Positions 1 to 64,000 of a DNA stretch of 64,000 nucleotides are shown piece by piece; positions within the stretch are counted from its first letter, which is position 1; each line of letters opens with the position of its first letter. The notes beneath the pieces were generated by a model. That model saw nothing but the letters and a program-made list of their open reading frames with translations. It did not search any database and was not told where the DNA came from. The DNA comes from Flavobacterium kingsejongi (GTDB lineage: Bacteria; Bacteroidota; Bacteroidia; Flavobacteriales; Flavobacteriaceae): positions 1,364,001-1,428,000 of the forward strand of contig NZ_CP020919.1 of the NCBI RefSeq assembly GCF_003076475.1, read 5' to 3'. The position numbers and the translations under genes were made by a program.

Positions 1-1
1 T

Positions 2-1258
2 TCGTCTAAAGAAGCCATTGAGGCAAAAATCCAGGACTACCAGGGAATCGTTATCCGCAGCCGTTTCAAAATTGATAAGACTTTTTTAGATAAGGCGACC
101 CAACTTCAATTTATAGCACGGGTAGGCGCTGGACTGGAAAGTATCGACTCCGATTATGCGACGAGTAAAAATATCAAATTAATTGCAGCCCCGGAAGGCA
201 ACCGTAATGCCGTAGGCGAACACGCCTTAGGTATGCTGCTTTCGCTATTCAATAACCTGAACAAAGCCGATCGGTCGGTGCGGGAAGGGAAATGGATTCG
301 CGAAGGCCATCGTGGGCATGAATTGGATGGAAAAACAGTAGGAATCATCGGATATGGCAATATGGGAAAATCCTTTGCTAAAAAGCTACGGGGTTTTGAT
401 GTAGAAGTATTGTGTTATGACATTCTCGAGGGCGTAGGAGACGGCAACGCCCGGCAGGTGACCCTGGCAGAATTACAGGAGAAAGCAGATGTATTAAGCC
501 TGCATACGCCCTGGACCCCGGAAACGGATAAAATGATTAATACTGCTTTTATCGCTGCTTTTGCCAAACCTTTCTGGCTGATTAATACGGCACGGGGAAA
601 TAGCGTTGTTACGGCAGATTTAGCTGCCGCACTTGCTGATGGAAAAATACTGGGTGCGGGGCTGGATGTCTTGGAATATGAAAAATCTTCCTTTGAACAT
701 TTATTCCATGATACCCAAATCCCTGAGGCTTTTCAATACCTGCTGAATGCAGAAAATGTACTACTGACCCCGCATATTGCAGGCTGGACTTTTGAAAGCC
801 ATGAAAAGCTCGCACAAACCATAGTGGATAAAATAAAGGAACTCTATTTTGGAGCCCCGGCTATTGTAAAGGAAGCGGCCGGCGTTACGGGTATAGGCGG
901 GGTATTTTTTAAAGCGCAAAATCCTACTGCCCTATTGGAATGGTACCATAAAAATCTGGGATTGCCGACGAATGCTTATGGCTGTACGTTTCGATGGAAA
1001 GATGAGAAGGGCCAGGATTGCAGTACCCAATGGTCTCCTTTTAAGAGTGATACCACTTATTTCGAACCTTCGGTACAGCCGTTTATGCAAAATTTCAGGG
1101 TGGCTAACCTGGGCCGCCTGATTGAAACGTTGCAAGAAGCTGGAGTACCAATGGTAGGAACACCCGAATCCCATGAATATGGAAAATTTGCCTGGATCCT
1201 GGATCCTGAAAATAATAAGATTGAGCTTTGGGAGCCTATTGATGTGGTTTTTAAATAA
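2..1258 (+). CDS. 2-hydroxyacid dehydrogenase fused to a VOC (glyoxalase-like) domain, 5' partial
   Basis: The reading frame is open from the left edge, so the N-terminus lies outside the window. The first part is a D-isomer-specific 2-hydroxyacid dehydrogenase: RVGAGLESID in the substrate domain, the NAD-binding Rossmann loop GIIGYGNMG, the catalytic-arginine segment NTARG, GAGLDVLEYE, and the catalytic histidine in TPHIAG. The closest functional relatives are phosphoglycerate dehydrogenase-like enzymes, but the substrate cannot be read from sequence. About 110 extra residues follow without a stop. They start at VTGIGGVFFKAQNP and end with LDPENNKIELWEP, a typical glyoxalase/bleomycin-resistance (VOC) half-module pattern. 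The two domains are usually separate proteins, so this is a fusion or a conserved two-domain architecture. The VOC part lacks an obvious first metal-ligand histidine. Confidence 0.85.
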   Translation, partial: SSKEAIEAKIQDYQGIVIRSRFKIDKTFLDKATQLQFIARVGAGLESIDSDYATSKNIKLIAAPEGNRNAVGEHALGMLLSLFNNLNKADRSVREGKWIREGHRGHELDGKTVGIIGYGNMGKSFAKKLRGFDVEVLCYDILEGVGDGNARQVTLAELQEKADVLSLHTPWTPETDKMINTAFIAAFAKPFWLINTARGNSVVTADLAAALADGKILGAGLDVLEYEKSSFEHLFHDTQIPEAFQYLLNAENVLLTPHIAGWTFESHEKLAQTIVDKIKELYFGAPAIVKEAAGVTGIGGVFFKAQNPTALLEWYHKNLGLPTNAYGCTFRWKDEKGQDCSTQWSPFKSDTTYFEPSVQPFMQNFRVANLGRLIETLQEAGVPMVGTPESHEYGKFAWILDPENNKIELWEPIDVVFK

Positions 1259-1381
1259 AAACGACTAAAAAATAACTTAAAATATAATTATTTAAGGTTT
1301 TTTGTTGATATATTCGTGTAATAATCTAACCAAAGTGGAGTCAGAAACCACCAAAAACGAATTAATTAAAACTTATAACTT

Positions 1382-1762
1382 ATGATTGAATGGTACAAAA
1401 AAGTCGTTTTAGAAAATTACGCTAATTTTAACGGAAGAGCACGCAGAGCCGAATACTGGAATTTCGTATTGGTGAATTTAATTATATCCATCCTGCTTAT
1501 GGTAGTTGATAGTGTAATTGGAATACAGGTATTGTCCGGAATCTATTCGTTAGCGCTATTGATCCCTTCAATCGCAGCTGCGGTAAGAAGGCTTCATGAC
1601 CTTGATAAAAGCGGTTGGTTTTTGCTTTTAGCATTTATACCATTAGTGAATATCTGGTTAATTGTACTTTTGGCTTCAGAAGGAACAAGAGGACCGAACC
1701 AATACGGTGCAGATCCTAAAAACCAATTTGACGAAATTAACCATATTGGTAAAGAGTATTAA
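1382..1762 (+). CDS. DUF805 family inner-membrane protein
   Basis: This 126-residue protein has the DUF805 pattern: an N-terminal WYKKVVLENYANFNGRARR segment, where NGRARRAEYW is the family signature, then hydrophobic helices, RRLHDLDKSGWF in the middle, and a polar tail containing GTRGPNQYG. It is predicted to be a small multi-pass membrane protein of unknown function. It is the first of three small membrane-protein genes in one direction (1382-2575) with short gaps or overlaps, which suggests one transcript. The AT-rich gap upstream (1259-1381) shows no clear TAnnTTTG motif. Confidence 0.85.
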   Translation: MIEWYKKVVLENYANFNGRARRAEYWNFVLVNLIISILLMVVDSVIGIQVLSGIYSLALLIPSIAAAVRRLHDLDKSGWFLLLAFIPLVNIWLIVLLASEGTRGPNQYGADPKNQFDEINHIGKEY

Positions 1763-1782
1763 ATAGTAGCGTAAGACAGGAA

Positions 1783-2139
1783 ATGTATAAAATTAATAAT
1801 TATCCGGAATTTAAAGTTGATCCCATTGTTGTTTTTCTGTTAGGATTTGTGACTTGTGGCCTTTACCTGATTTATTGGAATATTAAAGTAGCGCAAGTTC
1901 TAAATGCAGTTGCGGAAAGAGAAGTCATTTCTCAGCCTGTGGCCATATTTTCAGGATGCTGTTTACCGGTAAATCTTTATTTCTATTATTTAGCGGGTAA
2001 AGAGGCACTGCCATTGGTCTACAGAATAACAGGAGATACCCAAAAAGACCAGTCTACATTACTACTAATATTAGGCTTCTTTTTTCCGATTGTTGCCGCA
2101 ATGATCGTACAAAGTGATATCAACAAGTTATATCAATAA
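1783..2139 (+). CDS. small membrane protein, DUF4234-like
   Basis: 118 residues with at least three hydrophobic segments. FLLGFVTCGLYLIYWNIK resembles the DUF4234 start (a hydrophobic helix ending in YW). The end, VQSDINKLYQ, is polar. Function is unknown. The gene begins 20 nt after the DUF805 gene and overlaps the next one by 26 nt, so it is probably cotranscribed. The DUF4234 assignment rests on pattern recognition only. Confidence 0.7.
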   Translation: MYKINNYPEFKVDPIVVFLLGFVTCGLYLIYWNIKVAQVLNAVAEREVISQPVAIFSGCCLPVNLYFYYLAGKEALPLVYRITGDTQKDQSTLLLILGFFFPIVAAMIVQSDINKLYQ

Positions 2140-2575
2140 AAAGAACCAGTTAAAATTATTCGGGATTATCGGAGCACTTGTGACTCTGATAGTCCCGTTT
2201 ATCATGATGCTTTTTAATCATCATGACCATCTTGGTACCGATCAGTCCTTATGTCCTTTTAAGATGCTGACGGGTTTTCCTTGTCCAGGTTGTGGAATCA
2301 CTAAATCATTAGTATACCTCTATGAGGGTGATTTGTACAAAAGTTTCTCCTATCATCTTTTCGGGCCTTTTGTGTTTTTATTCTGTTGGGTAACCATCAT
2401 TGTGCTCACAGCAGAAATCATTACGGGGAAAAGTTATTTCAATAGTTTGTTTTACAGTAAGAAATTAGCCTATGGCCTGGCGATAGTGCTTGTAGTGTAT
2501 CACTTAGGCAGGGTAATCTATTTTGTACACGGACATACCCGGGAAGAGATTCTAAAAGAATCGATCTGGAAATAA
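2114..2575 (+). CDS. DUF2752 domain membrane protein
   Basis: 153 residues. The DUF2752 hallmark CPFKMLTGFPCPGCGITKS is present: a conserved cysteine, then PCPGCG, then T(K/R)S. It is followed by the usual two or three hydrophobic helices. Function is unknown; the cysteine cluster suggests metal or redox chemistry at the membrane, which is inference. The start overlaps the previous gene by 26 nt, consistent with translational coupling. A strong bidirectional terminator follows. Confidence 0.8.
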   Translation: MISTSYINKKNQLKLFGIIGALVTLIVPFIMMLFNHHDHLGTDQSLCPFKMLTGFPCPGCGITKSLVYLYEGDLYKSFSYHLFGPFVFLFCWVTIIVLTAEIITGKSYFNSLFYSKKLAYGLAIVLVVYHLGRVIYFVHGHTREEILKESIWK

Positions 2576-2582
2576 CAGATAC

Positions 2583-2615
2583 AAAAAATGCCAGGAAACT
2601 CTCCTGGCATTTTTT
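2583..2615. terminator. bidirectional hairpin terminator
   Basis: Perfect 14-bp arms AAAAAATGCCAGGA / TCCTGGCATTTTTT with a 5-nt loop (AACTC) lie between two convergent genes. A/T runs on both sides let it work in both directions. Confidence 0.85.
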
Positions 2616-2633
2616 TAGTTATAAAGTATTTTT

Positions 2634-4448
2634 TTATTCTATATCGCCTTCTTTTTCTGCAAGCTTGCGTTCCAATTCGGCCTGAAACTCTTCCATCACC
2701 GGTTTTACCGTACTTTCAGGGATGTCCGAAATACGGATGTACATCAGTCCGTCGACAGCGTTGTTGAAAAGTGGATCAACATTAAAAGCAACTACCCTGG
2801 CGTTTTGTTTGATGTATTTTTTAATCAATACTGGCAAACGCAGATTTCCTGGTTCGACTTCATCGATTATTTTATCAAATTTATTCAGGTCGGCTTCGGC
2901 TTCATTGAATACAAAATCCTTATCGGCATCTTTTAATTTGACCTTAAAGTCCTTTTTTGGATAGATATATTGTGCAATATACGGATCATAATAGTGGGAC
3001 TTCATAAATTCAATCATCAGGGATTTTGAGAAATCAGAAAACTGATTGGAAATACTTACACCACCAATAAGGAACTTATGCTCCGGGTAGCGCAATGTAG
3101 TATGAACGACACCTTTCCATAACAGGAATAATGGCATCGGGCGTTGTTGGTATTCTTTAATGACAAAGGCACGTCCCATTTCGATAGATTTTGACATCAT
3201 ATCGTACAATTCCGGTTCAAAACGGAAGAGTTCGTGAAGGTAGAAACCATCAATACCGTATTTCTTAAAGATATTCGCTCCCATACCCATACGGTAAGCA
3301 CCAGCGATCAATTGCGCATCATTGTCCCATAAGAACATGTGATGATAGTATTTGTCGTATTGGTCTAAGTCAATGGATTTATTTGTTCCTTCTCCTACTT
3401 CCCGGAATGTTATTTCCCGCAGTCGGCCCAATTCATGTAATATGTTTGGAATAGCGCGTGCTTCAGCCAGAAATACTTCATAATTTTTGCTTTGCAGCAA
3501 TCGGCAGTCGTTGGCTCTAAGATTGTCCACTTCCTTAACGATTTTGTTATGATTAGCCGGTGTAGCGATTTCCTTCGGGCTTCTGGTAGGTAATTTTAGG
3601 CTGGAAGTATCGATAAGTTTGGTTTCTTTTTCAAATGGATTGGCAAGCATGTAAGTTTTTCTTCTCAGAAATTCAGAGTAGGCTTCCAATGATTCGTGTT
3701 CGTCCTGTTCGGCAACGGAGATCGGTTTTCCAATACGTACCTTAATCACGCGGTCTTTTTGCGTAAGCAGTTCAGACGGTAATTTAGCCGTCCGTAACGT
3801 ATCACTTACTTTAGACAAGAGGTAGAATAATCTACTGTTCTTGGCATGAAAGTAAATTGGTACTACCGGCACTTTGGCCTTACGGATCAGTTTAATGGCG
3901 CCTTCTTCCCAGGGTTTGTCAATGACAAGCTGGCCATCTTTATAAGTCGATACTTCTCCGGCAGGAAAAATACCCAATGGCTTTCCGTCGCTGAGATGGC
4001 GCAGCGTTTCTTTGATACCGATTACACTGGATTTGCTATCCTTATGATTTTCAAAAGGATTCACCGGCATAATATAAGGTTTCATAGGATCAATCCTGTG
4101 TAACAGGAAATTCGCAATAATCTTAAAATTGGGTTCTCTTTCGAGCATCAATTTTAATAATAGAATGCCATCAATGCCACCCAGTGGGTGATTGGAAATA
4201 GTAATGTAGGCACCGTCTTTCGGTAACCGTTTAAAATCCTCTTCAGGAATTTCAAATTTGATCTGAAATTCATCCAATATAGCGTTCAGAAATTCAACTT
4301 CGGATAGATGTTTATTCCTGTCATAAATCTTATTGAGTGTCGAGATTTTAAGAACTTTCATTAGCAGCCAGCCGGTAAAAGTTCCCAAAAAACCGTATTT
4401 GTCAGTCTTTATTGCCTTTGCAACTTCTTTAGCGGTAACTAAACCCAT
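2634..4448 (-). CDS. olsF: bifunctional acyltransferase (PlsC-like + OlsB/hemolysin-like), probable ornithine-lipid synthase OlsF
   Basis: 604 residues in two halves. The N-terminal half (about residues 60-280) is a glycerolipid acyltransferase domain with the active-site block NHPLGGIDG and FPAGEVSTY. The C-terminal half (about 300-600) resembles the GNAT-like OlsB/hemolysin acyltransferases, with LREITFREVGEGTNKSID and an acyl-transfer core around MGRAFVIKEYQQRP. OlsF proteins of this two-domain type make ornithine lipids in Flavobacterium johnsoniae by both N- and O-acylation. The gene symbol is inferred from the architecture. It is monocistronic, with its own promoter motif upstream and a shared terminator downstream. 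Confidence 0.75.
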   Translation of the reverse strand: MGLVTAKEVAKAIKTDKYGFLGTFTGWLLMKVLKISTLNKIYDRNKHLSEVEFLNAILDEFQIKFEIPEEDFKRLPKDGAYITISNHPLGGIDGILLLKLMLEREPNFKIIANFLLHRIDPMKPYIMPVNPFENHKDSKSSVIGIKETLRHLSDGKPLGIFPAGEVSTYKDGQLVIDKPWEEGAIKLIRKAKVPVVPIYFHAKNSRLFYLLSKVSDTLRTAKLPSELLTQKDRVIKVRIGKPISVAEQDEHESLEAYSEFLRRKTYMLANPFEKETKLIDTSSLKLPTRSPKEIATPANHNKIVKEVDNLRANDCRLLQSKNYEVFLAEARAIPNILHELGRLREITFREVGEGTNKSIDLDQYDKYYHHMFLWDNDAQLIAGAYRMGMGANIFKKYGIDGFYLHELFRFEPELYDMMSKSIEMGRAFVIKEYQQRPMPLFLLWKGVVHTTLRYPEHKFLIGGVSISNQFSDFSKSLMIEFMKSHYYDPYIAQYIYPKKDFKVKLKDADKDFVFNEAEADLNKFDKIIDEVEPGNLRLPVLIKKYIKQNARVVAFNVDPLFNNAVDGLMYIRISDIPESTVKPVMEEFQAELERKLAEKEGDIE

Positions 4449-4477
4449 TTATTCTTCTTTTGTTTTTGAGCAAGAAA

Positions 4478-4506
4478 CAAAGATAACAAAAATGAGTAAA
4501 CCTCAA
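4478..4506 (-). promoter_or_regulatory. Bacteroidetes-type promoter for the acyltransferase gene
   Basis: On the minus strand there is a -7 motif TATCTTTG (plus strand CAAAGATA, 4478-4485). A -33 TTG (CAA at 4504-4506) lies 18 nt further upstream. This matches the TTG-N17-23-TAnnTTTG pattern known for Flavobacterium. The start codon is at 4448. Confidence 0.6.
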
Positions 4507-4632
4507 CGACGGATATGGCATTTATGTTAAATAGGTTTGATCTAATAGTATTATTTCGTTTATTTTATCACCCGGGAGACCAGTTTTTCCGTGAAGGACT
4601 ATTTTTGCGACAAATATTTAATTGTTTTTACA

Positions 4633-4640
4633 TACTTTTG
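4633..4640 (+). promoter_or_regulatory. -7 promoter motif for exonuclease III
   Basis: TACTTTTG matches TAnnTTTG, 24 nt before the ATG at 4664. No well-spaced -33 TTG was found; a second TATTTTTG at 4600-4607 is an alternative. Confidence 0.4.
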
Positions 4641-4663
4641 AAACACTCAAAAATAGCATACTA

Positions 4664-5425
4664 ATGAAGATTATTTCCTATAATGTTAATGGAATAAGAG
4701 CAGCGATTACCAAAGGTTTTTTGGAATGGCTGCAACAGGCCAATCCTGATGTCATCTGCCTTCAGGAAATTAAAGCAACACCGGAACAAATTCCGCTTGC
4801 TGCATTTGAAGCCGCAGGATACCCTTACCATTATTGGTATCCAGCTGAGAAAAAAGGCTATAGTGGTGTAGCAATACTTTCAAAAATAAAACCCAATAAT
4901 GTAGTTTACGGTACCGGAATTGAACACATGGATAAAGAAGGCCGTAACCTGCGCGTGGATTTTGATGAGCTGTCCGTGATGAGCCTCTACCTGCCTTCAG
5001 GAACCAATATTGCCCGATTGGATCATAAATTTATGTTTATGGATGATTTTCAGCAGTATGTAAATGAGCTTAAAAACGATTTTCCGAATCTTGTCATCGG
5101 CGGGGATTATAATATTTGCCATGAGGCGATAGACATACATGACCCGATCCGAAATGCTAAAGTCTCCGGTTTCCTGCCACAGGAACGGACCTGGCTGGAT
5201 ATTTTTATGAAAAATGGCTTTGTCGATTCGTTCCGGCACTTTAATAAAGATCCACATCATTATACCTGGTGGAGTTACCGTGCTAATGCAAGAAACAACA
5301 ATAAAGGATGGCGGATTGATTACTTGCTGGTGAGCCATCTGCTTGAAAACCGACTCAAAAGGGCTGTAATTTTACCGGAAGCCAAACATTCGGATCATTG
5401 CCCGGTTTTGGTAGAAATTGAATAA
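4664..5425 (+). CDS. xth: exodeoxyribonuclease III (AP endonuclease)
   Basis: 253 residues from the ATG before KIISYNVNGIRA, where family members begin; an upstream in-frame ATG at 4622 would add an unusual 14-residue tail. Motifs: NVNGIRA, the metal-binding glutamate in LQEIKA, GDYNICHEAID (Asp/Asn), and the catalytic HSDHCPV at the end. It is an Mg-dependent endonuclease/exonuclease/phosphatase-fold enzyme that cuts abasic sites and acts as a 3'-5' exonuclease in base excision repair. The OmpA-type lipoprotein gene starts 37 nt downstream. Confidence 0.92.
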   Translation: MKIISYNVNGIRAAITKGFLEWLQQANPDVICLQEIKATPEQIPLAAFEAAGYPYHYWYPAEKKGYSGVAILSKIKPNNVVYGTGIEHMDKEGRNLRVDFDELSVMSLYLPSGTNIARLDHKFMFMDDFQQYVNELKNDFPNLVIGGDYNICHEAIDIHDPIRNAKVSGFLPQERTWLDIFMKNGFVDSFRHFNKDPHHYTWWSYRANARNNNKGWRIDYLLVSHLLENRLKRAVILPEAKHSDHCPVLVEIE

Positions 5426-5462
5426 AGTCCAATCGTATATTTTAAAACACAAATTAAACAAA

Positions 5463-6425
5463 ATGATTAAAAAAGTTTCCTTAGGATTATTAGTTGTATC
5501 GCTTTCATTCACTTCCTGTGTTTCGAAAAAAGTATATAATGAATTGGAAAATAAGTTTGCGAATCTAAAGAAAGAAAACCGCAAATTGTCTGACGAAAAT
5601 AGTGATTTGTCTAAAAATAAAAATCAACTGGATTTAGAAACTACGGATCTAAAATCACAATTGGCAAAACTGAAAGCAGAAAGAGATAAGCTACAGGCTG
5701 ATGTTGCTGCTACAAAAAATAATTTAGGGAAACTTCAGTCTTCTTATGATGACTTGGACAAAAACAGTTCGGAATATTCCAAAACAAGTTCGGAGAAAAA
5801 CCGGGAATTGTTAGCACAGCTGGAAGCCAAAGAAAAAGCATTGGCGGCAGAGCAGCAGCGTCTTACAAAACTGCAAAATGACCTGAAAGAGCGCTCGGCA
5901 AGAGTGGATGAACTGGAAGGGATGATTGCAGCCAAAGAAGCGAGCATGAAAAAATTGAAAGAGACGTTGTCAAAAGCTTTGAATAGCTTTGAAGGAAAAG
6001 GACTAACGGTAGAGCAGAAAAATGGTAAAGTATATGTGTCCATGGAGAATAAGCTTCTTTTTGGATCCGGTAGCTGGACTGTAGGGACAGAAGGTAAGAG
6101 AGCAGTTGTAGAAGTTGGAAAAGTATTGGCCAATAACCCTGATATCTCCGTATTAATCGAAGGGCATACGGATAATGATAAATATGCCGGTACCGGACCA
6201 ATTGCCGATAACTGGGATTTATCTACAAAAAGAGCTACAGCGATAGTTGCAATCCTAAGTGAGAACAAAGGTATTGATCGCAAGAATCTTACTGCAGCGG
6301 GTAGAAGTGAATATTCACCATTGGCTACCAATGATAACCCAGAAGGAAAAGCGAAAAACAGGAGGATTGAAATTATCCTGACGCCAAAACTGGATGAAAT
6401 ATCAAAAATGCTAAACGATTTATAG
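5463..6425 (+). CDS. OmpA-family peptidoglycan-binding lipoprotein with coiled coil
   Basis: 320 residues. It starts with a lipoprotein signal MIKKVSLGLLVVSLSFTSC (lipobox FTSC), so the mature protein is a lipid-anchored outer-membrane protein. Residues of about 25-165 are highly charged with heptad-like Leu/Lys/Glu, a long coiled coil. The C-terminal 120 residues form an OmpA domain: VLIEGHTDN, NWDLSTKRA, and the diaminopimelate-binding RRIEIILTP. The likely role is tethering the outer membrane to peptidoglycan. The start at 5463 is chosen because the signal peptide begins there. It may be cotranscribed with exonuclease III. Confidence 0.88.
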   Translation: MIKKVSLGLLVVSLSFTSCVSKKVYNELENKFANLKKENRKLSDENSDLSKNKNQLDLETTDLKSQLAKLKAERDKLQADVAATKNNLGKLQSSYDDLDKNSSEYSKTSSEKNRELLAQLEAKEKALAAEQQRLTKLQNDLKERSARVDELEGMIAAKEASMKKLKETLSKALNSFEGKGLTVEQKNGKVYVSMENKLLFGSGSWTVGTEGKRAVVEVGKVLANNPDISVLIEGHTDNDKYAGTGPIADNWDLSTKRATAIVAILSENKGIDRKNLTAAGRSEYSPLATNDNPEGKAKNRRIEIILTPKLDEISKMLNDL

Positions 6426-6442
6426 TATTTTTCAAATAATAT

Positions 6443-6475
6443 AAAAGCGGCTGTGTTCTTTACACAGCCGCTTTT
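6443..6475. terminator. bidirectional hairpin terminator
   Basis: Perfect 14-bp arms AAAAGCGGCTGTGT / ACACAGCCGCTTTT with a 5-nt loop lie between convergent genes (OmpA protein and sugar dehydrogenase). Confidence 0.9.
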
Positions 6476-6486
6476 GTTTTGTAGTG

Positions 6487-7857
6487 TTATTGAATCACCA
6501 GTTTATGGGTCGATCTGGTTCCTATAGCGGATTCGAGTGTCAGTATATATACTCCTTTTGATAGTAAGGAAGTATCAATGCGGGAGTTGTTTGTAAGCAA
6601 TTGTTCCTGTGCTACCTGTTTCCCATTTAAGTCGGATACTACGAGGTTTATCGGCATGTCCAGATTATGGGTGGTCAGGAATACTTCGCCTTCGGCGGGA
6701 TTAGGATACAGGCTGATGTTTTCGGTAGTATATTCGGCATTGGATAACGTGCTGTCTGTGATTTTATAAACTGTTCCCGAGCTAATCCCGGCAATGTATA
6801 ATTCTCCGGTGGCATCTTCTCCGAATGTAGAGAAATTATTACCGCCAAATGCAGGGGTGTAGGCAATAGTCCCATCAGGAGAAACAAGACCAATTTTGTT
6901 ACTGCAGTAATCCGCAAAAATATATTTATTAGCCAGTAAAGGATAGGTTGTTCCGGTATACACATATCCTCCGGTAATCGAACACCCTCCTGTAGCCGTA
7001 TGCGTATATTCAGCAAAAGGGAAAGTATAGGTTGTGGTGGGTTGCGCGCATCCAGCAGTATAAATGCTGCTGCCTTCATAGCAATTCCATCCATAATTCA
7101 AGCCTGCTGCCGTTGGGCTTACTTTATTAATTTCTTCTACAGCCCCCTGACCCACATCGGCAATCCATAAATCCCCGGTAGTTCTGTTGAATGAAAATTT
7201 CCAAGGATTGCGTAGTCCAATAGCCCAAATTTCATCTGCACCAGCTGTGGCTCCTGCAAAGGGATTGGTAGGTGGAATAGCATAAGGAGTACCGGAATTG
7301 ACATCAATACGTAACATCTTACCCAATAAGGTTTCGATATTCTGTGCCCTGTTTCCGGGATCACCACCACTACCTCCATCACCCATTCCAATATAAAGGT
7401 AGCCATCGGGACCAAAACGTAAAGTACCGCCATTGTGGTTTGAAAAGGGCTGTGTGATAGTAAGCAAGACCTGAGCACTGGAAGGATTGGCTACATTGGT
7501 ATTTCCGGCACTAACGGTATAGCGTGCAATAACCGTATTTCCTGCAGGATTGGTATAGTTGACAAAAAAATAACCATTTGTACTATAATTGGGATGAAAA
7601 GCAAGCCCCAGTAATCCCCGTTCGCCATCACTTGAAATCAGGGAAGCAAGATTGAGAAATGGAGTGGCTGCGACGCTTCCGTCTGCATTGATGATTTTGA
7701 TAGTACCACCCTGTTCTACAACAAACAAACGGGGGTCACCGGCATTTTCAATCGCGACCGGATTTGAAAATCCTGTGGCAACAGTCTGAAGTGTGATGTT
7801 TTGCGCAAAAGTAAATGCATGGTACAACATCAGAATGAGGTAAAGTTTTGTTTTCAT
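6487..7857 (-). CDS. secreted PQQ-dependent sugar dehydrogenase-like protein with T9SS sorting domain
   Basis: 456 residues. The signal peptide is about MKTKLYLILMLYHAFTFAQ. The body is a glucose/sorbosone dehydrogenase beta-propeller: GLLGLAFHPNY, the NHNGGTLRFGPDGYLY block with the catalytic histidine, GDGGSGGDPGNRAQN, and EIWAIGLRNPWKFSF. PQQ-linked sugar oxidation is known for this family; the actual cofactor and substrate are not shown. The last 75 residues (SLYPNPAEGEVF to THKLVIQ) are a type A T9SS C-terminal domain, so the protein should be exported and anchored or released at the cell surface. It is monocistronic. Confidence 0.87.
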   Translation of the reverse strand: MKTKLYLILMLYHAFTFAQNITLQTVATGFSNPVAIENAGDPRLFVVEQGGTIKIINADGSVAATPFLNLASLISSDGERGLLGLAFHPNYSTNGYFFVNYTNPAGNTVIARYTVSAGNTNVANPSSAQVLLTITQPFSNHNGGTLRFGPDGYLYIGMGDGGSGGDPGNRAQNIETLLGKMLRIDVNSGTPYAIPPTNPFAGATAGADEIWAIGLRNPWKFSFNRTTGDLWIADVGQGAVEEINKVSPTAAGLNYGWNCYEGSSIYTAGCAQPTTTYTFPFAEYTHTATGGCSITGGYVYTGTTYPLLANKYIFADYCSNKIGLVSPDGTIAYTPAFGGNNFSTFGEDATGELYIAGISSGTVYKITDSTLSNAEYTTENISLYPNPAEGEVFLTTHNLDMPINLVVSDLNGKQVAQEQLLTNNSRIDTSLLSKGVYILTLESAIGTRSTHKLVIQ

Positions 7858-8004
7858 AGCCTTGATATTTAGTAGATTAAGTCATACTAATTTAATTCTT
7901 TTAATCGGTAAAAGAGGGGACGGCTATGCGAATTTAAAGTTAAAATAAAAAGTATCACATTGAATGTTAGTGACTTGTGTTTTTAGAGTAAAGGGCTATA
8001 AGAA

Positions 8005-8040
8005 AAAAGGTTCCATAACCCTATGAGCCTGGAACCTTTT
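8005..8040 (-). terminator. terminator of the transglycosylase gene
   Basis: 11-bp arms AAAAGGTTCCA / TGGAACCTTTT with a 14-nt loop lie just after the stop of the minus-strand gene at 8065. The U-run on the minus strand is short but present. Confidence 0.7.
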
Positions 8041-8064
8041 ATGACAGAACATATTTTGATAGTA

Positions 8065-10038
8065 TTAGGGCATTTTGACCGATTTGAAAAGGTTGTCTAA
8101 GAATAAAGAATCAATCGTGGGAGTGGCTTCTTCCTTAATTCTGATATAGGATTTGGCCCTGCCCGTGACGATTACCGGCTGTGATTTGTAAATGGTATCG
8201 GCACTTTCCAAAATTCCCCTGCGCATCATCAGGTTGGTCAGGTAGTCCTGTTGCCTGTCGGCATAGCTTTTTAATTTTCCCTGGTCGTCAAAGCGCCACA
8301 TAAAAGCCTTAGGGCGTGGTACAATACTGGCAAGGAAAAGGCACTCGTTAAGGGTTAGTTGTGATGGGTGTTTCTGAAAATAAAACTGGGAAGCTTCTCC
8401 AATTCCATAGACATTCGGTCCCCATTCAATAATATTAAAATAGACTTCCAGCATTCTTTCTTTACTGGTAAGGCGGTTGTTTTCTAAGATATAAACCAAC
8501 AGGATTTCTTCCAGTTTTCGGGACAATGTTTTTTCACGGGTAAGAAATACATTTTTCACGAGCTGCATGCTGATTGTACTCGCACCGCGCGAGAACTTCT
8601 TGGTACGGATATTTTTTATGATGGACTGTTTGAACGCTTCATTGATAAAACCACGATGGGAGAAAAACGAAGGATCTTCGGTAGTCAGTACTGATTTGCG
8701 GAGGTAAGGGGAAATCGCTGACAATGGAGTATAATTGGGATTGCCGGAGCCTACTTCTATTGCGCGTTGCGGACGCCCATTTTCTATTGCCCTATAGGTG
8801 AAACTGCCATTCAGTTTAGATAAGTCGGCTTCGCCATATTTGGTGATTTTAAAATTCTCTTTGGTCAGGTTACTGTCAAAAACCAGCGCGTTAGGTTTAT
8901 TCTGATTGTAGAGGAATTGCAGGGTATACCCAAAGTTGCCTTCGGCTTCCATGCCTTCAAAATGGGTGAATAATCCTTTAGGAAGCGAGTTGATGAAATC
9001 CTGCGCCTTCATTTTCGGGATGGTAACCTTCATCTCGTAAATGGTATCTTTGCGGGTGCTGTATTCGAGGAATGGTTTCAGCTTGATCGCGTTAAGCTGT
9101 GCGGTAGAGGTACTGTCCAATGCTACGAAATCGGAACCAAAAAGGAAATGGTAATCAAATCGTGCTTTATGGATTTCGACGTCTTTGGTTGAAATTTTAG
9201 GGTGGTTGACCATCAGGTTGGTAATGGACGTAAAGCCATCGATGTGCAATTCATTGCCGTCCATATCAATATTGGACACATTCAGGCGAATGGAATCAAA
9301 ACCGGATACGATATTGAAACGCTCATCAATATATGGAACCCGTATTTTCCCCGTATCAATATTAAAAAATCGAAGATCGGCCTGTTTGTTACGTGGATCG
9401 GCAAAGCCCTTGATTTTCCAAAATTGGGTGAAGGTATTGGTGGTGACTTGTATCGAAGTTTCCAGCTGTTCATCAACCAAACGGAGTTTGTCCAGTTTCA
9501 TGCTTGCCTTTTTACCTTTGTTGTCCATACTGAGAGACAGGTTTTCGACGCTCATATCGGTAGGGACAAGGTTGAGGGCTTTTGTCAGGATCTTGTAGGC
9601 TGTTTCTGCATAGTTTATACGGTCGTTGTTTTTTTTCAACGGTTCTTTACTGTGCAGGAAAGCATCGTAATTACTCCCATGTTCATTTTTAACCAGTTGT
9701 ATGTATCCGTTTTTTAATTCGAGGCTACCCAGTTGTACATCGCCTTTAAGTAACTGCCAGAAATTAATACTCGTTCTTATATTCTGGATGCGAAACAGTG
9801 TATCGGCATCTTTAGGAACCAAGGTGATCTCCGTAAGTTCTACACTTGAAAATCCTACAAAAGAAGCTTGTCTAATAGATAGTTTGCTATCGTAATCCCG
9901 GGCAATTTTATTTTCAATCCGGGTAATGGCTTTCTGCAGGAGTGTGTTTCTAAAAGTAAATGCGACACTGATTGCAATCACAAAAAACAGACAGATCGCA
10001 AGGGCAATCCGTATAATTTTTTGTTTTCTGGTTTTCAT
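8065..10038 (-). CDS. AsmA-like protein fused to a GT51 peptidoglycan glycosyltransferase
   Basis: 657 residues. There is one N-terminal membrane helix (about residues 10-30). Then come about 380 residues of AsmA/DUF748-like sequence, starting with IENKIARDYDSKLSIRQASF and LGSLELKNGYIQL repeats. The last 230 residues are a GT51 transglycosylase domain: TTEDPSFFSHRGF (catalytic Glu), RGASTISMQLVKNVFL, RKLEEILLVYILE, EVYFNIIEWGPNVYGIGEA. It polymerises lipid II glycan strands in the periplasm and has no transpeptidase domain. Ordinary monofunctional transglycosylases are about 240 residues, so the long AsmA-like module is the odd part. It may reach towards the outer membrane (inference). Confidence 0.82.
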   Translation of the reverse strand: MKTRKQKIIRIALAICLFFVIAISVAFTFRNTLLQKAITRIENKIARDYDSKLSIRQASFVGFSSVELTEITLVPKDADTLFRIQNIRTSINFWQLLKGDVQLGSLELKNGYIQLVKNEHGSNYDAFLHSKEPLKKNNDRINYAETAYKILTKALNLVPTDMSVENLSLSMDNKGKKASMKLDKLRLVDEQLETSIQVTTNTFTQFWKIKGFADPRNKQADLRFFNIDTGKIRVPYIDERFNIVSGFDSIRLNVSNIDMDGNELHIDGFTSITNLMVNHPKISTKDVEIHKARFDYHFLFGSDFVALDSTSTAQLNAIKLKPFLEYSTRKDTIYEMKVTIPKMKAQDFINSLPKGLFTHFEGMEAEGNFGYTLQFLYNQNKPNALVFDSNLTKENFKITKYGEADLSKLNGSFTYRAIENGRPQRAIEVGSGNPNYTPLSAISPYLRKSVLTTEDPSFFSHRGFINEAFKQSIIKNIRTKKFSRGASTISMQLVKNVFLTREKTLSRKLEEILLVYILENNRLTSKERMLEVYFNIIEWGPNVYGIGEASQFYFQKHPSQLTLNECLFLASIVPRPKAFMWRFDDQGKLKSYADRQQDYLTNLMMRRGILESADTIYKSQPVIVTGRAKSYIRIKEEATPTIDSLFLDNLFKSVKMP

Positions 10039-10122
10039 AGTATTGTGGAGTTATTGAAGCGCAGGCTTAAATTAAGTAATATTTCGTAAAAATAGTTTTT
10101 TTGAATCACAAACAATTCATAA

Positions 10123-11487
10123 TTAACCAAACAGATCGCTGACCACATCTTCAATTTTTGAAACAAGCCGTATTTTTATGCCGGTGTTCTTAAGGGTGAT
10201 TTTATTATATCCTGAAACGAATATAGTAGAAAAACCTAATTTTTCCGCTTCCTGTATGCGTTGGTCTACTCTGTTCACAGGTCGGATTTCACCCGATAGT
10301 CCTACTTCTCCTGCAAAGCAAAACTCTTTGCTTACAGGAATGTCTTCGTTTGACGACAATATAGCGGCAACTACAGCGAGATCGATAGCAGGATCATCAA
10401 CGGATATTCCTCCAGTGATATTGAGGAAAACATCTTTGGCACCCAATCGGAAACCGGCTCTTTTTTCCAGCACGGCCAATATCATATTAAGGCGTTTGGC
10501 ATTATAACCGGTAGTGCTTCGTTGTGGTGTGCCATATACAGCAGTGCTTACCAGAGCCTGAATTTCGATCATCAGCGGACGCATGCCTTCCATAGTGGTG
10601 GCTATAGCGGTACCGGAAAGCTCTTCATTTTTATGGGAGATTAATATTTCAGAGGGATTGGAAACTTCACGAAGGCCGCTTCCCTGCATTTCATAGATGC
10701 CTAATTCTGATGTGGAACCAAAGCGGTTTTTGAGCGCTCTGAGTATTCTATAGATATGATTCCGGTCGCCTTCGAATTGCAATACCGTATCAACCATGTG
10801 TTCCAGTATTTTGGGACCGGCAATAGTCCCGTCTTTGGTAATGTGGCCAATTAGAATAACCGGAACATTGGTTTCTTTCGCAAATTTGATCAGCTCAGCA
10901 GTAGTTTCCCGGATTTGGGAGATACTTCCTGGTGAAGATTCAATATAATCGGTATGCAGTGTTTGGATGGAGTCAATAATGACAATTTCCGGCGCTATGG
11001 CTTCAATTTGTTTGAAGATATTCTGCGTTTTTGTTTCCGTCAGAATATAGCAGTTGTCGCTTAACGGATTAATTCGGTCGGCACGCATCTTGATCTGCTT
11101 CTGGCTTTCTTCTCCGGAAACGTAAAGCGTACGGTAGGGAAGCTTAAGTGAAATCTGAAGTAATAAAGTGCTTTTTCCTATTCCGGGTTCGCCACCTAAA
11201 AGGATAAGGGACCCCGGTACAAGGCCACCACCCAGTACCCGGTTCAGTTCCCCGTCACGAGTGTCCATACGGGTTTCTTCGGTACTGTCAATCTCATGGA
11301 TTTTTAAAGGCTTTACAGCTCTTTTTGTAGTGTGGTCTGTAGCGGTTTTCCAGTCTTTCTTATCTTCTTTCTGGATAATTTCTTCTGCAATAGTGTTCCA
11401 TTCTTTACAGGAATTGCATTGCCCTTGCCATTTTGCATATTGAGCGCCACAATTTTGGCAAAAAAAGGTCGTTTTTATTTTTGACAT
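10123..11487 (-). CDS. radA: DNA repair protein RadA
   Basis: 454 residues, normal length. There is an N-terminal C4 zinc finger (CQNCGAQYAKWQGQCNSC), a RecA-like core with Walker A GGEPGIGKST and Walker B VIIDSIQT, the RadA-specific KNRFG motif (ALKNRFGSTSELG), and a C-terminal Lon-protease-like domain without the catalytic pair. It is a DnaB-type helicase-like motor that promotes branch migration in homologous recombination. It starts 8 nt after the stop of the esterase-like gene, which implies cotranscription. Confidence 0.96.
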   Translation of the reverse strand: MSKIKTTFFCQNCGAQYAKWQGQCNSCKEWNTIAEEIIQKEDKKDWKTATDHTTKRAVKPLKIHEIDSTEETRMDTRDGELNRVLGGGLVPGSLILLGGEPGIGKSTLLLQISLKLPYRTLYVSGEESQKQIKMRADRINPLSDNCYILTETKTQNIFKQIEAIAPEIVIIDSIQTLHTDYIESSPGSISQIRETTAELIKFAKETNVPVILIGHITKDGTIAGPKILEHMVDTVLQFEGDRNHIYRILRALKNRFGSTSELGIYEMQGSGLREVSNPSEILISHKNEELSGTAIATTMEGMRPLMIEIQALVSTAVYGTPQRSTTGYNAKRLNMILAVLEKRAGFRLGAKDVFLNITGGISVDDPAIDLAVVAAILSSNEDIPVSKEFCFAGEVGLSGEIRPVNRVDQRIQEAEKLGFSTIFVSGYNKITLKNTGIKIRLVSKIEDVVSDLFG

Positions 11488-11495
11488 AATGGTGT

Positions 11496-12638
11496 TTACT
11501 TGTTCTTCAGCGCATCTGATTTTTCCAACATCATATCTTTGGTCAGGTCGCCAATTTCATTTTTACCAAATGCGCTTTGGTAGGAGCGGGCTGCTTTTTT
11601 GAAGTCGCCTGTATTCTCGTAATACATTCCCATCTGGTAATCGGCCAACATGGATTTAGGATAACTCTTTTTAGACAATGCAGCCAGTTTTTCAAATTCC
11701 GGATACGCTTTGTTTTTCAATATTGCGGCTTCAATAGCCTTGAAGTCATTCATACGAATCGGCATTTTGATTCCGAAGGACTTTTCGATAAAATCATATT
11801 TCTGTACCAGATAGTCACTGTAGTTCCCGGACATCGTTGCGATTTTTTCCTGATATTCTGAAGGAGATATGGGTTTATACGCAGAGAAAATATGGTACAG
11901 GGCATTCGGGATCGCATGAAGGACTAATGAATAATGCGTATTGTCTTTCAGGTCATCAAACTTATAGTTTAGTTCTTTTTTGTTGATCACTTTCGCTTTG
12001 TCATCCAGGGCATGAATCCTTTTTTGAAATTTTTTCACGTCACCATCAGCTGTAGCGTGATAGTAGTATAATGGTTCTTTGATTACGGAAAGCCTTTGTG
12101 GAATCCGGTCTTCCATATCGGTTGCCAAATCAGGACTCAACGAAATATAAGCATTAAAGACAGGTTGGTCTTTATACAGGAAGAAATTCAGGAATCCCGC
12201 AGTAGTATCATGACCTGCAATGATTTTAAAGGGAGCAATCCGGTATTTTTTTTGCAGGGAAGGCACAAGTTCAGAAGCGATGAATTCATAAAATTTAGCG
12301 CCTTTTTCGTAAGGAACTCCACTTTCTGGATCGTAGGCACTATCTTCAAAACGTTCCCCTTTTTTATTTTGATTGATTCCGACTACGATTACTTCCGGAA
12401 GGTCGTCCCAATAAGTCCCGTATATTAATGCGCCATTAAAAGGGTCAAAAAGGTATTCGCCATCCAAAATCAGCAGTAAAGGATATTTTTTATCGGTGTT
12501 CGTTGTGTAGGATGGTGGTAGTGCGATTGTAATGTCGCGTGTTTCCCCTAATTTTTCCGATTGTACCTGTTCGGTTGTTTTCTGGGAAAAGGCATTGATT
12601 GTAAGGCACAAAAGCAGCAGCAATGTAATTTTTTTCAT
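11496..12638 (-). CDS. secreted esterase-like alpha/beta hydrolase (nucleophile replaced)
   Basis: 380 residues. It has a signal peptide (MKKITLLLLLCLTINAFSQ). The fold is that of the esterase D/Fes family: KYPLLLILDGEYLFDPF, EVIVVGINQNKKGERFEDSAY, and an oxyanion/nucleophile region IIAGHDTTAGFLNFF. Where active members have GHSxGG, this protein reads GHDTTAG, so the usual serine is an aspartate. The last about 90 residues look like a TPR-type helical tail (YQMGMYYENTGDFKKAARSYQSAF). It may be a non-catalytic periplasmic binding protein, or use a different nucleophile. It probably forms an operon with radA downstream. Confidence 0.75.
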   Translation of the reverse strand: MKKITLLLLLCLTINAFSQKTTEQVQSEKLGETRDITIALPPSYTTNTDKKYPLLLILDGEYLFDPFNGALIYGTYWDDLPEVIVVGINQNKKGERFEDSAYDPESGVPYEKGAKFYEFIASELVPSLQKKYRIAPFKIIAGHDTTAGFLNFFLYKDQPVFNAYISLSPDLATDMEDRIPQRLSVIKEPLYYYHATADGDVKKFQKRIHALDDKAKVINKKELNYKFDDLKDNTHYSLVLHAIPNALYHIFSAYKPISPSEYQEKIATMSGNYSDYLVQKYDFIEKSFGIKMPIRMNDFKAIEAAILKNKAYPEFEKLAALSKKSYPKSMLADYQMGMYYENTGDFKKAARSYQSAFGKNEIGDLTKDMMLEKSDALKNK

Positions 12639-12691
12639 GTTGTATACAAGATTACTAAGTCAGATTAAAATCGAGTACCAATATACTGAAT

Positions 12692-13654
12692 TTATTTATT
12701 TTTGTTAAAGAGTGGGAGCAGCAAAAAGGAAAGGCAACCCAAAACCACCGTCATTAACATTTGTGAGGTCCAGACAATCCATCCAAAAGCGCTACCGGCT
12801 GTTTCTGCGACACTGTAGAATAATAGTATTTTGGACATTAATACAGGATATGTTCCAAATCCGCTGCTGGTGAGCGCTATAGCGATGCTACCGACAACAA
12901 AGGAGGTTATTACGGCTCCGATCCCAATATGGCTTATTTCGGGTAAGGCATAGATCGTGACATAAAACATTAAAATATAGGAAACCCAGATAATAATAGT
13001 ATGGAGCAAAAATCCCCATTTGTTTTTCATCTTAAAGATACTAAGCAATCCCTCTTTTAGCCCGGAAATCTTTTCCTTGATTAAAAGGACAATTTTGAGT
13101 TTGGAATAGTAATAAAATAGGAGTGCGATAATAAAAAGGATAAATCCAATAGCTAAAAGCCAGGCGATTTTCTGTTTCGGGATTTTGTCGATTACAAAAG
13201 CTTTAACGACCTCAAACTGAAAAATCAAAGCCGTACAGATGCATAATAATAATATAAAAGAGTCCACAATACGTTCGGCTACGATGGTTCCGAATCCTTT
13301 GTCAAAAGGTATGTTGTCGTATTTTTTCAAAATTACAGCACGGGTAACTTCGCCCGATCTTGGAATTGTCATGTTCATCAGGTAGCCAATGCTGACGGCC
13401 ATAAAATTATTATGGAAGGAATTGGGATAGCCCAAATGATTCAGGGAATATTTCCACCGGTATGCCCTTGAAATGTAGCTGATGAGCGACAGCAATAAGG
13501 ACAAGTAAATATAACTATAGTTGGCATTTTCAAAATGATGCTGGATTTTCTTGATCTGCTCCGGCGAAAATTGATTATAGGTGTATATAATTAAAAAAAC
13601 TCCCAACATAAGTGGGAGTAGTATAGAAAGCCATTTGGATAGCGTCTGTTTCAA
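12692..13654 (-). CDS. lysylphosphatidylglycerol synthetase TM-region / flippase-like membrane protein
   Basis: 320 residues with about eight hydrophobic helices and the family pattern YISRAYRWKYSLNHLGY, MNMTIPRSGEVTRAVIL, GTIVAERIVDSFILL, and TSSGFGTYPVLMSKILL (UPF0104/YbhN-like). Members are integral membrane proteins tied to lipid or glycan transport; the specific role here is unknown. The start lies 4 nt after the panD stop, so it is the third gene of a panC-panD operon. Confidence 0.82.
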   Translation of the reverse strand: MKQTLSKWLSILLPLMLGVFLIIYTYNQFSPEQIKKIQHHFENANYSYIYLSLLLSLISYISRAYRWKYSLNHLGYPNSFHNNFMAVSIGYLMNMTIPRSGEVTRAVILKKYDNIPFDKGFGTIVAERIVDSFILLLCICTALIFQFEVVKAFVIDKIPKQKIAWLLAIGFILFIIALLFYYYSKLKIVLLIKEKISGLKEGLLSIFKMKNKWGFLLHTIIIWVSYILMFYVTIYALPEISHIGIGAVITSFVVGSIAIALTSSGFGTYPVLMSKILLFYSVAETAGSAFGWIVWTSQMLMTVVLGCLSFLLLPLFNKNK

Positions 13655-13658
13655 GAAT

Positions 13659-14009
13659 TTAAGTCAGGGAATTGTCCTTTTCATTAGGAAAAACTAATGT
13701 AGGCTTGAATTTTTTTGCTTCTTCAAAATCCAAAATTCCATATGAAATAATGATGATGATATCCCCTTTTTGAACTTTTCTGGCAGCAGGGCCGTTCAGG
13801 GTAATGTCTCCACTGTTACGGTTTCCTTTTATCGCATAAGTTTCTAATCGTTCACCGTTATTAATGTTAACAATGGCTACTTTTTCTCCTTCGATAATAT
13901 TGGACGCTTCCATAAGCGCTTCGTCAATGGTAATACTTCCAATATAATTTAAATCAGCTCCAGTCACCGTCACGCGATGAATCTTGGATTTAACAACTTC
14001 AATTTGCAT
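13659..14009 (-). CDS. panD: aspartate 1-decarboxylase
   Basis: 116 residues. The self-cleaving Gly-Ser site lies in [12 protein letters not shown] (residues 24-25) and creates the pyruvoyl cofactor. Further family motifs are [26 protein letters not shown] and DIIIIISYG. It converts L-aspartate to beta-alanine for pantothenate and coenzyme A. It lies 13 nt downstream of panC. Confidence 0.95.
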
Positions 14010-14022
14010 GGTACAAAGTTAA

Positions 14023-14871
14023 TTAATTTAATGAAATGGTATCAATCAATCTTACGTTGTTGATGAAAATCGCGATAAATGCTCTATATTTTTTATTTTC
14101 TTCTTTAAAAGTCGCCGGTAATAAAGTGGATTCGTTGGCTATTTCGAAATATTCAAGTTTAAAATTGGGTGCTTTTTCGAACGCAGTAATGACATACTGA
14201 ATCACCTCAGCTGGGGTGTGGGTCTTGAATTGTTCTCTGGCTTCGGTCATTATTTTAAAGATCAGGGCTGCTTCGGTACGGGCTTCCGGAGATAGCCGTT
14301 CGTTGCGGGAGCTCATAGCAAGGCCACTGGATTCTCTTAAAATCGGGCGTCCGATAACGTTAACAGGAAGGTGGTGTTTCTCGACCATTTTTTTTACAAT
14401 CTGCAATTGCTGGAAATCTTTTTCACCAAAATAGGCATTGGTAGGATTGATGATTTCGAATAACCGCTTTACAATGGTGCCCACTCCGTCAAAATGGCCG
14501 GGGCGATGAGCGCCTTCCATTTGATTCTCAAGGCCGTCATAGTCGAAATGCTCTGACACGGTATTTCCCTGGTAAATATCCTCTACTGAAGGGGCGAAAA
14601 TAATAACAGCATCACTTACCTGCTCTATTTTTGCAGTATCAACTTCCATAGTACGCGGGTACTTTTCAAGATCCTCGGCATTGTTGAACTGGGTCGGATT
14701 TACAAAAATACTGACAACGGTCAGGGTATTTTCAGTAAGTGATTTTGAAATCAGTGACAGGTGGCCTTCGTGTAAAGCACCCATAGTAGGAACGAAGCCA
14801 ATTGTTGTTTTAGCCTGGTTCACAGATTTTAAATGGTGTTTCAGATCTGCCTGATTATTGAAAATGAGCAT
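14023..14871 (-). CDS. panC: pantothenate synthetase
   Basis: 282 residues. Motifs: PTMGALHEGHLSLI (HIGH-like nucleotide-binding loop), SIFVNPTQFNNAEDL, EGAHRPGHFDGVGTIV, YFGEKDFQQL, and GLAMSSRN (KMSKS-like). It joins pantoate and beta-alanine using ATP. It is the first gene of the panC-panD-flippase-like operon and is divergent from the glycogen-synthase-like gene. Confidence 0.96.
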   Translation of the reverse strand: MLIFNNQADLKHHLKSVNQAKTTIGFVPTMGALHEGHLSLISKSLTENTLTVVSIFVNPTQFNNAEDLEKYPRTMEVDTAKIEQVSDAVIIFAPSVEDIYQGNTVSEHFDYDGLENQMEGAHRPGHFDGVGTIVKRLFEIINPTNAYFGEKDFQQLQIVKKMVEKHHLPVNVIGRPILRESSGLAMSSRNERLSPEARTEAALIFKIMTEAREQFKTHTPAEVIQYVITAFEKAPNFKLEYFEIANESTLLPATFKEENKKYRAFIAIFINNVRLIDTISLN

Positions 14872-14933
14872 ATGCTTATTATTAAAATTGGGTGCAAAAT
14901 TAAGGTTTTAGTTAATATCTGCATAAATTTTCG

Positions 14934-14941
14934 TAATTTTG
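14934..14941 (+). promoter_or_regulatory. -7 promoter motif upstream of the glycogen-synthase-like gene
   Basis: TAATTTTG (TAnnTTTG) lies 38 nt before the ATG at 14980 in the panC divergent gap. It may drive the whole 14980-19293 block (half glycogen synthase, DUF4270, glmS), which has only short intergenic gaps. Confidence 0.45.
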
Positions 14942-14979
14942 CGCATTATTTATTGCCAATAATAAAAGTTATTATAATT

Positions 14980-15789
14980 ATGGAGGATAAGAGGATATTG
15001 TACGTATCATCTGAAGTGGTGCCCTATCTGGCTGAGAATGAGGTTTCTTTGATGTCTTATGATGTGCCAAAAATGATCAATGATCAGGGAGGACAGATAA
15101 GAATATTTATGCCAAGATACGGAAATATTAATGAGAGAAGACATCAATTGCATGAAGTTATTCGTCTTTCAGGGATGAATCTTGTTATAAATGATCTGGA
15201 TATGCCGCTTATTATAAAAGTAGCCTCCATACCGAAAGAGCGGATACAGGTTTATTTTATAGACAATGATGAATACTTTAAAAGGAAAGCAACTTTCACT
15301 GATGAAGACGGAGTTTTATACCCGGACAATGATGAAAGAGCGATTTTCTTTGCAAAAGGAGTTGTAGAGACGGTGAAGAAACTGAACTGGGTTCCGGATA
15401 TAATACATGTTCATGGATGGATGGCAGCGATGTTGCCGATCTACATGAAACATTACTATAAGGACGATGCTCTTTTTTCAGATACTAAAATTGTAACATC
15501 AGTATATAATCAGTCTTTTGAAGGGACACTGGATATGGATATGATGAAAAAGGTAGCTTTTGATCAGATTCCGGATGATGCGATTGCATTTCTTGCGGAA
15601 CCTAATTATGAGAATATAATCAAGGCTTCGGTATTGCATTCGGATGCAGTAATCATAGCGTCAGACAACCTTTCGGCAAGTTTAACAAAATTTATAGAAT
15701 CATCGGAAAAACCTTTTTTACCTTTCGTCCCGAAAGATAAATTTGCAGAAGCGTATACTAACTTCTACAAAGATCAAGTTTTAAAGTAA
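14980..15789 (+). CDS. glycogen/starch synthase-like protein, N-terminal half only
   Basis: 269 residues from the ATG before EDKRILYVSSEVVPY, which is where GT5 glycogen synthases begin. Visible parts: SSEVVPYLAENEVSLMSYDVPK, RIFMPRYGNINERRH, and DIIHVHGWMAAMLPIYMK. Full glycogen synthases have a second Rossmann half with the catalytic EPCGL-type segment, and this protein stops before it. The typical Lys-Xaa-Gly-Gly ADP-glucose loop near the N-terminus is also altered (LAENEVSL). It is therefore probably not a glucosyltransferase. It lies directly before DUF4270 and glmS, an envelope-related context. The end looks natural, with no leftover downstream homology. Confidence 0.75.
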   Translation: MEDKRILYVSSEVVPYLAENEVSLMSYDVPKMINDQGGQIRIFMPRYGNINERRHQLHEVIRLSGMNLVINDLDMPLIIKVASIPKERIQVYFIDNDEYFKRKATFTDEDGVLYPDNDERAIFFAKGVVETVKKLNWVPDIIHVHGWMAAMLPIYMKHYYKDDALFSDTKIVTSVYNQSFEGTLDMDMMKKVAFDQIPDDAIAFLAEPNYENIIKASVLHSDAVIIASDNLSASLTKFIESSEKPFLPFVPKDKFAEAYTNFYKDQVLK

Positions 15790-15805
15790 AATTATAAAAT
15801 AAACT

Positions 15806-17437
15806 ATGCATACAGTTTCGTTAGCAAAAAAAGTATTATTGTTTTTTTTGGTTGTTCTTTTTGTTTCCTGTGATAAAGATTTTAATAGTATTGGTGCGGA
15901 TATAGTAGGTGATGATCATTTTGATTCTGACTTGTATGTTGCGCAAAATATTAGTGCTTATAGTAAAGCTACCTTTCCGGTGCAATCCAATAACCTTACT
16001 ACAAATCCTTTAGGGGTTTATGATAATCCTGTCTTTGGAAAAACCACCGCTAGTTTTGTAACACAGGTGCAGCTGAATAGTGTTGCACCCACATTTGCTG
16101 CGTCTGCAGTGATTACTAAAGTGGAATTGTTGGTTCCTTATTTTAGCACCTTAAAAAGTACTGAAGCAGATGGCTCCAGTATTTATGAATTGGATTCGCT
16201 TTATGGAACTTCTAAAATTAAACTGGAAGTTTTTGAATCCGGTTATTTCTTGAGAGATTTTGATCCTGCAGCGACAACGCAAACAACACAATTGTATTAT
16301 TCTGATATGAATAATACAATTGATGCGGCAAAAATAGGTGTGCGTCTTAATGATACGATTGCTCCTTATCAAAATGATGATTTTGTTTTCAGTGCTGCTG
16401 AAAATGTAGCTACGGCAACAGATGGTACTGTAACACGATCAAAACCAGGAATGAAACTGCAACTGAATAAAGCATATTTTACACAGAAAATAATCAATAG
16501 CGCTTCTGGAAATCTTTTAAATAATAGTGTGTTTAAGAATTATTTTCGTGGACTTTATTTTAAAGTAGGGCAGTCGGCAACTGAACCTAATGGTAATAGC
16601 TTGTCGATGCTGAATTTTGGTGATGGAAAAATTACAATAACCTATACAGAACTTACCCCATCTACTACAGATGATGAAAATGCGACAGTTGAGAAAACAG
16701 TTATTCTTGATTTGAAGGGTAATACGATAAGTTTGTTGGATAATGAATATAATTCAGCTTACCAAAATGCAATTACAAATCCTAATACTTCGCTTGGAGC
16801 AGATAGGTTGTATGTAAAAGGTGGTGCCGGATCAACAGCTTTTATCGATTTGTTCAATGGAGCAGATGATGATAACGATGGTGTTTCTAATGAGCTTGCA
16901 GACCTGCGAACAAGAGGTTGGTTAATTAACGAAGCCAATCTTGTTTTTTATATTGACAGGACGACCATGGATGCGCAAGCGGGAAATGCTACTGCGGCTA
17001 AAGTTTATGAACCCCGAAGAGTCTATCTTTTCGATGCTAAAAACAATAGGCCGTTGCTGGATTATTATTATGATAATTCTACAATTTCGACCGATGCAAA
17101 ATTGAATAAATATATTTTTGGCGGTATAATGGAAGTGACCTCTGATGGGAAAGGGGAAAAATATAAAATAAGAATTACAGAACATATTAAAGCGTTATTG
17201 AAGCTTGATTCTACGAATGTCAGACTGGGTCTTTCTGTAACAGAGAATATAAATACGATTACTAATGCTGCTTTGAAAACACCATTGTCTCTTCCGGGAG
17301 GAAGCAGTAATTTTAAATATGTGCCGGTTGGGTCTGTTATCAGTCCTTTGGGGACAGTGTTGTATGGTAATAATACCAGTCCTGCGGATGAGCCTAAAAA
17401 ACTCAAATTAGAAATTTATTATACTAAACCTAATTAA
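15806..17437 (+). CDS. DUF4270 outer-membrane lipoprotein
   Basis: 543 residues. The lipoprotein signal ends LVVLFVSC (lipobox VSC), followed by DKDFNSIGADIVGDD, the usual start of DUF4270 proteins. The body is beta-rich with Thr/Asn-rich stretches. The function of DUF4270 proteins is not established. It starts 16 nt after the half glycogen synthase and ends 8 nt before glmS, so the three are likely one transcription unit. Confidence 0.85.
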   Translation: MHTVSLAKKVLLFFLVVLFVSCDKDFNSIGADIVGDDHFDSDLYVAQNISAYSKATFPVQSNNLTTNPLGVYDNPVFGKTTASFVTQVQLNSVAPTFAASAVITKVELLVPYFSTLKSTEADGSSIYELDSLYGTSKIKLEVFESGYFLRDFDPAATTQTTQLYYSDMNNTIDAAKIGVRLNDTIAPYQNDDFVFSAAENVATATDGTVTRSKPGMKLQLNKAYFTQKIINSASGNLLNNSVFKNYFRGLYFKVGQSATEPNGNSLSMLNFGDGKITITYTELTPSTTDDENATVEKTVILDLKGNTISLLDNEYNSAYQNAITNPNTSLGADRLYVKGGAGSTAFIDLFNGADDDNDGVSNELADLRTRGWLINEANLVFYIDRTTMDAQAGNATAAKVYEPRRVYLFDAKNNRPLLDYYYDNSTISTDAKLNKYIFGGIMEVTSDGKGEKYKIRITEHIKALLKLDSTNVRLGLSVTENINTITNAALKTPLSLPGGSSNFKYVPVGSVISPLGTVLYGNNTSPADEPKKLKLEIYYTKPN

Positions 17438-17445
17438 TTAGATAT

Positions 17446-19293
17446 ATGTGTGGAATTGTTGGTTATATAGGTCACAGGGAAGCTTATCCTGTTATTATTA
17501 AGGGTCTTAAAAGACTGGAGTACAGAGGATATGATAGTGCTGGGATCGTGTTGTATGACGGTGAAAAATTAAAATTATCAAAAACTAAAGGTAAAGTTTC
17601 GGATCTTGAAAAAAAATCAGCAGAAGAAATTACTACTAATGGTACTATAGGAATGGGGCATACCCGTTGGGCTACTCATGGAGTGCCAAACGATGTAAAT
17701 TCTCATCCGCATTACTCTAATTCTGGAGAATTAGTCATTATACATAATGGTATTATAGAGAATTATGAGCCGTTAAAGAAAGAGTTGATTAATAGAGGGT
17801 ATACCTTTAAATCTGATACTGATACCGAGGTATTGATTAATCTTATTGAAGATGTGCAGAAGAGTCATAACCTAAAATTAGGAAAGGCAGTACAGGTAGC
17901 TCTTAATCAGGTCGTGGGTGCGTATGCTATTGTGGTTTTTGACATAAAAAAGCCAAATGAAATTGTTGCTGCCCGTTTGGGTAGTCCATTGGCAATAGGA
18001 ATCGGTGAAAATGAATATTTCATTGCTTCCGATGCTACTCCTTTTATAGAATATACTTCAAATGCGATCTATCTTGAAGATGAAGAAATGGCAGTAGTCC
18101 GTTTGAATAAAGGCATGAAAATACGTAAGATTAAAGATGATTCTTTGGTTGATCCTTATATTCAGCAGTTGCAAATGAATCTGGAGCAGATAGAAAAAGG
18201 GGGGTATGATCATTTCATGCTGAAAGAAATCTATGAGCAGCCAAGTGTAATTAAGGATACCTACAGAGGCCGACTTTTGGCTAATGAGGGGATAATCAAA
18301 ATGGCCGGAATAGAAGATAACCTTGAGAAATTCGTAAATGCGCAGCGTATTGTTATTGTAGCTTGTGGAACGTCATGGCATGCCGGACTGGTAGCAGAGT
18401 ATATTTTTGAAGAGTTTACCAGAATCCCTGTTGAAGTAGAATATGCTTCTGAATTTCGTTACAGAAACCCTATTATAAATAAAGGGGATGTCATTATTGC
18501 TATTTCTCAATCGGGAGAAACAGCAGATACTTTGGCGGCTATTAAATTGGCTAAAGAAAAAGGTGCTTTTGTGTTTGGTGTTTGTAATGTAGTTGGTTCT
18601 TCCATTTCAAGAGAAACCCATGCAGGAGCTTACACTCATGCAGGGCCTGAAATTGGTGTGGCTTCTACAAAAGCTTTCACTACTCAGATTACAGTTTTAA
18701 CATTGATATCATTGCGTATTGCTAAGGCAAAAGGTACATTATCACATTCTGATTATCACAATTATCTTGCGGAACTGGAAACGATTCCTGAAAAAGTTGC
18801 TGAGGCATTAAAATGTAATGATGTAGCGAAACAAATCGCGGCTATTTATAAAGATTCTCCAAATTGCCTGTATTTAGGTAGAGGGTATAATTTCCCTGTA
18901 GCTTTGGAAGGTGCTTTGAAGCTAAAAGAAATCTCCTATATTCATGCAGAAGGTTATCCTGCTGCGGAAATGAAACACGGACCAATTGCTTTGATCGATG
19001 AGCATATGCCGGTTATTGTTATTGCGCCGAGACAAGGGCATTATGATAAAGTAGTAAGTAATATCCAGGAGATTAAATCCAGAAGTGGTAAAATTATTGC
19101 CGTGGTGACCAAAGGGGATGTGCAGGTACGTGATCTTGCAGATCATGTGATCGAAATTCCGGATACAGTGGATGCTTTGTCGCCTTTGTTGACGACTATT
19201 CCATTACAATTGCTTTCTTACCATATTGCGGTAATGCGGGAATGTAATGTAGATCAGCCACGAAATCTTGCTAAATCAGTTACGGTTGAATAA
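17446..19293 (+). CDS. glmS: glutamine--fructose-6-phosphate aminotransferase (isomerizing)
   Basis: 615 residues, full length. It begins MCGIVGYIG, where Cys2 is the glutaminase nucleophile, with RGYDSAGI and GHTRWATHG in the class II amidotransferase domain. Two SIS domains follow (ACGTSWHAGLVAEY, SQSGETADTLAA, CLYLGRGYNFPVALEGALKLKEISY), and the C-terminus ends LAKSVTVE, with the conserved lysine. It makes glucosamine-6-phosphate for peptidoglycan and LPS. No glmS ribozyme is visible in the 8-nt gap upstream. Confidence 0.97.
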   Translation: MCGIVGYIGHREAYPVIIKGLKRLEYRGYDSAGIVLYDGEKLKLSKTKGKVSDLEKKSAEEITTNGTIGMGHTRWATHGVPNDVNSHPHYSNSGELVIIHNGIIENYEPLKKELINRGYTFKSDTDTEVLINLIEDVQKSHNLKLGKAVQVALNQVVGAYAIVVFDIKKPNEIVAARLGSPLAIGIGENEYFIASDATPFIEYTSNAIYLEDEEMAVVRLNKGMKIRKIKDDSLVDPYIQQLQMNLEQIEKGGYDHFMLKEIYEQPSVIKDTYRGRLLANEGIIKMAGIEDNLEKFVNAQRIVIVACGTSWHAGLVAEYIFEEFTRIPVEVEYASEFRYRNPIINKGDVIIAISQSGETADTLAAIKLAKEKGAFVFGVCNVVGSSISRETHAGAYTHAGPEIGVASTKAFTTQITVLTLISLRIAKAKGTLSHSDYHNYLAELETIPEKVAEALKCNDVAKQIAAIYKDSPNCLYLGRGYNFPVALEGALKLKEISYIHAEGYPAAEMKHGPIALIDEHMPVIVIAPRQGHYDKVVSNIQEIKSRSGKIIAVVTKGDVQVRDLADHVIEIPDTVDALSPLLTTIPLQLLSYHIAVMRECNVDQPRNLAKSVTVE

Positions 19294-19312
19294 GTAAAAT
19301 ATAAAGAAAAGT

Positions 19313-19346
19313 AAAAAGGGCAGAAAATAATTTTTCTGCCCTTTTT
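19313..19346 (+). terminator. glmS terminator
   Basis: 15-bp arms AAAAAGGGCAGAAAA / TTTTCTGCCCTTTTT with a 4-nt loop lie 20 nt after the glmS stop and end in a T-run. Confidence 0.9.
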
Positions 19347-19480
19347 TTATTTGTAGTTGTAAAGTAGATGGTGATTGAATCGTTGTTTGCTGGGATGTCG
19401 GGGCATGAGGTATATTTAAAAAGGGGGATTAAGGTTGTTCTTTCTCCCAAGAAACCAACAATCCTGTAAAACATCGATAA

Positions 19481-21100
<1,620 letters not shown>

Positions 21101-21167
21101 TTGGCAGATGATCGTATAATCCAAATGGATTTTACTATCTAAACCATTCACTGTAAACTAAAAAACT

Positions 21168-21446
21168 ATGTATTTACAAATTGTATCGCCAGAAGCTACA
21201 CTATTTTCAGGAGAAGTTACTTCGGTAACCGTGCCAGGTGTTGACGGTGAGTTTCAAATGTTGAATAACCACGCTGCCATCGTTTCTGTTTTGGTAGAAG
21301 GTACTATTAAGATTGCAGCTCCAAGCTTTGCGACAAGCACAAGTTTTGAACAGAAATATTCAAAAAATGCCGATAAATATTTATTGCCGATCAAATCCGG
21401 AACATTGGAAATGAATGACAATAAAATAATGATTCTGGTAGACTAA
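21168..21446 (+). CDS. atpC: F1-ATP synthase epsilon subunit (short form)
   Basis: 92 residues: MYLQIVSPEATLFSGEV, VPGVDGEFQMLNNHA, and GTLEMNDNKIMILVD are epsilon-subunit beta-sandwich motifs. It lacks the C-terminal helical hairpin found in longer epsilon subunits (about 135 residues), so the ATP-hydrolysis inhibitory arm is absent. Short forms of this kind occur in the phylum. An IS3 element is inserted 10 nt after its stop. Confidence 0.92.
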   Translation: MYLQIVSPEATLFSGEVTSVTVPGVDGEFQMLNNHAAIVSVLVEGTIKIAAPSFATSTSFEQKYSKNADKYLLPIKSGTLEMNDNKIMILVD

Positions 21447-21508
21447 GAATCCTCTGTGTCTAGTCCTAGAATAGCAATACAGGATTAATAATAATAAAAG
21501 TACATTTT

Positions 21509-22366
21509 TTAGACAGAAGTAGCTTCATGGTTACTTCTGTTTTTTGTTTTATAGGTTTTCATTTCTATTTCTTTTTGCTGATGCATTTGCATCGGAGTAA
21601 GCATATGATTAGAGCAATGCGGTCTTACTAGATTATAAATCTGTATAGATTCCTTAACTACTAACTTAATAATATTAAGTTGCTGATCATTATACCTATC
21701 TACTAAAAACTCCTGTTTTAATATTCCATTTACCCTTTCAGCGACCGCATTTTGATATGGATCATAAGACTCAGTCATGCTACAGCGCAGGTTTTTAGTC
21801 TTGCGTATCACTTTTTGATATTCATCAGAACAATATTGTATACCTCTATCTGAGTGATGGATTAACGACAAACAACTATTTTTCCTGCTCTTAAGAGCCA
21901 TTTGTAAAGCTTTAAGACTATTTTCGGCATTTAAATTAGTAGCTACATTAAATCCCATGATCCGTTTTGAATATGCATCTGTTACTAAGCTTAAATAGCA
22001 GGGCTTACTTCTTTTTCCGATGTATGTAATATCGGATACCCAAACCTGTTCAGGACGTATTATTTTTAAGTTTTCAATTAAATTCTTGTGTTTTTTAAAA
22101 CGATGATATGAGTTAGTCGTAATATGATAGCTCCGTTTTGGAGATATTAGCAGATGGTTTACTTTGAGGATATTAAAAAACATATCTCTTCCAATCTTCA
22201 ATGCTCTAAGCTCCTGGTTTAATAAATAATACAACTTTCTCGTACCGATACGAGGCATTTTCATCCTAATCTTTCTTACCATAAGAATGACTTGTTCAGA
22301 CTTTGATTGCTTTAAGATTTTTCTTTTAATGCTACGATAATAGACCTGCCTGTCTATCCCGAACAA
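21509..22366 (-). CDS. IS3-family transposase OrfB (DDE catalytic part), copy 1
   Basis: 285 residues counted from a TTG. The catalytic rve domain has VWVSDITYIG (first Asp), HSDRGIQYC (second Asp) and NAVAERVNGILKQE (Glu). The OrfB frame stays open upstream through the end of orfA. It is most likely made as an OrfAB fusion of 433 residues (22809 to 21509) by -1 frameshifting at 22402-22408, not from the TTG. The fusion carries out strand transfer of the element. Confidence 0.93.
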   Translation of the reverse strand: MFGIDRQVYYRSIKRKILKQSKSEQVILMVRKIRMKMPRIGTRKLYYLLNQELRALKIGRDMFFNILKVNHLLISPKRSYHITTNSYHRFKKHKNLIENLKIIRPEQVWVSDITYIGKRSKPCYLSLVTDAYSKRIMGFNVATNLNAENSLKALQMALKSRKNSCLSLIHHSDRGIQYCSDEYQKVIRKTKNLRCSMTESYDPYQNAVAERVNGILKQEFLVDRYNDQQLNIIKLVVKESIQIYNLVRPHCSNHMLTPMQMHQQKEIEMKTYKTKNRSNHEATSV

Positions 22367-22380
22367 ACTACAGGTAAAAC

Positions 22381-22809
22381 CTAAGGTTTGTTTTTGTTCT
22401 TCTTTAAATAGGACAATTGTTCGGGTGATGAGTTTTTTCGGATATCGATATTATATTCTTTCTCTGCAATATCAATAAGCATATCAAAAATAATAGCTTT
22501 CTTATCCGTAAAATTAACTTGTTGCTCCAGATGAGCTTTCTGTTTTTCAAGAAGCGTAACTTTAGCTTCGAGTTCCATGATTTGCTGTTCAGGTGTTTTA
22601 GCCATTTGAGATGGGGTTTGGGTTTCCCAATCAAAGTTACCAAATTTTCTAAGCCAACTAACAACTGTTGAACGTGCTTGCACACCATATTTTTTACAAG
22701 CTCCATGTGTAGATAACTCTCCTCGTTCAATCTCATGGACGATTTGCAATTTGAGAGACATACTGTAATCTCGCTGGGTTCGCTTTACATAATTTTTCTC
22801 TTTAGACAT
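22381..22809 (-). CDS. IS3-family OrfA (helix-turn-helix DNA-binding part), copy 1
   Basis: 142 residues. The N-terminal helix-turn-helix (QIVHEIERGELSTHGACKKYGVQARSTVVSWLRK) is followed by a leucine-zipper-like coiled coil (MELEAKVTLLEKQKAHLEQQV). It binds the terminal inverted repeats and, alone, usually limits transposition. It ends TAG 33 nt downstream of the slippery heptamer. Confidence 0.92.
   Translation of the reverse strand: MSKEKNYVKRTQRDYSMSLKLQIVHEIERGELSTHGACKKYGVQARSTVVSWLRKFGNFDWETQTPSQMAKTPEQQIMELEAKVTLLEKQKAHLEQQVNFTDKKAIIFDMLIDIAEKEYNIDIRKNSSPEQLSYLKKNKNKP
22402..22408 (-). other. programmed -1 frameshift slippery heptamer of IS3 copy 1
   Basis: On the minus strand, T TTA AAG in the orfA frame (codons TAT TTA AAG) fits X XXY YYZ exactly. 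After slipping, the frame reads GAA GAA CAA and continues openly into OrfB (residues before LFGIDRQVYY). Confidence 0.8.
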
Positions 22810-22862
22810 AATTGAGTTTTTTTTTGTATCGCTATTTCAGGACGGGACACTGTATAGATAAT

Positions 22863-22893
22863 AAAACGTCCCGATATTCTCGGGACGTTTTTT
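22863..22893 (+). terminator. hairpin terminator, probably the original atpD-atpC terminator
   Basis: 11-bp arms AAAACGTCCCG / CGGGACGTTTT with a 7-nt loop and T-run. With the IS3 copy removed, it would lie about 30 nt after the atpC stop. The IS insertion moved it 1.4 kb away. Confidence 0.85.
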
Positions 22894-22948
22894 GTTTTAA
22901 GGGGCTTTTTATACTTAGAAACGTATTTGTTCCAAGCAGTGAGGTTTA

Positions 22949-23179
22949 CTATGGGGATATCGTTTTAAAATCGGCTTCCTGGCTGTATTCTATGATGTCG
23001 CCAGGCTGGCAATTCAAGACCTGGCAAATGGCCTGAAGCGTAGAAAGCCGGATTGCTTTTGCCTTGCCCGTTTTTAGGATAGACAAGTTTGCGGTAGTCA
23101 TACCAATCTTCTCTGCAAGTTCATTAGAACGCATTTTCCTTCGGGCAAGCATTACGTCAAGATTGATAATTATTGGCAT
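22949..23179 (-). CDS. small XRE-family HTH regulator
   Basis: 76 residues from the ATG before PIIINLDVMLARRKM, where proteins of this type begin; the longer frame upstream overlaps the DUF2975 gene. The helix-turn-helix is RSNELAEKIGMTTANLSILKTGKAKAIRLSTLQAICQVL, ending CQPGDIIEY. It is a Cro/CI-type DNA binder. It starts 1 nt after the stop of the DUF2975 membrane protein; this DUF2975-XRE pairing is common and suggests a membrane-sensing regulator pair. Confidence 0.88.
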   Translation of the reverse strand: MPIIINLDVMLARRKMRSNELAEKIGMTTANLSILKTGKAKAIRLSTLQAICQVLNCQPGDIIEYSQEADFKTISP

Positions 23180-23180
23180 A

Positions 23181-23696
23181 TTACATTGATAAAGCTTTTT
23201 CTTCTTTTTGTTGTTTTGCAATTTGCAACATTTCACTGAGTACAATAAAAAATAGTCCCAGGCAGATGGTGAACAGGAAAAAATCGAAGCCGCCAACACG
23301 CAGCTGGATATCCAGTTCCGCTTTTGACAGTGCTTTATACAACGAAATGGGTAACGTCATCAGGAAAGATGCCCCAATAAAGCATTTGCCAATGCGCCCG
23401 ATGTATTTTATGACAAGATCATCGAGTATTCTTTTCATTGAAAAAAGAGTAAGCACTTTTCGTAACAGGAATACACCGTAAACGAACGTGCCAAAACCAA
23501 CAAAAAGCAACAGCAGGATAACTTGCGTTTCCATGGAAATTACAGTTACCTCTTCACCATTTACTTCAAAGGGGATTCCCGTAGAATCAGATCCGAATAG
23601 CAGGATTGGAATTAAAATAAGGAGCCCGGCGCCTGCCAATGCCGCAAAGAACAGGAAGATGTCCAGCAAAGCTCTTAAAAAGTAAAGTTTTTTCAT
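23181..23696 (-). CDS. DUF2975 membrane protein
   Basis: 171 residues with four hydrophobic segments (about residues 8-34, 58-80, 103-123 and 137-160) and a short periplasmic loop with PFEVNGEEVTV. This fits DUF2975, usually encoded next to a small XRE regulator as here. Its function is unknown. An inverted repeat at 23738-23754 upstream may be its operator. Confidence 0.8.
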   Translation of the reverse strand: MKKLYFLRALLDIFLFFAALAGAGLLILIPILLFGSDSTGIPFEVNGEEVTVISMETQVILLLLFVGFGTFVYGVFLLRKVLTLFSMKRILDDLVIKYIGRIGKCFIGASFLMTLPISLYKALSKAELDIQLRVGGFDFFLFTICLGLFFIVLSEMLQIAKQQKEEKALSM

Positions 23697-23737
23697 TGTA
23701 AGGAGAAAAGTAAGGATTATTGAGTAAAGGTATAAAA

Positions 23738-23754
23738 TTATTGTAAAACAATAA
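23738..23754. promoter_or_regulatory. inverted repeat between DUF2975-XRE and bioF
   Basis: TTATTGT-AAA-ACAATAA, perfect 7-bp arms with a 3-nt spacer, lies in the 125-bp divergent gap. The likely user is the XRE regulator acting on its own operon. It does not resemble the BirA box. Confidence 0.4.
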
Positions 23755-23809
23755 CTAATTACTGCGCTACGGCTAAAAATTAAATTTAATATTTCTACGG
23801 AGATTTATA

Positions 23810-23817
23810 TACATTTG
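23810..23817 (+). promoter_or_regulatory. -7 promoter motif almost touching the bioF start
   Basis: TACATTTG (TAnnTTTG) ends only 4 nt before the bioF ATG at 23822. Transcription from it would begin at or very near the ATG, implying a leaderless mRNA. No -33 TTG at standard spacing. Confidence 0.4.
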
Positions 23818-23821
23818 CGAT

Positions 23822-25000
23822 ATGGCGGTACAATTTCCTAAATCACTGGCTCTAAAGCTTTCCACACGCGAAGACAATGCTTCCCTGCGGCAATTACAGC
23901 CTGTATCTAATTTAATAGATTTTTCTTCGAACGATTACTTGGGGTTTTCAAAATCGGAAGTGATTTTTAGTGCAGTTCATTCCTATCTAATAGAAAAAGG
24001 TATTAATAGCAATGGATCAACCGGGTCAAGGTTGCTATCTGGAAATCATAATTTGTATGAAATCACTGAAGCTTACATTGCGGAATTTCATCAGGCAGAG
24101 TCGGCTTTAATTTTTAATTCAGGCTATGATGCTAATATTGGTTTTTTTAGTGCTGTACCTCAAAAAAATGATTTAGTCCTTTTTGATGAATATTGCCATG
24201 CATCAATACGCGCTGGTATCCAGCTTTCTCATTCCAAAGCATATAAATTCAGGCATAATGACCTGGACCAACTGGAGCAACTGATTCTGCGTTGTAAAGC
24301 TTCGGAAAAGGGACAGGGAGAAATTTATATCGCAACAGAATCGGTTTTTTCTATGGATGGTGATAGTCCGGATTTTAAGCGGTTAATTGAAATAGCAGCA
24401 AAATACAATTGCCTCCTGGTAGTAGATGAAGCTCATGCCTTAGGGGTTTTTGGCACTTCGGGGGAAGGCCTTCTACAATATTTAGGACTGCAGGATCAGG
24501 TTTTTGCAAGAATAATGACCTTTGGGAAAGGTCTCGGTTGTCATGGTGCAGCGATACTCGGAGCGGATGGGTTAAAAAAATACCTCATCAATTTTGCCCG
24601 CAGTTTTATTTATACAACGGCTTTGCCTCCTCATGCTCTTGCTACTATTTTTAAGGCTTACGAACAATTGGCCGTTTGTACTGCTGAGGATGGATTTCCA
24701 GTAAACAGTATTCGTATATTGCGGGAAAATATAAGCCACTTTAATGCCAAAATAATGGAATTGGGATTGACAAATTATTTTATACCCAGCAATTCAGCAA
24801 TTCACTGTGCGCTTATAGGTGGAAATGCCAATTGTCGCGCTGCGGGCCAATTTCTAAAGGAAAAGGGCTTTGAGGTGAAAGCAATATTGGCCCCCACTGT
24901 TACGGAAGGGGAAGAGCGCTTGCGTTTTTGTCTTCACAGCTACACTACAACAACCCAAATTACTGAGGTTTTGGAAGCTTTTGCCGAATATAGGGGATAA
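23822..25000 (+). CDS. bioF: 8-amino-7-oxononanoate synthase
   Basis: 392 residues. It is a PLP-dependent alpha-oxoamine synthase: IDFSSNDYLGFS, NGSTGSRLLSGNH, LVVDEAHALGVFG, and the PLP lysine at about residue 236 in FGKGLGCHGAAIL. It condenses pimeloyl-ACP/CoA with L-alanine in biotin synthesis. The ATG at 23822 is supported by the family start (FPKSLALKLSTREDN). It is separated from bioD-bioA by the AI-2E pseudogene and the prophage. It is tail-to-tail with the AI-2E gene (1-nt gap). Confidence 0.92.
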   Translation: MAVQFPKSLALKLSTREDNASLRQLQPVSNLIDFSSNDYLGFSKSEVIFSAVHSYLIEKGINSNGSTGSRLLSGNHNLYEITEAYIAEFHQAESALIFNSGYDANIGFFSAVPQKNDLVLFDEYCHASIRAGIQLSHSKAYKFRHNDLDQLEQLILRCKASEKGQGEIYIATESVFSMDGDSPDFKRLIEIAAKYNCLLVVDEAHALGVFGTSGEGLLQYLGLQDQVFARIMTFGKGLGCHGAAILGADGLKKYLINFARSFIYTTALPPHALATIFKAYEQLAVCTAEDGFPVNSIRILRENISHFNAKIMELGLTNYFIPSNSAIHCALIGGNANCRAAGQFLKEKGFEVKAILAPTVTEGEERLRFCLHSYTTTTQITEVLEAFAEYRG

Positions 25001-25001
25001 G

Positions 25002-26105
25002 TTATTTTTCATCAGCTTCCTGTAGCAATTGCTTTTTTTTGCCGAGCCAATAGGATTGTTCTTCCCCAAAAAGATAGGCGTAAGGCCGTGTTTCCGGGCT
25101 CAGTTCAAAAAGGTTTTTCAATATTGCAATGGTTGGAATAATGAGGATCATTCCCATCAATCCCCAGATCGTACCCCCAATTAGAAGGCCAATAAATGTG
25201 ACTAAAGCATTCAGATTAACATTGCTTCCCGTAATTCTTGGGGTAAGATAACTACTCTCAACGAGCTGAATAATCGTAAAGGAAACCACCACTGCTGCCG
25301 GATAGAAAAAGCTATCTTTAGTGATCAATGCAAACAGGAAAGGCAGTAACGCTCCAACCATAGGTCCCAAATAGGGAATAATATTGAGCATTCCGGCAAT
25401 CATTCCGAAGAATATGGCATGTTTGATTCCGAGAGAGAACAATACAATAGAGTTGACAATACCTAAAATTACCATTACCTTACTCGCTCCCACAAGATAA
25501 TTTTGAACTATTTTTCGAATGGATACGATTTTTGCCATTACATCATCGTGTTTCTGTTCTTTAAATAAACGGGTTAAAAATATCGCTAAATGATCGCGGT
25601 ACAGCAGAAGGAAGAAAATGAATACTGGAAGTAACAAAAGATCGGACAAGGTACCTACAGTAGATAGTATCATCTTACCCATGCCTAATTACGATTTGTC
25701 TGCCATTTCGATGATCCGGTCCATTTTGAAGCCATTTTCCATTCCGGTTTCAATGGAAAAAGTTTCGTGTAACCATTTACTGATTTGAACAATATAAGTG
25801 TTGCACTTGGAAAATGCATCGCCATCAATATCTTTTACGAATGATTTAATTTGGAGAAAAATTAGAAAAATTAATCCGTTTACAGCAGTTATTGTGGACA
25901 ACAGCACAATAATGACACTCAGGGCACGTGGAATCTTAATGCGTTCCAGGCGATCACATAAAGGTGTCATCAGCATCGCGACATAACCTGAAACCATCAA
26001 TGGGACGATGAGCTTTTTGGCCATGATCATAAAAAAAACAATAATGATGATCAGTAATGAGATATAGACGGCTTTAATATAAGGCGGTATTTTACTTTTA
26101 AGCAT
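25002..26105 (-). pseudogene. AI-2E family transporter, broken by an in-frame stop and cut off from its promoter
   Basis: The N-terminal part (from MLKSKIPPYIKAVYIS at 26105) and the C-terminal part (from 25682) are in the same frame, separated only by a TAA at 25689-25691 (...ADKS stop LGMGKMIL...). Together they make a typical PerM/AI-2E permease with multiple helices and the family segments GMLNIIPYLGPMVGALLPF and GTIWGLMGMILIIPTIAI. A single-base change explains the stop; re-initiation at the ATG two codons later is possible but would lose half the protein. The start codon lies inside the candidate prophage target duplication, so the native upstream region is now 25 kb away. Confidence 0.8.
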
Positions 26106-26107
26106 AT
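26103..26107. repeat. candidate left target-site duplication of the prophage (CATAT)
   Basis: CATAT here and at 51356-51360; 5 bp is the Mu-family size. It overlaps the ATG of the AI-2E gene. In both ends 9 bp separate the duplication from the outermost transposase-like site. A sixth base (A) also matches, so the exact junction is uncertain by 1 bp. Confidence 0.55.
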
Positions 26108-26112
26108 AAGGG

Positions 26113-26280
26113 CTATAAAACGAATAGTACAAAAAGACAATAAATAAAAAAGGTCGAAAAGCCCAATAAAATAAGGCCTTAACGATAAAAAAGGTCGAAA
26201 TTATAAAAAAAACGAATTGTACATATACTACCATATACTACCATTATACTACCATTTAGCACTATAAAACGGGTCAGTAC
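26113..26280 (+). repeat. left-end transposase-site-like repeats (L1-L3)
   Basis: Three related sites point the same way: L1 CTATAAAACGAATAGTAC (26113-26130), L2 AAAAACGAATTGTACA (ending 26223), and L3 CTATAAAACGGGTCAGTAC (26262-26280). The right end carries the same L2 sequence inverted, twice. Mu transposase binds several such sites at each end. A direct repeat of AAAAAAGGTCGAAA (around 26148 and 26188) lies between L1 and L2. Confidence 0.6.
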
Positions 26281-26298
26281 TGTTTAAATACTACCATT
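26224..26298 (+). repeat. TATACTACCAT repeats near the prophage left end
   Basis: TATACTACCAT occurs at 26224-26234, 26234-26244 and 26245-26255, a spacing of 10-11 bp (one helical turn). A fourth ATACTACCATT lies at 26288-26298. It could be a protein-binding array; the function is unknown. This begins a gene-free stretch of about 540 bp (26108-26647) that holds the end sites, these repeats, three hairpins and a 12-bp repeat. Confidence 0.6.
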
Positions 26299-26318
26299 GA
26301 ACCAATGTAACCCATGTT

Positions 26319-26362
26319 AAAACCCCTTAAAACACTGATAAAATAGCGTTTTAAGGGGTTTT
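26319..26362. terminator. long hairpin in the prophage left end
   Basis: Perfect 15-bp arms AAAACCCCTTAAAAC / GTTTTAAGGGGTTTT with a 14-nt loop. It could insulate the prophage from the host on either strand. Confidence 0.65.
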
Positions 26363-26401
26363 AAAGTATATAAGGTCTGTATGTATGGTTTGTTTGTTGA
26401 T

Positions 26402-26423
26402 GCCTCTTTACAGAGGCTTTTTT
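26402..26423 (+). terminator. Rho-independent terminator with no gene in front of it
   Basis: GCCTCT-TTAC-AGAGGC followed by six T's is a textbook plus-strand terminator. No plus-strand gene precedes it between the prophage end and here, so it may end a short non-coding transcript or one entering from the host. Confidence 0.7.
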
Positions 26424-26463
26424 ATGCTTTGAAAAGTGGTTTTAAAATGTGAAATATAGAGTT

Positions 26464-26499
26464 GCGCATTCAGTTGGGCATTCAGTTGGGCATTCAAAA
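26464..26499 (+). repeat. three 12-bp tandem repeats (GGGCATTCAGTT)
   Basis: GCGCATTCAGTT, GGGCATTCAGTT and GGGCATTCAAAA follow one another exactly. They lie in the untranslated zone between the prophage end and the repressor terminator. Function unknown; a regulator-binding array is possible. Confidence 0.7.
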
Positions 26500-26531
26500 A
26501 ACACCAATTTAACAGTTTAAAAGATATAGAA

Positions 26532-26571
26532 AAAGCCTAAAACAGATCATAAATGATGTGTTTTAGGCTTT
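26532..26571 (-). terminator. terminator of the prophage repressor gene
   Basis: 13-bp arms AAAGCCTAAAACA / TGTTTTAGGCTTT extended by five more pairs after one mismatch. On the minus strand the stem is followed by a U-rich run. The repressor stop lies about 75 nt upstream. Just beyond are two copies of GTACCTACT spaced 12 bp (26574 and 26586). Confidence 0.75.
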
Positions 26572-26647
26572 AAGTACCTACTTATGTACCTACTAAGCAT
26601 CGACAATGTTTTGTTAAACACCTGTTATTTAGTTTATTAGCATTATA

Positions 26648-27463
26648 TTATTTACTTCTACTCTCTAAAAAATTAACTTTGGCTTCTAAATCGTTAATTC
26701 TCTCGTATATATCAGCAGGATTGGAAAGTTCCCAGGTTAATGCCATTTTAAACTCCCATACTTCTAATATTTCACTTGGTGCCATAGCGAAACTGGGGTA
26801 TTCGCGCCTATTGTCACTTTTACAATATATTGTACCATACTTTGAAATACGGTTCAGACAACGCTTAATAACTATACCTTCATTTTTGGACACAAGTATA
26901 AAAACTCGATCGTCCTTTATGTCCTTTATCCAATTTTCTACAAATTGGCCTACCACATAAGCCCCACTGTGTAGGGTTGGGTACATTGAATGTCCATTAA
27001 CCTGAAACATTCTAAAAACCCCATTCTGAATATTAGGTATTGAATATGTAGGTAAGCTTTGTATAAATTCCGGATCACCAAAACCATTCAAATAACCAGC
27101 AGCAGCTTTTACAGGAACCAGTACTATATTTTCCTTTCCACTGTTATCGACGGTCACAATGTTTGGTGTGTGATTATATATTGGCTCAGGTTCTTTTACA
27201 TGCGATAACGAATTGTCTTTTTTGGAGTATGAAATTATCATACTCCCTTTGCCTGTAATCAACCAATCAATATTAATAACCGGGAACTTTTCATTTAGAT
27301 TAATTAAATTTTCGACACTTATTTTCTTTCTGTCAGCTTTAATATCACTAATTCCAGCCTTGTTGGTGCCTATATTATCACCAAAATCCTGCAAATTCTT
27401 TACTGCTTCAATTTCTTTCAAGTAGTCGTAAGCCTTGAAAAACCTATGTTTTACGTTATCCAT
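26648..27463 (-). CDS. prophage repressor, LexA/CI-type with S24 peptidase domain
   Basis: 271 residues. The N-terminal 70 residues form an HTH of the phage-repressor kind (NLQDFGDNIGTNKAGISDIKADRKK). A linker follows, then an S24 domain: probable self-cleavage Ala-Gly in KAAAGYLNGF, nucleophile serine in GHSMYPTLHSGAY, and lysine in GIVIKRCLNR. It should keep the lytic genes off and be inactivated by RecA-stimulated self-cleavage after DNA damage. It is divergent from the transposase operon with palindromic operators between them, the expected immunity-region layout of a temperate phage. Confidence 0.9.
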   Translation of the reverse strand: MDNVKHRFFKAYDYLKEIEAVKNLQDFGDNIGTNKAGISDIKADRKKISVENLINLNEKFPVINIDWLITGKGSMIISYSKKDNSLSHVKEPEPIYNHTPNIVTVDNSGKENIVLVPVKAAAGYLNGFGDPEFIQSLPTYSIPNIQNGVFRMFQVNGHSMYPTLHSGAYVVGQFVENWIKDIKDDRVFILVSKNEGIVIKRCLNRISKYGTIYCKSDNRREYPSFAMAPSEILEVWEFKMALTWELSNPADIYERINDLEAKVNFLESRSK

Positions 27464-27475
27464 ATAAAAAAAAGC

Positions 27476-27527
27476 ATGAAAAATTCATATTATTTATATT
27501 TAGTATGAATATTTCATACTAAATTTG
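27476..27527. promoter_or_regulatory. early promoter with two repressor operators
   Basis: Two palindromes share ATGAA-N3-TTCAT: one at 27476-27488 (spacer AAA), and a larger one at 27501-27521 with 9-bp arms TAGTATGAA / TTCATACTA around TAT. The -7 motif TAAATTTG (27520-27527) for the plus-strand early operon overlaps the second palindrome by 2 bp. A bound repressor would block that promoter, while the first palindrome lies next to the repressor's own start. Confidence 0.75.
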
Positions 27528-27550
27528 TCCCGTACAAAAGGACATAAATT

Positions 27551-27769
27551 ATGAGCAAAGAAACACAAAAAAATAACAATTACAATACGGAAATCCTCAA
27601 CGCCTTAGCATTTAAGTACAGCGTTACTGTAAACTACATTAGAAAATGTTTACGAGGTTCACGAAAAGGTAAAAAGCCGGAAATAATAATATTAGAATAT
27701 GAAGAGGGTGTCAAACAGTATCAAAAAGGTATGCAACCGATAATATCTAAGTTCATAAATGAAAATTAA
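27551..27769 (+). CDS. small basic protein at the Ner/Cro position
   Basis: 72 residues, helix-rich and basic in the middle (FKYSVTVNYIRKCLRGSRKGKK). It is the first gene of the early operon, where Mu-like phages encode Ner or Cro. A DNA-binding regulatory role is inferred from position and charge; no specific family recognised. Confidence 0.6.
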   Translation: MSKETQKNNNYNTEILNALAFKYSVTVNYIRKCLRGSRKGKKPEIIILEYEEGVKQYQKGMQPIISKFINEN

Positions 27770-27781
27770 AACAACCAAAAA

Positions 27782-29806
27782 ATGTTCGAATACTATAACA
27801 ACAACATTTTATGCGTACAGGCAGCCTGGCTGATAGAAGAAGGTATATTAACAAAGCCAAATTTTGATAGCCTAATACTAAGGGGGCAAATTAAAAGGCT
27901 GCAGCGCGGGGGAAATGGAAGGGTCGCACTGATAGAGTACGAAACGATCCGCTCCGATATAAAAGAAAAGATCATCGCCCTGGCTGGCGATCCAACGGAA
28001 AGAGCAAAGCACATACATTTTAGTGACTACCTTAAAACTGATCAAAACGCGGTCGACTTCTTTAACAACTATACGCTTGACAGTAACGACCCACTGCCTG
28101 ACAAGAGTATAAAAGAGTATATCGCCAACGCCGAAGTACTAAATGCCATTAAAACGATTTTGGAATCGACAATGAGCAAACGAAAGGCATTAGGTTCGAA
28201 AGTGAAACCCTGGGAAAAGATCACAACAATTGTACAGGAATTACCTCGCCACACGTGGCCGCATTCTTTGCCAGCAAATGAAAGACGATTGCAGGATCGT
28301 TACAAGATTTACAACGCTGAGGGGTATGTGAGCCTGATACATAAAGGATTTTGCAACAAAAACACCGAAAAGCTGGCCGACGTGGCAAAAAGCTGGGTTT
28401 TAGCCCGCTGGAGTGATAGAGTAAGGAAATGCGCAAGTTTCGCACAATTACTGAGGGATTACAACGAACATGCTACCGGTTTAGACTGGCCGACGCTAAA
28501 AACGGAACTATCCCTGCGGAATTTTCTCCAAGACCCGAAAATAGAAGCCCTTTGGTATGGGTACCGATACGGGGAATTGAAAGCAAAAGAAAAGTACACC
28601 TATCAGCATTCAACCAAATTACCAAGTATGCGCGATTCTCTATGGTACTCAGATGGTACAAAGTTGAATTACTACTATTTGGAAAACGGAAAAATGAAAA
28701 CGTGCCAGGTTTACGAGGTTTTCGACACTTACAGTGAGGTTTTTGTTGGTTACCACATTAGCCAAACAGAAGATTACGAAGCCCAGTATTTTGCCTTTAA
28801 AATGGCTTTACAAACGGCAGGCCACAAGCCATACGAAATCAAGTTTGACAACCAGGGCGGCCACGGTAAGTTAGAGGCATCAAGCTTTTTAAGTAAGATT
28901 TCAAGAATTACCAATAAAACGCAGCCTTACAACGGTAAGTCTAAAACAATTGAAAACGCGTTCGGAAGATTCCAGGCGGAATACTTGAAAAGAGACTGGT
29001 TTTTTACTGGGATGAATATTACCACCAAAAAGCTGGAATCGCGGGCAAATATGGAATTTATCCTGGACAATGTTAAAAACCTTCCATCCCTCGACGAGGT
29101 GAAACAAGTGTACAAACAACGCCGGGAACAATGGAACGCTGCGCCGCATCCAAAAACAGGGGTTTCACGATTAGAAATGTATTTAAACAGTCAGAACCCA
29201 GCCACGCCGGAAGTTTCCATTTGGGATATGGTAGATATGTTTTGGATCACCAGGGAAAAACCAGTTACAGCCAATGCCTACGGTATTTCGTTCACTGAGA
29301 AAAAGATTAAGTACGATTTCATGGTAATGAAAAATAACATGCCTGACCAAGAGTGGTTACACAAAAATATAGATAAAAAGTTCATTGTAAAGTTTGATCC
29401 GTCCGATATGACACTAATACACTTATACGAGCAAACGCCTTTAGGCCTTAGACGTGTAGCGGAGGCAGAACCGAAAACGGTCATACATCGAAATGCACAG
29501 GAGCAGGAAGACTGGGAAGCAGAATTTACAAGAAAAGTAAATGCCGAAAATAAAGCGATCAGAATTAACACCAGGAACGAAATGGACGAATTACTGGCAG
29601 ATCATGACCGCCTGGCGGAAGATTACGGACTGCGTAGTCCAGGGCTTAAAGGGATAGAAAGTAGTAGAAAGCAGAAAGCAAAAATAAAACAGGCTTCAAA
29701 ACCGCAAGAAGAAAATTACGGCATTGGAGATTATCAAAAGAAAATCAGCAATGCCGTTTTTGAAAGTGATGAATCCGATAAAATGGATTACGTATCAATT
29801 TATTAA
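27782..29806 (+). CDS. MuA-type DDE transposase
   Basis: 674 residues. The N-terminal region (1-250) is the DNA-binding part. The catalytic core has Asp291 (YSDGTKL), Asp356 (KFDNQGGHG) and Glu391 (TIENAFGRFQ), giving a D-35-E spacing. A beta-barrel-like Mu C-terminal domain follows (about 480-570) and a charged tail that in Mu contacts the B protein. It joins prophage ends to target DNA for replication and integration. It is transcribed from the operator-controlled early promoter and lies 12 nt after the small regulator. Confidence 0.93.
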   Translation: MFEYYNNNILCVQAAWLIEEGILTKPNFDSLILRGQIKRLQRGGNGRVALIEYETIRSDIKEKIIALAGDPTERAKHIHFSDYLKTDQNAVDFFNNYTLDSNDPLPDKSIKEYIANAEVLNAIKTILESTMSKRKALGSKVKPWEKITTIVQELPRHTWPHSLPANERRLQDRYKIYNAEGYVSLIHKGFCNKNTEKLADVAKSWVLARWSDRVRKCASFAQLLRDYNEHATGLDWPTLKTELSLRNFLQDPKIEALWYGYRYGELKAKEKYTYQHSTKLPSMRDSLWYSDGTKLNYYYLENGKMKTCQVYEVFDTYSEVFVGYHISQTEDYEAQYFAFKMALQTAGHKPYEIKFDNQGGHGKLEASSFLSKISRITNKTQPYNGKSKTIENAFGRFQAEYLKRDWFFTGMNITTKKLESRANMEFILDNVKNLPSLDEVKQVYKQRREQWNAAPHPKTGVSRLEMYLNSQNPATPEVSIWDMVDMFWITREKPVTANAYGISFTEKKIKYDFMVMKNNMPDQEWLHKNIDKKFIVKFDPSDMTLIHLYEQTPLGLRRVAEAEPKTVIHRNAQEQEDWEAEFTRKVNAENKAIRINTRNEMDELLADHDRLAEDYGLRSPGLKGIESSRKQKAKIKQASKPQEENYGIGDYQKKISNAVFESDESDKMDYVSIY

Positions 29807-29887
29807 TAAAAAACCGGTGTCACCCTGAGAAAGTCCGCCGGAAGATTACCCAACAATTAACACTTAACACTTAAACAATTCAAAAGT

Positions 29888-30733
29888 ATGGAATTTACAC
29901 AGAAACAACAAATTGTAGAAAGCTTATCAAATTACATCGCCCGTCACGAAAGCCAAAACAAAGCCGCACAATCGCTTAAAAATGTAAGTGCTGCCACTAT
30001 TTCCCAAATGATGAATAATAATTGGGATTTGATTACCGACGATATGTTTCGCAACGTCGCAGCACAAATCGGATCATCCACCGAATGGGTTTATGTTGAA
30101 ACCACCGACTACGTTAAAATGACCCTCTGTTTAGAAGATGCGAAAAAACATAGCATGGCAATGGGTATCATCGGGGCAGCTGGTTCCGGAAAATCACAAA
30201 CGGCAAAACTATTTGCTGCAAAGAATAAAAACGCTTACGTACTATCATGTAACGAGTTTTGGAACCGAAAAACATTTTTAACTGAATTGCTTACAGCGAT
30301 GGGTTATGATTCCGCCGGGCTTACGGTTGGCGATATGATGGCGGAGGTTGTACGCCGGCTTAAAGCAAAGGACGAGCCAATCGTCGTTTTAGACGAGGCA
30401 GACAAACTACCCGATCAGGTGTTATACTTCTTTATTACCCTTTTTAATGCATTAGAAGACCTTTGCGCCCTTGTAATGTGCGCAACGGATCATTTAGAGA
30501 AAAGAATTAGAAGAGGGCGCAAATTGAATAAAAAGGGGCATACCGAGATATACAGCCGATTAGGCCGCAAGTTCATTGAGTTAGGCGGGGTTACTTCTAC
30601 CGACGTATTTAAAATATGTAGTGCTAATGGGATAAGTGATAAGAGCATGGTTAAAGCTGTTGTTGAGGACTGCGAAAATGATTTAAGACGAGTTAAACGA
30701 AAAATACACGCTTTTAAAAGACAAATGGCATGA
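29888..30733 (+). CDS. MuB-type AAA ATPase, transposition target selector
   Basis: 281 residues. The N-terminal 70 residues are an HTH-like domain (NKAAQSLKNVSAATISQMMNNNW), then a P-loop GAAGSGKS (96-103), Walker B VVLDEADKL, and a sensor region ALVMCATDHLEKRIRRGRK. It matches MuB, which coats target DNA and delivers it to the transposase. The next ATPase gene overlaps its end by 4 nt (ATGA), showing tight coupling. Confidence 0.9.
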   Translation: MEFTQKQQIVESLSNYIARHESQNKAAQSLKNVSAATISQMMNNNWDLITDDMFRNVAAQIGSSTEWVYVETTDYVKMTLCLEDAKKHSMAMGIIGAAGSGKSQTAKLFAAKNKNAYVLSCNEFWNRKTFLTELLTAMGYDSAGLTVGDMMAEVVRRLKAKDEPIVVLDEADKLPDQVLYFFITLFNALEDLCALVMCATDHLEKRIRRGRKLNKKGHTEIYSRLGRKFIELGGVTSTDVFKICSANGISDKSMVKAVVEDCENDLRRVKRKIHAFKRQMA

Positions 30734-31362
30734 GTACAAGATTAAAGCGCGCGGTTTCAGTAGATGAAATAAAAAAGATGGTTTTTAAGGTGTTGCAACT
30801 GAATGCTTTTTGGCAAAAAATATTAGGGTTGCCGGAAGCGTCGGGCGTTTGGATAATATGGGGCAAATCAGGTTCGGGGAAGTCCCGGTTTAATATGATC
30901 CTGGCCAAAATGTTAACTGAGTTCGAAAAAGTAGCTTATAACTCCCTGGAAGAGGGCGCACGGTTATCGCTTCAAAAAAACATTAATGACTGTAAAATGA
31001 TAGAAGTTAAAGAAAAGTTTGTCATACTGGCCAGGGAGCCGATACCGGAACTAAAAGAACGGTTACGAAAAAAGAGGCGGCCGGGTATTGTTTTTATTGA
31101 TTCGTTACAATACACCGGATTAACCAAAAAGGAATATTTATCCCTAAAAGAAGAGTTTACCGACGTGCTTTTTATTTTCATAAGCCACGCCAACGGTACA
31201 GAACCAAAAGGCAGTGTCGCAGAATTTATACGGTATGATGCTGATATTAAAATCAGGGTAGAAGGTTTTAAAGCGTTTCCAATAAGCCGGTATGGCGGTG
31301 GTGAACCTTTTGTAATATGGCCGGAAGCGGCTGCGGAATATTGGAACGACTTAACAAATTAG
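30730..31362 (+). CDS. second P-loop ATPase (RecA/KaiC-like) coupled to the MuB-like gene
   Basis: 210 residues: Walker A IIWGKSGSGKSRFN (about 38-51), Walker B GIVFIDSLQYTG, then FIFISHANG resembling the motif 3 of RecA-type ATPases. It has no HTH and no other recognisable domain. Mu itself has only MuA and MuB, so its part in transposition or replication is unknown. The 4-nt overlap with the MuB-like gene argues for a joint function. Confidence 0.8.
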   Translation: MSTRLKRAVSVDEIKKMVFKVLQLNAFWQKILGLPEASGVWIIWGKSGSGKSRFNMILAKMLTEFEKVAYNSLEEGARLSLQKNINDCKMIEVKEKFVILAREPIPELKERLRKKRRPGIVFIDSLQYTGLTKKEYLSLKEEFTDVLFIFISHANGTEPKGSVAEFIRYDADIKIRVEGFKAFPISRYGGGEPFVIWPEAAAEYWNDLTN

Positions 31363-31366
31363 AGCA

Positions 31367-31738
31367 ATGGAAAACGATATTGAATGGTTCCTAAATCAAA
31401 AACCGGAACAAAGCGACAAGCCCCTGGAATTATATCACAAATGGTGTTTAAACAATTCGGTCTCTGAAAAACACTTCCAAAAGGTGTTTGCCAGTCCTAA
31501 AATATGCCACTGGTTTATGAACGAACTTAAAAAATGTAATGACGAATTTATAATGCTTTATGAGCGTTACGAAAATTTAAGCTTACTCGAAATTGGTGAC
31601 CTGTATGGTATATGTATCCTAAGAGTGTTTTCAATTTATCCCAAAACACTGTTAGACGCTGAACGCCCAAAGGAATTGCCTATGCCTTTTAAAATAGATG
31701 GGATTAGGCGACCGGAAGTTAAACTATGTTATAACTAA
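31367..31738 (+). CDS. hypothetical early phage protein
   Basis: 123 residues, mostly helical and acidic-to-neutral, not recognised. It starts 4 nt after the second ATPase and is part of the same early operon. Confidence 0.7.
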   Translation: MENDIEWFLNQKPEQSDKPLELYHKWCLNNSVSEKHFQKVFASPKICHWFMNELKKCNDEFIMLYERYENLSLLEIGDLYGICILRVFSIYPKTLLDAERPKELPMPFKIDGIRRPEVKLCYN

Positions 31739-31749
31739 ATAACTAAGCT

Positions 31750-31890
31750 ATGCGAAAAAACGAAATCAAATTAAAAATAATGTCTTTGGGTTTATGGTTG
31801 ATTGAAAACCCCGCCAGCCCCGAATATGGAATTATCCTACGAGACAAACAAAACCTTGAAAAACTCTTAAAAGAAAACGACAATGAATAA
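31750..31890 (+). CDS. 46-residue hypothetical phage protein
   Basis: Short frame beginning MRKNEIKLKIMSLGLWLIENP and ending LLKENDNE, then TAA at 31888. It is placed in a gap that would otherwise be empty and overlaps the next gene start by 8 nt, typical of phage operons. No function can be proposed. Confidence 0.55.
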   Translation: MRKNEIKLKIMSLGLWLIENPASPEYGIILRDKQNLEKLLKENDNE

Positions 31891-32158
31891 AGAAGAAATA
31901 CAGGAACGCTTAGTACTACTTTTTATAGTGCTTCAATTCGATACCCAGGAGAAAGCAATATTTACGGCTGGCGAACGAATAATGATTAACCAGGAGCGCG
32001 GCCATCTGCTTCATGAATTGGATTACTCCGACGCACCCACAAAACCAGTGTCAGCGGAAATCGAAGAAAAAATAAAAGAGGCTACCCGCTTAACCGGTGT
32101 TTACGACTGGGAACCCTTAGTACAAATCGACAAGCTTTACAAAAATGAAATCGAATAA
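31883..32158 (+). CDS. 91-residue hypothetical phage protein
   Basis: Helical, acidic protein (EIQERLVLLFIVLQFDTQEKAIF ...) without a recognised family. It overlaps its upstream neighbour by 8 nt. Confidence 0.65.
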   Translation: MNKEEIQERLVLLFIVLQFDTQEKAIFTAGERIMINQERGHLLHELDYSDAPTKPVSAEIEEKIKEATRLTGVYDWEPLVQIDKLYKNEIE

Positions 32159-32210
32159 CATAAATAATATTACTGTCATAGAACTACAATTAATTTCAAA
32201 TCAATTACCC

Positions 32211-33032
32211 ATGAACACACAAACAGAAAATGAAGCGTTTGAAACTTTTTTAAAGTCAGCTTCACGCCCCGAATCCTTTAAAACAAATCCCAATTATCCA
32301 AATGATACGCTACTGGAAGAAAGGTTATCCCAGATTCACAAATCGGACGTCGACAACTTTAACGAAACCCAAAAAGCAAAAGTGTTACAGCTGTCCGATG
32401 ATGAATTGAAAGCCGAATTAAATCGTCGTGAATCGGCAAAGGTATCGGCCAGGGAATCGTATAAAGATTTAGTTCAGGACACACTACCCAAAGCATTGTT
32501 AAACCTGACCGCTTTATCACAGCTTCTTTCCGAAGCTAAAAGGGATATTTTTAAATACTTCGAAAATATCCTGGAATTAAAAAGCCAGGTATTCGGAATA
32601 AAGGAAAAACAGCAAACCCACACCTTTAGCACAGAAATAGGCGAAATTACAATCGGGTACCGTGTAACAGATGGTTGGGACGACACCGCCAGCGCCGGGA
32701 TTGAAAAGGTATCGAAGTTTATAAATTCTTTGTCAAAAAATGCCGAAACTGCCGCCCTGGTCGATATGGTATTTAACTTACTGAAAAAGGATGCAAAAGG
32801 GAATTTGAAAGGCTCCAGGGTGTTGGAGTTGCAAAAGCTGGAAACGAAGTTTAATAACGCTGAGTTTTCCGACGGTGTTAAGATCATCGCAGCCGCTTAC
32901 AAGCCGGTACGGTCTTGCTGGTTCATTGAGGCCTACACTATCCTGGACGATGGCAAAAAGGTAAATATACCCCTGGCAATGTCCTCAGCTGATTTTCCCG
33001 CCGGTTATGAGTTTCAATTTAACAAATCATAA
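32211..33032 (+). CDS. DUF3164-like phage protein
   Basis: 273 residues from the ATG at 32211; a start at 32145 would add 22 residues but overlaps the previous gene and reads like leader sequence. The second half fits DUF3164: IGYRVTDGWDDTASAGIEKV, then LVDMVFNLLKKDAKGNLKGSRVLELQKLE, and a final SCWFIEAYT. DUF3164 proteins are common in Mu-like phages between MuB and GemA, as here; their function is unknown. Confidence 0.7.
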   Translation: MNTQTENEAFETFLKSASRPESFKTNPNYPNDTLLEERLSQIHKSDVDNFNETQKAKVLQLSDDELKAELNRRESAKVSARESYKDLVQDTLPKALLNLTALSQLLSEAKRDIFKYFENILELKSQVFGIKEKQQTHTFSTEIGEITIGYRVTDGWDDTASAGIEKVSKFINSLSKNAETAALVDMVFNLLKKDAKGNLKGSRVLELQKLETKFNNAEFSDGVKIIAAAYKPVRSCWFIEAYTILDDGKKVNIPLAMSSADFPAGYEFQFNKS

Positions 33033-33033
33033 C

Positions 33034-33231
33034 ATGTCCGTAAAAATCAAACCAATTACTGACCACGAAGTTTACGAGGTAAACGGGAAGGAAGTTTACA
33101 AGGATTCGTATAATAACTGGATCGCCAGGGAATCCCTGACCAGTGCAGAACATAAGGCATTTGCCAACTACAAACGGGGGGTTATTAATAACCCAGCTTT
33201 CAAGCCACATAAGCCCGCAACGTACTTATAA
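33034..33231 (+). CDS. 65-residue hypothetical phage protein
   Basis: Starts MSVKIKPITDHEVYEVNGKEV directly after the DUF3164 gene stop. It has the look of a small beta/alpha protein; no family recognised. Confidence 0.6.
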   Translation: MSVKIKPITDHEVYEVNGKEVYKDSYNNWIARESLTSAEHKAFANYKRGVINNPAFKPHKPATYL

Positions 33232-33273
33232 GTGCGTAAATAGTAATAAACTCAATTATTACATATAATAGTA

Positions 33274-33303
33274 ATCCCCGGCAAACTTAGCTGGGGATAT
33301 TTT
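33274..33303 (+). terminator. possible hairpin between early and middle phage genes
   Basis: ATCCCCGGC / GCTGGGGAT stem (one G-U pair) with a 7-nt loop, then ATTTT. It may be a terminator or attenuator; the tail is short. Confidence 0.45.
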
Positions 33304-33324
33304 AAAATTCAAAATAACGAGACA

Positions 33325-33756
33325 ATGACAACAGCAACCAAAGACCAAAAACTGGCTATCCGGCGAAATGTCGGCTACGATATCGGGGTAAAGGAGGAAT
33401 ATGTACAATGGGCTACCAACGACAACGCGAAAACAAGCCTTAACGACCTTTCTTTTGACCAGGCTAACCAAATCCTTATCAAGCAGGGAGAAAAGCCCCA
33501 CACAGGTGAAAATTGGGCTTATTTCGATGCCTTAAACCCAAAGCATAAAAAAATACTATCGCTGATGCGTGAATTGCAGTGGACGAAACCCCACCCAGTC
33601 CACCACGAAGTACCAAATATGCTACTGCTTAGTGATTTTTTAAAAAGTGATAAATCACCGGTTAAAAAGCCTTTAAAAGAAATGATAGACAATGAACTAT
33701 CCAAGATTATTAAAGCCCTCCAGCGTATTATCCTAACCACGAAATACAAAGTGTAA
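33325..33756 (+). CDS. GemA/Gp16-like phage regulatory protein (DUF1018)
   Basis: 143 residues. It shows the DUF1018 layout: an N-terminal helical segment beginning TKDQKLAIRRNVGYDIGVKEEY, a middle LNDLSFDQANQILIKQGEKP, and a C-terminal NPKHKKILSLMRELQW. Mu GemA (gp16) modulates host gene expression and DNA gyrase. It overlaps the next small gene by 1 nt (TAATG). Confidence 0.75.
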   Translation: MTTATKDQKLAIRRNVGYDIGVKEEYVQWATNDNAKTSLNDLSFDQANQILIKQGEKPHTGENWAYFDALNPKHKKILSLMRELQWTKPHPVHHEVPNMLLLSDFLKSDKSPVKKPLKEMIDNELSKIIKALQRIILTTKYKV

Positions 33757-33920
33757 TGGCAACGCAAAAAAAGGTAGGAACCTGGAGTATTCAAAAGAAA
33801 TGCAACCACGATATCGCATACATAGGAGTTGTGTCCATACAGGCCACATGTGAAACCACAGTTATGGTATGTGAGGACTGCAAAAAAGTATTAACTAAAC
33901 CCACCACCGAAGCATGTTAA
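33756..33920 (+). CDS. 54-residue zinc-ribbon-like phage protein
   Basis: Sequence starts MATQKKVGTWSIQKKCNHDIA and has CNHD, TCET and CEDCKK; the cysteines and histidine could bind a metal ion. It shares 1 nt with the GemA-like gene and 7 nt with the next, in a tight phage operon. Metal binding is inference. Confidence 0.6.
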   Translation: MATQKKVGTWSIQKKCNHDIAYIGVVSIQATCETTVMVCEDCKKVLTKPTTEAC

Positions 33921-34243
33921 AAATAGATTTAAAAATAAACTGGTCGCAATTCGAAGTAATTATTGAAAGTTTACAGGCTATGGAGCAAGTCCAAATAAAA
34001 ACCAGCGACCAAAGGTTTGTCCGCAGTATTCTATCAAAAACATCGGTTAAGCTTAAAAAGCAACATGTTGGCGGGCAGCTGCTGAGTGAGCAAAAGAAAA
34101 AAGCTGTAAAAATTAACCTTGAGTATCACGAAGCTGTAGCCTTAAATGGTATTTTATATGTCTATTCCCATTTAGTAAATGACACATATAAAAAAAATGC
34201 TTTGCTAATTATTACTAACGAATTAACGGAAAAAATAGCATGA
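33914..34243 (+). CDS. 109-residue hypothetical phage protein
   Basis: Helical and basic protein with a repeated Leu/Ile pattern (INLEYHEAVALNGILYVYSHL). No family recognised. It overlaps both neighbours (7 and 4 nt). Confidence 0.65.
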   Translation: MLKIDLKINWSQFEVIIESLQAMEQVQIKTSDQRFVRSILSKTSVKLKKQHVGGQLLSEQKKKAVKINLEYHEAVALNGILYVYSHLVNDTYKKNALLIITNELTEKIA

Positions 34244-34680
34244 GTAATTTTAAAACATTTTTTTTTGCAGAAACAATAGCTGAATCAATTAAAGCCGTTT
34301 CTGTAGCTTTTAAATCTGCTTCGCTATCAATAGGACTAATTAAAAAAAGAATGGAGCAGGAAGAACAGGCAGCCGAAAAGCGTTACGCAGCAATTGAAAA
34401 ACATAACAAGATAAATAATATTATTGTTATTGATGATATTGACGACGATACCGTAATTACCCAACAAACAAAAAAAAACTTGCTAAAATGGTACACCCTT
34501 CATAATCCCTCACGAAATTCCGGAAGACAGTATGCCGGGGATATGTATAACCGCTTTATGTTACAGCGGAAACGTAGGCCTATCAAATTGGGAGTACATA
34601 AGAGGTACCGAAAAGCCCGCCCGGATTATTGGATAACAAAATATTTTAGCTATGGAGCAAGTTACAACATATACAGTTAA
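34240..34680 (+). CDS. 146-residue hypothetical phage protein
   Basis: N-terminal 55 residues are amphipathic helix (KAVSVAFKSASLSIGLIKKRMEQ). An acidic spacer NNIIVIDDIDDDT follows, then a very basic C-terminus (RFMLQRKRRPIKLGVHKRYRKAR). The basic tail suggests nucleic-acid binding; a Mor/C-type late activator was considered from position but not supported by an HTH. Confidence 0.55.
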   Translation: MSNFKTFFFAETIAESIKAVSVAFKSASLSIGLIKKRMEQEEQAAEKRYAAIEKHNKINNIIVIDDIDDDTVITQQTKKNLLKWYTLHNPSRNSGRQYAGDMYNRFMLQRKRRPIKLGVHKRYRKARPDYWITKYFSYGASYNIYS

Positions 34681-35107
34681 AGCGAGGAACGCGCCAGGCC
34701 TTTGGGTCTTTAAATATCATTTAAACGGTGCTTTAAGTAGGTTCGAAGTCCTGGACGGAAACCTCACCCAAAAACAAATTAATTGGTTTTTTTACGATGG
34801 TAATTTTCCTGCAACCGAATCAGCTATGAAAACGGTTTGGATTCCGAAGGGTAAGGCTAATTTTGAGATTACAACGGCATTACCCGAATTAACTTTCGAA
34901 ACCCTTTGGAATCTTTACGATAATAAAGTTAAGCGAGTAGAGGCCGAAAAAGCCTTTAAAAAATTAAAGCCTGCCGACGTAATTAAATGCTTCCTGGCAA
35001 TCCCTGGTTATAATAGATACTTAGCCCGTAAAAATACAGCCAAAGCGCATTTATCAACTTTCATCAATCAGCAATATTACGCAGATGATTGGCAGAAAGC
35101 AGCTTAA
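34652..35107 (+). CDS. 151-residue phage protein with a replication-protein-like C-terminal helix bundle
   Basis: Residues of about 85-150 (TLWNLYDNKVKRVEAEKAFKKLKPADVIKCF ... FINQQYYADDW) resemble the small helical C-terminal domain often seen after phage replication or helicase-loader proteins. The N-terminal half is unrecognised. It overlaps the previous gene by 29 nt and is the last gene before the ATTCCAAAG repeats begin. Confidence 0.6.
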   Translation: MEQVTTYTVKARNAPGLWVFKYHLNGALSRFEVLDGNLTQKQINWFFYDGNFPATESAMKTVWIPKGKANFEITTALPELTFETLWNLYDNKVKRVEAEKAFKKLKPADVIKCFLAIPGYNRYLARKNTAKAHLSTFINQQYYADDWQKAA

Positions 35108-35117
35108 ACCTTTTTAA

Positions 35118-35171
35118 ATTCCAAAGATTCCAAAGATTCCAAAAATTCCAAAAATTCCAAAAATTCCAAAC
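35118..35171 (+). repeat. ATTCCAAAG repeat array A (6 units)
   Basis: Six consecutive 9-bp units: ATTCCAAAG twice, ATTCCAAAA three times, ATTCCAAAC once. It fills the gap before the first cargo gene. Confidence 0.9.
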
Positions 35172-35188
35172 TTACGGTTTTCCGTAAG
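35171..35188 (+). promoter_or_regulatory. hairpin after repeat array A
   Basis: CTTACGG-TTTT-CCGTAAG, perfect 7-bp stem, upstream of the first cargo gene. A near-copy (CTTACGGTTTTGCGTAA) lies at 51242-51258 at the prophage right end upstream of the minus-strand small gene. It could be an attenuator or a binding site. Confidence 0.5.
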
Positions 35189-35232
35189 GTTGGAATAATT
35201 GAAGTTTGTAACTTGCCTGGAAAAACAAAAAC

Positions 35233-35931
35233 ATGAACATTTTTAAATGGTTATTTTCCAGTTATAAAAAAAACGAAACTGTTGTTATCAATATTTTGGG
35301 AAAAGAATATATTATTGATTTGAGTAATGAGGCAACGAAAGAAAGAGCAGCAGAATTTGAGTTGCTTAAAAAAAAATCCTGGAAATCCAAAGGTTCGAAA
35401 AGACGTTCTTTAAACTCTTATGAACAAACTATAATTGGAAATACTGGTTTAATTAATTTTTCAGAAAGTGGTGAATATGCCGTAGCCTATTTATCTGCCG
35501 GCAATGATTCTATGAAAGGTTATATTTCATTAATACATACACCTAGGGAGAAAGTTTTATTTTCCATCGACGCTATACGTCCACATGATTGTAAAGTATC
35601 TAATAACGGTTTTATAGCATGTAACGACTGGGGGAAGGTTGCTAACTCTAAGGGTAAGTTTTTGATATATGACGTAAATGGAGAAATACATTACAAAAGA
35701 AGTATTAACGAAAATATAGGGGATTTATGTCTCATAACTCCTGACGGATCACTCGCAGTCTACGATACATTAAGTACGAATTCTTTGAGGGTTATAGATG
35801 TTAAAAATAAAAAACAACTCAAATCATTTGATAAGTACTCTACAAATGTAATGCGAGCCGAATTCGAAGGAAAAACAATAATTTTTGAATATAACTCCCC
35901 AAAAAGAAATTTAAAAATAATAAACGAATAA
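35233..35931 (+). CDS. cargo protein with beta-propeller-like repeats
   Basis: 232 residues. After a basic N-terminus, the sequence alternates short beta strands in a WD40/propeller-like pattern (TGLINFSESGEYAVAYLSAG, DCKVSNNGFIACNDWGKV, DLCLITPDGSLAVYDTLS). No catalytic motif is visible. It is more AT-rich than the tail genes, lies between repeat arrays A and B, and is not a usual phage structural gene; it is probably an accessory (moron) gene. Function unknown. Confidence 0.6.
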   Translation: MNIFKWLFSSYKKNETVVINILGKEYIIDLSNEATKERAAEFELLKKKSWKSKGSKRRSLNSYEQTIIGNTGLINFSESGEYAVAYLSAGNDSMKGYISLIHTPREKVLFSIDAIRPHDCKVSNNGFIACNDWGKVANSKGKFLIYDVNGEIHYKRSINENIGDLCLITPDGSLAVYDTLSTNSLRVIDVKNKKQLKSFDKYSTNVMRAEFEGKTIIFEYNSPKRNLKIINE

Positions 35932-35954
35932 TTGGAATTCCAACTATTCCAAAA
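35932..35954 (+). repeat. ATTCCAAAG repeat array B with TTGGAATTCCAA palindrome
   Basis: Units ATTCCAACT and ATTCCAAAA (35937-35954). The first is part of the perfect 12-bp palindrome TTGGAATTCCAA (35932-35943). It fills the gap between cargo genes 1 and 2. Confidence 0.8.
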
Positions 35955-35965
35955 CACTATTAAAA

Positions 35966-36487
35966 ATGGCTATACCCTTAGAATTTGTATCACATATAAA
36001 AGACAAACCTACCTATTTCGCGGAAAAGATTATTAAAGGAATATGCGATCGTAAGCCGATGTATTTTTTGATTGAAGCCGAACAACGCCGCCCGCTAAAT
36101 TTTGATAAAAAGGTTTATTTCACTTGTGGTGAAAAAATACATACAATTAGAAAAGACGAGCAGAATGTTTGGGAAATTAGGGAGGTTATAATCCCTGTGT
36201 TACGATTAGTTTCCGAAAACCCCGACCAAAACCCAACGATCCAGTTTGCACCAGCTTTTCATTGTATGGGAATTCAAAAAGTAGTAATGGTTATCACGGA
36301 TAATAATATCCAAATTACAATTGATGGCCGCCCAATACATGAAATATTTGAAAGGCTAAAATTTGCACTAAATGACGGATTCGACTATTGGAGTGATTTT
36401 GCAGCCTATTGGAAGCCGATTATAAAAAAATCACCCCAGGGCGTGTATCAAGGCAAAATAATCCATTTTACAGGGTTTCTATATTAA
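35966..36487 (+). CDS. cargo protein 2, ASCH-like fold suspected (paralogue of the next gene)
   Basis: 173 residues. It starts LEFVSHIKDKPTYFAEKIIKG and contains GEKIHTIRKDEQNVWEIREV, which recalls the KxHTIRxD...W pattern of ASCH-type proteins seen in mobile elements, and ends GKIIHFTGFLY. It is clearly related to the next gene (same DKPTYFAEK opening, FDYWSDFAAYW/FDTWADFSDYW, and IHFT ending). The nucleic-acid role of ASCH proteins is known only in part, so function is inferred weakly. Confidence 0.6.
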   Translation: MAIPLEFVSHIKDKPTYFAEKIIKGICDRKPMYFLIEAEQRRPLNFDKKVYFTCGEKIHTIRKDEQNVWEIREVIIPVLRLVSENPDQNPTIQFAPAFHCMGIQKVVMVITDNNIQITIDGRPIHEIFERLKFALNDGFDYWSDFAAYWKPIIKKSPQGVYQGKIIHFTGFLY

Positions 36488-36491
36488 TGGA

Positions 36492-36527
36492 ATTCCAAAG
36501 ATTCCAAAGATTCTAATTATTCTAAAA
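36492..36527 (+). repeat. ATTCCAAAG repeat array C (4 units)
   Basis: ATTCCAAAG, ATTCCAAAG, ATTCTAATT, ATTCTAAAA in perfect 9-bp phase between the two paralogous cargo genes. Confidence 0.85.
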
Positions 36528-36537
36528 CGTTAAAAGT

Positions 36538-37059
36538 ATGGTATTAAATTTTTTATCACAGATAAATGATAAGCCGACGTATTTTGCCGAAAAACTTACA
36601 AAGGGGTTGCTTCAAAACAAGGATATCCAATTAAGGGAACAAATGATAGATCGGGTGCGGGTATTATTTGATGCTGATGTGTATGCCTGCTGTGCCCCGA
36701 AAATACATGAGATAATCGACTTTAATTTATACTTTGAGCCGCACGAATACATTGTGCCAACTATAGCCGTTATCCGTAAAAAAATGGGCGAACTCAAGTG
36801 TTATGAAATGGTTCACATTTCACGGCCATTTAAAATTAACGGCTACCAAAATGTAATTATTGAAGCTGATAAAACTAATTTGCAAATATCTGTTAACGGC
36901 CGTAAATCGTACGATAAGGCCGCCAGCTTAAAGTTTGCCGTTAATGAGGGTTTCGACACCTGGGCGGACTTCTCAGACTATTGGCGACCGAAAGCCGAAA
37001 AATGCCGGGATAATATATATTTTGGCCGCATGATCCATTTTACAGATTTTAGGTATTAA
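36538..37059 (+). CDS. cargo protein 3, paralogue of cargo protein 2
   Basis: 173 residues, identical in length to its neighbour and sharing its N-terminal DKPTYFAEK, central PKIHEII, and C-terminal GFDTWADFSDYWRP and MIHFTDFRY. The HTIR segment of the paralogue is replaced (KIHEIIDF), so the two copies have diverged in the probable active region. A tandem duplication followed by divergence is inferred. Confidence 0.6.
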   Translation: MVLNFLSQINDKPTYFAEKLTKGLLQNKDIQLREQMIDRVRVLFDADVYACCAPKIHEIIDFNLYFEPHEYIVPTIAVIRKKMGELKCYEMVHISRPFKINGYQNVIIEADKTNLQISVNGRKSYDKAASLKFAVNEGFDTWADFSDYWRPKAEKCRDNIYFGRMIHFTDFRY

Positions 37060-37064
37060 TTAGG

Positions 37065-37100
37065 ATTCTAAAGATTCCTGTTATTCCAAAGATTCCAAAT
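37065..37100 (+). repeat. ATTCCAAAG repeat array D (4 units)
   Basis: ATTCTAAAG, ATTCCTGTT, ATTCCAAAG, ATTCCAAAT in 9-bp phase, after cargo gene 3 and before the gene cut by the IS21. Confidence 0.85.
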
Positions 37101-37157
37101 TGAGTAAAACCGTAATTATTAAAGAATGAATATATTTAATTTTGAAAAAAAAATGTC

Positions 37158-37317
37158 ATGGATGATAATAAGACAGCTTATGAAATATGGGTAGAACATA
37201 AAGAGAGTATGCGTAAAATGGAGAAGCGGCACCGTAAAGAAAAGTGGTTTTTAATAATTGCAACAATTGTTATTTTATCGGCACCAGTAGGTGTTTTAGT
37301 GCAAATTCCGGTTATAT
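37158..37317 (+). pseudogene. 5' fragment of a small membrane-protein gene cut by IS21
   Basis: About 53 residues of phage sequence (MDDNKTAYEIWVEHKESMRK, then a membrane helix around WFLIIATIVILSAPVGVLV) run into the IS21 end, where the frame stops at 37352 inside the element. A holin or small membrane protein is possible but cannot be shown. The matching 3' part is not found on the other side of the IS21. Confidence 0.6.
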
Positions 37318-37459
37318 TGATCACCCCATTCCGTTTTAAAGTGAGCACCTGATTCCAGTTCAAAATGACCACCTAATTCCGGTGCAAAGTGAGCACCTCC
37401 GTTTTGATTAAAAACTATATTTTTTCATCTGTTAATTAGTATTCAAATATAATAAAATA

Positions 37460-38197
37460 TCACTCTTTGTTTATTCCTCTTTTCTTTCTCATGGATTCTC
37501 CATGTAATTCAAGCCTATGAGATTGGTGTATAAGTCTGTCTAATATTGCATCGGCTATCGTTTTTTCTCCAATTATATCATACCAGCCTTGAACTGGTAT
37601 TTGTGATGTCACGATTATAGAGCCGTTATTATGCCTGTCCTCTATGATCTCTAAAAGAGTAATTCGGTTATGGCTGTCAAGTGCCTGGAGTCCAAAATCA
37701 TCAAGTATTATAACATCCTGTCTTTGTATTTTGGTAAGTTCCCGTAGATAAGTACCATCTGCTTTAGCCATTTTTAGTCTAGCGAACAATTTTAAGGTAT
37801 TAAAATAACTTACCTTAAAACCCTGTATACAGGCTTGATAACCTAATGCAGTACCTAAATAACTTTTACCGACACCGGTGCTTCCAGTGATTAAAATGTT
37901 TTCGTTTTTCTCTATAAATTCGCATTCTGCCAGACGCAGTACCATGTTTCGGTCCAGGTTACGTGATACATCAAAATTGATACTTTCAATATTTGATTTG
38001 TAATGGAATTTGGCATTAGTGATACTTCGTTCAATACGACGATTGTACCTTTCATCCCATTCTGCATCAATAATCATCGATACAAACTGGTCAAGGGTAT
38101 AATGATCTGTTTTCCCGCTTTCAATGGCTGTTTTAAAAGCATTAAACATGCCATAAAGCTTCATTTGTTTCATTTTGGTTACTGTGGATTCATTCAT
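37460..38197 (-). CDS. istB: IS21 helper ATPase IstB
   Basis: 245 residues. DnaC-like AAA ATPase with Walker A ITGSTGVGKSYLG, Walker B VIILDDFGLQ, and the IstB signature TSQIPVQGWYDIIGE and AILDRLIHQSHRLELHG. It aids IstA in target capture. The start is 16 nt after the istA stop. Confidence 0.95.
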   Translation of the reverse strand: MNESTVTKMKQMKLYGMFNAFKTAIESGKTDHYTLDQFVSMIIDAEWDERYNRRIERSITNAKFHYKSNIESINFDVSRNLDRNMVLRLAECEFIEKNENILITGSTGVGKSYLGTALGYQACIQGFKVSYFNTLKLFARLKMAKADGTYLRELTKIQRQDVIILDDFGLQALDSHNRITLLEIIEDRHNNGSIIVTSQIPVQGWYDIIGEKTIADAILDRLIHQSHRLELHGESMRKKRGINKE

Positions 38198-38213
38198 TTT
38201 TTCAAGATTTAAT

Positions 38214-39761
38214 TTAGTTATAATAGTGTTTTCCTCTTATGTTACTGTGATCGGGAAGTTCCTGCTCAGGTTCTTGATCAAAATCAATATGATCCAAGTT
38301 GTTTTCTAAAATGTTTTGTATGGTCTTAAAATTGTAAATTTTAAAATCAAGTGCCCGCCTGCAGGCATTTATTAATCGCTGTCTGCCTACCTTTTTTTCA
38401 AAATTCAGTATTCCTAAACAGCTTTTATAAGCCTGTTCTGGATGATTTCTGCTTTCGATTATCTGCATTATATATTCTCCTACTGACTCATCAATATTAT
38501 TAGCCCATTCAATGAAGCGGGCAGCACTCCATTGGGCTACAAATTGATGTGTACTGGCTAAATGCTCAGGAGTTGTTGTATAGACATAAGGTTTGTAGTT
38601 TCTTGGATGTACAGCTATTCGATTGTATTTATAATAAATCTCTACTGTTGATTTGGTATATAACAGCTTGGCTTTCTTCTTTACATATTGATACGGAACG
38701 CTGTAATAGTTTTTGTCCTGGCTTAATTGAACATGACCGTTTTGCATTACTGTTGCAAAAGACTGGTATTTAATTTCAAAACGATCTTGTGGGAGTGGAC
38801 GCAGTTTTTCTTTCTCGTCTTCTAAAAATAATTCAAAGCGGGAATAAGGGCGTCCTGTCAGTTTTCTGTTATTGTGAGAGTCAAGTAAATCCCAGATCTG
38901 CTGGTTTAATTCTTCCAGAGAAAAGAACTTAGTTTCTTTTATGGTTACATAAATCCTTCGATATAATATCTTAACAGCTCCTTCAACTAGTGACTTGTCT
39001 CTGGGCCTGTAAGCTCTGGCAGGTAAAATTGTGGTTTCGTAATGTTCTGCTAAATCAGCCAGGGTTTCATTGATTGTCGGTTCAAAACGACTGCTTTTTA
39101 TTACGGCAGATTTTAAATTATCTGGAACAATGGCGGCAGGAGTGCCTTCAAAAAAGCGCATGGCATTTTCTACCGAGTCAACAAAGTTTTCCTTTTGCTG
39201 GCTCATGGAAGCTTCAGCATACGTGTATTGGCTAGCGCCCAATATTGCTACAAAAAATTGTACTTCTTTGACTTCTCCAGTATCTATATCAATAATTGAG
39301 AGTGTCTTTCCGGCATAATCAACATACATTTTATCACCAGCCTTATGGTTCATATGCATGACCGGATTAACTCGTTTGCCCCATATATTGTAATGATAAT
39401 GAAATTGTGAAGTTCGATAACCATCAGGATTTACAGCAATATATTGTTCCCACATATGCTGTACGGTAACGCCAACTTTTTTTAGTTCACGTTCCATTTT
39501 AGGAAAAAAATCATAAAGTGTCTGTAATCTCGGGCTAATGGCCTCTACACTAGTCTGGGAGAATAAAAGTTCCAGCTCTGCATCGGTTTTTTGGTCGATT
39601 AATTCAAAGCTTAATTCGAGAACTTCAAATAAAGAAATATATTTCTTTACCGTATTTCTTGAAAGGGATAAGTAGCTACTTATAAATAACTTACTCTTTC
39701 CATTACAATAGAATTTAATTACTTTTCTAATTTTACTCATGTCTGTTATTTTGTTTGCCAT
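38214..39761 (-). CDS. istA: IS21 transposase IstA
   Basis: 515 residues. N-terminal HTH (KSKLFISSYLSLSRNTVKKYI), an rve catalytic domain with MYVDYAGK (Asp), AIVPDNLKSAV (Asp) and DKSLVEGAVKILYRR (Glu), and the Mu-like C-terminal beta-domain (NYYSVPYQYVKKKAKL). It is intact, so the element may still be active. Confidence 0.95.
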   Translation of the reverse strand: MANKITDMSKIRKVIKFYCNGKSKLFISSYLSLSRNTVKKYISLFEVLELSFELIDQKTDAELELLFSQTSVEAISPRLQTLYDFFPKMERELKKVGVTVQHMWEQYIAVNPDGYRTSQFHYHYNIWGKRVNPVMHMNHKAGDKMYVDYAGKTLSIIDIDTGEVKEVQFFVAILGASQYTYAEASMSQQKENFVDSVENAMRFFEGTPAAIVPDNLKSAVIKSSRFEPTINETLADLAEHYETTILPARAYRPRDKSLVEGAVKILYRRIYVTIKETKFFSLEELNQQIWDLLDSHNNRKLTGRPYSRFELFLEDEKEKLRPLPQDRFEIKYQSFATVMQNGHVQLSQDKNYYSVPYQYVKKKAKLLYTKSTVEIYYKYNRIAVHPRNYKPYVYTTTPEHLASTHQFVAQWSAARFIEWANNIDESVGEYIMQIIESRNHPEQAYKSCLGILNFEKKVGRQRLINACRRALDFKIYNFKTIQNILENNLDHIDFDQEPEQELPDHSNIRGKHYYN

Positions 39762-39923
39762 AATCCGTAAATTTTTAACGAATGTATGGTTCTAACAACA
39801 TGAAAAAATCAATAGTTTTTAATACTTAATTCACCACAAAACTTGGTGGTCAATTTGCTCCGGAATTAGGTGGTCAGTTTGCTCCGGAACGGGTGGTCAA
39901 TTTACTCCGGAATTAGGTGGTCA

Positions 39924-40183
39924 AATTGACCGGTTTTTCCACCCTGACTTTGAAAGATAATACCGTCCAATCCTTTACCCGATCAAAAATGGAAAGTTTG
40001 GAAAAGTCGGAAAACACCGGAAAGGAGTACTATATCGTAGACCTGGTTAATATTGACCCTCTTACGGCCAGTTATGAAGATTTAAAGGCACTTTCGAAAG
40101 GGCTTTCCCTTGGTACTGCCGGTAAAACAAAACAGGACTATATCGCTGCTATTGAAGTTGCAAAAGCTGAACTTAACGCATAA
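39924..40183 (+). pseudogene. 3' fragment of a phage gene before the tail sheath
   Basis: The frame enters from the IS21 (LTGFSTLTLKDNTVQSFTRSK...) and ends AELNA, 1 nt overlapping the sheath ATG. The last 35 residues (LKALSKGLSLGTAGKTKQDYIAAIEVAKAEL) look like a small HeH/SAP-type helical motif found at the ends of Mu-like head or connector proteins (gp35-38 region). The 5' part was lost with the head module. Translation from the internal ATG at 39989 is possible. Confidence 0.6.
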
Positions 40184-41343
40184 TGGCACAAGGTACAGGA
40201 ACCCCCGGCGTAACAGTAGCTGTCACGTCAGGGAACCTGCAGCGCCCAGTCCCTGTACTGGACGGCATTGCAGGAATCATGGGAACGGCTTATACCGTTG
40301 CAAACATCGGTGTCGTTAAAACGGTTTATGGGTACGACGATGCTGTGGAAAAAGGATATACCCCGGAATTAGAGCCTTTTTTGAATAAGCAACTAAGGGA
40401 GTTTTACAACGAATTGGGCGGAACTCAGGAAGTTTGGGTTTTGGGAGTTGAAGATACTATGCTGTTAAAAGATATGGTTAGCACAACGAATGCGAACGGG
40501 CTTAAAAAGCTTTTAGCGGTAAGCCGTGGAAGGGTAAATATGCCTTATATCTGCCGCAAGCCGGACGCAACCTACACCCCGCCAGTTGCATTTTTGGACA
40601 AAGATGTTTCCGACGCTGTTACGGCTTCAAAAGCACTTTGCCAATACCAGCAAAAAATAAACCAGCCAATCAGATTACTAATTGAGGGGCGTGTCGTGGA
40701 CGTTGACCAGGCTAACACGTTTATGCCGGCTACTGCGTCGAATACTTACGTCGGTGTAGTGTTGGGTGGTTCTTTGGCTGATGGCTCCGCAAGTGGCTCC
40801 GTAGCACTGGCCAGGGCGATTAAATACGGCGCACATGTAAAAATAGGGAACGGCCAAAATGGCGCGCTGACTATTACACCCGTGTTTATCGGCGATCGTC
40901 CTTTGGAAGAATTTTTCCCGGAAGAACTGGACAACCTGAGCGATGCAGGGTATATCATTTTTCATCACCGCGACGGTGCCGCAGGGTATTATTTCGGGAT
41001 TGATAAAATGGCCGGAAACGATGATTTTGAAATCCTGGCTTACGGCCGAATGATGGATAAAGTACAACGTATCGCTACAGCTACCAGTATGCCATTTGTT
41101 GAAACATCGGTACGTATGAACCCGGACGGAACCATCAACGATGCAGATGCGCAATACCTGGAGGACTTGATCAAAACGGCAATTTTAGCCGGTACGGAAG
41201 CTCAGCTGAGCGCGGTAGATGTAATTATCCCTACTGCCCAAAATATCATTAATACCAGCACCCTGTCGATACAGGTAAAAATACAACCATTAGGGTACCT
41301 GACCTGGATTAATATAACAATGGGTTTAACTACTAATCTATAA
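40183..41343 (+). CDS. contractile tail sheath protein (DUF2586-like)
   Basis: 386 residues. It starts GTGTPGVTVAVTSGNLQRPVPV, like the DUF2586 sheath proteins of Bacteroidetes Mu-type phages. It ends with the typical sheath C-terminal domain (SAVDVIIPTAQNIINTSTLSIQVKIQPLGYLTWINITMGL), which interlocks neighbouring subunits. It surrounds the tail tube and contracts. It is the first complete gene of the late tail module and is followed 3 nt later by the tube gene, the standard order. Confidence 0.85.
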   Translation: MAQGTGTPGVTVAVTSGNLQRPVPVLDGIAGIMGTAYTVANIGVVKTVYGYDDAVEKGYTPELEPFLNKQLREFYNELGGTQEVWVLGVEDTMLLKDMVSTTNANGLKKLLAVSRGRVNMPYICRKPDATYTPPVAFLDKDVSDAVTASKALCQYQQKINQPIRLLIEGRVVDVDQANTFMPATASNTYVGVVLGGSLADGSASGSVALARAIKYGAHVKIGNGQNGALTITPVFIGDRPLEEFFPEELDNLSDAGYIIFHHRDGAAGYYFGIDKMAGNDDFEILAYGRMMDKVQRIATATSMPFVETSVRMNPDGTINDADAQYLEDLIKTAILAGTEAQLSAVDVIIPTAQNIINTSTLSIQVKIQPLGYLTWINITMGLTTNL

Positions 41344-41346
41344 TCA

Positions 41347-41787
41347 ATGAATGTAAATATAACCTCTTCGGAATGTGCTTGGTCACAGTTCGAAATCAAA
41401 TTATTAGGGCGTACAATAAAAGGCCTCCGGGGGTTCAGTTTGAAAAAAGAAGTCGAAAAGGAACACTTATACGGTAGCGGTTCCGACCCTATTGATATCA
41501 TGACCGGAAATAAGAAGTACGACGGAAATATCAAGCTTTTAGGCTTCGAAGCGGATGCCATGAACAAAGCTGCAAAAATAGCGGGCTACGATGATATAAC
41601 CGAAGTGCCTCACGAAACAATTGTAATTACAGTCTCTTATAAAAAAAGGGCTACCGATGCCATTTCGACGTATGTCGCCAGCGGTGTGGCTTTCACTGAG
41701 ACGGGTGTCGAACTGGAGCAAAACGCCAAAAACCGGGAAATAACATTGCCATTTATCGCAATGAATATATCCCACTCAGTCGCTTAA
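41347..41787 (+). CDS. tail tube protein
   Basis: 146 residues, beta-rich: NITSSECAWSQFEIKLLGRTIKGLRGFSLKKEVEKEHLYGSG with later TDAISTYVASGVAFTE. Its size and its position directly after the sheath fit the inner tube of a contractile tail (Mu gpM position). Assigned from context and fold pattern. Confidence 0.78.
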   Translation: MNVNITSSECAWSQFEIKLLGRTIKGLRGFSLKKEVEKEHLYGSGSDPIDIMTGNKKYDGNIKLLGFEADAMNKAAKIAGYDDITEVPHETIVITVSYKKRATDAISTYVASGVAFTETGVELEQNAKNREITLPFIAMNISHSVA

Positions 41788-41813
41788 AACTAACAAAAAA
41801 ATAAAAAAAGACA

Positions 41814-42218
41814 ATGTCTAAAAACGTAAAAAGTGCTTTCGCGGCACGTCAAGCAAAAGAAATCAGTAAAGCAGAAACGCCAAAAGTAACAGCGGATAAT
41901 AACCTGGGAGCATTCGAAAAAAGGTTTACCCTGGCACAGCTGGAAAATTGGAAAAAACAGTATGGTGGTCGTGAATTGATTTTGTTACATGTAGGTAGTT
42001 CTTTGGCCGTATTACGACCACCAACGGCGGACGATTTAGGGGATTATATGACTACGATCGGAACGGCCTCTTTAGGTAAGGCAGTAGCCCTGATTATGGA
42101 AGCGCTTTGGATCGATGGCGATATCGATTTGATTGATGACGAGGACAAATTTATCGCGGTGTTTTTACAAATAAATAACATCTTGGAAGGGAAGAAAGCC
42201 GACTTTTTTCGCTTTTAG
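41814..42218 (+). CDS. tail assembly chaperone, upstream frame (gpG-like)
   Basis: 134 residues, charged N-terminus (MSKNVKSAFAARQAKEISKAE), then a helical domain ending EGKKADFFRF. It sits just before the tape measure, the position of gpG/gpGT chaperones in tailed phages. A six-T run just before its stop allows a shift into the 42208-42390 frame. Confidence 0.75.
   Translation: MSKNVKSAFAARQAKEISKAETPKVTADNNLGAFEKRFTLAQLENWKKQYGGRELILLHVGSSLAVLRPPTADDLGDYMTTIGTASLGKAVALIMEALWIDGDIDLIDDEDKFIAVFLQINNILEGKKADFFRF
42204..42210 (+). other. probable programmed frameshift site TTTTTTC in the tail chaperone gene
   Basis: In frame the sequence reads GAC TTT TTT CGC TTT TAG. The -2 (or +1) frame continues TTC GCT TTT AGT AAC and stays open for 60 codons to 42390. 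The -1 frame closes after 27 codons. Mu uses a -2 shift at the same genetic position, known for its tail chaperones. The six T's let a phenylalanine tRNA re-pair after a 2-nt slip. Confidence 0.75.
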
Positions 42219-42390
42219 TAACAAAGGCCAAAAAGACTGTGAAGACCGCACCGCTGGTATTGATTTCCTTATTGTGTTCGGCTCTATGAGGTTCGGCGCA
42301 AATGCCCTAAAAGAATGGGGTGATAATTTATTTTTCTACCGTACCGGTATTGCCCTGAAATTATGGGAAATGCAAGGTTCCCAACAATAA
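42208..42390 (+). CDS. tail assembly chaperone, frameshifted extension (GT-like)
   Basis: 60 residues reached only by frameshifting: FAFSNKGQKDCEDRT, GIDFLIVFGSMRFGANALK, EWGDNLFFYRTGIALKLW. No ATG/GTG start with reasonable spacing lies at its 5' end. The fused product would be about 192 residues. It ends 7 nt before the tape-measure ATG. Confidence 0.72.
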   Translation, partial: FAFSNKGQKDCEDRTAGIDFLIVFGSMRFGANALKEWGDNLFFYRTGIALKLWEMQGSQQ

Positions 42391-42397
42391 CCTACAC

Positions 42398-44107
42398 ATG
42401 AGTAATATAGTTGAATTTGTCGTAAAAATGCGTGATATGATGTCTGGCCAAATTGGCCGGCTCAATTCCACGACCGGTCGCGCCTTTACCAACATGAGCC
42501 GACAGGCGCAAAACGTTACCCGTAGAAACCAGGTATTAGGCCAAAGTTTTTCCCAGTTACAGCGCAACATCCAACAGGTAAATAATACGATCAGTACCTC
42601 GACCATACCAAGTCAGATAGCATCCGCCAGGCGTGAATTAGCAGCTTTAGAACGTCAGGCCTCACGGCATTCAGGCAATACTTCTCGTGGCGGTGGCGGA
42701 AGTTCCGGCGGTGGCGGTGGTATGTCTACCGGTTCAATGGCTATCGGTTCATGGATTGGCGGATTGGCCTTGCAAATCGGTAACGCAATTGCTGGAGTAA
42801 TATCCAGTAGTTTGGGTACCATCATTTCCAAGACCATGAAAAAGGAGCAGGATATCGTCGGCTTAAGTACCTTTTTGGGAAAGGATGGGGCAGATAAGGC
42901 CTATAAGAATATCCGTAAAGATGCCGACGTAACGCCATTTGATACCGATTCCCTGGTAATGGTAAACCGTTCGCTGATATCGGCGGGGCTATCGGCAGAG
43001 GCTGCCCGTCAAGATACATTACACCTTGTAAACGCCATTTCGGCCGTGGGGGGTGGTAACGATGTTCTTAGCCGTATGGCGGCCAATATGCAGCAAATTA
43101 AAACGGTGGGTAAAGCTACGGCGATGGATATCCGCCAGTTTGGTATCGCCGGTATTAATATCTATGCGATGTTAGCGAAGTCAACCGGGAAGTCAATCGA
43201 CCAGGTTAAGGAAATGGAAGTTTCTTACGATGATCTTTCTAAAACCCTCGCTATGGCAGCCGATAAAGGCGGTATTTATGCTGGAGCAATGGAGGCGATG
43301 AGCCGCACCAAATTTGGCCGCTGGTCTACTATCCAGGATAAAATAAGCAATACGGCTTCCGATATTGGCGATGCCTTTTCCGTGGTTTTTGATCGAATTT
43401 TGGATATGGGTGTCCAGTTTTCAGAAAGCATTCCTGCCATGTTAGCCCGCGCCCAGCCTTATATTGATATGATTTCTACGGGTGTCGGTCGTGTGATTGA
43501 CTATGTTACGGATATTGTTAACGGTACAAGCGGATGGAATGATTATATAATAGTTATAGTCCAGGCCTTTAAAGACGTTTACAGGTATTCTGTAATTATC
43601 GGCGAAAAGATATATCGTTTTGTTAGTTCGTTTTTGGATTTCGTACAGAAATCGGAAATATTAAAAGACGTGTTTCGCCTTATTGGATGGATCATTGAAA
43701 AAGTAGTCCAGGTAATATCGTCCCTTATGGATACTATTTTATGGCTATGGGACAATATTGTTAAACCAATCCTGGAAGCCATAGACAAGGCCTACAAGTG
43801 GATAAAAGGGGTTGACGATGTGGAAGTAAAAGCGACTAAAAAATTAGTTGCCCCAAAGGCTGAAAAGAAAGAAGATACCCCGTTTGTGCCAATGGCAGCC
43901 ACTGCGGCGGGTAACGATGCGTCGGGTAAAGCTGTCGCGGATTCGGTTGTCGGTGGTGGGCCAAAAGTGGTTAATATCCACGTTGGTAAATTCTTCGATA
44001 ACCTCCAGTTCACGACGCTTAACTCAACCGAAACCGCCCAGGAGATTGAAAACTTAATTATGGAATGTATGGCGCGTGTGGTTTATAACGGTTCTAAAAT
44101 GATTTAA
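42398..44107 (+). CDS. tail tape measure protein
   Basis: 569 residues. Helical N-terminus (VEFVVKMRDMMSGQIGRLN), a Gly/Ser-rich stretch (about 98-112, GGGGSSGGGGG), and a hydrophobic segment (about 118-145, GLALQIGNAIAGVISSS). Further hydrophobic helices lie in the C-terminal third (VVQVISSLMDTILWLWDNIVKPI). The tape-measure segment KTVGKATAMDIRQFGIAGINIYAMLA is characteristic. It sets tail length; 569 residues would give a tail of roughly 85 nm by the 1.5 Å per residue rule. It follows the chaperone pair, as expected. Confidence 0.9.
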   Translation: MSNIVEFVVKMRDMMSGQIGRLNSTTGRAFTNMSRQAQNVTRRNQVLGQSFSQLQRNIQQVNNTISTSTIPSQIASARRELAALERQASRHSGNTSRGGGGSSGGGGGMSTGSMAIGSWIGGLALQIGNAIAGVISSSLGTIISKTMKKEQDIVGLSTFLGKDGADKAYKNIRKDADVTPFDTDSLVMVNRSLISAGLSAEAARQDTLHLVNAISAVGGGNDVLSRMAANMQQIKTVGKATAMDIRQFGIAGINIYAMLAKSTGKSIDQVKEMEVSYDDLSKTLAMAADKGGIYAGAMEAMSRTKFGRWSTIQDKISNTASDIGDAFSVVFDRILDMGVQFSESIPAMLARAQPYIDMISTGVGRVIDYVTDIVNGTSGWNDYIIVIVQAFKDVYRYSVIIGEKIYRFVSSFLDFVQKSEILKDVFRLIGWIIEKVVQVISSLMDTILWLWDNIVKPILEAIDKAYKWIKGVDDVEVKATKKLVAPKAEKKEDTPFVPMAATAAGNDASGKAVADSVVGGGPKVVNIHVGKFFDNLQFTTLNSTETAQEIENLIMECMARVVYNGSKMI

Positions 44108-44108
44108 T

Positions 44109-44717
44109 ATGCTTTTTGACGTAAAAGAATTATACAAACAGACTTTCGGAAGTTCTAATTTTCACGTTCCGGCAAAAGGGTCAGACAAAACAAAGTCTTC
44201 CACTATTTTGTTGGGCGGCATTCCCCAAAACCCCAACCCTGCCGGGACTATTCAATATAATAGTAAACAAATATCCCTAAATAAACAGGGGCTATATGGT
44301 CAGGAGATTTGGCACCCAATCGCCTTATGGCGGTCATCGGAAAAAGTCCTGGAGATTGACAATTGCACGATGCGGGTTAATGTGGTAAAAACGATTGTAC
44401 GCACGGCGGTATCAGAGCGTAAAGGGACGGTAAAGGAACAGTTCAGTATTGACGATTATAAGTTTACGATTAAAGGCTTTTTAATCGGTAAAAATCGAAA
44501 GTTTCCTGAGGAAGATATTATTAAGCTAAAGGAGATATTCGAATCAAACGACCCGATCAGCTTACATGGTGGATATCCTGAATTGTTCCTGGATGATTCC
44601 TGCCGGATCGTTATTGATACCCTTGATTTTCCCGACGTCCAGGGTAAAGCGCATTGGATTCGTCCATTTTCGTTTACCTGTGAAAGTGACTTTATAACCG
44701 ATTTAATTATTCAGTAA
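44109..44717 (+). CDS. baseplate/tube-initiator protein, DUF6046-like
   Basis: 202 residues. It contains GGIPQNPNPAGTIQYNSKQISLNK, WHPIALW, and EIDNCTMRVNVVKTIVRTAVSERKGTVKEQFSIDDYKFTIKGFLIG, which fits the DUF6046 pattern of Bacteroidetes phages. Its place between tape measure and hub suggests a tail-terminal connector. It overlaps the next gene by 1 nt (TAATG). Confidence 0.65.
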   Translation: MLFDVKELYKQTFGSSNFHVPAKGSDKTKSSTILLGGIPQNPNPAGTIQYNSKQISLNKQGLYGQEIWHPIALWRSSEKVLEIDNCTMRVNVVKTIVRTAVSERKGTVKEQFSIDDYKFTIKGFLIGKNRKFPEEDIIKLKEIFESNDPISLHGGYPELFLDDSCRIVIDTLDFPDVQGKAHWIRPFSFTCESDFITDLIIQ

Positions 44718-45709
44718 TGCTATACATGACCTCAGATATAACAATTGGAACCTACGCCCAGGTAAAACCGGCGAAGGTATCCTGGAAATTGGATATTAAC
44801 AGTTATACGGATGTATGCACTATTGAACTGCCGCGAATTACTTACATGAAAACGGCCAAAACCGCAACCGATGATTTAACCCAGCAAAATGATAAGCTGG
44901 AGTATGATATCCGAGAGGGTGACAAAGTAAGCGTTTTGCTGGGTTACGATCAGAATAACGTAAAGCGATTTGAAGGGTATGTTAAGCGGGTTAATATGTC
45001 CATTCCCGTAAAGGTGGAGTGCGAAGGTTATAACTGGTTACTGTACGATAAAATGTTTAATAAAAGCTATAAAAGTGTAACCGTTAAGCAAATACTTACT
45101 GAGTTATGCCAGGACACAGATATCGTTCTTTCGCCTGAAATACCTGAAATACCGTTACGTAATGTTTTCTTTAAAAATTCGACCGGTGTCCAGGTGTTGG
45201 AGTTTTTGAAAAAGGAATGCCGCCTGGCGGTTTATTTTAATTTCAATGTGTTGTACGTCGGTACTCTGTACGGCCAACAGCAGGAAGTTGTTAAGTTCCG
45301 TTTAGGCTGGAACACCGTTAAGGAAGATAATTTTAAACTGCGAAATGTGGATAAAAACGTCCGCATTGTGATCCGTGAAAAAGACCCTAACGGTCACGTT
45401 CATAAAACGCAGGCCGACGTACGAAAGTATAGCGATGAAAAGGTAGTTAAGGTAAAAGCGGGCATTCGTGGCGACTTATTAAAAGATATCGTTAACCGTC
45501 TGCAAACAACCGCTAATTACAACGGCTATGAGGGTGATATCACGGTGTTTTTAGAACCCGCCGTAACCAAAGGTATGATCGCAGAAATTGACGGGTATAA
45601 GTACCCGGAGAAAAGCGGCCGTTTTTTCGTGGAATCCGTGGACGGTGAATTTAGTAAAAGTGGCGGCCGGCAAACCATTGGCCTGGGCTTTTTATCCCCA
45701 AAAAAATAA
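44717..45709 (+). CDS. baseplate hub protein (gpD/gp27-like, Mu gp44 position)
   Basis: 330 residues, beta-rich. It has the hub-type N-terminus (EYDIREGDKVSVLLGYDQNNVKRFEGYVKRVN), the typical VTVKQILTELCQD segment, and the C-terminal GMIAEIDGYKYPEKSGRFFVESVDGEFSKSG. It forms the ring at the base of the tube that holds the spike. Confidence 0.82.
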   Translation: MLYMTSDITIGTYAQVKPAKVSWKLDINSYTDVCTIELPRITYMKTAKTATDDLTQQNDKLEYDIREGDKVSVLLGYDQNNVKRFEGYVKRVNMSIPVKVECEGYNWLLYDKMFNKSYKSVTVKQILTELCQDTDIVLSPEIPEIPLRNVFFKNSTGVQVLEFLKKECRLAVYFNFNVLYVGTLYGQQQEVVKFRLGWNTVKEDNFKLRNVDKNVRIVIREKDPNGHVHKTQADVRKYSDEKVVKVKAGIRGDLLKDIVNRLQTTANYNGYEGDITVFLEPAVTKGMIAEIDGYKYPEKSGRFFVESVDGEFSKSGGRQTIGLGFLSPKK

Positions 45710-45711
45710 GT

Positions 45712-46203
45712 ATGGCAACAGTAGACCAAATCCGAACACAGCTTGAATTTATGGCAAAAGCCGGCGCGCCGCCGGTAACCAACATCGCCCAGGTTAATAG
45801 TGTCGACGAGGCGGCCGGAACTTGCGATTTAAGAGACGAGGACGGTCAGTTAATATTCGATGTTAGATTACGCCCTGTATTGTCCGGAAATAAAAGTTTT
45901 ATCCAAATCCCCGCCATAGACAGTTATGTCCTGGCCGTGCGGATCGAAGACGATGAGGACTGGATGATAATCGCCTGCGACCAGGTGGAAAAAATAGCAT
46001 GGTACACCGGTACGACCATTTTTGAGCTAACCGAAAAAGTACATATCGAAAGTGGCGGCGAAAGCCTGGCTACATTGATGGATGATTTATTTCAGGCTAT
46101 TTCGAATATGGTCTTTACCACCAATACGGGGCCGACTATTAACCTGGTTAATGCTCTGGAGTTTGAAGCCCTTAAAACACGATTTAAAACCCTATTAAAA
46201 TGA
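45712..46203 (+). CDS. baseplate spike-type protein (gpV/gp45-like)
   Basis: 163 residues. It has an OB-fold-like segment (TNIAQVNSVDEAAGTCDLRDEDGQLIFDVRLRPV ... IPAIDSYVLAVRIEDDEDWMII) followed by a beta-helix-like stretch (TGTTIFELTEKVHIESGGESL). Position after the hub matches the membrane-piercing spike. The 2-nt gap and 4-nt overlap with its neighbours show a tight operon. Confidence 0.75.
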   Translation: MATVDQIRTQLEFMAKAGAPPVTNIAQVNSVDEAAGTCDLRDEDGQLIFDVRLRPVLSGNKSFIQIPAIDSYVLAVRIEDDEDWMIIACDQVEKIAWYTGTTIFELTEKVHIESGGESLATLMDDLFQAISNMVFTTNTGPTINLVNALEFEALKTRFKTLLK

Positions 46204-46418
46204 GTTTAAATAAAGCAGGATTAATCGCCGCACTTGTGCAGGTTTTTACCCAGGAGCAAACGGAAGAATCCAACGCAAACCAGTCAGTACAGCGCATCGC
46301 TACAGGAATCGCCAACGCGGTTGATTCCTTTGTTAAATCAGGCCAGGTAAACGTTACCGTCACTACAACAGGAACCGCGGAAGCCCATACAGGCACCGGA
46401 ACCGGAACTATTATATAA
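46200..46418 (+). CDS. 72-residue baseplate-region protein
   Basis: Helical first half (NKAGLIAALVQVFTQEQTEES), then a Thr/Gly-rich tail (TVTTTGTAEAHTGTGTGTII). Small proteins with such a tail occur in the same place in many Mu-like phages; the function is unknown. Overlaps the spike gene by 4 nt. Confidence 0.6.
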   Translation: MSLNKAGLIAALVQVFTQEQTEESNANQSVQRIATGIANAVDSFVKSGQVNVTVTTTGTAEAHTGTGTGTII

Positions 46419-46419
46419 C

Positions 46420-46713
46420 ATGCCAACAGATTTAAAACTAACCCAAGACCTGGATATCGAAATTATAAACGGCGATTTTATGATCGGTGAATCCTCTTAC
46501 CAACATCAAAAAACATTGATCCTTAGTGATAAGGGCGAGTTCAAAGAATATCCGATGCGTGGAGTTGCAGCCCGCCGCTATTTAGAGGACGGTAAGCCGG
46601 ACGATTTAGCCCGGGAGATACGCCAGGAATACGTGATCGATGGTATGCTGGTTAATACGCTTAAAATCGGGAATGGTGGTCAAATCGAGGTCGATGCCTT
46701 TTATACCCTATAA
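46420..46713 (+). CDS. baseplate wedge protein, gp25/gpW-like (Mu gp46 position)
   Basis: 97 residues: LTQDLDIEIINGDFMIGESSYQHQKTLILSDKGEFKEYP and LAREIRQEYVIDGMLVNTLKI match the small gp25-type lysozyme-like wedge proteins. It precedes the LysM and gpJ-like proteins. Confidence 0.75.
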   Translation: MPTDLKLTQDLDIEIINGDFMIGESSYQHQKTLILSDKGEFKEYPMRGVAARRYLEDGKPDDLAREIRQEYVIDGMLVNTLKIGNGGQIEVDAFYTL

Positions 46714-46715
46714 AA

Positions 46716-47012
46716 ATGAAAACAGTAACAGTTTTAATGCAGCAGAGTTTTTTGGATTTATCCATCCAATACACCGGAACGGTGTATAATGCCTTTGAAA
46801 TAGCCAGGGTAAACAACCGATCAATTACCGATCAAATGGCCGCAGGGGATGAGATTATTATCCCGGATGGGCTTACCCAATCGCCAAAAGCCCTTCAATA
46901 TTTCGAAGCCAGGAAGATAGTACCGGCAACGGGACTAACAGGCCGGGAGGGCATTCCGGAACCTACCGGAATCGGATCGATGATAGTAGATACAAATTTT
47001 ATAATCACATAG
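46716..47012 (+). CDS. LysM-like tail protein (gpX-like)
   Basis: 98 residues. SFLDLSIQYTGTVYNAFEIARVN...DQMAAGDEIIIPDG fits a LysM module. P2-type gpX is a LysM protein at the hub; a similar role is inferred. It lies between the gp46-like and gpJ-like genes. Confidence 0.68.
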   Translation: MKTVTVLMQQSFLDLSIQYTGTVYNAFEIARVNNRSITDQMAAGDEIIIPDGLTQSPKALQYFEARKIVPATGLTGREGIPEPTGIGSMIVDTNFIIT

Positions 47013-47013
47013 C

Positions 47014-47859
47014 ATGGCACGACCAGTAAACGAAATACAACAGGAAATTGTAACCTCGATTGCGGCAAACGAACACCTACAAAGTTTGAACTCTTCCAGT
47101 AATATGGCTGTTTTTAAGATCATTGCTTTTATTGTCGCGTATGCAATTTGGTTACTCGAAATGCTTTTCGATGTTCATGTAAATGAAATAACCGATTTGC
47201 TGACTACCCAAAAGGCCGGGACGCTATCCTGGTACCGAACGATGGCTTTACGTTTTCAATTTGGTTTTTCCCTGGTATCGGATCACGATTATTTTGATAA
47301 TGGCACCGCTACTGATGACGAAATAGAAGCCTCTAAAATAGTGAAGTATTCGGCCGTAAATGAATCGACGACCGCCTCCAGGGTAATTATTAAAATAGCT
47401 GGAGAATCGGGCGGAGTTCTTACGCCGATCACTCCAGGCCAAAAAGAATCATTCGAGACTTATATAAATGAAATACGTTTTGCCGGTGTGGCTATTACCG
47501 TAATCAACTACCGCCCTGACTTACTTTTTTTAAATATTAAGATACAGCGTAACGCGTTATTGTTGGATGAAAACGGCATGAATATATTACAGCAGTTTCC
47601 GGTAAATGAGGCGATCGAAAAATATTTAAAGGAATTGCCTTTTAATGGTGAATTAAAACTGTCTGCCCTGCTGGATCGCATCCAGGTTGCGGAAGGCGTC
47701 CTGGACGTAACAATAATGAGCGCGTCCAGTGCTTCTATCGATCCCAGTTCTTCAGCTGGTGACTATGGCGAGCCGCAGCCGATCGTTATACGGGCAATCC
47801 CGGAAAGCGGGTATTATGTGATGGATTCTTTTAATAACATTAGCTATTATGTGGTATAA
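47014..47859 (+). CDS. baseplate protein J-like (Mu gp47)
   Basis: 281 residues. N-terminal NEIQQEIVTSIAANEHLQSLNSSSNMAVFKIIAFIVAYAIW, then GGVLTPITPGQKESFETYINEIRFAGVAITVINYRPD, and a C-terminal EGVLDVTIMSASSA. This layout is typical of baseplate J/gp47 wedge proteins. It overlaps the next gene by 11 nt. Confidence 0.8.
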   Translation: MARPVNEIQQEIVTSIAANEHLQSLNSSSNMAVFKIIAFIVAYAIWLLEMLFDVHVNEITDLLTTQKAGTLSWYRTMALRFQFGFSLVSDHDYFDNGTATDDEIEASKIVKYSAVNESTTASRVIIKIAGESGGVLTPITPGQKESFETYINEIRFAGVAITVINYRPDLLFLNIKIQRNALLLDENGMNILQQFPVNEAIEKYLKELPFNGELKLSALLDRIQVAEGVLDVTIMSASSASIDPSSSAGDYGEPQPIVIRAIPESGYYVMDSFNNISYYVV

Positions 47860-48334
47860 TATCAATATCAACGACCTGGTAATACTCCAACTGCCAACGT
47901 TCTTTCGAAAGCCGATAATGTTAGCGTATATACAGCAACTGGTAAAGCCAATAGATAGCCTATTGTACCGTTGGCAATTGTTTCGGGAGGACAACCTTTA
48001 CAAGCTGGAGCATACCGGGCAAATATGCTACTTACGAAAGGCTTTGAATGATCGCTTTGATATTGTACAACGGCGTATTTATATCGGTGATGGCAATCGC
48101 TACGAAATAACCTATATATACCCGGAGGCCGAATACGGAGTGACCATATTGCAGCCCGAATCAGAGCCAGGTACTATTTATTTGAGGACTGAGGCCGAAA
48201 CGGCAGACACCGGCCTGGATTTCATTGTTTATGTACCCCAGGAAATTTATAACACCCAAATTTATGCGCTTCACGCGCTCATTCAATTTTACAAAGCAGG
48301 CGGGAAACGCTATAATATATTTATCAATGAATAG
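47849..48334 (+). CDS. tail protein at the gpI/gp48 position
   Basis: 161 residues. LPTFFRKPIMLAYIQQLVKPI near the start and LEHTGQICYLRKALNDRFDI in the middle form a recurrent motif set in Bacteroidetes contractile phages. It is assigned to the gpI slot by order (after gpJ, before fibres). It shares 8 nt with the next gene. Confidence 0.65.
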   Translation: MWYNININDLVILQLPTFFRKPIMLAYIQQLVKPIDSLLYRWQLFREDNLYKLEHTGQICYLRKALNDRFDIVQRRIYIGDGNRYEITYIYPEAEYGVTILQPESEPGTIYLRTEAETADTGLDFIVYVPQEIYNTQIYALHALIQFYKAGGKRYNIFINE

Positions 48335-49175
48335 ATCAGATTTTAATCAGACAGGCGGCTACCCATTAAAAACGGAACGTCTCCAGGAGGTGCAAACGGC
48401 CTTTGAGGTATTTAATGCTCTCGGCAATATTGCCGGCAATTTGGTTATTATTTCCGGATGTGAGATAACCGGTAATAGTATCGCTTCCGGTACCGTATTT
48501 ATTAACAATGAAGTTTTGGAGTTTCGTACTGGTTATTTTGTACCAGATAGTACGGTGGTCATTTTTGAGGAGCCAGTCATTAAAGAGTTTGAGAACGGCG
48601 AACTTAAACCGGTACACATGATCCGGTACGCAGCAATAGGTACCGCCGATGTATCGTATCTGTGGACGGGCTTTAAACGGTTATTGCCTACAAAGGAAAT
48701 TCCCCTGGATTTAAATGCAAGATTGGCGAGTCTTGAGAAGTTAACAGCAGTTTTTAAAACAGGAAATGCCCCGGTATTGTGGCAACGGCCTGCAAATGAA
48801 ATACCGCCCGGTTGGGTGGAAGATATGACATGGCGGGGGCGTTTCCCTGCGGGTTTTAATCCCGACCAAACGGAATTTAACCAGGTCGGTAAAATGGCCG
48901 GTGCGACAACTAAACAGCTTACAGTCGCAGAACTGCCACCGCATAAGCACTATATGTTCACACCTGAAATGATTAACCCATACAATGAAGTTAATGCAAC
49001 TAACCAGGTCGCGAAAAACGGTTATGACGGCGGAAGTGGAGGAAATGAAAATTACGTACTCCGCGGTAGCAATCAGGCCGCAGCACACGGTAATACAAGC
49101 GCAACCGGCTCCAATGTCGCATTTTCAATTTTAAACCCATACAGGGTAGTAATCTTCATAAAATTCGTAGGATAA
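48327..49175 (+). CDS. tail collar/fibre protein
   Basis: 282 residues from the ATG at 48327; the longer frame from 48225 overlaps the previous gene. The C-terminal 130 residues hold a phage tail-collar pattern: PPGWVEDMTWRGRFPAGFNP, GKMAGATTKQLTVAELPPHKHYMF, and the ending FSILNPYRVVIFIKFVG. It contributes to receptor-binding structures. Confidence 0.78.
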   Translation: MNRSDFNQTGGYPLKTERLQEVQTAFEVFNALGNIAGNLVIISGCEITGNSIASGTVFINNEVLEFRTGYFVPDSTVVIFEEPVIKEFENGELKPVHMIRYAAIGTADVSYLWTGFKRLLPTKEIPLDLNARLASLEKLTAVFKTGNAPVLWQRPANEIPPGWVEDMTWRGRFPAGFNPDQTEFNQVGKMAGATTKQLTVAELPPHKHYMFTPEMINPYNEVNATNQVAKNGYDGGSGGNENYVLRGSNQAAAHGNTSATGSNVAFSILNPYRVVIFIKFVG

Positions 49176-49176
49176 T

Positions 49177-50988
49177 ATGGCAACTCCAATCAGTACAATA
49201 TTACAATGGTTCACAACAGGAAAGAAACCCTCACAGGCTCAATTTTGGGCTTCCTGGCAGTCGTTTTGGCATAAAGACGAACAAATACCCCAGTCAAGTG
49301 TAAACGGGTTACCAGGGGCTTTAATAGGGAAAGCTGACAAAATACAGCTTGATGGTCATATCGCCGACGCTAATGCGCACGGCATAGCTGACAAATTAGC
49401 CACTAAAAGCGACGTGGGGCATACTCACATGATCCCCGAAGTTTTAGGCTTGCAGCAGACCTTAAACGAGCATGCCGACGCAATTGCGGTTAATGATGGG
49501 TTGACACTTATAGCGAATCAGGCAGCCCAGGAAATTGAATTGCGCAATAGTGCCGGGGACATACTTGCGACTTTGAATGTTTCATTTTTGAATAACGAGG
49601 GCACCGAGTTCCGATTTAACCAAACCACGAATAATTTAGAGTTGTGGAACGATCAGGGTGAAATGCTTTCTGCCGTTCCGGTCGGTTCATTTGTTACAAA
49701 TGTGGCAAAATCTATCAATTTCAAATCAGGTCAGGCCAATGTCCTGGAGTTAAAAGATACTGCTGGTAATGTCCTTTCATTCGTGAATTTTAATATCGTA
49801 AATATTTCCGGGCTACAATCTGCTTTGGATTCAAAAATATCTGTAGTTGCTTATAACGGATTCGTTAGCCAAACGAATGATGCTTTAGAATCCATTAATG
49901 GCAATGTCACTTCGCTTATTGCGCAGGATATTATCAATGTTAAGACGCAAGGAAATCAAGTTGTGCAGGGTATAAAAGATTTTGTCGGGGGCGTAACTGT
50001 GCCAGTAGCCACAACCGCTGGCCAAGCTGTGAGGTTTTCGCAATTGCAAACCGTCGAATCCGCAAAAGCAAATATAAACGGCTCTAACGTTTCCCCCCTA
50101 TCGTTTTGGAATATTGTTTCGCAGCATTCAAACGGATTGGGTGGTTATGCCTACTCAGATCAATTCGTGCCAAATAGTGATATATCTTCGATAATGATAC
50201 GCTCTGGCAATCAGTCCACCTGGAAGCAGGCCGGTTCTGATACGATTAGGGACTGGCTAAATATTTCATCGGTTGCCAGTAATAACGTTGTTTATAAATC
50301 CCTAAATCAAGATATCGGGGGGCAGAAAACATTTTTAGAAGCACTGACGGTAATCGGAATTGTGAAATGTAGTTCCGAAGTCGTAAGCGAATCCAATCGT
50401 ACGGGGTCAATCGTATTTAAAAAGAACTCTAATTCCGTTGATGCCCGGGAATGGGTTGTTATCCCGAATTATAGTTCAACCGGAACACTGGATACAATAG
50501 TTAGGTTTGATCAAAGTAGTGATAATTTTGTGGCTCTAACAATTGGTCGCGATGGTCATTATAATTTTAAACTGCCTGTATCTTTACCCGATGGTTTATT
50601 GCCAGATCAAGCTATAAATTTACGGCAATTAAAGTCATTGGTTCAGACAACAGATTGGGTAAATATACCTTTTACGCCGCCAGCAGATACGGGTATAACA
50701 ATTAACGTTTGTCGTATGCGTCTAAAAGATGGCCTTGTTTTGATTAATTTAGAAGCTGTTAAAATTGGCGGCACGTCCACTGGTGGAATATCCATCCCAA
50801 TGAATGCTATAATTGACCCGGAAAAGATTTTTTATCAGATACTTAATAATCATGCGCAGATCGTTGATAAAGGCATATACGAGGTTATTTTACAATCTGA
50901 TAATCTTACTTTGAATTTTTTAGCTAATCAAAACGGCAGCGTTAAAATGACTTGTGCTTTACCGATAGCGAAGTCAGTATATAATTAA
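49177..50988 (+). CDS. long tail fibre protein
   Basis: 603 residues. The conserved N-terminus ISTILQWFTTGKKPSQAQFWASW is the tail-attachment part. Coiled-coil or triple-helix shaft sequence follows, and a C-terminal beta-rich receptor-binding part. It starts 1 nt after the collar gene and ends in a terminator. As the last late gene, it likely sets host specificity. Confidence 0.8.
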   Translation: MATPISTILQWFTTGKKPSQAQFWASWQSFWHKDEQIPQSSVNGLPGALIGKADKIQLDGHIADANAHGIADKLATKSDVGHTHMIPEVLGLQQTLNEHADAIAVNDGLTLIANQAAQEIELRNSAGDILATLNVSFLNNEGTEFRFNQTTNNLELWNDQGEMLSAVPVGSFVTNVAKSINFKSGQANVLELKDTAGNVLSFVNFNIVNISGLQSALDSKISVVAYNGFVSQTNDALESINGNVTSLIAQDIINVKTQGNQVVQGIKDFVGGVTVPVATTAGQAVRFSQLQTVESAKANINGSNVSPLSFWNIVSQHSNGLGGYAYSDQFVPNSDISSIMIRSGNQSTWKQAGSDTIRDWLNISSVASNNVVYKSLNQDIGGQKTFLEALTVIGIVKCSSEVVSESNRTGSIVFKKNSNSVDAREWVVIPNYSSTGTLDTIVRFDQSSDNFVALTIGRDGHYNFKLPVSLPDGLLPDQAINLRQLKSLVQTTDWVNIPFTPPADTGITINVCRMRLKDGLVLINLEAVKIGGTSTGGISIPMNAIIDPEKIFYQILNNHAQIVDKGIYEVILQSDNLTLNFLANQNGSVKMTCALPIAKSVYN

Positions 50989-51024
50989 AATGCGCCGGCC
51001 AACATATTGTTGGTCGGCGCATTT
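50988..51024. terminator. late-operon terminator
   Basis: 17-bp arms AAATGCGCCGGCCAACA / TGTTGGTCGGCGCATTT with one G-U pair and a 3-nt loop, starting at the stop of the fibre gene. Also serves the convergent small gene at 51028. Confidence 0.9.
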
Positions 51025-51027
51025 GCG

Positions 51028-51186
51028 TTATAATGCTTTTTTCTTTCTCAGGTTGATGTATAAAAAATAACCGATACTGATGCAGTATATAACAGTAAAA
51101 AATATCATAAAATAGGTTTCTACACTTGATAATATGGCGTATATAAATACTGTGCTAGATAATAAGAAAGAAATAATTCTTTTCAT
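51028..51186 (-). CDS. 52-residue two-helix membrane protein at the prophage right end
   Basis: MKRIISFLLSSTVFIYAI, then a second hydrophobic helix (FMIFFTVIYCISIGYFLYINL), ending RKKKAL. The ATG at 51186 is chosen because the promoter motif lies 28 nt upstream; a start at 51216 would add ten residues with no support. Function unknown; it is transcribed against the tail operon and so may be expressed in the lysogen. Confidence 0.65.
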   Translation of the reverse strand: MKRIISFLLSSTVFIYAILSSVETYFMIFFTVIYCISIGYFLYINLRKKKAL

Positions 51187-51213
51187 GTGGTGTAAGTTTA
51201 AATTAGTAGTACA

Positions 51214-51221
51214 CAAATTTA
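51214..51221 (-). promoter_or_regulatory. -7 promoter motif for the right-end membrane protein
   Basis: Minus strand TAAATTTG (plus strand CAAATTTA), 28 nt before the ATG at 51186. It lies within an imperfect inverted repeat (GTAGTACACA ... TGTGCTAC, 51206-51229). Confidence 0.45.
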
Positions 51222-51308
51222 TGTGCTACTTTTGTTCTAACCTTACGGTTTTGCGTAATTAAAACGCGTTTAAACATTATTTGAAAATAAGACTATTTGG
51301 CCAAAACG

Positions 51309-51346
51309 TGTACAATTCGTTTTTTATTTTTGTACAATTCGTTTTT
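51309..51346 (-). repeat. right-end transposase-site-like repeats (R1, R2)
   Basis: Two copies of TGTACAATTCGTTTTT (51309-51324 and 51331-51346), 22 bp apart. They are the exact inverse of the left-end site AAAAACGAATTGTACA at 26208-26223. Two copies at the right and three at the left recall the Mu end arrangement. The region 51222-51308 holds no gene and shows a CTTACGGTTTT hairpin-like motif. Confidence 0.65.
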
Positions 51347-51355
51347 GCGATTATA

Positions 51356-51360
51356 CATAT
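51356..51360. repeat. candidate right target-site duplication of the prophage (CATAT)
   Basis: CATAT, identical to 26103-26107, 9 bp outside R1. The host sequence resumes here with the bioD upstream region. Confidence 0.55.
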
Positions 51361-51524
51361 ACTTAATGGATTAGATTGGGGTTCAGTCACAAAGCGATAA
51401 ATGGGTAGGAACAGGATTGTTTCTATTGAATTTACTAATTTGCTTCCGGTATTAAATTTAAAATTATAATTTGGAAACCCATTGCATTTTTAGGAATAAT
51501 TATAACTGATGCCCGTCTTTTCAG

Positions 51525-51532
51525 TAACTTTG
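51525..51532 (+). promoter_or_regulatory. -7 promoter motif for bioD-bioA
   Basis: TAACTTTG (TAnnTTTG) lies 33 nt before the bioD ATG at 51565. The stretch 51361-51524 is plain AT-rich host DNA that also holds the lost upstream region of the AI-2E gene. Confidence 0.45.
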
Positions 51533-51564
51533 CAGCATAAAATTTAGTAGCAATTTCTGATAAT

Positions 51565-52200
51565 ATGAAGCGTTTGCAACCCCTAAAAATATTTGTAACC
51601 GGAATTGGTACCGACGTTGGAAAAACAATTGCGTCCTCCATTATTACCGAGGCACTGGAAGCTGACTACTGGAAGCCCATCCAGGCGGGAGATCTGGAAA
51701 GTTCCGATAGCCATAAGATCAAGTCCTATATTTCAAATCCACTAACCCACATTTTTCCCAATAGCTATGCTTTACAAACACCTGCGAGCCCCCATTTGGC
51801 TGCTGAGCTGGATGGTATTCGTATCGATTTGTCTGCAATAGTGGAGCCTGTTACTGAACGTGCGCTTGTAATCGAAGGTGCAGGTGGGATTTTTGTCCCT
51901 ATTAATGAATCGGAGACTATTGTTGACCTGATTCAGAAGGATTATAAAGTCATTATCGTTTCCAGGCATTATTTAGGAAGCATAAATCATACACTACTGA
52001 CTGTAGAGGCCTTACAAAATAGGGGGATTACCATCGCAGGATTTGTATTTAACGGAGGAGTAAATGAAGCGACAGAACGTATTATCATGGATAAAACAGG
52101 TGTTCCGATGATTGGAAGGATTGAGCAGGAACCTTATTTTGATAAGAACGTAATCCTTGACTATGCGGATCAGTTTCGGGAAGCATTATTGTCTTTGTGA
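51565..52200 (+). CDS. bioD: dethiobiotin synthetase
   Basis: 211 residues. P-loop GTDVGKT (GIGTDVGKTIAS), ATP-dependent carboxylase motifs VIEGAGGIFVPIN and the catalytic lysine region YWKPIQAG. It closes the ureido ring of dethiobiotin from diaminopelargonate, CO2 and ATP. It is the first gene of the bioD-bioA-KAS group. Confidence 0.93.
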   Translation: MKRLQPLKIFVTGIGTDVGKTIASSIITEALEADYWKPIQAGDLESSDSHKIKSYISNPLTHIFPNSYALQTPASPHLAAELDGIRIDLSAIVEPVTERALVIEGAGGIFVPINESETIVDLIQKDYKVIIVSRHYLGSINHTLLTVEALQNRGITIAGFVFNGGVNEATERIIMDKTGVPMIGRIEQEPYFDKNVILDYADQFREALLSL

Positions 52201-52289
52201 TTTTGTAAGCCCTATAATAAAATTTATAATCAATACCTATACAGTAGGAAAGCACTATGCGATTCATCCTGCTTTAAAATAATGAATTA

Positions 52290-53564
52290 ATGACACTTCA
52301 GGAAAAAGATAGTTTATACAACTGGCATCCCTACACCCAACACAAAACAGCTCAGAAACCAATTGTGATTACCAAAGGCGAAGGCGTATTGCTTTGGGAT
52401 GAGAATGGGAAAGAATATATTGATGCAATTGCCTCTTGGTGGGTAAATCCATTCGGGCACAGTAACCGATTTGTAGCGGATGCAATCTACAAGCAACTGA
52501 CGACGCTGGAACATGTTTTATTCGGTGGTTTTACCCACGAACCGGCTATTTTATTGGCTGAAAAACTCCTGTCGCTTTTACCGGGGAACCAGAAAAAGAT
52601 TTTCTTTTCGGATAACGGCTCTACTTCAGTAGAAGTAGCAATTAAGTCAGCATTGCAGTTTTTTTACAATAAAGGAGAAAAGCGAACAAAAATTATTGCG
52701 TTTGAAAATGCTTTTCACGGTGATACATTCGCTGCTATGGCGGCCAGTGGGATTTCATTTTATACGCAGGCATTTCAGGGAATGTTTATCGATGTATTAC
52801 GGATTCCAGTACCCACAAACGGTTGTGAGGAAGAAAGTATTGAAACCCTAAAAAGACATATTGAAGAGTATGATGTTGCTGCTTTTATTTTTGAACCTTT
52901 AGTACAAGGCGCTGCAGGGATGGTAATGTATGAGCCACAGGCTTTGGATAAGTTGATAACGATTTGTAAAGAACATCAGGTATTAACTATTGCCGATGAA
53001 GTAATGACTGGTTTTGGCAAGACCGGAAAAACATTTGCCTGCGATTACTTAACGACAGAGCCGGATATGTTCTGTTTGTCAAAAGCGCTCACTGCAGGAA
53101 CGATACCTATGGCTGTAACGAGTTTTACGCAGGAACTTTTTGATGGTTTTTACGATGACGATATCAATAAAGCACTGTTTCACGGTCATACTTTTACGGC
53201 CAATCCTACGGGATGCGCGGCAGCATTAGCGAGTCTTGAGTTATTATTTCGGGAAGAGATACAGCATAATATCGCACAGATTAATAAGTCACACCGGAAT
53301 TTTGCCACCCGAATAATCAACCATCCGAGAGTGGCTACGGTACGGGTTTTAGGCGTAATCTTTGCATTAGAAGTAAAAATCGAAACGGAAGAAAGTTATT
53401 ATGGAACCCTTAGGAATAAGCTCTATGATTTTTTTATTGAAAATGGTGTAATAATGCGGCCCGTTGGAAATATAATTTATATCCTCCCTCCTTATGTGAT
53501 GGAGGAGGAGCAGCTTGAAAAGATATATGAAGTAATAACTGCTGCATTGGAATCGGTTATCTAA
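52290..53564 (+). CDS. bioA: adenosylmethionine--8-amino-7-oxononanoate aminotransferase
   Basis: 424 residues. WHPYTQHKTAQKP is the signature of this class III aminotransferase; ASWWVNPFGH, FFSDNGSTSVE, DEVMTGFGKTGKTF, and the PLP lysine in LSKALTAGTIPMAV follow. It converts KAPA to DAPA with S-adenosylmethionine as amino donor. It lies 89 nt after bioD. Confidence 0.96.
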   Translation: MTLQEKDSLYNWHPYTQHKTAQKPIVITKGEGVLLWDENGKEYIDAIASWWVNPFGHSNRFVADAIYKQLTTLEHVLFGGFTHEPAILLAEKLLSLLPGNQKKIFFSDNGSTSVEVAIKSALQFFYNKGEKRTKIIAFENAFHGDTFAAMAASGISFYTQAFQGMFIDVLRIPVPTNGCEEESIETLKRHIEEYDVAAFIFEPLVQGAAGMVMYEPQALDKLITICKEHQVLTIADEVMTGFGKTGKTFACDYLTTEPDMFCLSKALTAGTIPMAVTSFTQELFDGFYDDDINKALFHGHTFTANPTGCAAALASLELLFREEIQHNIAQINKSHRNFATRIINHPRVATVRVLGVIFALEVKIETEESYYGTLRNKLYDFFIENGVIMRPVGNIIYILPPYVMEEEQLEKIYEVITAALESVI

Positions 53565-53604
53565 TTTAGCATTACTCTTTAGATAGTGTAAAAACAATAT
53601 AATT

Positions 53605-54765
53605 TTGAACGAGACTATTTCAATTACCGCTATAGGGTCAGTTTCCCCTTTAGGCTACCAGCCGGATACGATATGGGGATTGTACCAGCAAAATGGGCAT
53701 CTCTTTACGGAGCGGGATTTTGGAGCACAAAAAGCATTAAATGCAGTGCTGTCCGATGAAGCAATGCAATTAGTGCAGGACCTCCGTAATTCAGATCCGA
53801 AATATAAGTCTCTTGATAATACGGTGCTGTATGCGATGGCTGCTTCGAGGCTGGCCGTTGCAAAAGCTGGCTGGGGGAAGGAAGATTCTTTTGGGATTAA
53901 TATTGGGTCATCCAGAGGTGCGACTCAACTTTTTGAAGAGCACCACCGTGATTTTATTGAAAACGGTAAAGCCCATACCTTAAGTTCGCCAACGACTACT
54001 TTAGGAAATATTTCATCCTGGGTTGCCCATGACCTGCAAAGCGAAGGGCCGGAAATTTCACATTCTATAACCTGTTCCACCGCTTTGCATGCCGTATTGA
54101 ACGGAGTGGCATGGCTTCGTGCTGGCATGGCCAATAAATTCCTGGTTGGGGGTAGTGAGGCACCGCTGACGCCTTTTACAATAGCACAAATGCAGGCGCT
54201 GAAAATCTACGGACAGCCGGGAACCGATTATCCTTGCAGGGCACTGGATTTGGATAAAAAAAGAAATTCGATGCTATTGGGTGAAGGTGCTGGTGTGGCT
54301 TGTCTTGAAATAGGCAAATCGGCCAACGCACTTGCTTACATAAGCGGTATTGGATATGCCACGGAAATACTACAACATAACATCTCCATTTCTGCAGAAG
54401 CGGATTGTTTTCAGAAATCCATGCAAATGGCACTCTTGGGCACCGATCCCGAAACAATAGATTGTATCGTAATGCATGCCCCGGGAACGATTAAAGGAGA
54501 CTTGTCGGAATACAAAGCGATAACAAAGGTATTTGGTGACAAACAACCATTACTGACCAGCAATAAATGGAAAATCGGGCATACATTTGGAGCTTCGGGG
54601 ATTTTAAGTATTGAAATGGCGCTTTTTATGATGGCACACCAGGAATTTATAGGGATTCCTTTTATTGATATGGGACAAAAAAGCAAAAAAGAAATACAAA
54701 AAGTGTTAGTTAATGCGGTAGGCTTCGGTGGCAATGCAGTGAGTATTGTATTGGAGATGACATAA
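53605..54765 (+). CDS. beta-ketoacyl-ACP synthase family protein in the biotin cluster
   Basis: 386 residues from a TTG start at 53605; no ATG nearby would give the usual KAS N-terminus ISITAIGSVSPLG. The Cys-His-His triad is present: TCSTALHA (Cys), VMHAPGTIKGD (His, in place of NxHGTGT), and KWKIGHTFGASG (His). It lies 40 nt after bioA. A role in making the pimeloyl chain for BioF is plausible from context; a general FabF-like enzyme is the alternative. Confidence 0.8.
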   Translation: MNETISITAIGSVSPLGYQPDTIWGLYQQNGHLFTERDFGAQKALNAVLSDEAMQLVQDLRNSDPKYKSLDNTVLYAMAASRLAVAKAGWGKEDSFGINIGSSRGATQLFEEHHRDFIENGKAHTLSSPTTTLGNISSWVAHDLQSEGPEISHSITCSTALHAVLNGVAWLRAGMANKFLVGGSEAPLTPFTIAQMQALKIYGQPGTDYPCRALDLDKKRNSMLLGEGAGVACLEIGKSANALAYISGIGYATEILQHNISISAEADCFQKSMQMALLGTDPETIDCIVMHAPGTIKGDLSEYKAITKVFGDKQPLLTSNKWKIGHTFGASGILSIEMALFMMAHQEFIGIPFIDMGQKSKKEIQKVLVNAVGFGGNAVSIVLEMT

Positions 54766-54793
54766 ATTAAACAATCTTATCACTTAAATAAAA

Positions 54794-54823
54794 AAGCCCC
54801 TGAGTCATTAGATTCAGGGGCTT
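54794..54823 (+). terminator. biotin-cluster terminator
   Basis: 10-bp arms AAGCCCCTGA / TCAGGGGCTT with a 10-nt loop, 28 nt after the ketoacyl-synthase stop. The IS3 copy 2 begins 12 nt later. Confidence 0.8.
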
Positions 54824-54887
54824 ATTATTATGTATTGTCTAGTCCTAGAATAGCAATACAGGATTAATAATAATAAAAGTACATTTT

Positions 54888-55745
54888 TTAGACAGAAGTA
54901 GCTTCATGGTTACTTCTGTTTTTTGTTTTATAGGTTTTCATTTCTATTTCTTTTTGCTGATGCATTTGCATCGGAGTAAGCATATGATTAGAGCAATGCG
55001 GTCTTACTAGATTATAAATCTGTATAGATTCCTTAACTACTAACTTAATAATATTAAGTTGCTGATCATTATACCTATCTACTAAAAACTCCTGTTTTAA
55101 TATTCCATTTACCCTTTCAGCGACCGCATTTTGATATGGATCATAAGACTCAGTCATGCTACAGCGCAGGTTTTTAGTCTTGCGTATCACTTTTTGATAT
55201 TCATCAGAACAATATTGTATACCTCTATCTGAGTGATGGATTAACGACAAACAACTATTTTTCCTGCTCTTAAGAGCCATTTGTAAAGCTTTAAGACTAT
55301 TTTCGGCATTTAAATTAGTAGCTACATTAAATCCCATGATCCGTTTTGAATATGCATCTGTTACTAAGCTTAAATAGCAGGGCTTACTTCTTTTTCCGAT
55401 GTATGTAATATCGGATACCCAAACCTGTTCAGGACGTATTATTTTTAAGTTTTCAATTAAATTCTTGTGTTTTTTAAAACGATGATATGAGTTAGTCGTA
55501 ATATGATAGCTCCGTTTTGGAGATATTAGCAGATGGTTTACTTTGAGGATATTAAAAAACATATCTCTTCCAATCTTCAATGCTCTAAGCTCCTGGTTTA
55601 ATAAATAATACAACTTTCTCGTACCGATACGAGGCATTTTCATCCTAATCTTTCTTACCATAAGAATGACTTGTTCAGACTTTGATTGCTTTAAGATTTT
55701 TCTTTTAATGCTACGATAATAGACCTGCCTGTCTATCCCGAACAA
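54888..55745 (-). CDS. IS3-family transposase OrfB, copy 2
   Basis: 285 residues, identical to the copy-1 protein, with the same DDE motifs (VWVSDITYIG, HSDRGIQYC, NAVAERVNG). It is likely expressed as the 433-residue OrfAB fusion starting at 56188. Confidence 0.93.
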   Translation of the reverse strand: MFGIDRQVYYRSIKRKILKQSKSEQVILMVRKIRMKMPRIGTRKLYYLLNQELRALKIGRDMFFNILKVNHLLISPKRSYHITTNSYHRFKKHKNLIENLKIIRPEQVWVSDITYIGKRSKPCYLSLVTDAYSKRIMGFNVATNLNAENSLKALQMALKSRKNSCLSLIHHSDRGIQYCSDEYQKVIRKTKNLRCSMTESYDPYQNAVAERVNGILKQEFLVDRYNDQQLNIIKLVVKESIQIYNLVRPHCSNHMLTPMQMHQQKEIEMKTYKTKNRSNHEATSV

Positions 55746-55759
55746 ACTACAGGTAAAAC

Positions 55760-56188
55760 CTAAGGTTTGTTTTTGTTCTTCTTTAAATAGGACAATTGTT
55801 CGGGTGATGAGTTTTTTCGGATATCGATATTATATTCTTTCTCTGCAATATCAATAAGCATATCAAAAATAATAGCTTTCTTATCCGTAAAATTAACTTG
55901 TTGCTCCAGATGAGCTTTCTGTTTTTCAAGAAGCGTAACTTTAGCTTCGAGTTCCATGATTTGCTGTTCAGGTGTTTTAGCCATTTGAGATGGGGTTTGG
56001 GTTTCCCAATCAAAGTTACCAAATTTTCTAAGCCAACTAACAACTGTTGAACGTGCTTGCACACCATATTTTTTACAAGCTCCATGTGTAGATAACTCTC
56101 CTCGTTCAATCTCATGGACGATTTGCAATTTGAGAGACATACTGTAATCTCGCTGGGTTCGCTTTACATAATTTTTCTCTTTAGACAT
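55760..56188 (-). CDS. IS3-family OrfA, copy 2
   Basis: 142 residues, identical to copy 1: an HTH followed by a leucine-zipper-like coiled coil. Confidence 0.92.
   Translation of the reverse strand: MSKEKNYVKRTQRDYSMSLKLQIVHEIERGELSTHGACKKYGVQARSTVVSWLRKFGNFDWETQTPSQMAKTPEQQIMELEAKVTLLEKQKAHLEQQVNFTDKKAIIFDMLIDIAEKEYNIDIRKNSSPEQLSYLKKNKNKP
55781..55787 (-). other. programmed -1 frameshift heptamer of IS3 copy 2
   Basis: T TTA AAG on the minus strand at the place corresponding to copy 1. Confidence 0.78.
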
Positions 56189-56237
56189 AATTGAGTTTTT
56201 TTTTGTATCGCTATTTCAGGACGGGACATATTTGAAT

Positions 56238-59200
56238 TTAATTCATCATTATTTTTTTAGTAATACTCTGGTTAGTGTCCAAGGTAACTGTAACTAAAAT
56301 CACTTGGTGTCCGGCATTGATCTCAGAAGTTACAAACTCACTGTTATTGATGTTATTTTTACTAAAAATCTGTTTTCCGGTCAAATCATATACGGTAACA
56401 TTTTTCATGTTTAACGCTGGTGTTTTTACTGTAATTTGTTTTCCGGTTCTGTATATTTTTACTGCGTTGTCAGTAAGTACAGGAACCTCTACACCTAAAG
56501 TGCCATTCACATACTGTACTTCAAAACGATCATTGAAAGTACCTGCTTCAGATGTGAAGTCATAAGCTCCCGATTTTAAATCATGAGTAACATGATTCAA
56601 TTTATCTACCAGATAGATATTCTGTTGTTGGAACAGCCCGTCGAATTGATCCATTGCGATACGGTAAGGTCCGGCAGCTGTAACTGTAATTCCCATAGGA
56701 ACAACGTCGTTTTCTGTGAAAGGCAAAGCACGCCCCTGGATTACCAGCTTTTTATCACTAATCAAAGAATAAAGTTGTGCAGAACCTGAGGCATAAGTTA
56801 CGGCATCGTATCCGTTTTCAAAACCATCCGTCGCATTTGTAATATATCCTACTAAAGCTTCATTATATGCTCCATCAGCATTGGAAATATTAAGCCAAAA
56901 TCTGTTTTTTTCAATTGCAGTACTATCAGTAGCCTGATTTACAGAATCATTTGCGCTTCTGTAAAACTGAGCATTGTTTGATACGGCTCCCTGACGCATA
57001 TCGTTGTTAAATACTATAGTAGCAGTTGGCTGTAATGCATTTACAAAAAATCCTTGTCCAGAAGCGATAATTCCTCTTGGGGTATTTTTGTTTCCATTGG
57101 TGTCGGCTGGTGCAGTAGCCGTTCCGCCAGTTTGATTGTAAGTAGCATAATCACTTCCGTTATAACCATAGGTTCCGTTTATTGTATTGGTCGGGGAACT
57201 ATTGTGTGTCCAGAAATAGAATGAACCATCTATCTTACCTTGATTTGCAGCATATAACTTATCAATGTTAATTGCAGAAGGATAAGGATTCCCAATTAAG
57301 TTAGAAGCAGTTTGCCCTTTTGTGATGGTAATGGTTCTTTGTCCTGTGTTTGCTTTTCCTGTGAATTGTGCATTAACAACAGCAGCAATAGTAACATCAG
57401 AAGTTTGTGGTGCTCTTACAATATATCCTTTTCCTGTTTCCATATTTACATTTCCTCCGGTAAGAGTTACCCATTGGTTTGTTACCGGATTAAAGCTATA
57501 ATATTTAGAACTTAAAGTTAGTGGTGATAATTGGTTTAGTTTCCAGTCTTCTGGAGCTACAGGTGAAGACCAGTATGTGAAATCGGTACGTCTTACAGGA
57601 TTTGTATTTCTTTCCATAGTAAAAGAAGTTGCACTCCCTGTAAAAGTTCCATATTCTTTAATTTGAACCAATGAACCATTATTTTTTACCAAAATCTTAC
57701 CATTGTCAATAACAGTTACATTTTCCATCACATTTACTACTGCATTTTCATTGATGGTTAATTTTTTCCCTGCACTTATTGTACAAGAACATACATTCAA
57801 AGTACCTGTAACAGTAAGGTCACTATCGATTCTTACAGAAGAGTTTTGGGTGTCTGAAGAACTCCAGCTTCCATTGTATACTACTGGGATATCCGTTAAT
57901 GACATTTTTATTCTTGCATCACCGCCATTTTCTTTCAGGCGTACTTCCATTTTGGTAGTGGCGCCCAGGCTGTAAATTCCTAATGAAAGTGGCACAGCAT
58001 AACCACCGCTGTAATTATCGGCAGACCATACCATAACACCATCGATATATACCTGAGCGGCATCGTCCCAATTTTCCATTTTTACGTCATAACGTCCACA
58101 TGGAAAGCCCTGACGTTTGTGTACCAGTGTGAAATTATCTACTGATACAGGAGCACCCTGATATCCCGTTGCACTGGAAGGTGTTCCGGCTTTATTCCAA
58201 CGATCTTCAGAATTGATTCCCAATGCTCCGTCTACGAAATAACCATTATAATTTGCTGTGGTCAGGTTAAAATTAGCAGTATCGTAAGCATATACATTCC
58301 ATACATTATTTCCGAAAACTGTTGGGTCACCAGTCACCATACCATAAGAAAAACTTACCCGTGATGATCCTTCTCTTTCAAAATATTCCAAAACCAGATT
58401 CTTACTGCCATTTAAGGCAACAGAAACTGTGGTAGAGACATAAGAATGCTCACTCCAGTTGTTCACAATCCAGGTTTGACCACCATCAATACTTAAACGG
58501 TATCCGTCATCTCCACCCACGGTAATTTTATAAGTCCCTGCGGTGAAATTCTTATTCATTTTGTATCGAATAAAGAAATAATCAGATTGTGGGGTACAAA
58601 GTGTAGTAGCATCCAAAGGATCTGCTCCGGTATTACGATCAAAAAGTGTGGTTTCTGTGATATACCCAGTGTATGTTGAGGCACCAGCTACTGGAGCTGC
58701 ATTGGCATTCGAGTAGTCAGAATATACATAACCTATCCAGGAGTCATTACCATAAGCAGTTTGGTTTCCGGCAGGTACACAAGGGGTGTATTCGTCTGCT
58801 CCCATACTTGGAATGTTTCTGGTGTCACCATCGATATCAGTTGGATATGTTGATTTTAGAGTAGTATCACCAATTAATGATGCATTCGTAGTATTTGGGT
58901 TTTTTAAATGGAAATCTGTTGCAGAAACAAATACTGGCGTAACATTTTTGGAGTTGGCATCTACAGAAGTTGCACTTTTCCAATCTGCCAATGTGGTACG
59001 ATCATTTCCGTAATATCCTATGTATTGTGAAGACACATAGTCATTATAGTTGGCTGTACTGGAAGCAGCAGTGGTACCACAATAGATAGCAAAAATTCTT
59101 CTGGAATTAGTATTTACAGCCTGTGTGTTGGCGAAAATATTATTTCGGATATTGAATTGAGATCCGCCCATAATCATTAGGGCTGCTGAAGTAGTGTTTT

Positions 59201-60302
59201 GTGCTACATTCATTACCACAGTATTCTGGTAGATATTGATTCCTTTTCCGGAATTAATATAAATTCCCTGAGCTCCATTATCAGTATCCCACATGTTGTT
59301 TGTGGAAGTACTAATGTTAGAAATGATATTATTAAGAATAACAAGATTAGCAGTAACGTTGTTATCTGTATTGACCAATAATCCACGCACTGGACCACCA
59401 GAACCTGCCGTATTTGTAATGTTTTTAATTGTATTACGGGCAATGGTTCCGTTAAGTGATTTACCTTCAATAGAAATTCCAGAGATTGTAACTGCGTTAT
59501 CGGTACGCGTCATCGTATTGATTAAGTTATTACTAACGTTGAAGCCCTGTCCGTTTGAGATTCGGATGCTTGCTACAGTAATTTCTTTCCCGGCTGAACC
59601 AAAAGTATTATTTGTAATCGTTAAGTTTTTGGCATAATTTGTATTCCCTGAAACATTTACCGCATAACGGATTCTGTAGAATTCATTATTTGTAATAGTG
59701 TTGTTATTGCTAGGTACACTTTCTTCTGTGCTAACATCAGTAGCATTACTGAAAATGATTCCATTTTTCACAGTCCTATTTGAGCCATTGGAATAACCAC
59801 TAAATTTAATATTCTTAAAAATATTATTTTGAGAACCGTTAGAAGTACTACTGCCTACCCAAATAATACTTTCATTGTTATTGTCAGTATCGAGAGTACT
59901 TAGCAACGTTAAGTTTTTATCTGTTCCGTTTGTAGTATTACTACCATCAATGATTATATTGTCCGCATTATTTAATTTAATTAAAGCGGTATTTGTCCAT
60001 ACGGCACCACCGGAAATGTTGATCGTTCTGCCAGCATTCGGTTTGATCGTTAAAGTATTTGCAGTACTGGTTCCTGAAAATTGATTAATGGTGATTTGAG
60101 TATTCACCGTTACATCTTCATCCAATAGAAAAGTTACAGGTCCGGCAACACCGACACTATTTACGCGAGCAACAGCATTAGCCAAACTCTTAAAATTAGT
60201 ATCTGTGTTAGATGCCTTAATAACATAACTACCATTTAATGCTTGAGAGAAACCTAAAAATGGTAAGGTTAATAATGCAAAAAAGAAGTATAGTTTTTTC
60301 AT
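56238..60302 (-). CDS. large secreted beta-helix protein with PA14-like domains and T9SS C-terminal signal
   Basis: 1354 residues. Signal peptide MKKLYFFFALLTLPFLGFSQ. Residues of about 25-500 form a right-handed beta-helix with many Asn-rich turns (NNIIIDGSNTTNGTD, NNTITNNEFYRI, RNNIFANTQ). Two PA14-like beta-sandwich segments follow (about 540-665 and 670-800), the second holding DRWNKAGTPSSATGYQGAP. A beta-rich region comes next, and a C-terminal domain VYDLTGKQIFSKNNIN ... TNQSITKKIMMN that fits a T9SS sorting signal, probably type C. Function is probably carbohydrate binding or adhesion at the cell surface; no catalytic motif seen. IS3 copy 2 lies 9 nt beyond the stop. Confidence 0.82.
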   Translation of the reverse strand: MKKLYFFFALLTLPFLGFSQALNGSYVIKASNTDTNFKSLANAVARVNSVGVAGPVTFLLDEDVTVNTQITINQFSGTSTANTLTIKPNAGRTINISGGAVWTNTALIKLNNADNIIIDGSNTTNGTDKNLTLLSTLDTDNNNESIIWVGSSTSNGSQNNIFKNIKFSGYSNGSNRTVKNGIIFSNATDVSTEESVPSNNNTITNNEFYRIRYAVNVSGNTNYAKNLTITNNTFGSAGKEITVASIRISNGQGFNVSNNLINTMTRTDNAVTISGISIEGKSLNGTIARNTIKNITNTAGSGGPVRGLLVNTDNNVTANLVILNNIISNISTSTNNMWDTDNGAQGIYINSGKGINIYQNTVVMNVAQNTTSAALMIMGGSQFNIRNNIFANTQAVNTNSRRIFAIYCGTTAASSTANYNDYVSSQYIGYYGNDRTTLADWKSATSVDANSKNVTPVFVSATDFHLKNPNTTNASLIGDTTLKSTYPTDIDGDTRNIPSMGADEYTPCVPAGNQTAYGNDSWIGYVYSDYSNANAAPVAGASTYTGYITETTLFDRNTGADPLDATTLCTPQSDYFFIRYKMNKNFTAGTYKITVGGDDGYRLSIDGGQTWIVNNWSEHSYVSTTVSVALNGSKNLVLEYFEREGSSRVSFSYGMVTGDPTVFGNNVWNVYAYDTANFNLTTANYNGYFVDGALGINSEDRWNKAGTPSSATGYQGAPVSVDNFTLVHKRQGFPCGRYDVKMENWDDAAQVYIDGVMVWSADNYSGGYAVPLSLGIYSLGATTKMEVRLKENGGDARIKMSLTDIPVVYNGSWSSSDTQNSSVRIDSDLTVTGTLNVCSCTISAGKKLTINENAVVNVMENVTVIDNGKILVKNNGSLVQIKEYGTFTGSATSFTMERNTNPVRRTDFTYWSSPVAPEDWKLNQLSPLTLSSKYYSFNPVTNQWVTLTGGNVNMETGKGYIVRAPQTSDVTIAAVVNAQFTGKANTGQRTITITKGQTASNLIGNPYPSAINIDKLYAANQGKIDGSFYFWTHNSSPTNTINGTYGYNGSDYATYNQTGGTATAPADTNGNKNTPRGIIASGQGFFVNALQPTATIVFNNDMRQGAVSNNAQFYRSANDSVNQATDSTAIEKNRFWLNISNADGAYNEALVGYITNATDGFENGYDAVTYASGSAQLYSLISDKKLVIQGRALPFTENDVVPMGITVTAAGPYRIAMDQFDGLFQQQNIYLVDKLNHVTHDLKSGAYDFTSEAGTFNDRFEVQYVNGTLGVEVPVLTDNAVKIYRTGKQITVKTPALNMKNVTVYDLTGKQIFSKNNINNSEFVTSEINAGHQVILVTVTLDTNQSITKKIMMN

Positions 60303-60354
60303 TGTATGGGGATTGTAAAAATTAATTTTAGCTTTTTGTATTTGTTTTACAGGC

Positions 60355-60384
60355 CAAAATTAGTTGTACAAAACCCTATTCAAA
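60355..60384 (-). promoter_or_regulatory. promoter of the 1354-residue protein gene
   Basis: Minus-strand -7 TAATTTTG (plus CAAAATTA, 60355-60362) and -33 TTTG (plus CAAA, 60381-60384) with an 18-bp spacer, close to the Bacteroidetes consensus. The ATG at 60302 leaves a leader of about 45 nt. Confidence 0.65.
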
Positions 60385-60413
60385 GATTATTAGAGCGCGT
60401 ATTTTTGTGTTTT

Positions 60414-60446
60414 CGACGAAGTGCATTTTATATCCGACGAAGTGCA
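60414..60446 (-). promoter_or_regulatory. paired 12-bp direct repeats, LytTR-type operator candidate
   Basis: CGACGAAGTGCA at 60414-60425 and again at 60435-60446, start to start 21 bp, about two helical turns. They lie about 30-60 bp upstream of the -33 element. LytTR response regulators, common in this phylum, bind two direct repeats with this spacing. An 8-of-9 inverted repeat (TTCACGAAA / TTTCGTAAA) lies at 60450-60471. The rest of the gene-free stretch to 60639 shows nothing else. Confidence 0.5.
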
Positions 60447-60639
60447 AAATTCACGAAAAGGGTTTCGTAAATCTGTATCTAAAGTGCAGTGAAATATGGA
60501 GGATTTGTCTGTTTTATAACAACAACCAAAGAAAATTTAACATTTGTTTTACAAACTGATTTGTAATGTAAATGCGGATATTGTTAAATAAAATAAGTAG
60601 GAATAGTTTTAAATAAAATAAATTGTAAAAAAGTAATGA

Positions 60640-61119
60640 TTAATCCAGATCGGAGGTTTCCAATTCTTTTAATTTTTCATAAATCAAATTGCTCTCAAAA
60701 CCTTTACGAAGTAAAAAGTCACAGAATTTTTTTCTTTTTTTCTGAATGTTTTTTTCGTGGATAAGATCCCACTGGTTTTCTGCGACATGATGAAAAGTAT
60801 GGCTATACTCTTCAGGTGTAATTTCCTGAAGGGCCTTATCGATAATGTACTTTGAAATATCCCTGAATTTAAGTTCGTTGATAATCCTGATTTTGCCCCA
60901 ATATTTTATCCGGTGTTTTCCCCGGGCAAAACTGCAGGCAAAACGCTCTTCATTCAGGAAATTATTTTCAATGAGATATACTATAATTTCATCAGCTTGA
61001 TGTCCCGTTACTTTGAGGTCATAGAGCTTCCGAACCACTTCTTTATGGCAGCGTTCCTGGTAGGCGCAAAAATGTTCAGCTTTGCTTTTTATTTCAGCAA
61101 TTAGAAAAGAATCACTCAT
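60640..61119 (-). CDS. recX: regulatory protein RecX
   Basis: 159 residues, three helical repeats: AEHFCAYQERCHKEVVRKLYDLKV, DEIIVYLIENNFLNEERFACSFARGKHRIKYWGKIRIINEL, and KKRKKFCDFLLRKGFESNLIYEKL. The LxxxNFLNExRFAxxFxRGK motif is typical. RecX limits RecA filament growth. It is monocistronic and not next to recA here. Confidence 0.9.
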   Translation of the reverse strand: MSDSFLIAEIKSKAEHFCAYQERCHKEVVRKLYDLKVTGHQADEIIVYLIENNFLNEERFACSFARGKHRIKYWGKIRIINELKFRDISKYIIDKALQEITPEEYSHTFHHVAENQWDLIHEKNIQKKRKKFCDFLLRKGFESNLIYEKLKELETSDLD

Positions 61120-61156
61120 ATTGTTATCCCAAAATGGGTGCTATTGGTGCATTGTT

Positions 61157-61164
61157 CAAAAGTA
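61157..61164 (-). promoter_or_regulatory. -7 promoter motif for recX
   Basis: Minus-strand TACTTTTG (plus CAAAAGTA), 38 nt before the recX ATG at 61119. No clear -33 element. Confidence 0.4.
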
Positions 61165-61206
61165 GGATAAAAAACATGACATTGTATAATTCCTGCTTTG
61201 GGATAT

Positions 61207-62079
61207 TTATAATGGAAGATTAAGTCTTTTATGGGTTCTTAAAATGGCCTGTTCATTCTTATAATCAATCCAGGCCTGTCCTTTTATTTTTCGCATCAGA
61301 CTATCAAAATTCCGCATGATAGCAATATTGTACACGGCATTGGCCAAATTGCTTATTTTTCTCGGGAATGCTCTCAGGCTCATCGAAAATCCGGGTGTCA
61401 GGTATTTCATATAGTGCCAATATCCTTCGGGCATAAACAGCATTTCGCCATGTTCAAGATTTGCAATAAGGCCATGAGCTTGGCGTAATGCAGGCCATTT
61501 CTCAAAATCGGGATTATCGAAATCAATATCTTCCCGGGAAATCAAGGCATGCGGTACTTTATACAGAAATGGTGTCTGGTTGGGGGCAAAGAGAATGCAT
61601 CTTTTTTTACCATTAAAATGAAAATGAAGTATATTGGAATAATCAATATCATAATGGATAAACACTTTTGAATTTTCACCGCCAAAAAATAGCATAGGCA
61701 ATTGCTTCACCAGTCGCAATCCAATATCTGGCCATTTGAAATCATTTTGTAGTGACGGGACTTCTTTCATCAGGTTATAAAGAAAAATCCTGTAGGGTGT
61801 AGGTTTGGACTGTAAAAGATCGATGTAGTCGGCCATTTTCATTTTGGCGTGGGCTTCATTAAAACCATCTTTATGGGAGACCGGTCGGTCATCATACAGG
61901 GGAACTGTTTTTTCTCCAGCAATGGTTTTGATATAATTTAGCTTCCATTTGTCATACGCAGGCCAGTCTGTGGTTAACTGTTCTATGACGAGGGGCTTCT
62001 GTTTTTTTACGTAATTATTAAAAAAATCTTCTTTAGAAATAGTTTTTACACGTTCAATTTCGGTTAGGTGTATCGCCAT
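61207..62079 (-). CDS. JmjC/cupin-8 family protein (putative Fe(II)/2-oxoglutarate oxygenase)
   Basis: 290 residues, all-beta cupin. Metal ligands: His-Tyr-Asp in KVFIHYDIDYSN (HxD) and the distal histidine in MPEGYWHYMKYL; the family lysine/asparagine context is FHFNGKKRCILFAPN. Proteins of this class hydroxylate protein residues; the substrate cannot be told. N-terminal segment PLVIEQLTTDWPAYDKW is typical. Monocistronic. Confidence 0.85.
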   Translation of the reverse strand: MAIHLTEIERVKTISKEDFFNNYVKKQKPLVIEQLTTDWPAYDKWKLNYIKTIAGEKTVPLYDDRPVSHKDGFNEAHAKMKMADYIDLLQSKPTPYRIFLYNLMKEVPSLQNDFKWPDIGLRLVKQLPMLFFGGENSKVFIHYDIDYSNILHFHFNGKKRCILFAPNQTPFLYKVPHALISREDIDFDNPDFEKWPALRQAHGLIANLEHGEMLFMPEGYWHYMKYLTPGFSMSLRAFPRKISNLANAVYNIAIMRNFDSLMRKIKGQAWIDYKNEQAILRTHKRLNLPL

Positions 62080-62131
62080 AAAAAGGGAGGGGATTTGAAA
62101 TAATAGATCTTCTTTTTCACACGGGTATACA

Positions 62132-62139
62132 CAAAATTA
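62132..62139 (-). promoter_or_regulatory. -7 promoter motif for the JmjC/cupin gene
   Basis: Minus-strand TAATTTTG (plus CAAAATTA), 53 nt before the ATG at 62079. Confidence 0.4.
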
Positions 62140-62188
62140 ATAAATTGTTAATTTTAATTTGCTAAATTTTATATAAAATAATAACGAA

Positions 62189-62226
62189 AAAGTGCTGTCT
62201 TTTGAAGGTTCAAAAGACAGCACTTT
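62189..62226 (-). terminator. terminator of the T9SS beta-propeller gene
   Basis: 18-bp arms AAAGTGCTGTCTTTTGAA / TTCAAAAGACAGCACTTT with a 2-nt apex (effectively a longer loop), 33 nt after the stop at 62259 on the minus strand, followed by a U-rich run. Confidence 0.85.
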
Positions 62227-62258
62227 ACTATAAAAGAGTATTTTAAAAAAGGGGTAAT

Positions 62259-64000
62259 TTATTTTTTAATGAGTTTCTGTACAAATGTTTTGCCATTTTC
62301 TGCAGTTACTTTTACGAAATAAATTCCTTTGCTTAATCCTGAGATACTAAAATCTGCTGTTTTACTTTCCAGTACCTTTTGGCCGGTTACTGAAAATATA
62401 GTAACGCTTTCAAGTGCTCCCGTGCTATGGCTTACTGTTACATGTACATAATCTGAAGCTGGATTAGGATAAAGGCTAATGCTGTTATTGGGTAAAGTAG
62501 GGAAACCGGTTCCTAAAGTGATATCAGCAATAACAAATTTTAATACGCCCAAATCAGAAGTTGCGATATAGGCATTAAGGGTGTTGCCCGTAAAGGTATA
62601 ATCAAATGCATTAGATTGGATATACTGTAATGTTGCATTCGAAATTGTAGCCCAGTTTTGACCATTATCGATGCTCAATCGTATTGTGGCGTCCGAAGAT
62701 ATAGAGCTGTGAGTTGTGGCTACAAGTACACCCGCTGTGGTTGGGGAATAAGTAAGCTGATTGACCGGTTCTCCATTCAATAATACAGCCCAGTTTTCTC
62801 CAGCATCTACGGTTTTATAGATGCCGATATTGGTGGCCAATGTAAATTCGTTTGCAGCAAAAGGATTGGCTGCTAAATTCAGGATTGTATTACCGGATAG
62901 ATTGTCTAAACCTGAGATTTTTTCTACCCAGGTAGTTCCTCCATTGGTCGATTGGTAGAATTTGTCCCGTTGTGCGATGTACAGGATATTGGAATCTATG
63001 GCTGAAATTATGATTCCTGTAACAACACCATTCCCTAAGCCTTCGGAATACTCGCCTGGCGTGATAATCTCTGTAGCTACAGCATTGTCTGGATTTGAGA
63101 TATCGATTTTGAACATTGTGCTGCTGTCCCCATTTCGTAAGGAGATGTAAGCGATCTGGCTGTTTGTAGGGTCGATTGTAATGGCTCGTACATCATCTGC
63201 AAAAGTATTCAGGATTTCTGTGCGGGTCACGCCATAGTCAGTGCTGACATAGAGTTTTGCTCCAAAAAAACCAAGGGAAGAAAATATAAAAACCCTACCG
63301 GCCATCGTTTTGTCGGCAATAAGGTAGTTTCTGCGTGGATTGTATTCTGTAGCCGGTTGGGTATTGTATCCAATATTGGTACCGGCAGTAAAATCCTTAT
63401 GGAAATAACCGCCCTGGCTTCCGTAGTATAAGTGTTCCGTATTACCTACATTACTGACGGCAACACTAATCACATTATGGAAAGGAGCAGCTATCTGGTT
63501 AAGTGTCTGGCCACCATCATTGGAAATCTGCGGAAAATAATCCGTTGTAATAATTACCTGATTGGCATCAAACGGGTTAAAAGAAGCTGCTGTACCATAA
63601 GAATACACAGTGCTATTTTGATCATAAACGCTATTGTTCCATGTTACCCCGCCATCATTGCTCGTGACAATTTCATTTTCTTCTAAAATAAGGATATGAT
63701 TTGGACTGCCCGGATTGTAAACAATTTTCACGATATTATTTAAGGTTTGCTCCGTCCAGGTGATCGGTACACTGTTCCATGTAAGCCCCCCATCGGTTGA
63801 TTTGTATAGATTTTCTGCATGCTCACCAAAACCAATACTGGAGCCAATAAGAATTTCATCTGCATTTGTAGGGTGAAAAGCGATAGGTTCCAAAGTTACG
63901 CCTGGTATGCGCTCAGTCCAGGAGGTACCTGCATTGGTAGAAATCCATACGCCACCAATAATGCCACTATTGCCATTGCCCCTTGCCATAACTAATTTGG
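62259..64000 (-). CDS. secreted beta-propeller (BNR/sortilin-like) protein with T9SS type A signal, 5' partial
   Basis: At least 576 residues; the frame continues past the right edge of the window, so the visible Met is not the start. Repeated segments with Asp-box-like SxDxGxTW pattern (STDGGLTWNS, SNDGGVTWNN, STNGGTTWVEK, SIDNGQNWATI) mark a sortilin-type propeller. The C-terminal 80 residues (SLYPNPASDYVHVTVSH to FVQKLIKK) are a type A T9SS sorting domain. It is probably a cell-surface or released protein; substrate unknown. Confidence 0.85.
   Translation of the reverse strand, partial: KLVMARGNGNSGIIGGVWISTNAGTSWTERIPGVTLEPIAFHPTNADEILIGSSIGFGEHAENLYKSTDGGLTWNSVPITWTEQTLNNIVKIVYNPGSPNHILILEENEIVTSNDGGVTWNNSVYDQNSTVYSYGTAASFNPFDANQVIITTDYFPQISNDGGQTLNQIAAPFHNVISVAVSNVGNTEHLYYGSQGGYFHKDFTAGTNIGYNTQPATEYNPRRNYLIADKTMAGRVFIFSSLGFFGAKLYVSTDYGVTRTEILNTFADDVRAITIDPTNSQIAYISLRNGDSSTMFKIDISNPDNAVATEIITPGEYSEGLGNGVVTGIIISAIDSNILYIAQRDKFYQSTNGGTTWVEKISGLDNLSGNTILNLAANPFAANEFTLATNIGIYKTVDAGENWAVLLNGEPVNQLTYSPTTAGVLVATTHSSISSDATIRLSIDNGQNWATISNATLQYIQSNAFDYTFTGNTLNAYIATSDLGVLKFVIADITLGTGFPTLPNNSISLYPNPASDYVHVTVSHSTGALESVTIFSVTGQKVLESKTADFSISGLSKGIYFVKVTAENGKTFVQKLIKK

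Follow-up and report, generated by a model that had tools for sequence, protein, structure and literature searches.

Copy A, a Mu-like prophage of Flavobacterium kingsejongi, very probably lost its head module through recombination between two IS21 elements of the same orientation or through an IS21-mediated adjacent deletion. It lies in a window of 64,000 nucleotides (contig NZ_CP020919.1, positions 1,364,001 to 1,428,000), whose own numbering is used below unless stated otherwise. The repressor, MuA-like and MuB-like genes stand to the left of a single IS21, and the tail genes, from sheath to fibre, stand to its right. This bears out the headless Mu-like prophage with an IS21 that had been proposed in the first-pass annotation.

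Three further partial copies of the element, B, C and D, were found in the same chromosome by DNA searches with both halves of copy A. Homology to copies B and C at the left end, and to copy D at the right end, stops no more than 3 bases from the boundaries given in Table 1. Copy A is thus 25,248 bp long, or 22,606 bp without the IS, in agreement with the earlier estimate of about 22.6 kb. The 5-bp repeat CATAT is found on both sides, as expected for the target duplication of a Mu-like phage; a few frames were possible, and the end points were set with knowledge of this repeat. Since both ends share CATAT, copy A entered its site in one event. The site is flanked by bioF and bioD, named from a reading of the ORFs, and the biotin genes are colinear on either side. 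The host genome is a single contig of 4.22 Mb with a completeness of 99.86%.

Table 1. Features of copy A in window coordinates, followed by the partial copies B to D in chromosome coordinates.
Feature	Position	Strand	Evidence or remark
Target duplication CATAT, left copy	26103..26107	.	flank ...AAGCATAT precedes AAGGGC
Mu-like prophage, copy A, interrupted by IS21; both ends present	26108..51355	+	homology with other copies ends there
Phage-type repressor	26648..27463	-	phrog_4, E 1.1e-15
MuA-like transposase, 674 aa, open	27782..29806	+	phrog_310, E 3.9e-74; 41% to Bacteroides hankyphage transposase
MuB-like transposition ATPase	29888..30733	+	phrog_296, E 3e-52
Second ATPase	30730..31362	+	phrog_6891, E 7.5e-68
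phrog_846 protein, presumably Gam-like	32145..33032	+	E 7.5e-27
Two related phrog_8581 genes, last intact genes ahead of the break	35966..37059	+	PHROGs
Left remnant: 5' end of small membrane-protein gene (membrane by reading)	37158..37299	+	truncation inferred from IS junction
IS21-family element, no target duplication	37300..39941	-	left flank GTTTTAG, right flank CCCTGAC
Gene taken to be istB	37460-38197
Gene taken to be istA	38214-39761
Right remnant: 3' two thirds of pre-sheath gene	39942..40183	+	colinear with L038 120-aa gene from about residue 43
Tail sheath (DUF2586)	40183..41343	+	71% to Flavobacterium sp. prophage sheath
Tube, tape measure, baseplate hub, spike, baseplate and collar genes	41347..49175	+	44-71% to L038; some names from position only
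Tail fibre	49177..50988	+	position and L038 similarity (first 228 residues 54%)
Target duplication CATAT, right copy	51356..51360	.	right flank CATATACTT
Copy B	1655627-1666685		left half; stops at an IS21 with the window's left junction
Copy C	4199637-4202739		94% identical; IS21 cuts inside the transposase gene
Copy D	3942389-3944757		last 2.4 kb; begins at an IS21

The element encodes both a MuA-type DDE transposase and a MuB-type ATPase, in accordance with a Mu-like origin. In some relatives, homologues of the phrog_8581 genes occupy the stretch from the early genes to the head module. A PHROGs scan of 30 element proteins (the ORFs at 27551-27769 and 33007-33231 lay outside it) returned no convincing terminase, portal, protease, capsid or lysis protein, which upholds the absence of these genes first read from the sequence. 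Neither the element nor the genome gave a match to terminase, portal, MuF or capsid genes, and copy A is therefore a defective derivative and not a phage. The label 'major head protein' that one gene received (41347-41787, phrog_9206) was rejected: the protein also matches a tail family, and its gene directly follows the sheath gene, in the position of the tube. The tail fibre found no match in the PHROG scan.

The insertion sequence was assigned to the IS21 family on the basis of PF22483, a Mu-type C-terminal domain, in the product of the presumed istA, together with repeated, inverted ends. Its length is 2642 bp, as all copies compared share 18 bases more per end than the 2606 first taken; a search with these 2606 bases placed full-length, near-identical copies (~100% identity) at 27 sites in the genome. 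For the comparison of flanks we used 29 IS21 loci, 28 of which have both flanks (27 full-length copies and an interrupted one). A target duplication of 5-7 bp was present in 5/28 copies and absent from the other 23, the window copy included. A missing duplication is thus common among the IS21 copies of this genome and not special to the window site.

The right remnant, which lacks about the first 40 residues of the 120-aa gene product of a related prophage, aligned to it with a local score of 107, while the best of 2000 shuffles scored 56. For the left remnant, a tblastn search against the fetched loci matched copy B alone and gave no full-length homologue. The corresponding stretch in six relatives holds varied small genes, some with an N-terminal membrane segment, whose homology to the remnant is not proven. 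Of the two truncations noted in the first-pass annotation, the right one is thus confirmed, while the left one can be proposed from the junction, and the boundaries of both have moved to those in Table 1. Its further point, that the remnants are not halves of one gene, stands: the IS21 joins two unrelated truncated sequences. Because the element combines this with the lack of a target duplication, it is not a simple insertion. Among the IS21 copies compared, no other carries the partner of either window flank. A displacement of the head module by inversion was also considered and is not supported, as none of the 29 loci had a flank matching the opposite window flank by at least 6 first bases.

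To see what the element may have carried, we turn to its relatives. In the prophage of Flavobacterium sp. '19STA2R22 D10 B1' (loci L038, L068 and L069), a head block lies between the early genes and the tail operon; its L038 and L068 loci are 54% identical to copy A in a 151-aa early gene and 44-71% in the tail operon. The first part of the block, on the opposite strand, comprises a 166-aa protein, a virion morphogenesis protein (PF05069), MuF (PF04233), the portal (PF06074), a 152-aa protein, and the large and small terminase. The second part, on the tail strand, comprises a protease, the capsid, a 95-aa protein, a CHAP lysin (PF05257), an Rz-like protein and the 120-aa gene. The large terminase was named via annotated phage records, while the small terminase, protease, capsid and Rz were named by position and reading, with no Pfam match where scanned. 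Alignment to related Flavobacterium Mu-like prophages, the check suggested in the first-pass annotation, thus found homologous early and tail genes joined by a head module at the very position of the IS21.

The size of the loss was estimated from two distances. Between the phrog_8581-like gene, which is the last early gene in common, and the sheath, the four IMG/VR loci with both genes have 10.5-12.4 kb, versus 482 bp in the window without the IS. Measured from the 151-aa gene, the sheath lies 10.9 kb away in the L038 phage and 11.2-15.2 kb away in seven IMG/VR loci, versus 2.4 kb in the window. The 50 IMG/VR loci had been retrieved by terminase, so that they hold head genes by construction, and they served for order and distance only. 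Judged by these sequences, the missing DNA amounts to about 10-12 kb, or to 8.5-12.7 kb by a second measure. The IS21-mediated deletion initially proposed is thus supported, by the lack of a target duplication and by the head module in relatives, while its size of 12-15 kb is revised to nearer 10-12 kb. The transposases of the relatives are about 30% (L068) to 63% (L083) identical to that of copy A, and because of this distance the exact gene content of the lost segment can be given only by analogy. No relative was near-identical in both halves of copy A.

To avoid selecting relatives by their head genes, we searched 398 genomes of the same genus with tail DNA; 62 matched, the genome itself included, many over short stretches. 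From the matches listed, eight regions of seven same-genus genomes were fetched. A sheath gene (52-59% identical) was present in 7/8 regions, with a capsid gene upstream in all seven, and the portal and terminase were also found in six of these, the contig of the seventh ending in the capsid gene. In the eighth region (G444), the tail match is to a tape measure gene (55%) with host-type genes next to it; a sheath is absent, and the 11.7 kb preceding the tape measure gene gave no head match. This region was counted neither as head-bearing nor as headless. A wider search with the sheath protein in 397 genomes of the family matched nine besides the window's own, six of which (G245, G199, G389, G322, G364 and G123) have head genes near the sheath.

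The remaining three, G320, G023 and G235, with sheath identities of 23-31%, showed no match on either side to the terminase, portal, MuF or capsid of L038, nor was any of these recognised among their ORFs. These distant relatives look naturally headless from their sequence, with a head of unfamiliar type still possible, given that the PHROGs scan covered eight proteins of G320, two of G023 and none of G235. G320 has an amidase gene beside the sheath and, by reading, a spanin-like gene. G023 has a homologue of the L038 95-aa gene, the neighbour of the lysin, and an Rz-like gene by reading. A weak match to the 152-aa protein was also seen in G023, among host-type genes. Relatives that lack the module by nature had been named at the outset as something that would count against a deletion; that objection is touched by these three, and not by the closer relatives within the genus.

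The same was said of head or terminase genes elsewhere in the genome, and searches for them were negative. The relative's terminase and capsid found no match elsewhere in the 4.22 Mb, and profile searches of the genome with PF04233 and PF06074 gave 0 matches each. The terminase query does recover homologues in other fetched genomes of the family. Both Pfam models recognise the relative's portal and MuF, and the control genomes searched with PF06074 gave no match.

Copies A and B differ by 20 substitutions within the first 195 bp, followed by 13.6 kb up to the end of the IS with one substitution and one 1-base gap; over the first 200 bp, B is identical to C. Copies B and D were considered as halves of one prophage, which is not supported, their end-adjacent 5 bases being different (GGATT versus CATCA). 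Because the left IS junction of A recurs in B at another site, the IS was in the phage before one of them gave rise to the other. The deletion may have preceded or followed this move, and the history would have had more than one step.

In the scenario that best accounts for these observations, an IS21 would first have inserted into a small accessory gene just ahead of the head module, and a second one, in the same orientation, into the pre-sheath gene. The ~10-12 kb between them would then have been dropped by homologous recombination of the pair, which we infer to be the best mechanism, or by an IS21-mediated adjacent deletion, leaving a single IS21 with mismatched flanks. The 27 near-identical copies show that a substrate for recombination is available. 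Among the points that count against this explanation, no intermediate with two IS21 around the head module was seen, a full-length homologue of the left remnant is not known, and another copy may have undergone the deletion before A reached its site.

The last of these points amounts to a variant of the recombination or adjacent-deletion scenario, compatible with it, in which the deletion took place in another copy and the headless element then jumped to the present site. The open MuA and MuB genes and the CATAT at both ends are consistent with such a jump, as is copy B, which has the same left IS21 junction and the same repressor elsewhere, over 11 kb of near-identical sequence. Copy B, however, has no right half, so it is no proof that a headless unit moved, and the same data would be expected had a complete, IS-bearing phage moved first. 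We consider this variant rather unlikely.

An artefact of assembly would look alike, as a segment between two identical IS copies could have been collapsed. The strain would then truly carry IS21, head module and IS21 in succession, with the identical copies merged by the assembler, and the 27 full-length places, each of 2.6 kb, are indeed apt to confuse one. The single, nearly complete contig, on the other hand, suggests long reads (judged from the assembly alone), both the colinear biotin genes and the shared CATAT speak against such a collapse, and copies B, C and D are likewise cut at an IS21. We therefore regard a collapse as very unlikely.

A recombination or adjacent deletion at IS21 would also bear on what the element can still do, and these functional consequences, too, are predictions. 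Like a tailocin locus, copy A has a contractile tail operon without head genes, while none of the 30 scanned proteins belongs to a lysis family. The CHAP lysin of L038 and its neighbours fall within the block lost from copy A. The divergent region of 0.14-0.16 kb between the small terminase and the protease, which has conserved blocks in six relatives, was lost with the same block. The Bacteroidetes -7 box is a promoter motif; in the form used for the search, it was not found in the divergent region of the six relatives or in the window between 39600 and 40400. One 13-base block conserved in the six relatives was also sought in the window, where a single site with 2 mismatches was found, against 1.33 expected by chance. 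Presumably, the tail operon no longer has its own late promoter or the lysis genes, so that no virion would be made and probably no tail set free. Its transposition genes and both ends being intact, the element could still move.

On this reading of its genes, copy A is best read as a defective prophage rather than a working tailocin. It is highly improbable that it evolved into a working tailocin, in which the host would maintain the headless contractile tail as a weapon and the IS21 would be incidental. In favour of this, its tail genes are open and colinear with L038, and the same family has the apparently headless tail loci G320, G023 and G235. Against it, none of the lysis-type genes that G320 and G023 keep was recognised in copy A, which has also lost the divergent region separating the head operons; head genes are kept in all seven same-genus regions with a sheath; and the open tail genes are explained by recency, the copies being 99.8% identical. 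A more speculative proposal, to which we give very little credence, sees the headless element as a self-mobile, tail-bearing Mu-type transposon, an intermediate made by IS21 between a transposable phage and a tail weapon owned by the host, with G320, G023 and G235 as older, stabilised outcomes.

As an instance of ordinary prophage decay, copy A is well resolved. Already known are the IS-linked loss of lytic genes in decayed prophages and the proposal that tailocins begin by loss of head genes. In incomplete prophages, as far as the consulted part of one report describes, it is preferentially the lytic genes that disappear, while transposases are enriched (PMC7744054). Here the break is resolved to the base, the missing module is seen in relatives, and three more broken copies cut by the same IS lie on the one chromosome, making it a clean case of IS expansion dismantling a transposable phage. 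A literature search found no paper joining a Mu-like prophage, Flavobacterium and an insertion sequence.

Among known systems, the transposable myophage fF4 of Flavobacterium columnare (31,958 bp, contractile tail) and the fF4-like prophages have a similar layout in the portion of the source consulted (PMC7761591), with repressor, MuA- and MuB-like genes first, followed by head genes (MuF, DUF935 portal, terminase, protease, capsid) and tail genes. Unlike copy A, which has an IS21 in place of the head and packaging block, fF4 makes virions, a comparison taken from its description and not from its DNA (PMC7761591). Its endolysin-like gene precedes its head genes in the same account (PMC7761591), so the place of the lysin varies within the fF4-like group. 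The prophage of Flavobacterium sp. '19STA2R22 D10 B1' shares the gene order of copy A, with identities of 71% for the sheath, 71% for the baseplate hub and 60% for the tape measure protein, but it has a head module, and its transposase is only 30% identical. The hankyphage (Bacteroides phage p00) and its relatives have a transposase 41% identical over 98% of its length and a terminase 49% identical to that of the Flavobacterium relative; they differ in their host and in their records of 40.6-46.2 kb, and those from the terminase comparison carry an annotated terminase. Finally, the R-type tailocin BceTMilo is also a contractile tail operon without head genes, but as described in the part of the source consulted it is akin to the P2-like phage KL3 and has lysis genes, whereas copy A is Mu-like with none recognised (PMC5411513). 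For the origin of tailocins, the same portion suggests that deletion of head genes is enough, regulation aside (PMC5411513). In the closest relative of copy A, the head block includes the CHAP lysin, which is lost whenever the block is deleted; this suggests why head deletion alone need not yield a tailocin.

The three further broken copies of the window's Mu-like prophage (copy A) in the same genome, designated copies B, C and D, each stop at an IS21-family element. Copy B (L062, C1:1655627-1666685) is a mosaic, with its first ~200 bp identical to copy C (L064) and the remainder near-identical to copy A, which suggests that the resident prophage copies recombined with one another. By-eye comparison of the repressor of copy C (L064:8058-8882) with that of copy A revealed that the two agree in the C-terminal half but differ in the N-terminal, DNA-binding half, as though an immunity swap had taken place.

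Copy A has four terminal repeats (window 26121, 26213, 51319 and 51341), each of which reads CGAATTGTAC or CGAATAGTAC, and the corresponding sites at the left end of copy B and the right end of copy D read TGAATTGTAC. Just 4 differences separate copy D from copy A over 2.4 kb, 2 of them located in terminal repeats. The terminal repeats, which are possible transposase-binding sites, have thus changed in a coordinated way.

To the right of the IS21 cutting copy C, L064:13383-19001 looks like part of a different prophage.

Features read within the apparent second prophage beside copy C
Feature	Location	Length	Basis
Candidate portal-like protein	within L064:13383-19001	578 aa	reading of ORF
Fibre	within L064:13383-19001	739 aa	40% identity with the window's fibre over one stretch

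Across the chromosome (C1), a target duplication was found in only 5 of the 28 IS21 copies for which both flanks were available, and in no case did the flank of one of these 28 copies pair with the flank of another. Together, the scarcity of target duplications and the lack of pairing flanks hint at numerous IS21-IS21 deletions over the whole chromosome. Two pairs of copies, near 2.59 and 2.64 Mb, have one flank each in common.

Two putative IS3-type elements, identified by ORF reading (window 21509-22809 and 54888-56188), have identical ORFs in the same orientation. They lie ~32 kb apart, with both the biotin genes and the prophage between them, and recombination between the two elements could delete this entire block. 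The left end of the prophage adjoins a putative AI-2E-type permease gene (window 25002-26234, by ORF reading), which is broken into two ORFs, as a frameshift would do, the prophage being located at its 5' end.

Among same-genus genomes, G671 contains a related phage with head genes in two copies (C3:9183 and C5:2327542), whose match statistics are identical. In G444, a tape measure gene sharing 55% identity with that of the window (L165, C64:11699-13411) lies adjacent to host-type genes, and no sheath or head matches were found upstream of it; this locus may be a further remnant of prophage decay.

Three other Flavobacteriaceae genomes, G320 (L070/L166), G023 (L072/L167) and G235 (L074/L168), have contractile tail operons akin to that of the window phage. 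At these tail loci no head genes were recognised and the transposase of the window phage had no match. Host-type genes adjoin all three operons, and the G320 locus retains a repressor, a phrog_846 protein and an amidase. The three look like natural tailocin loci of the same phage lineage as the window element.
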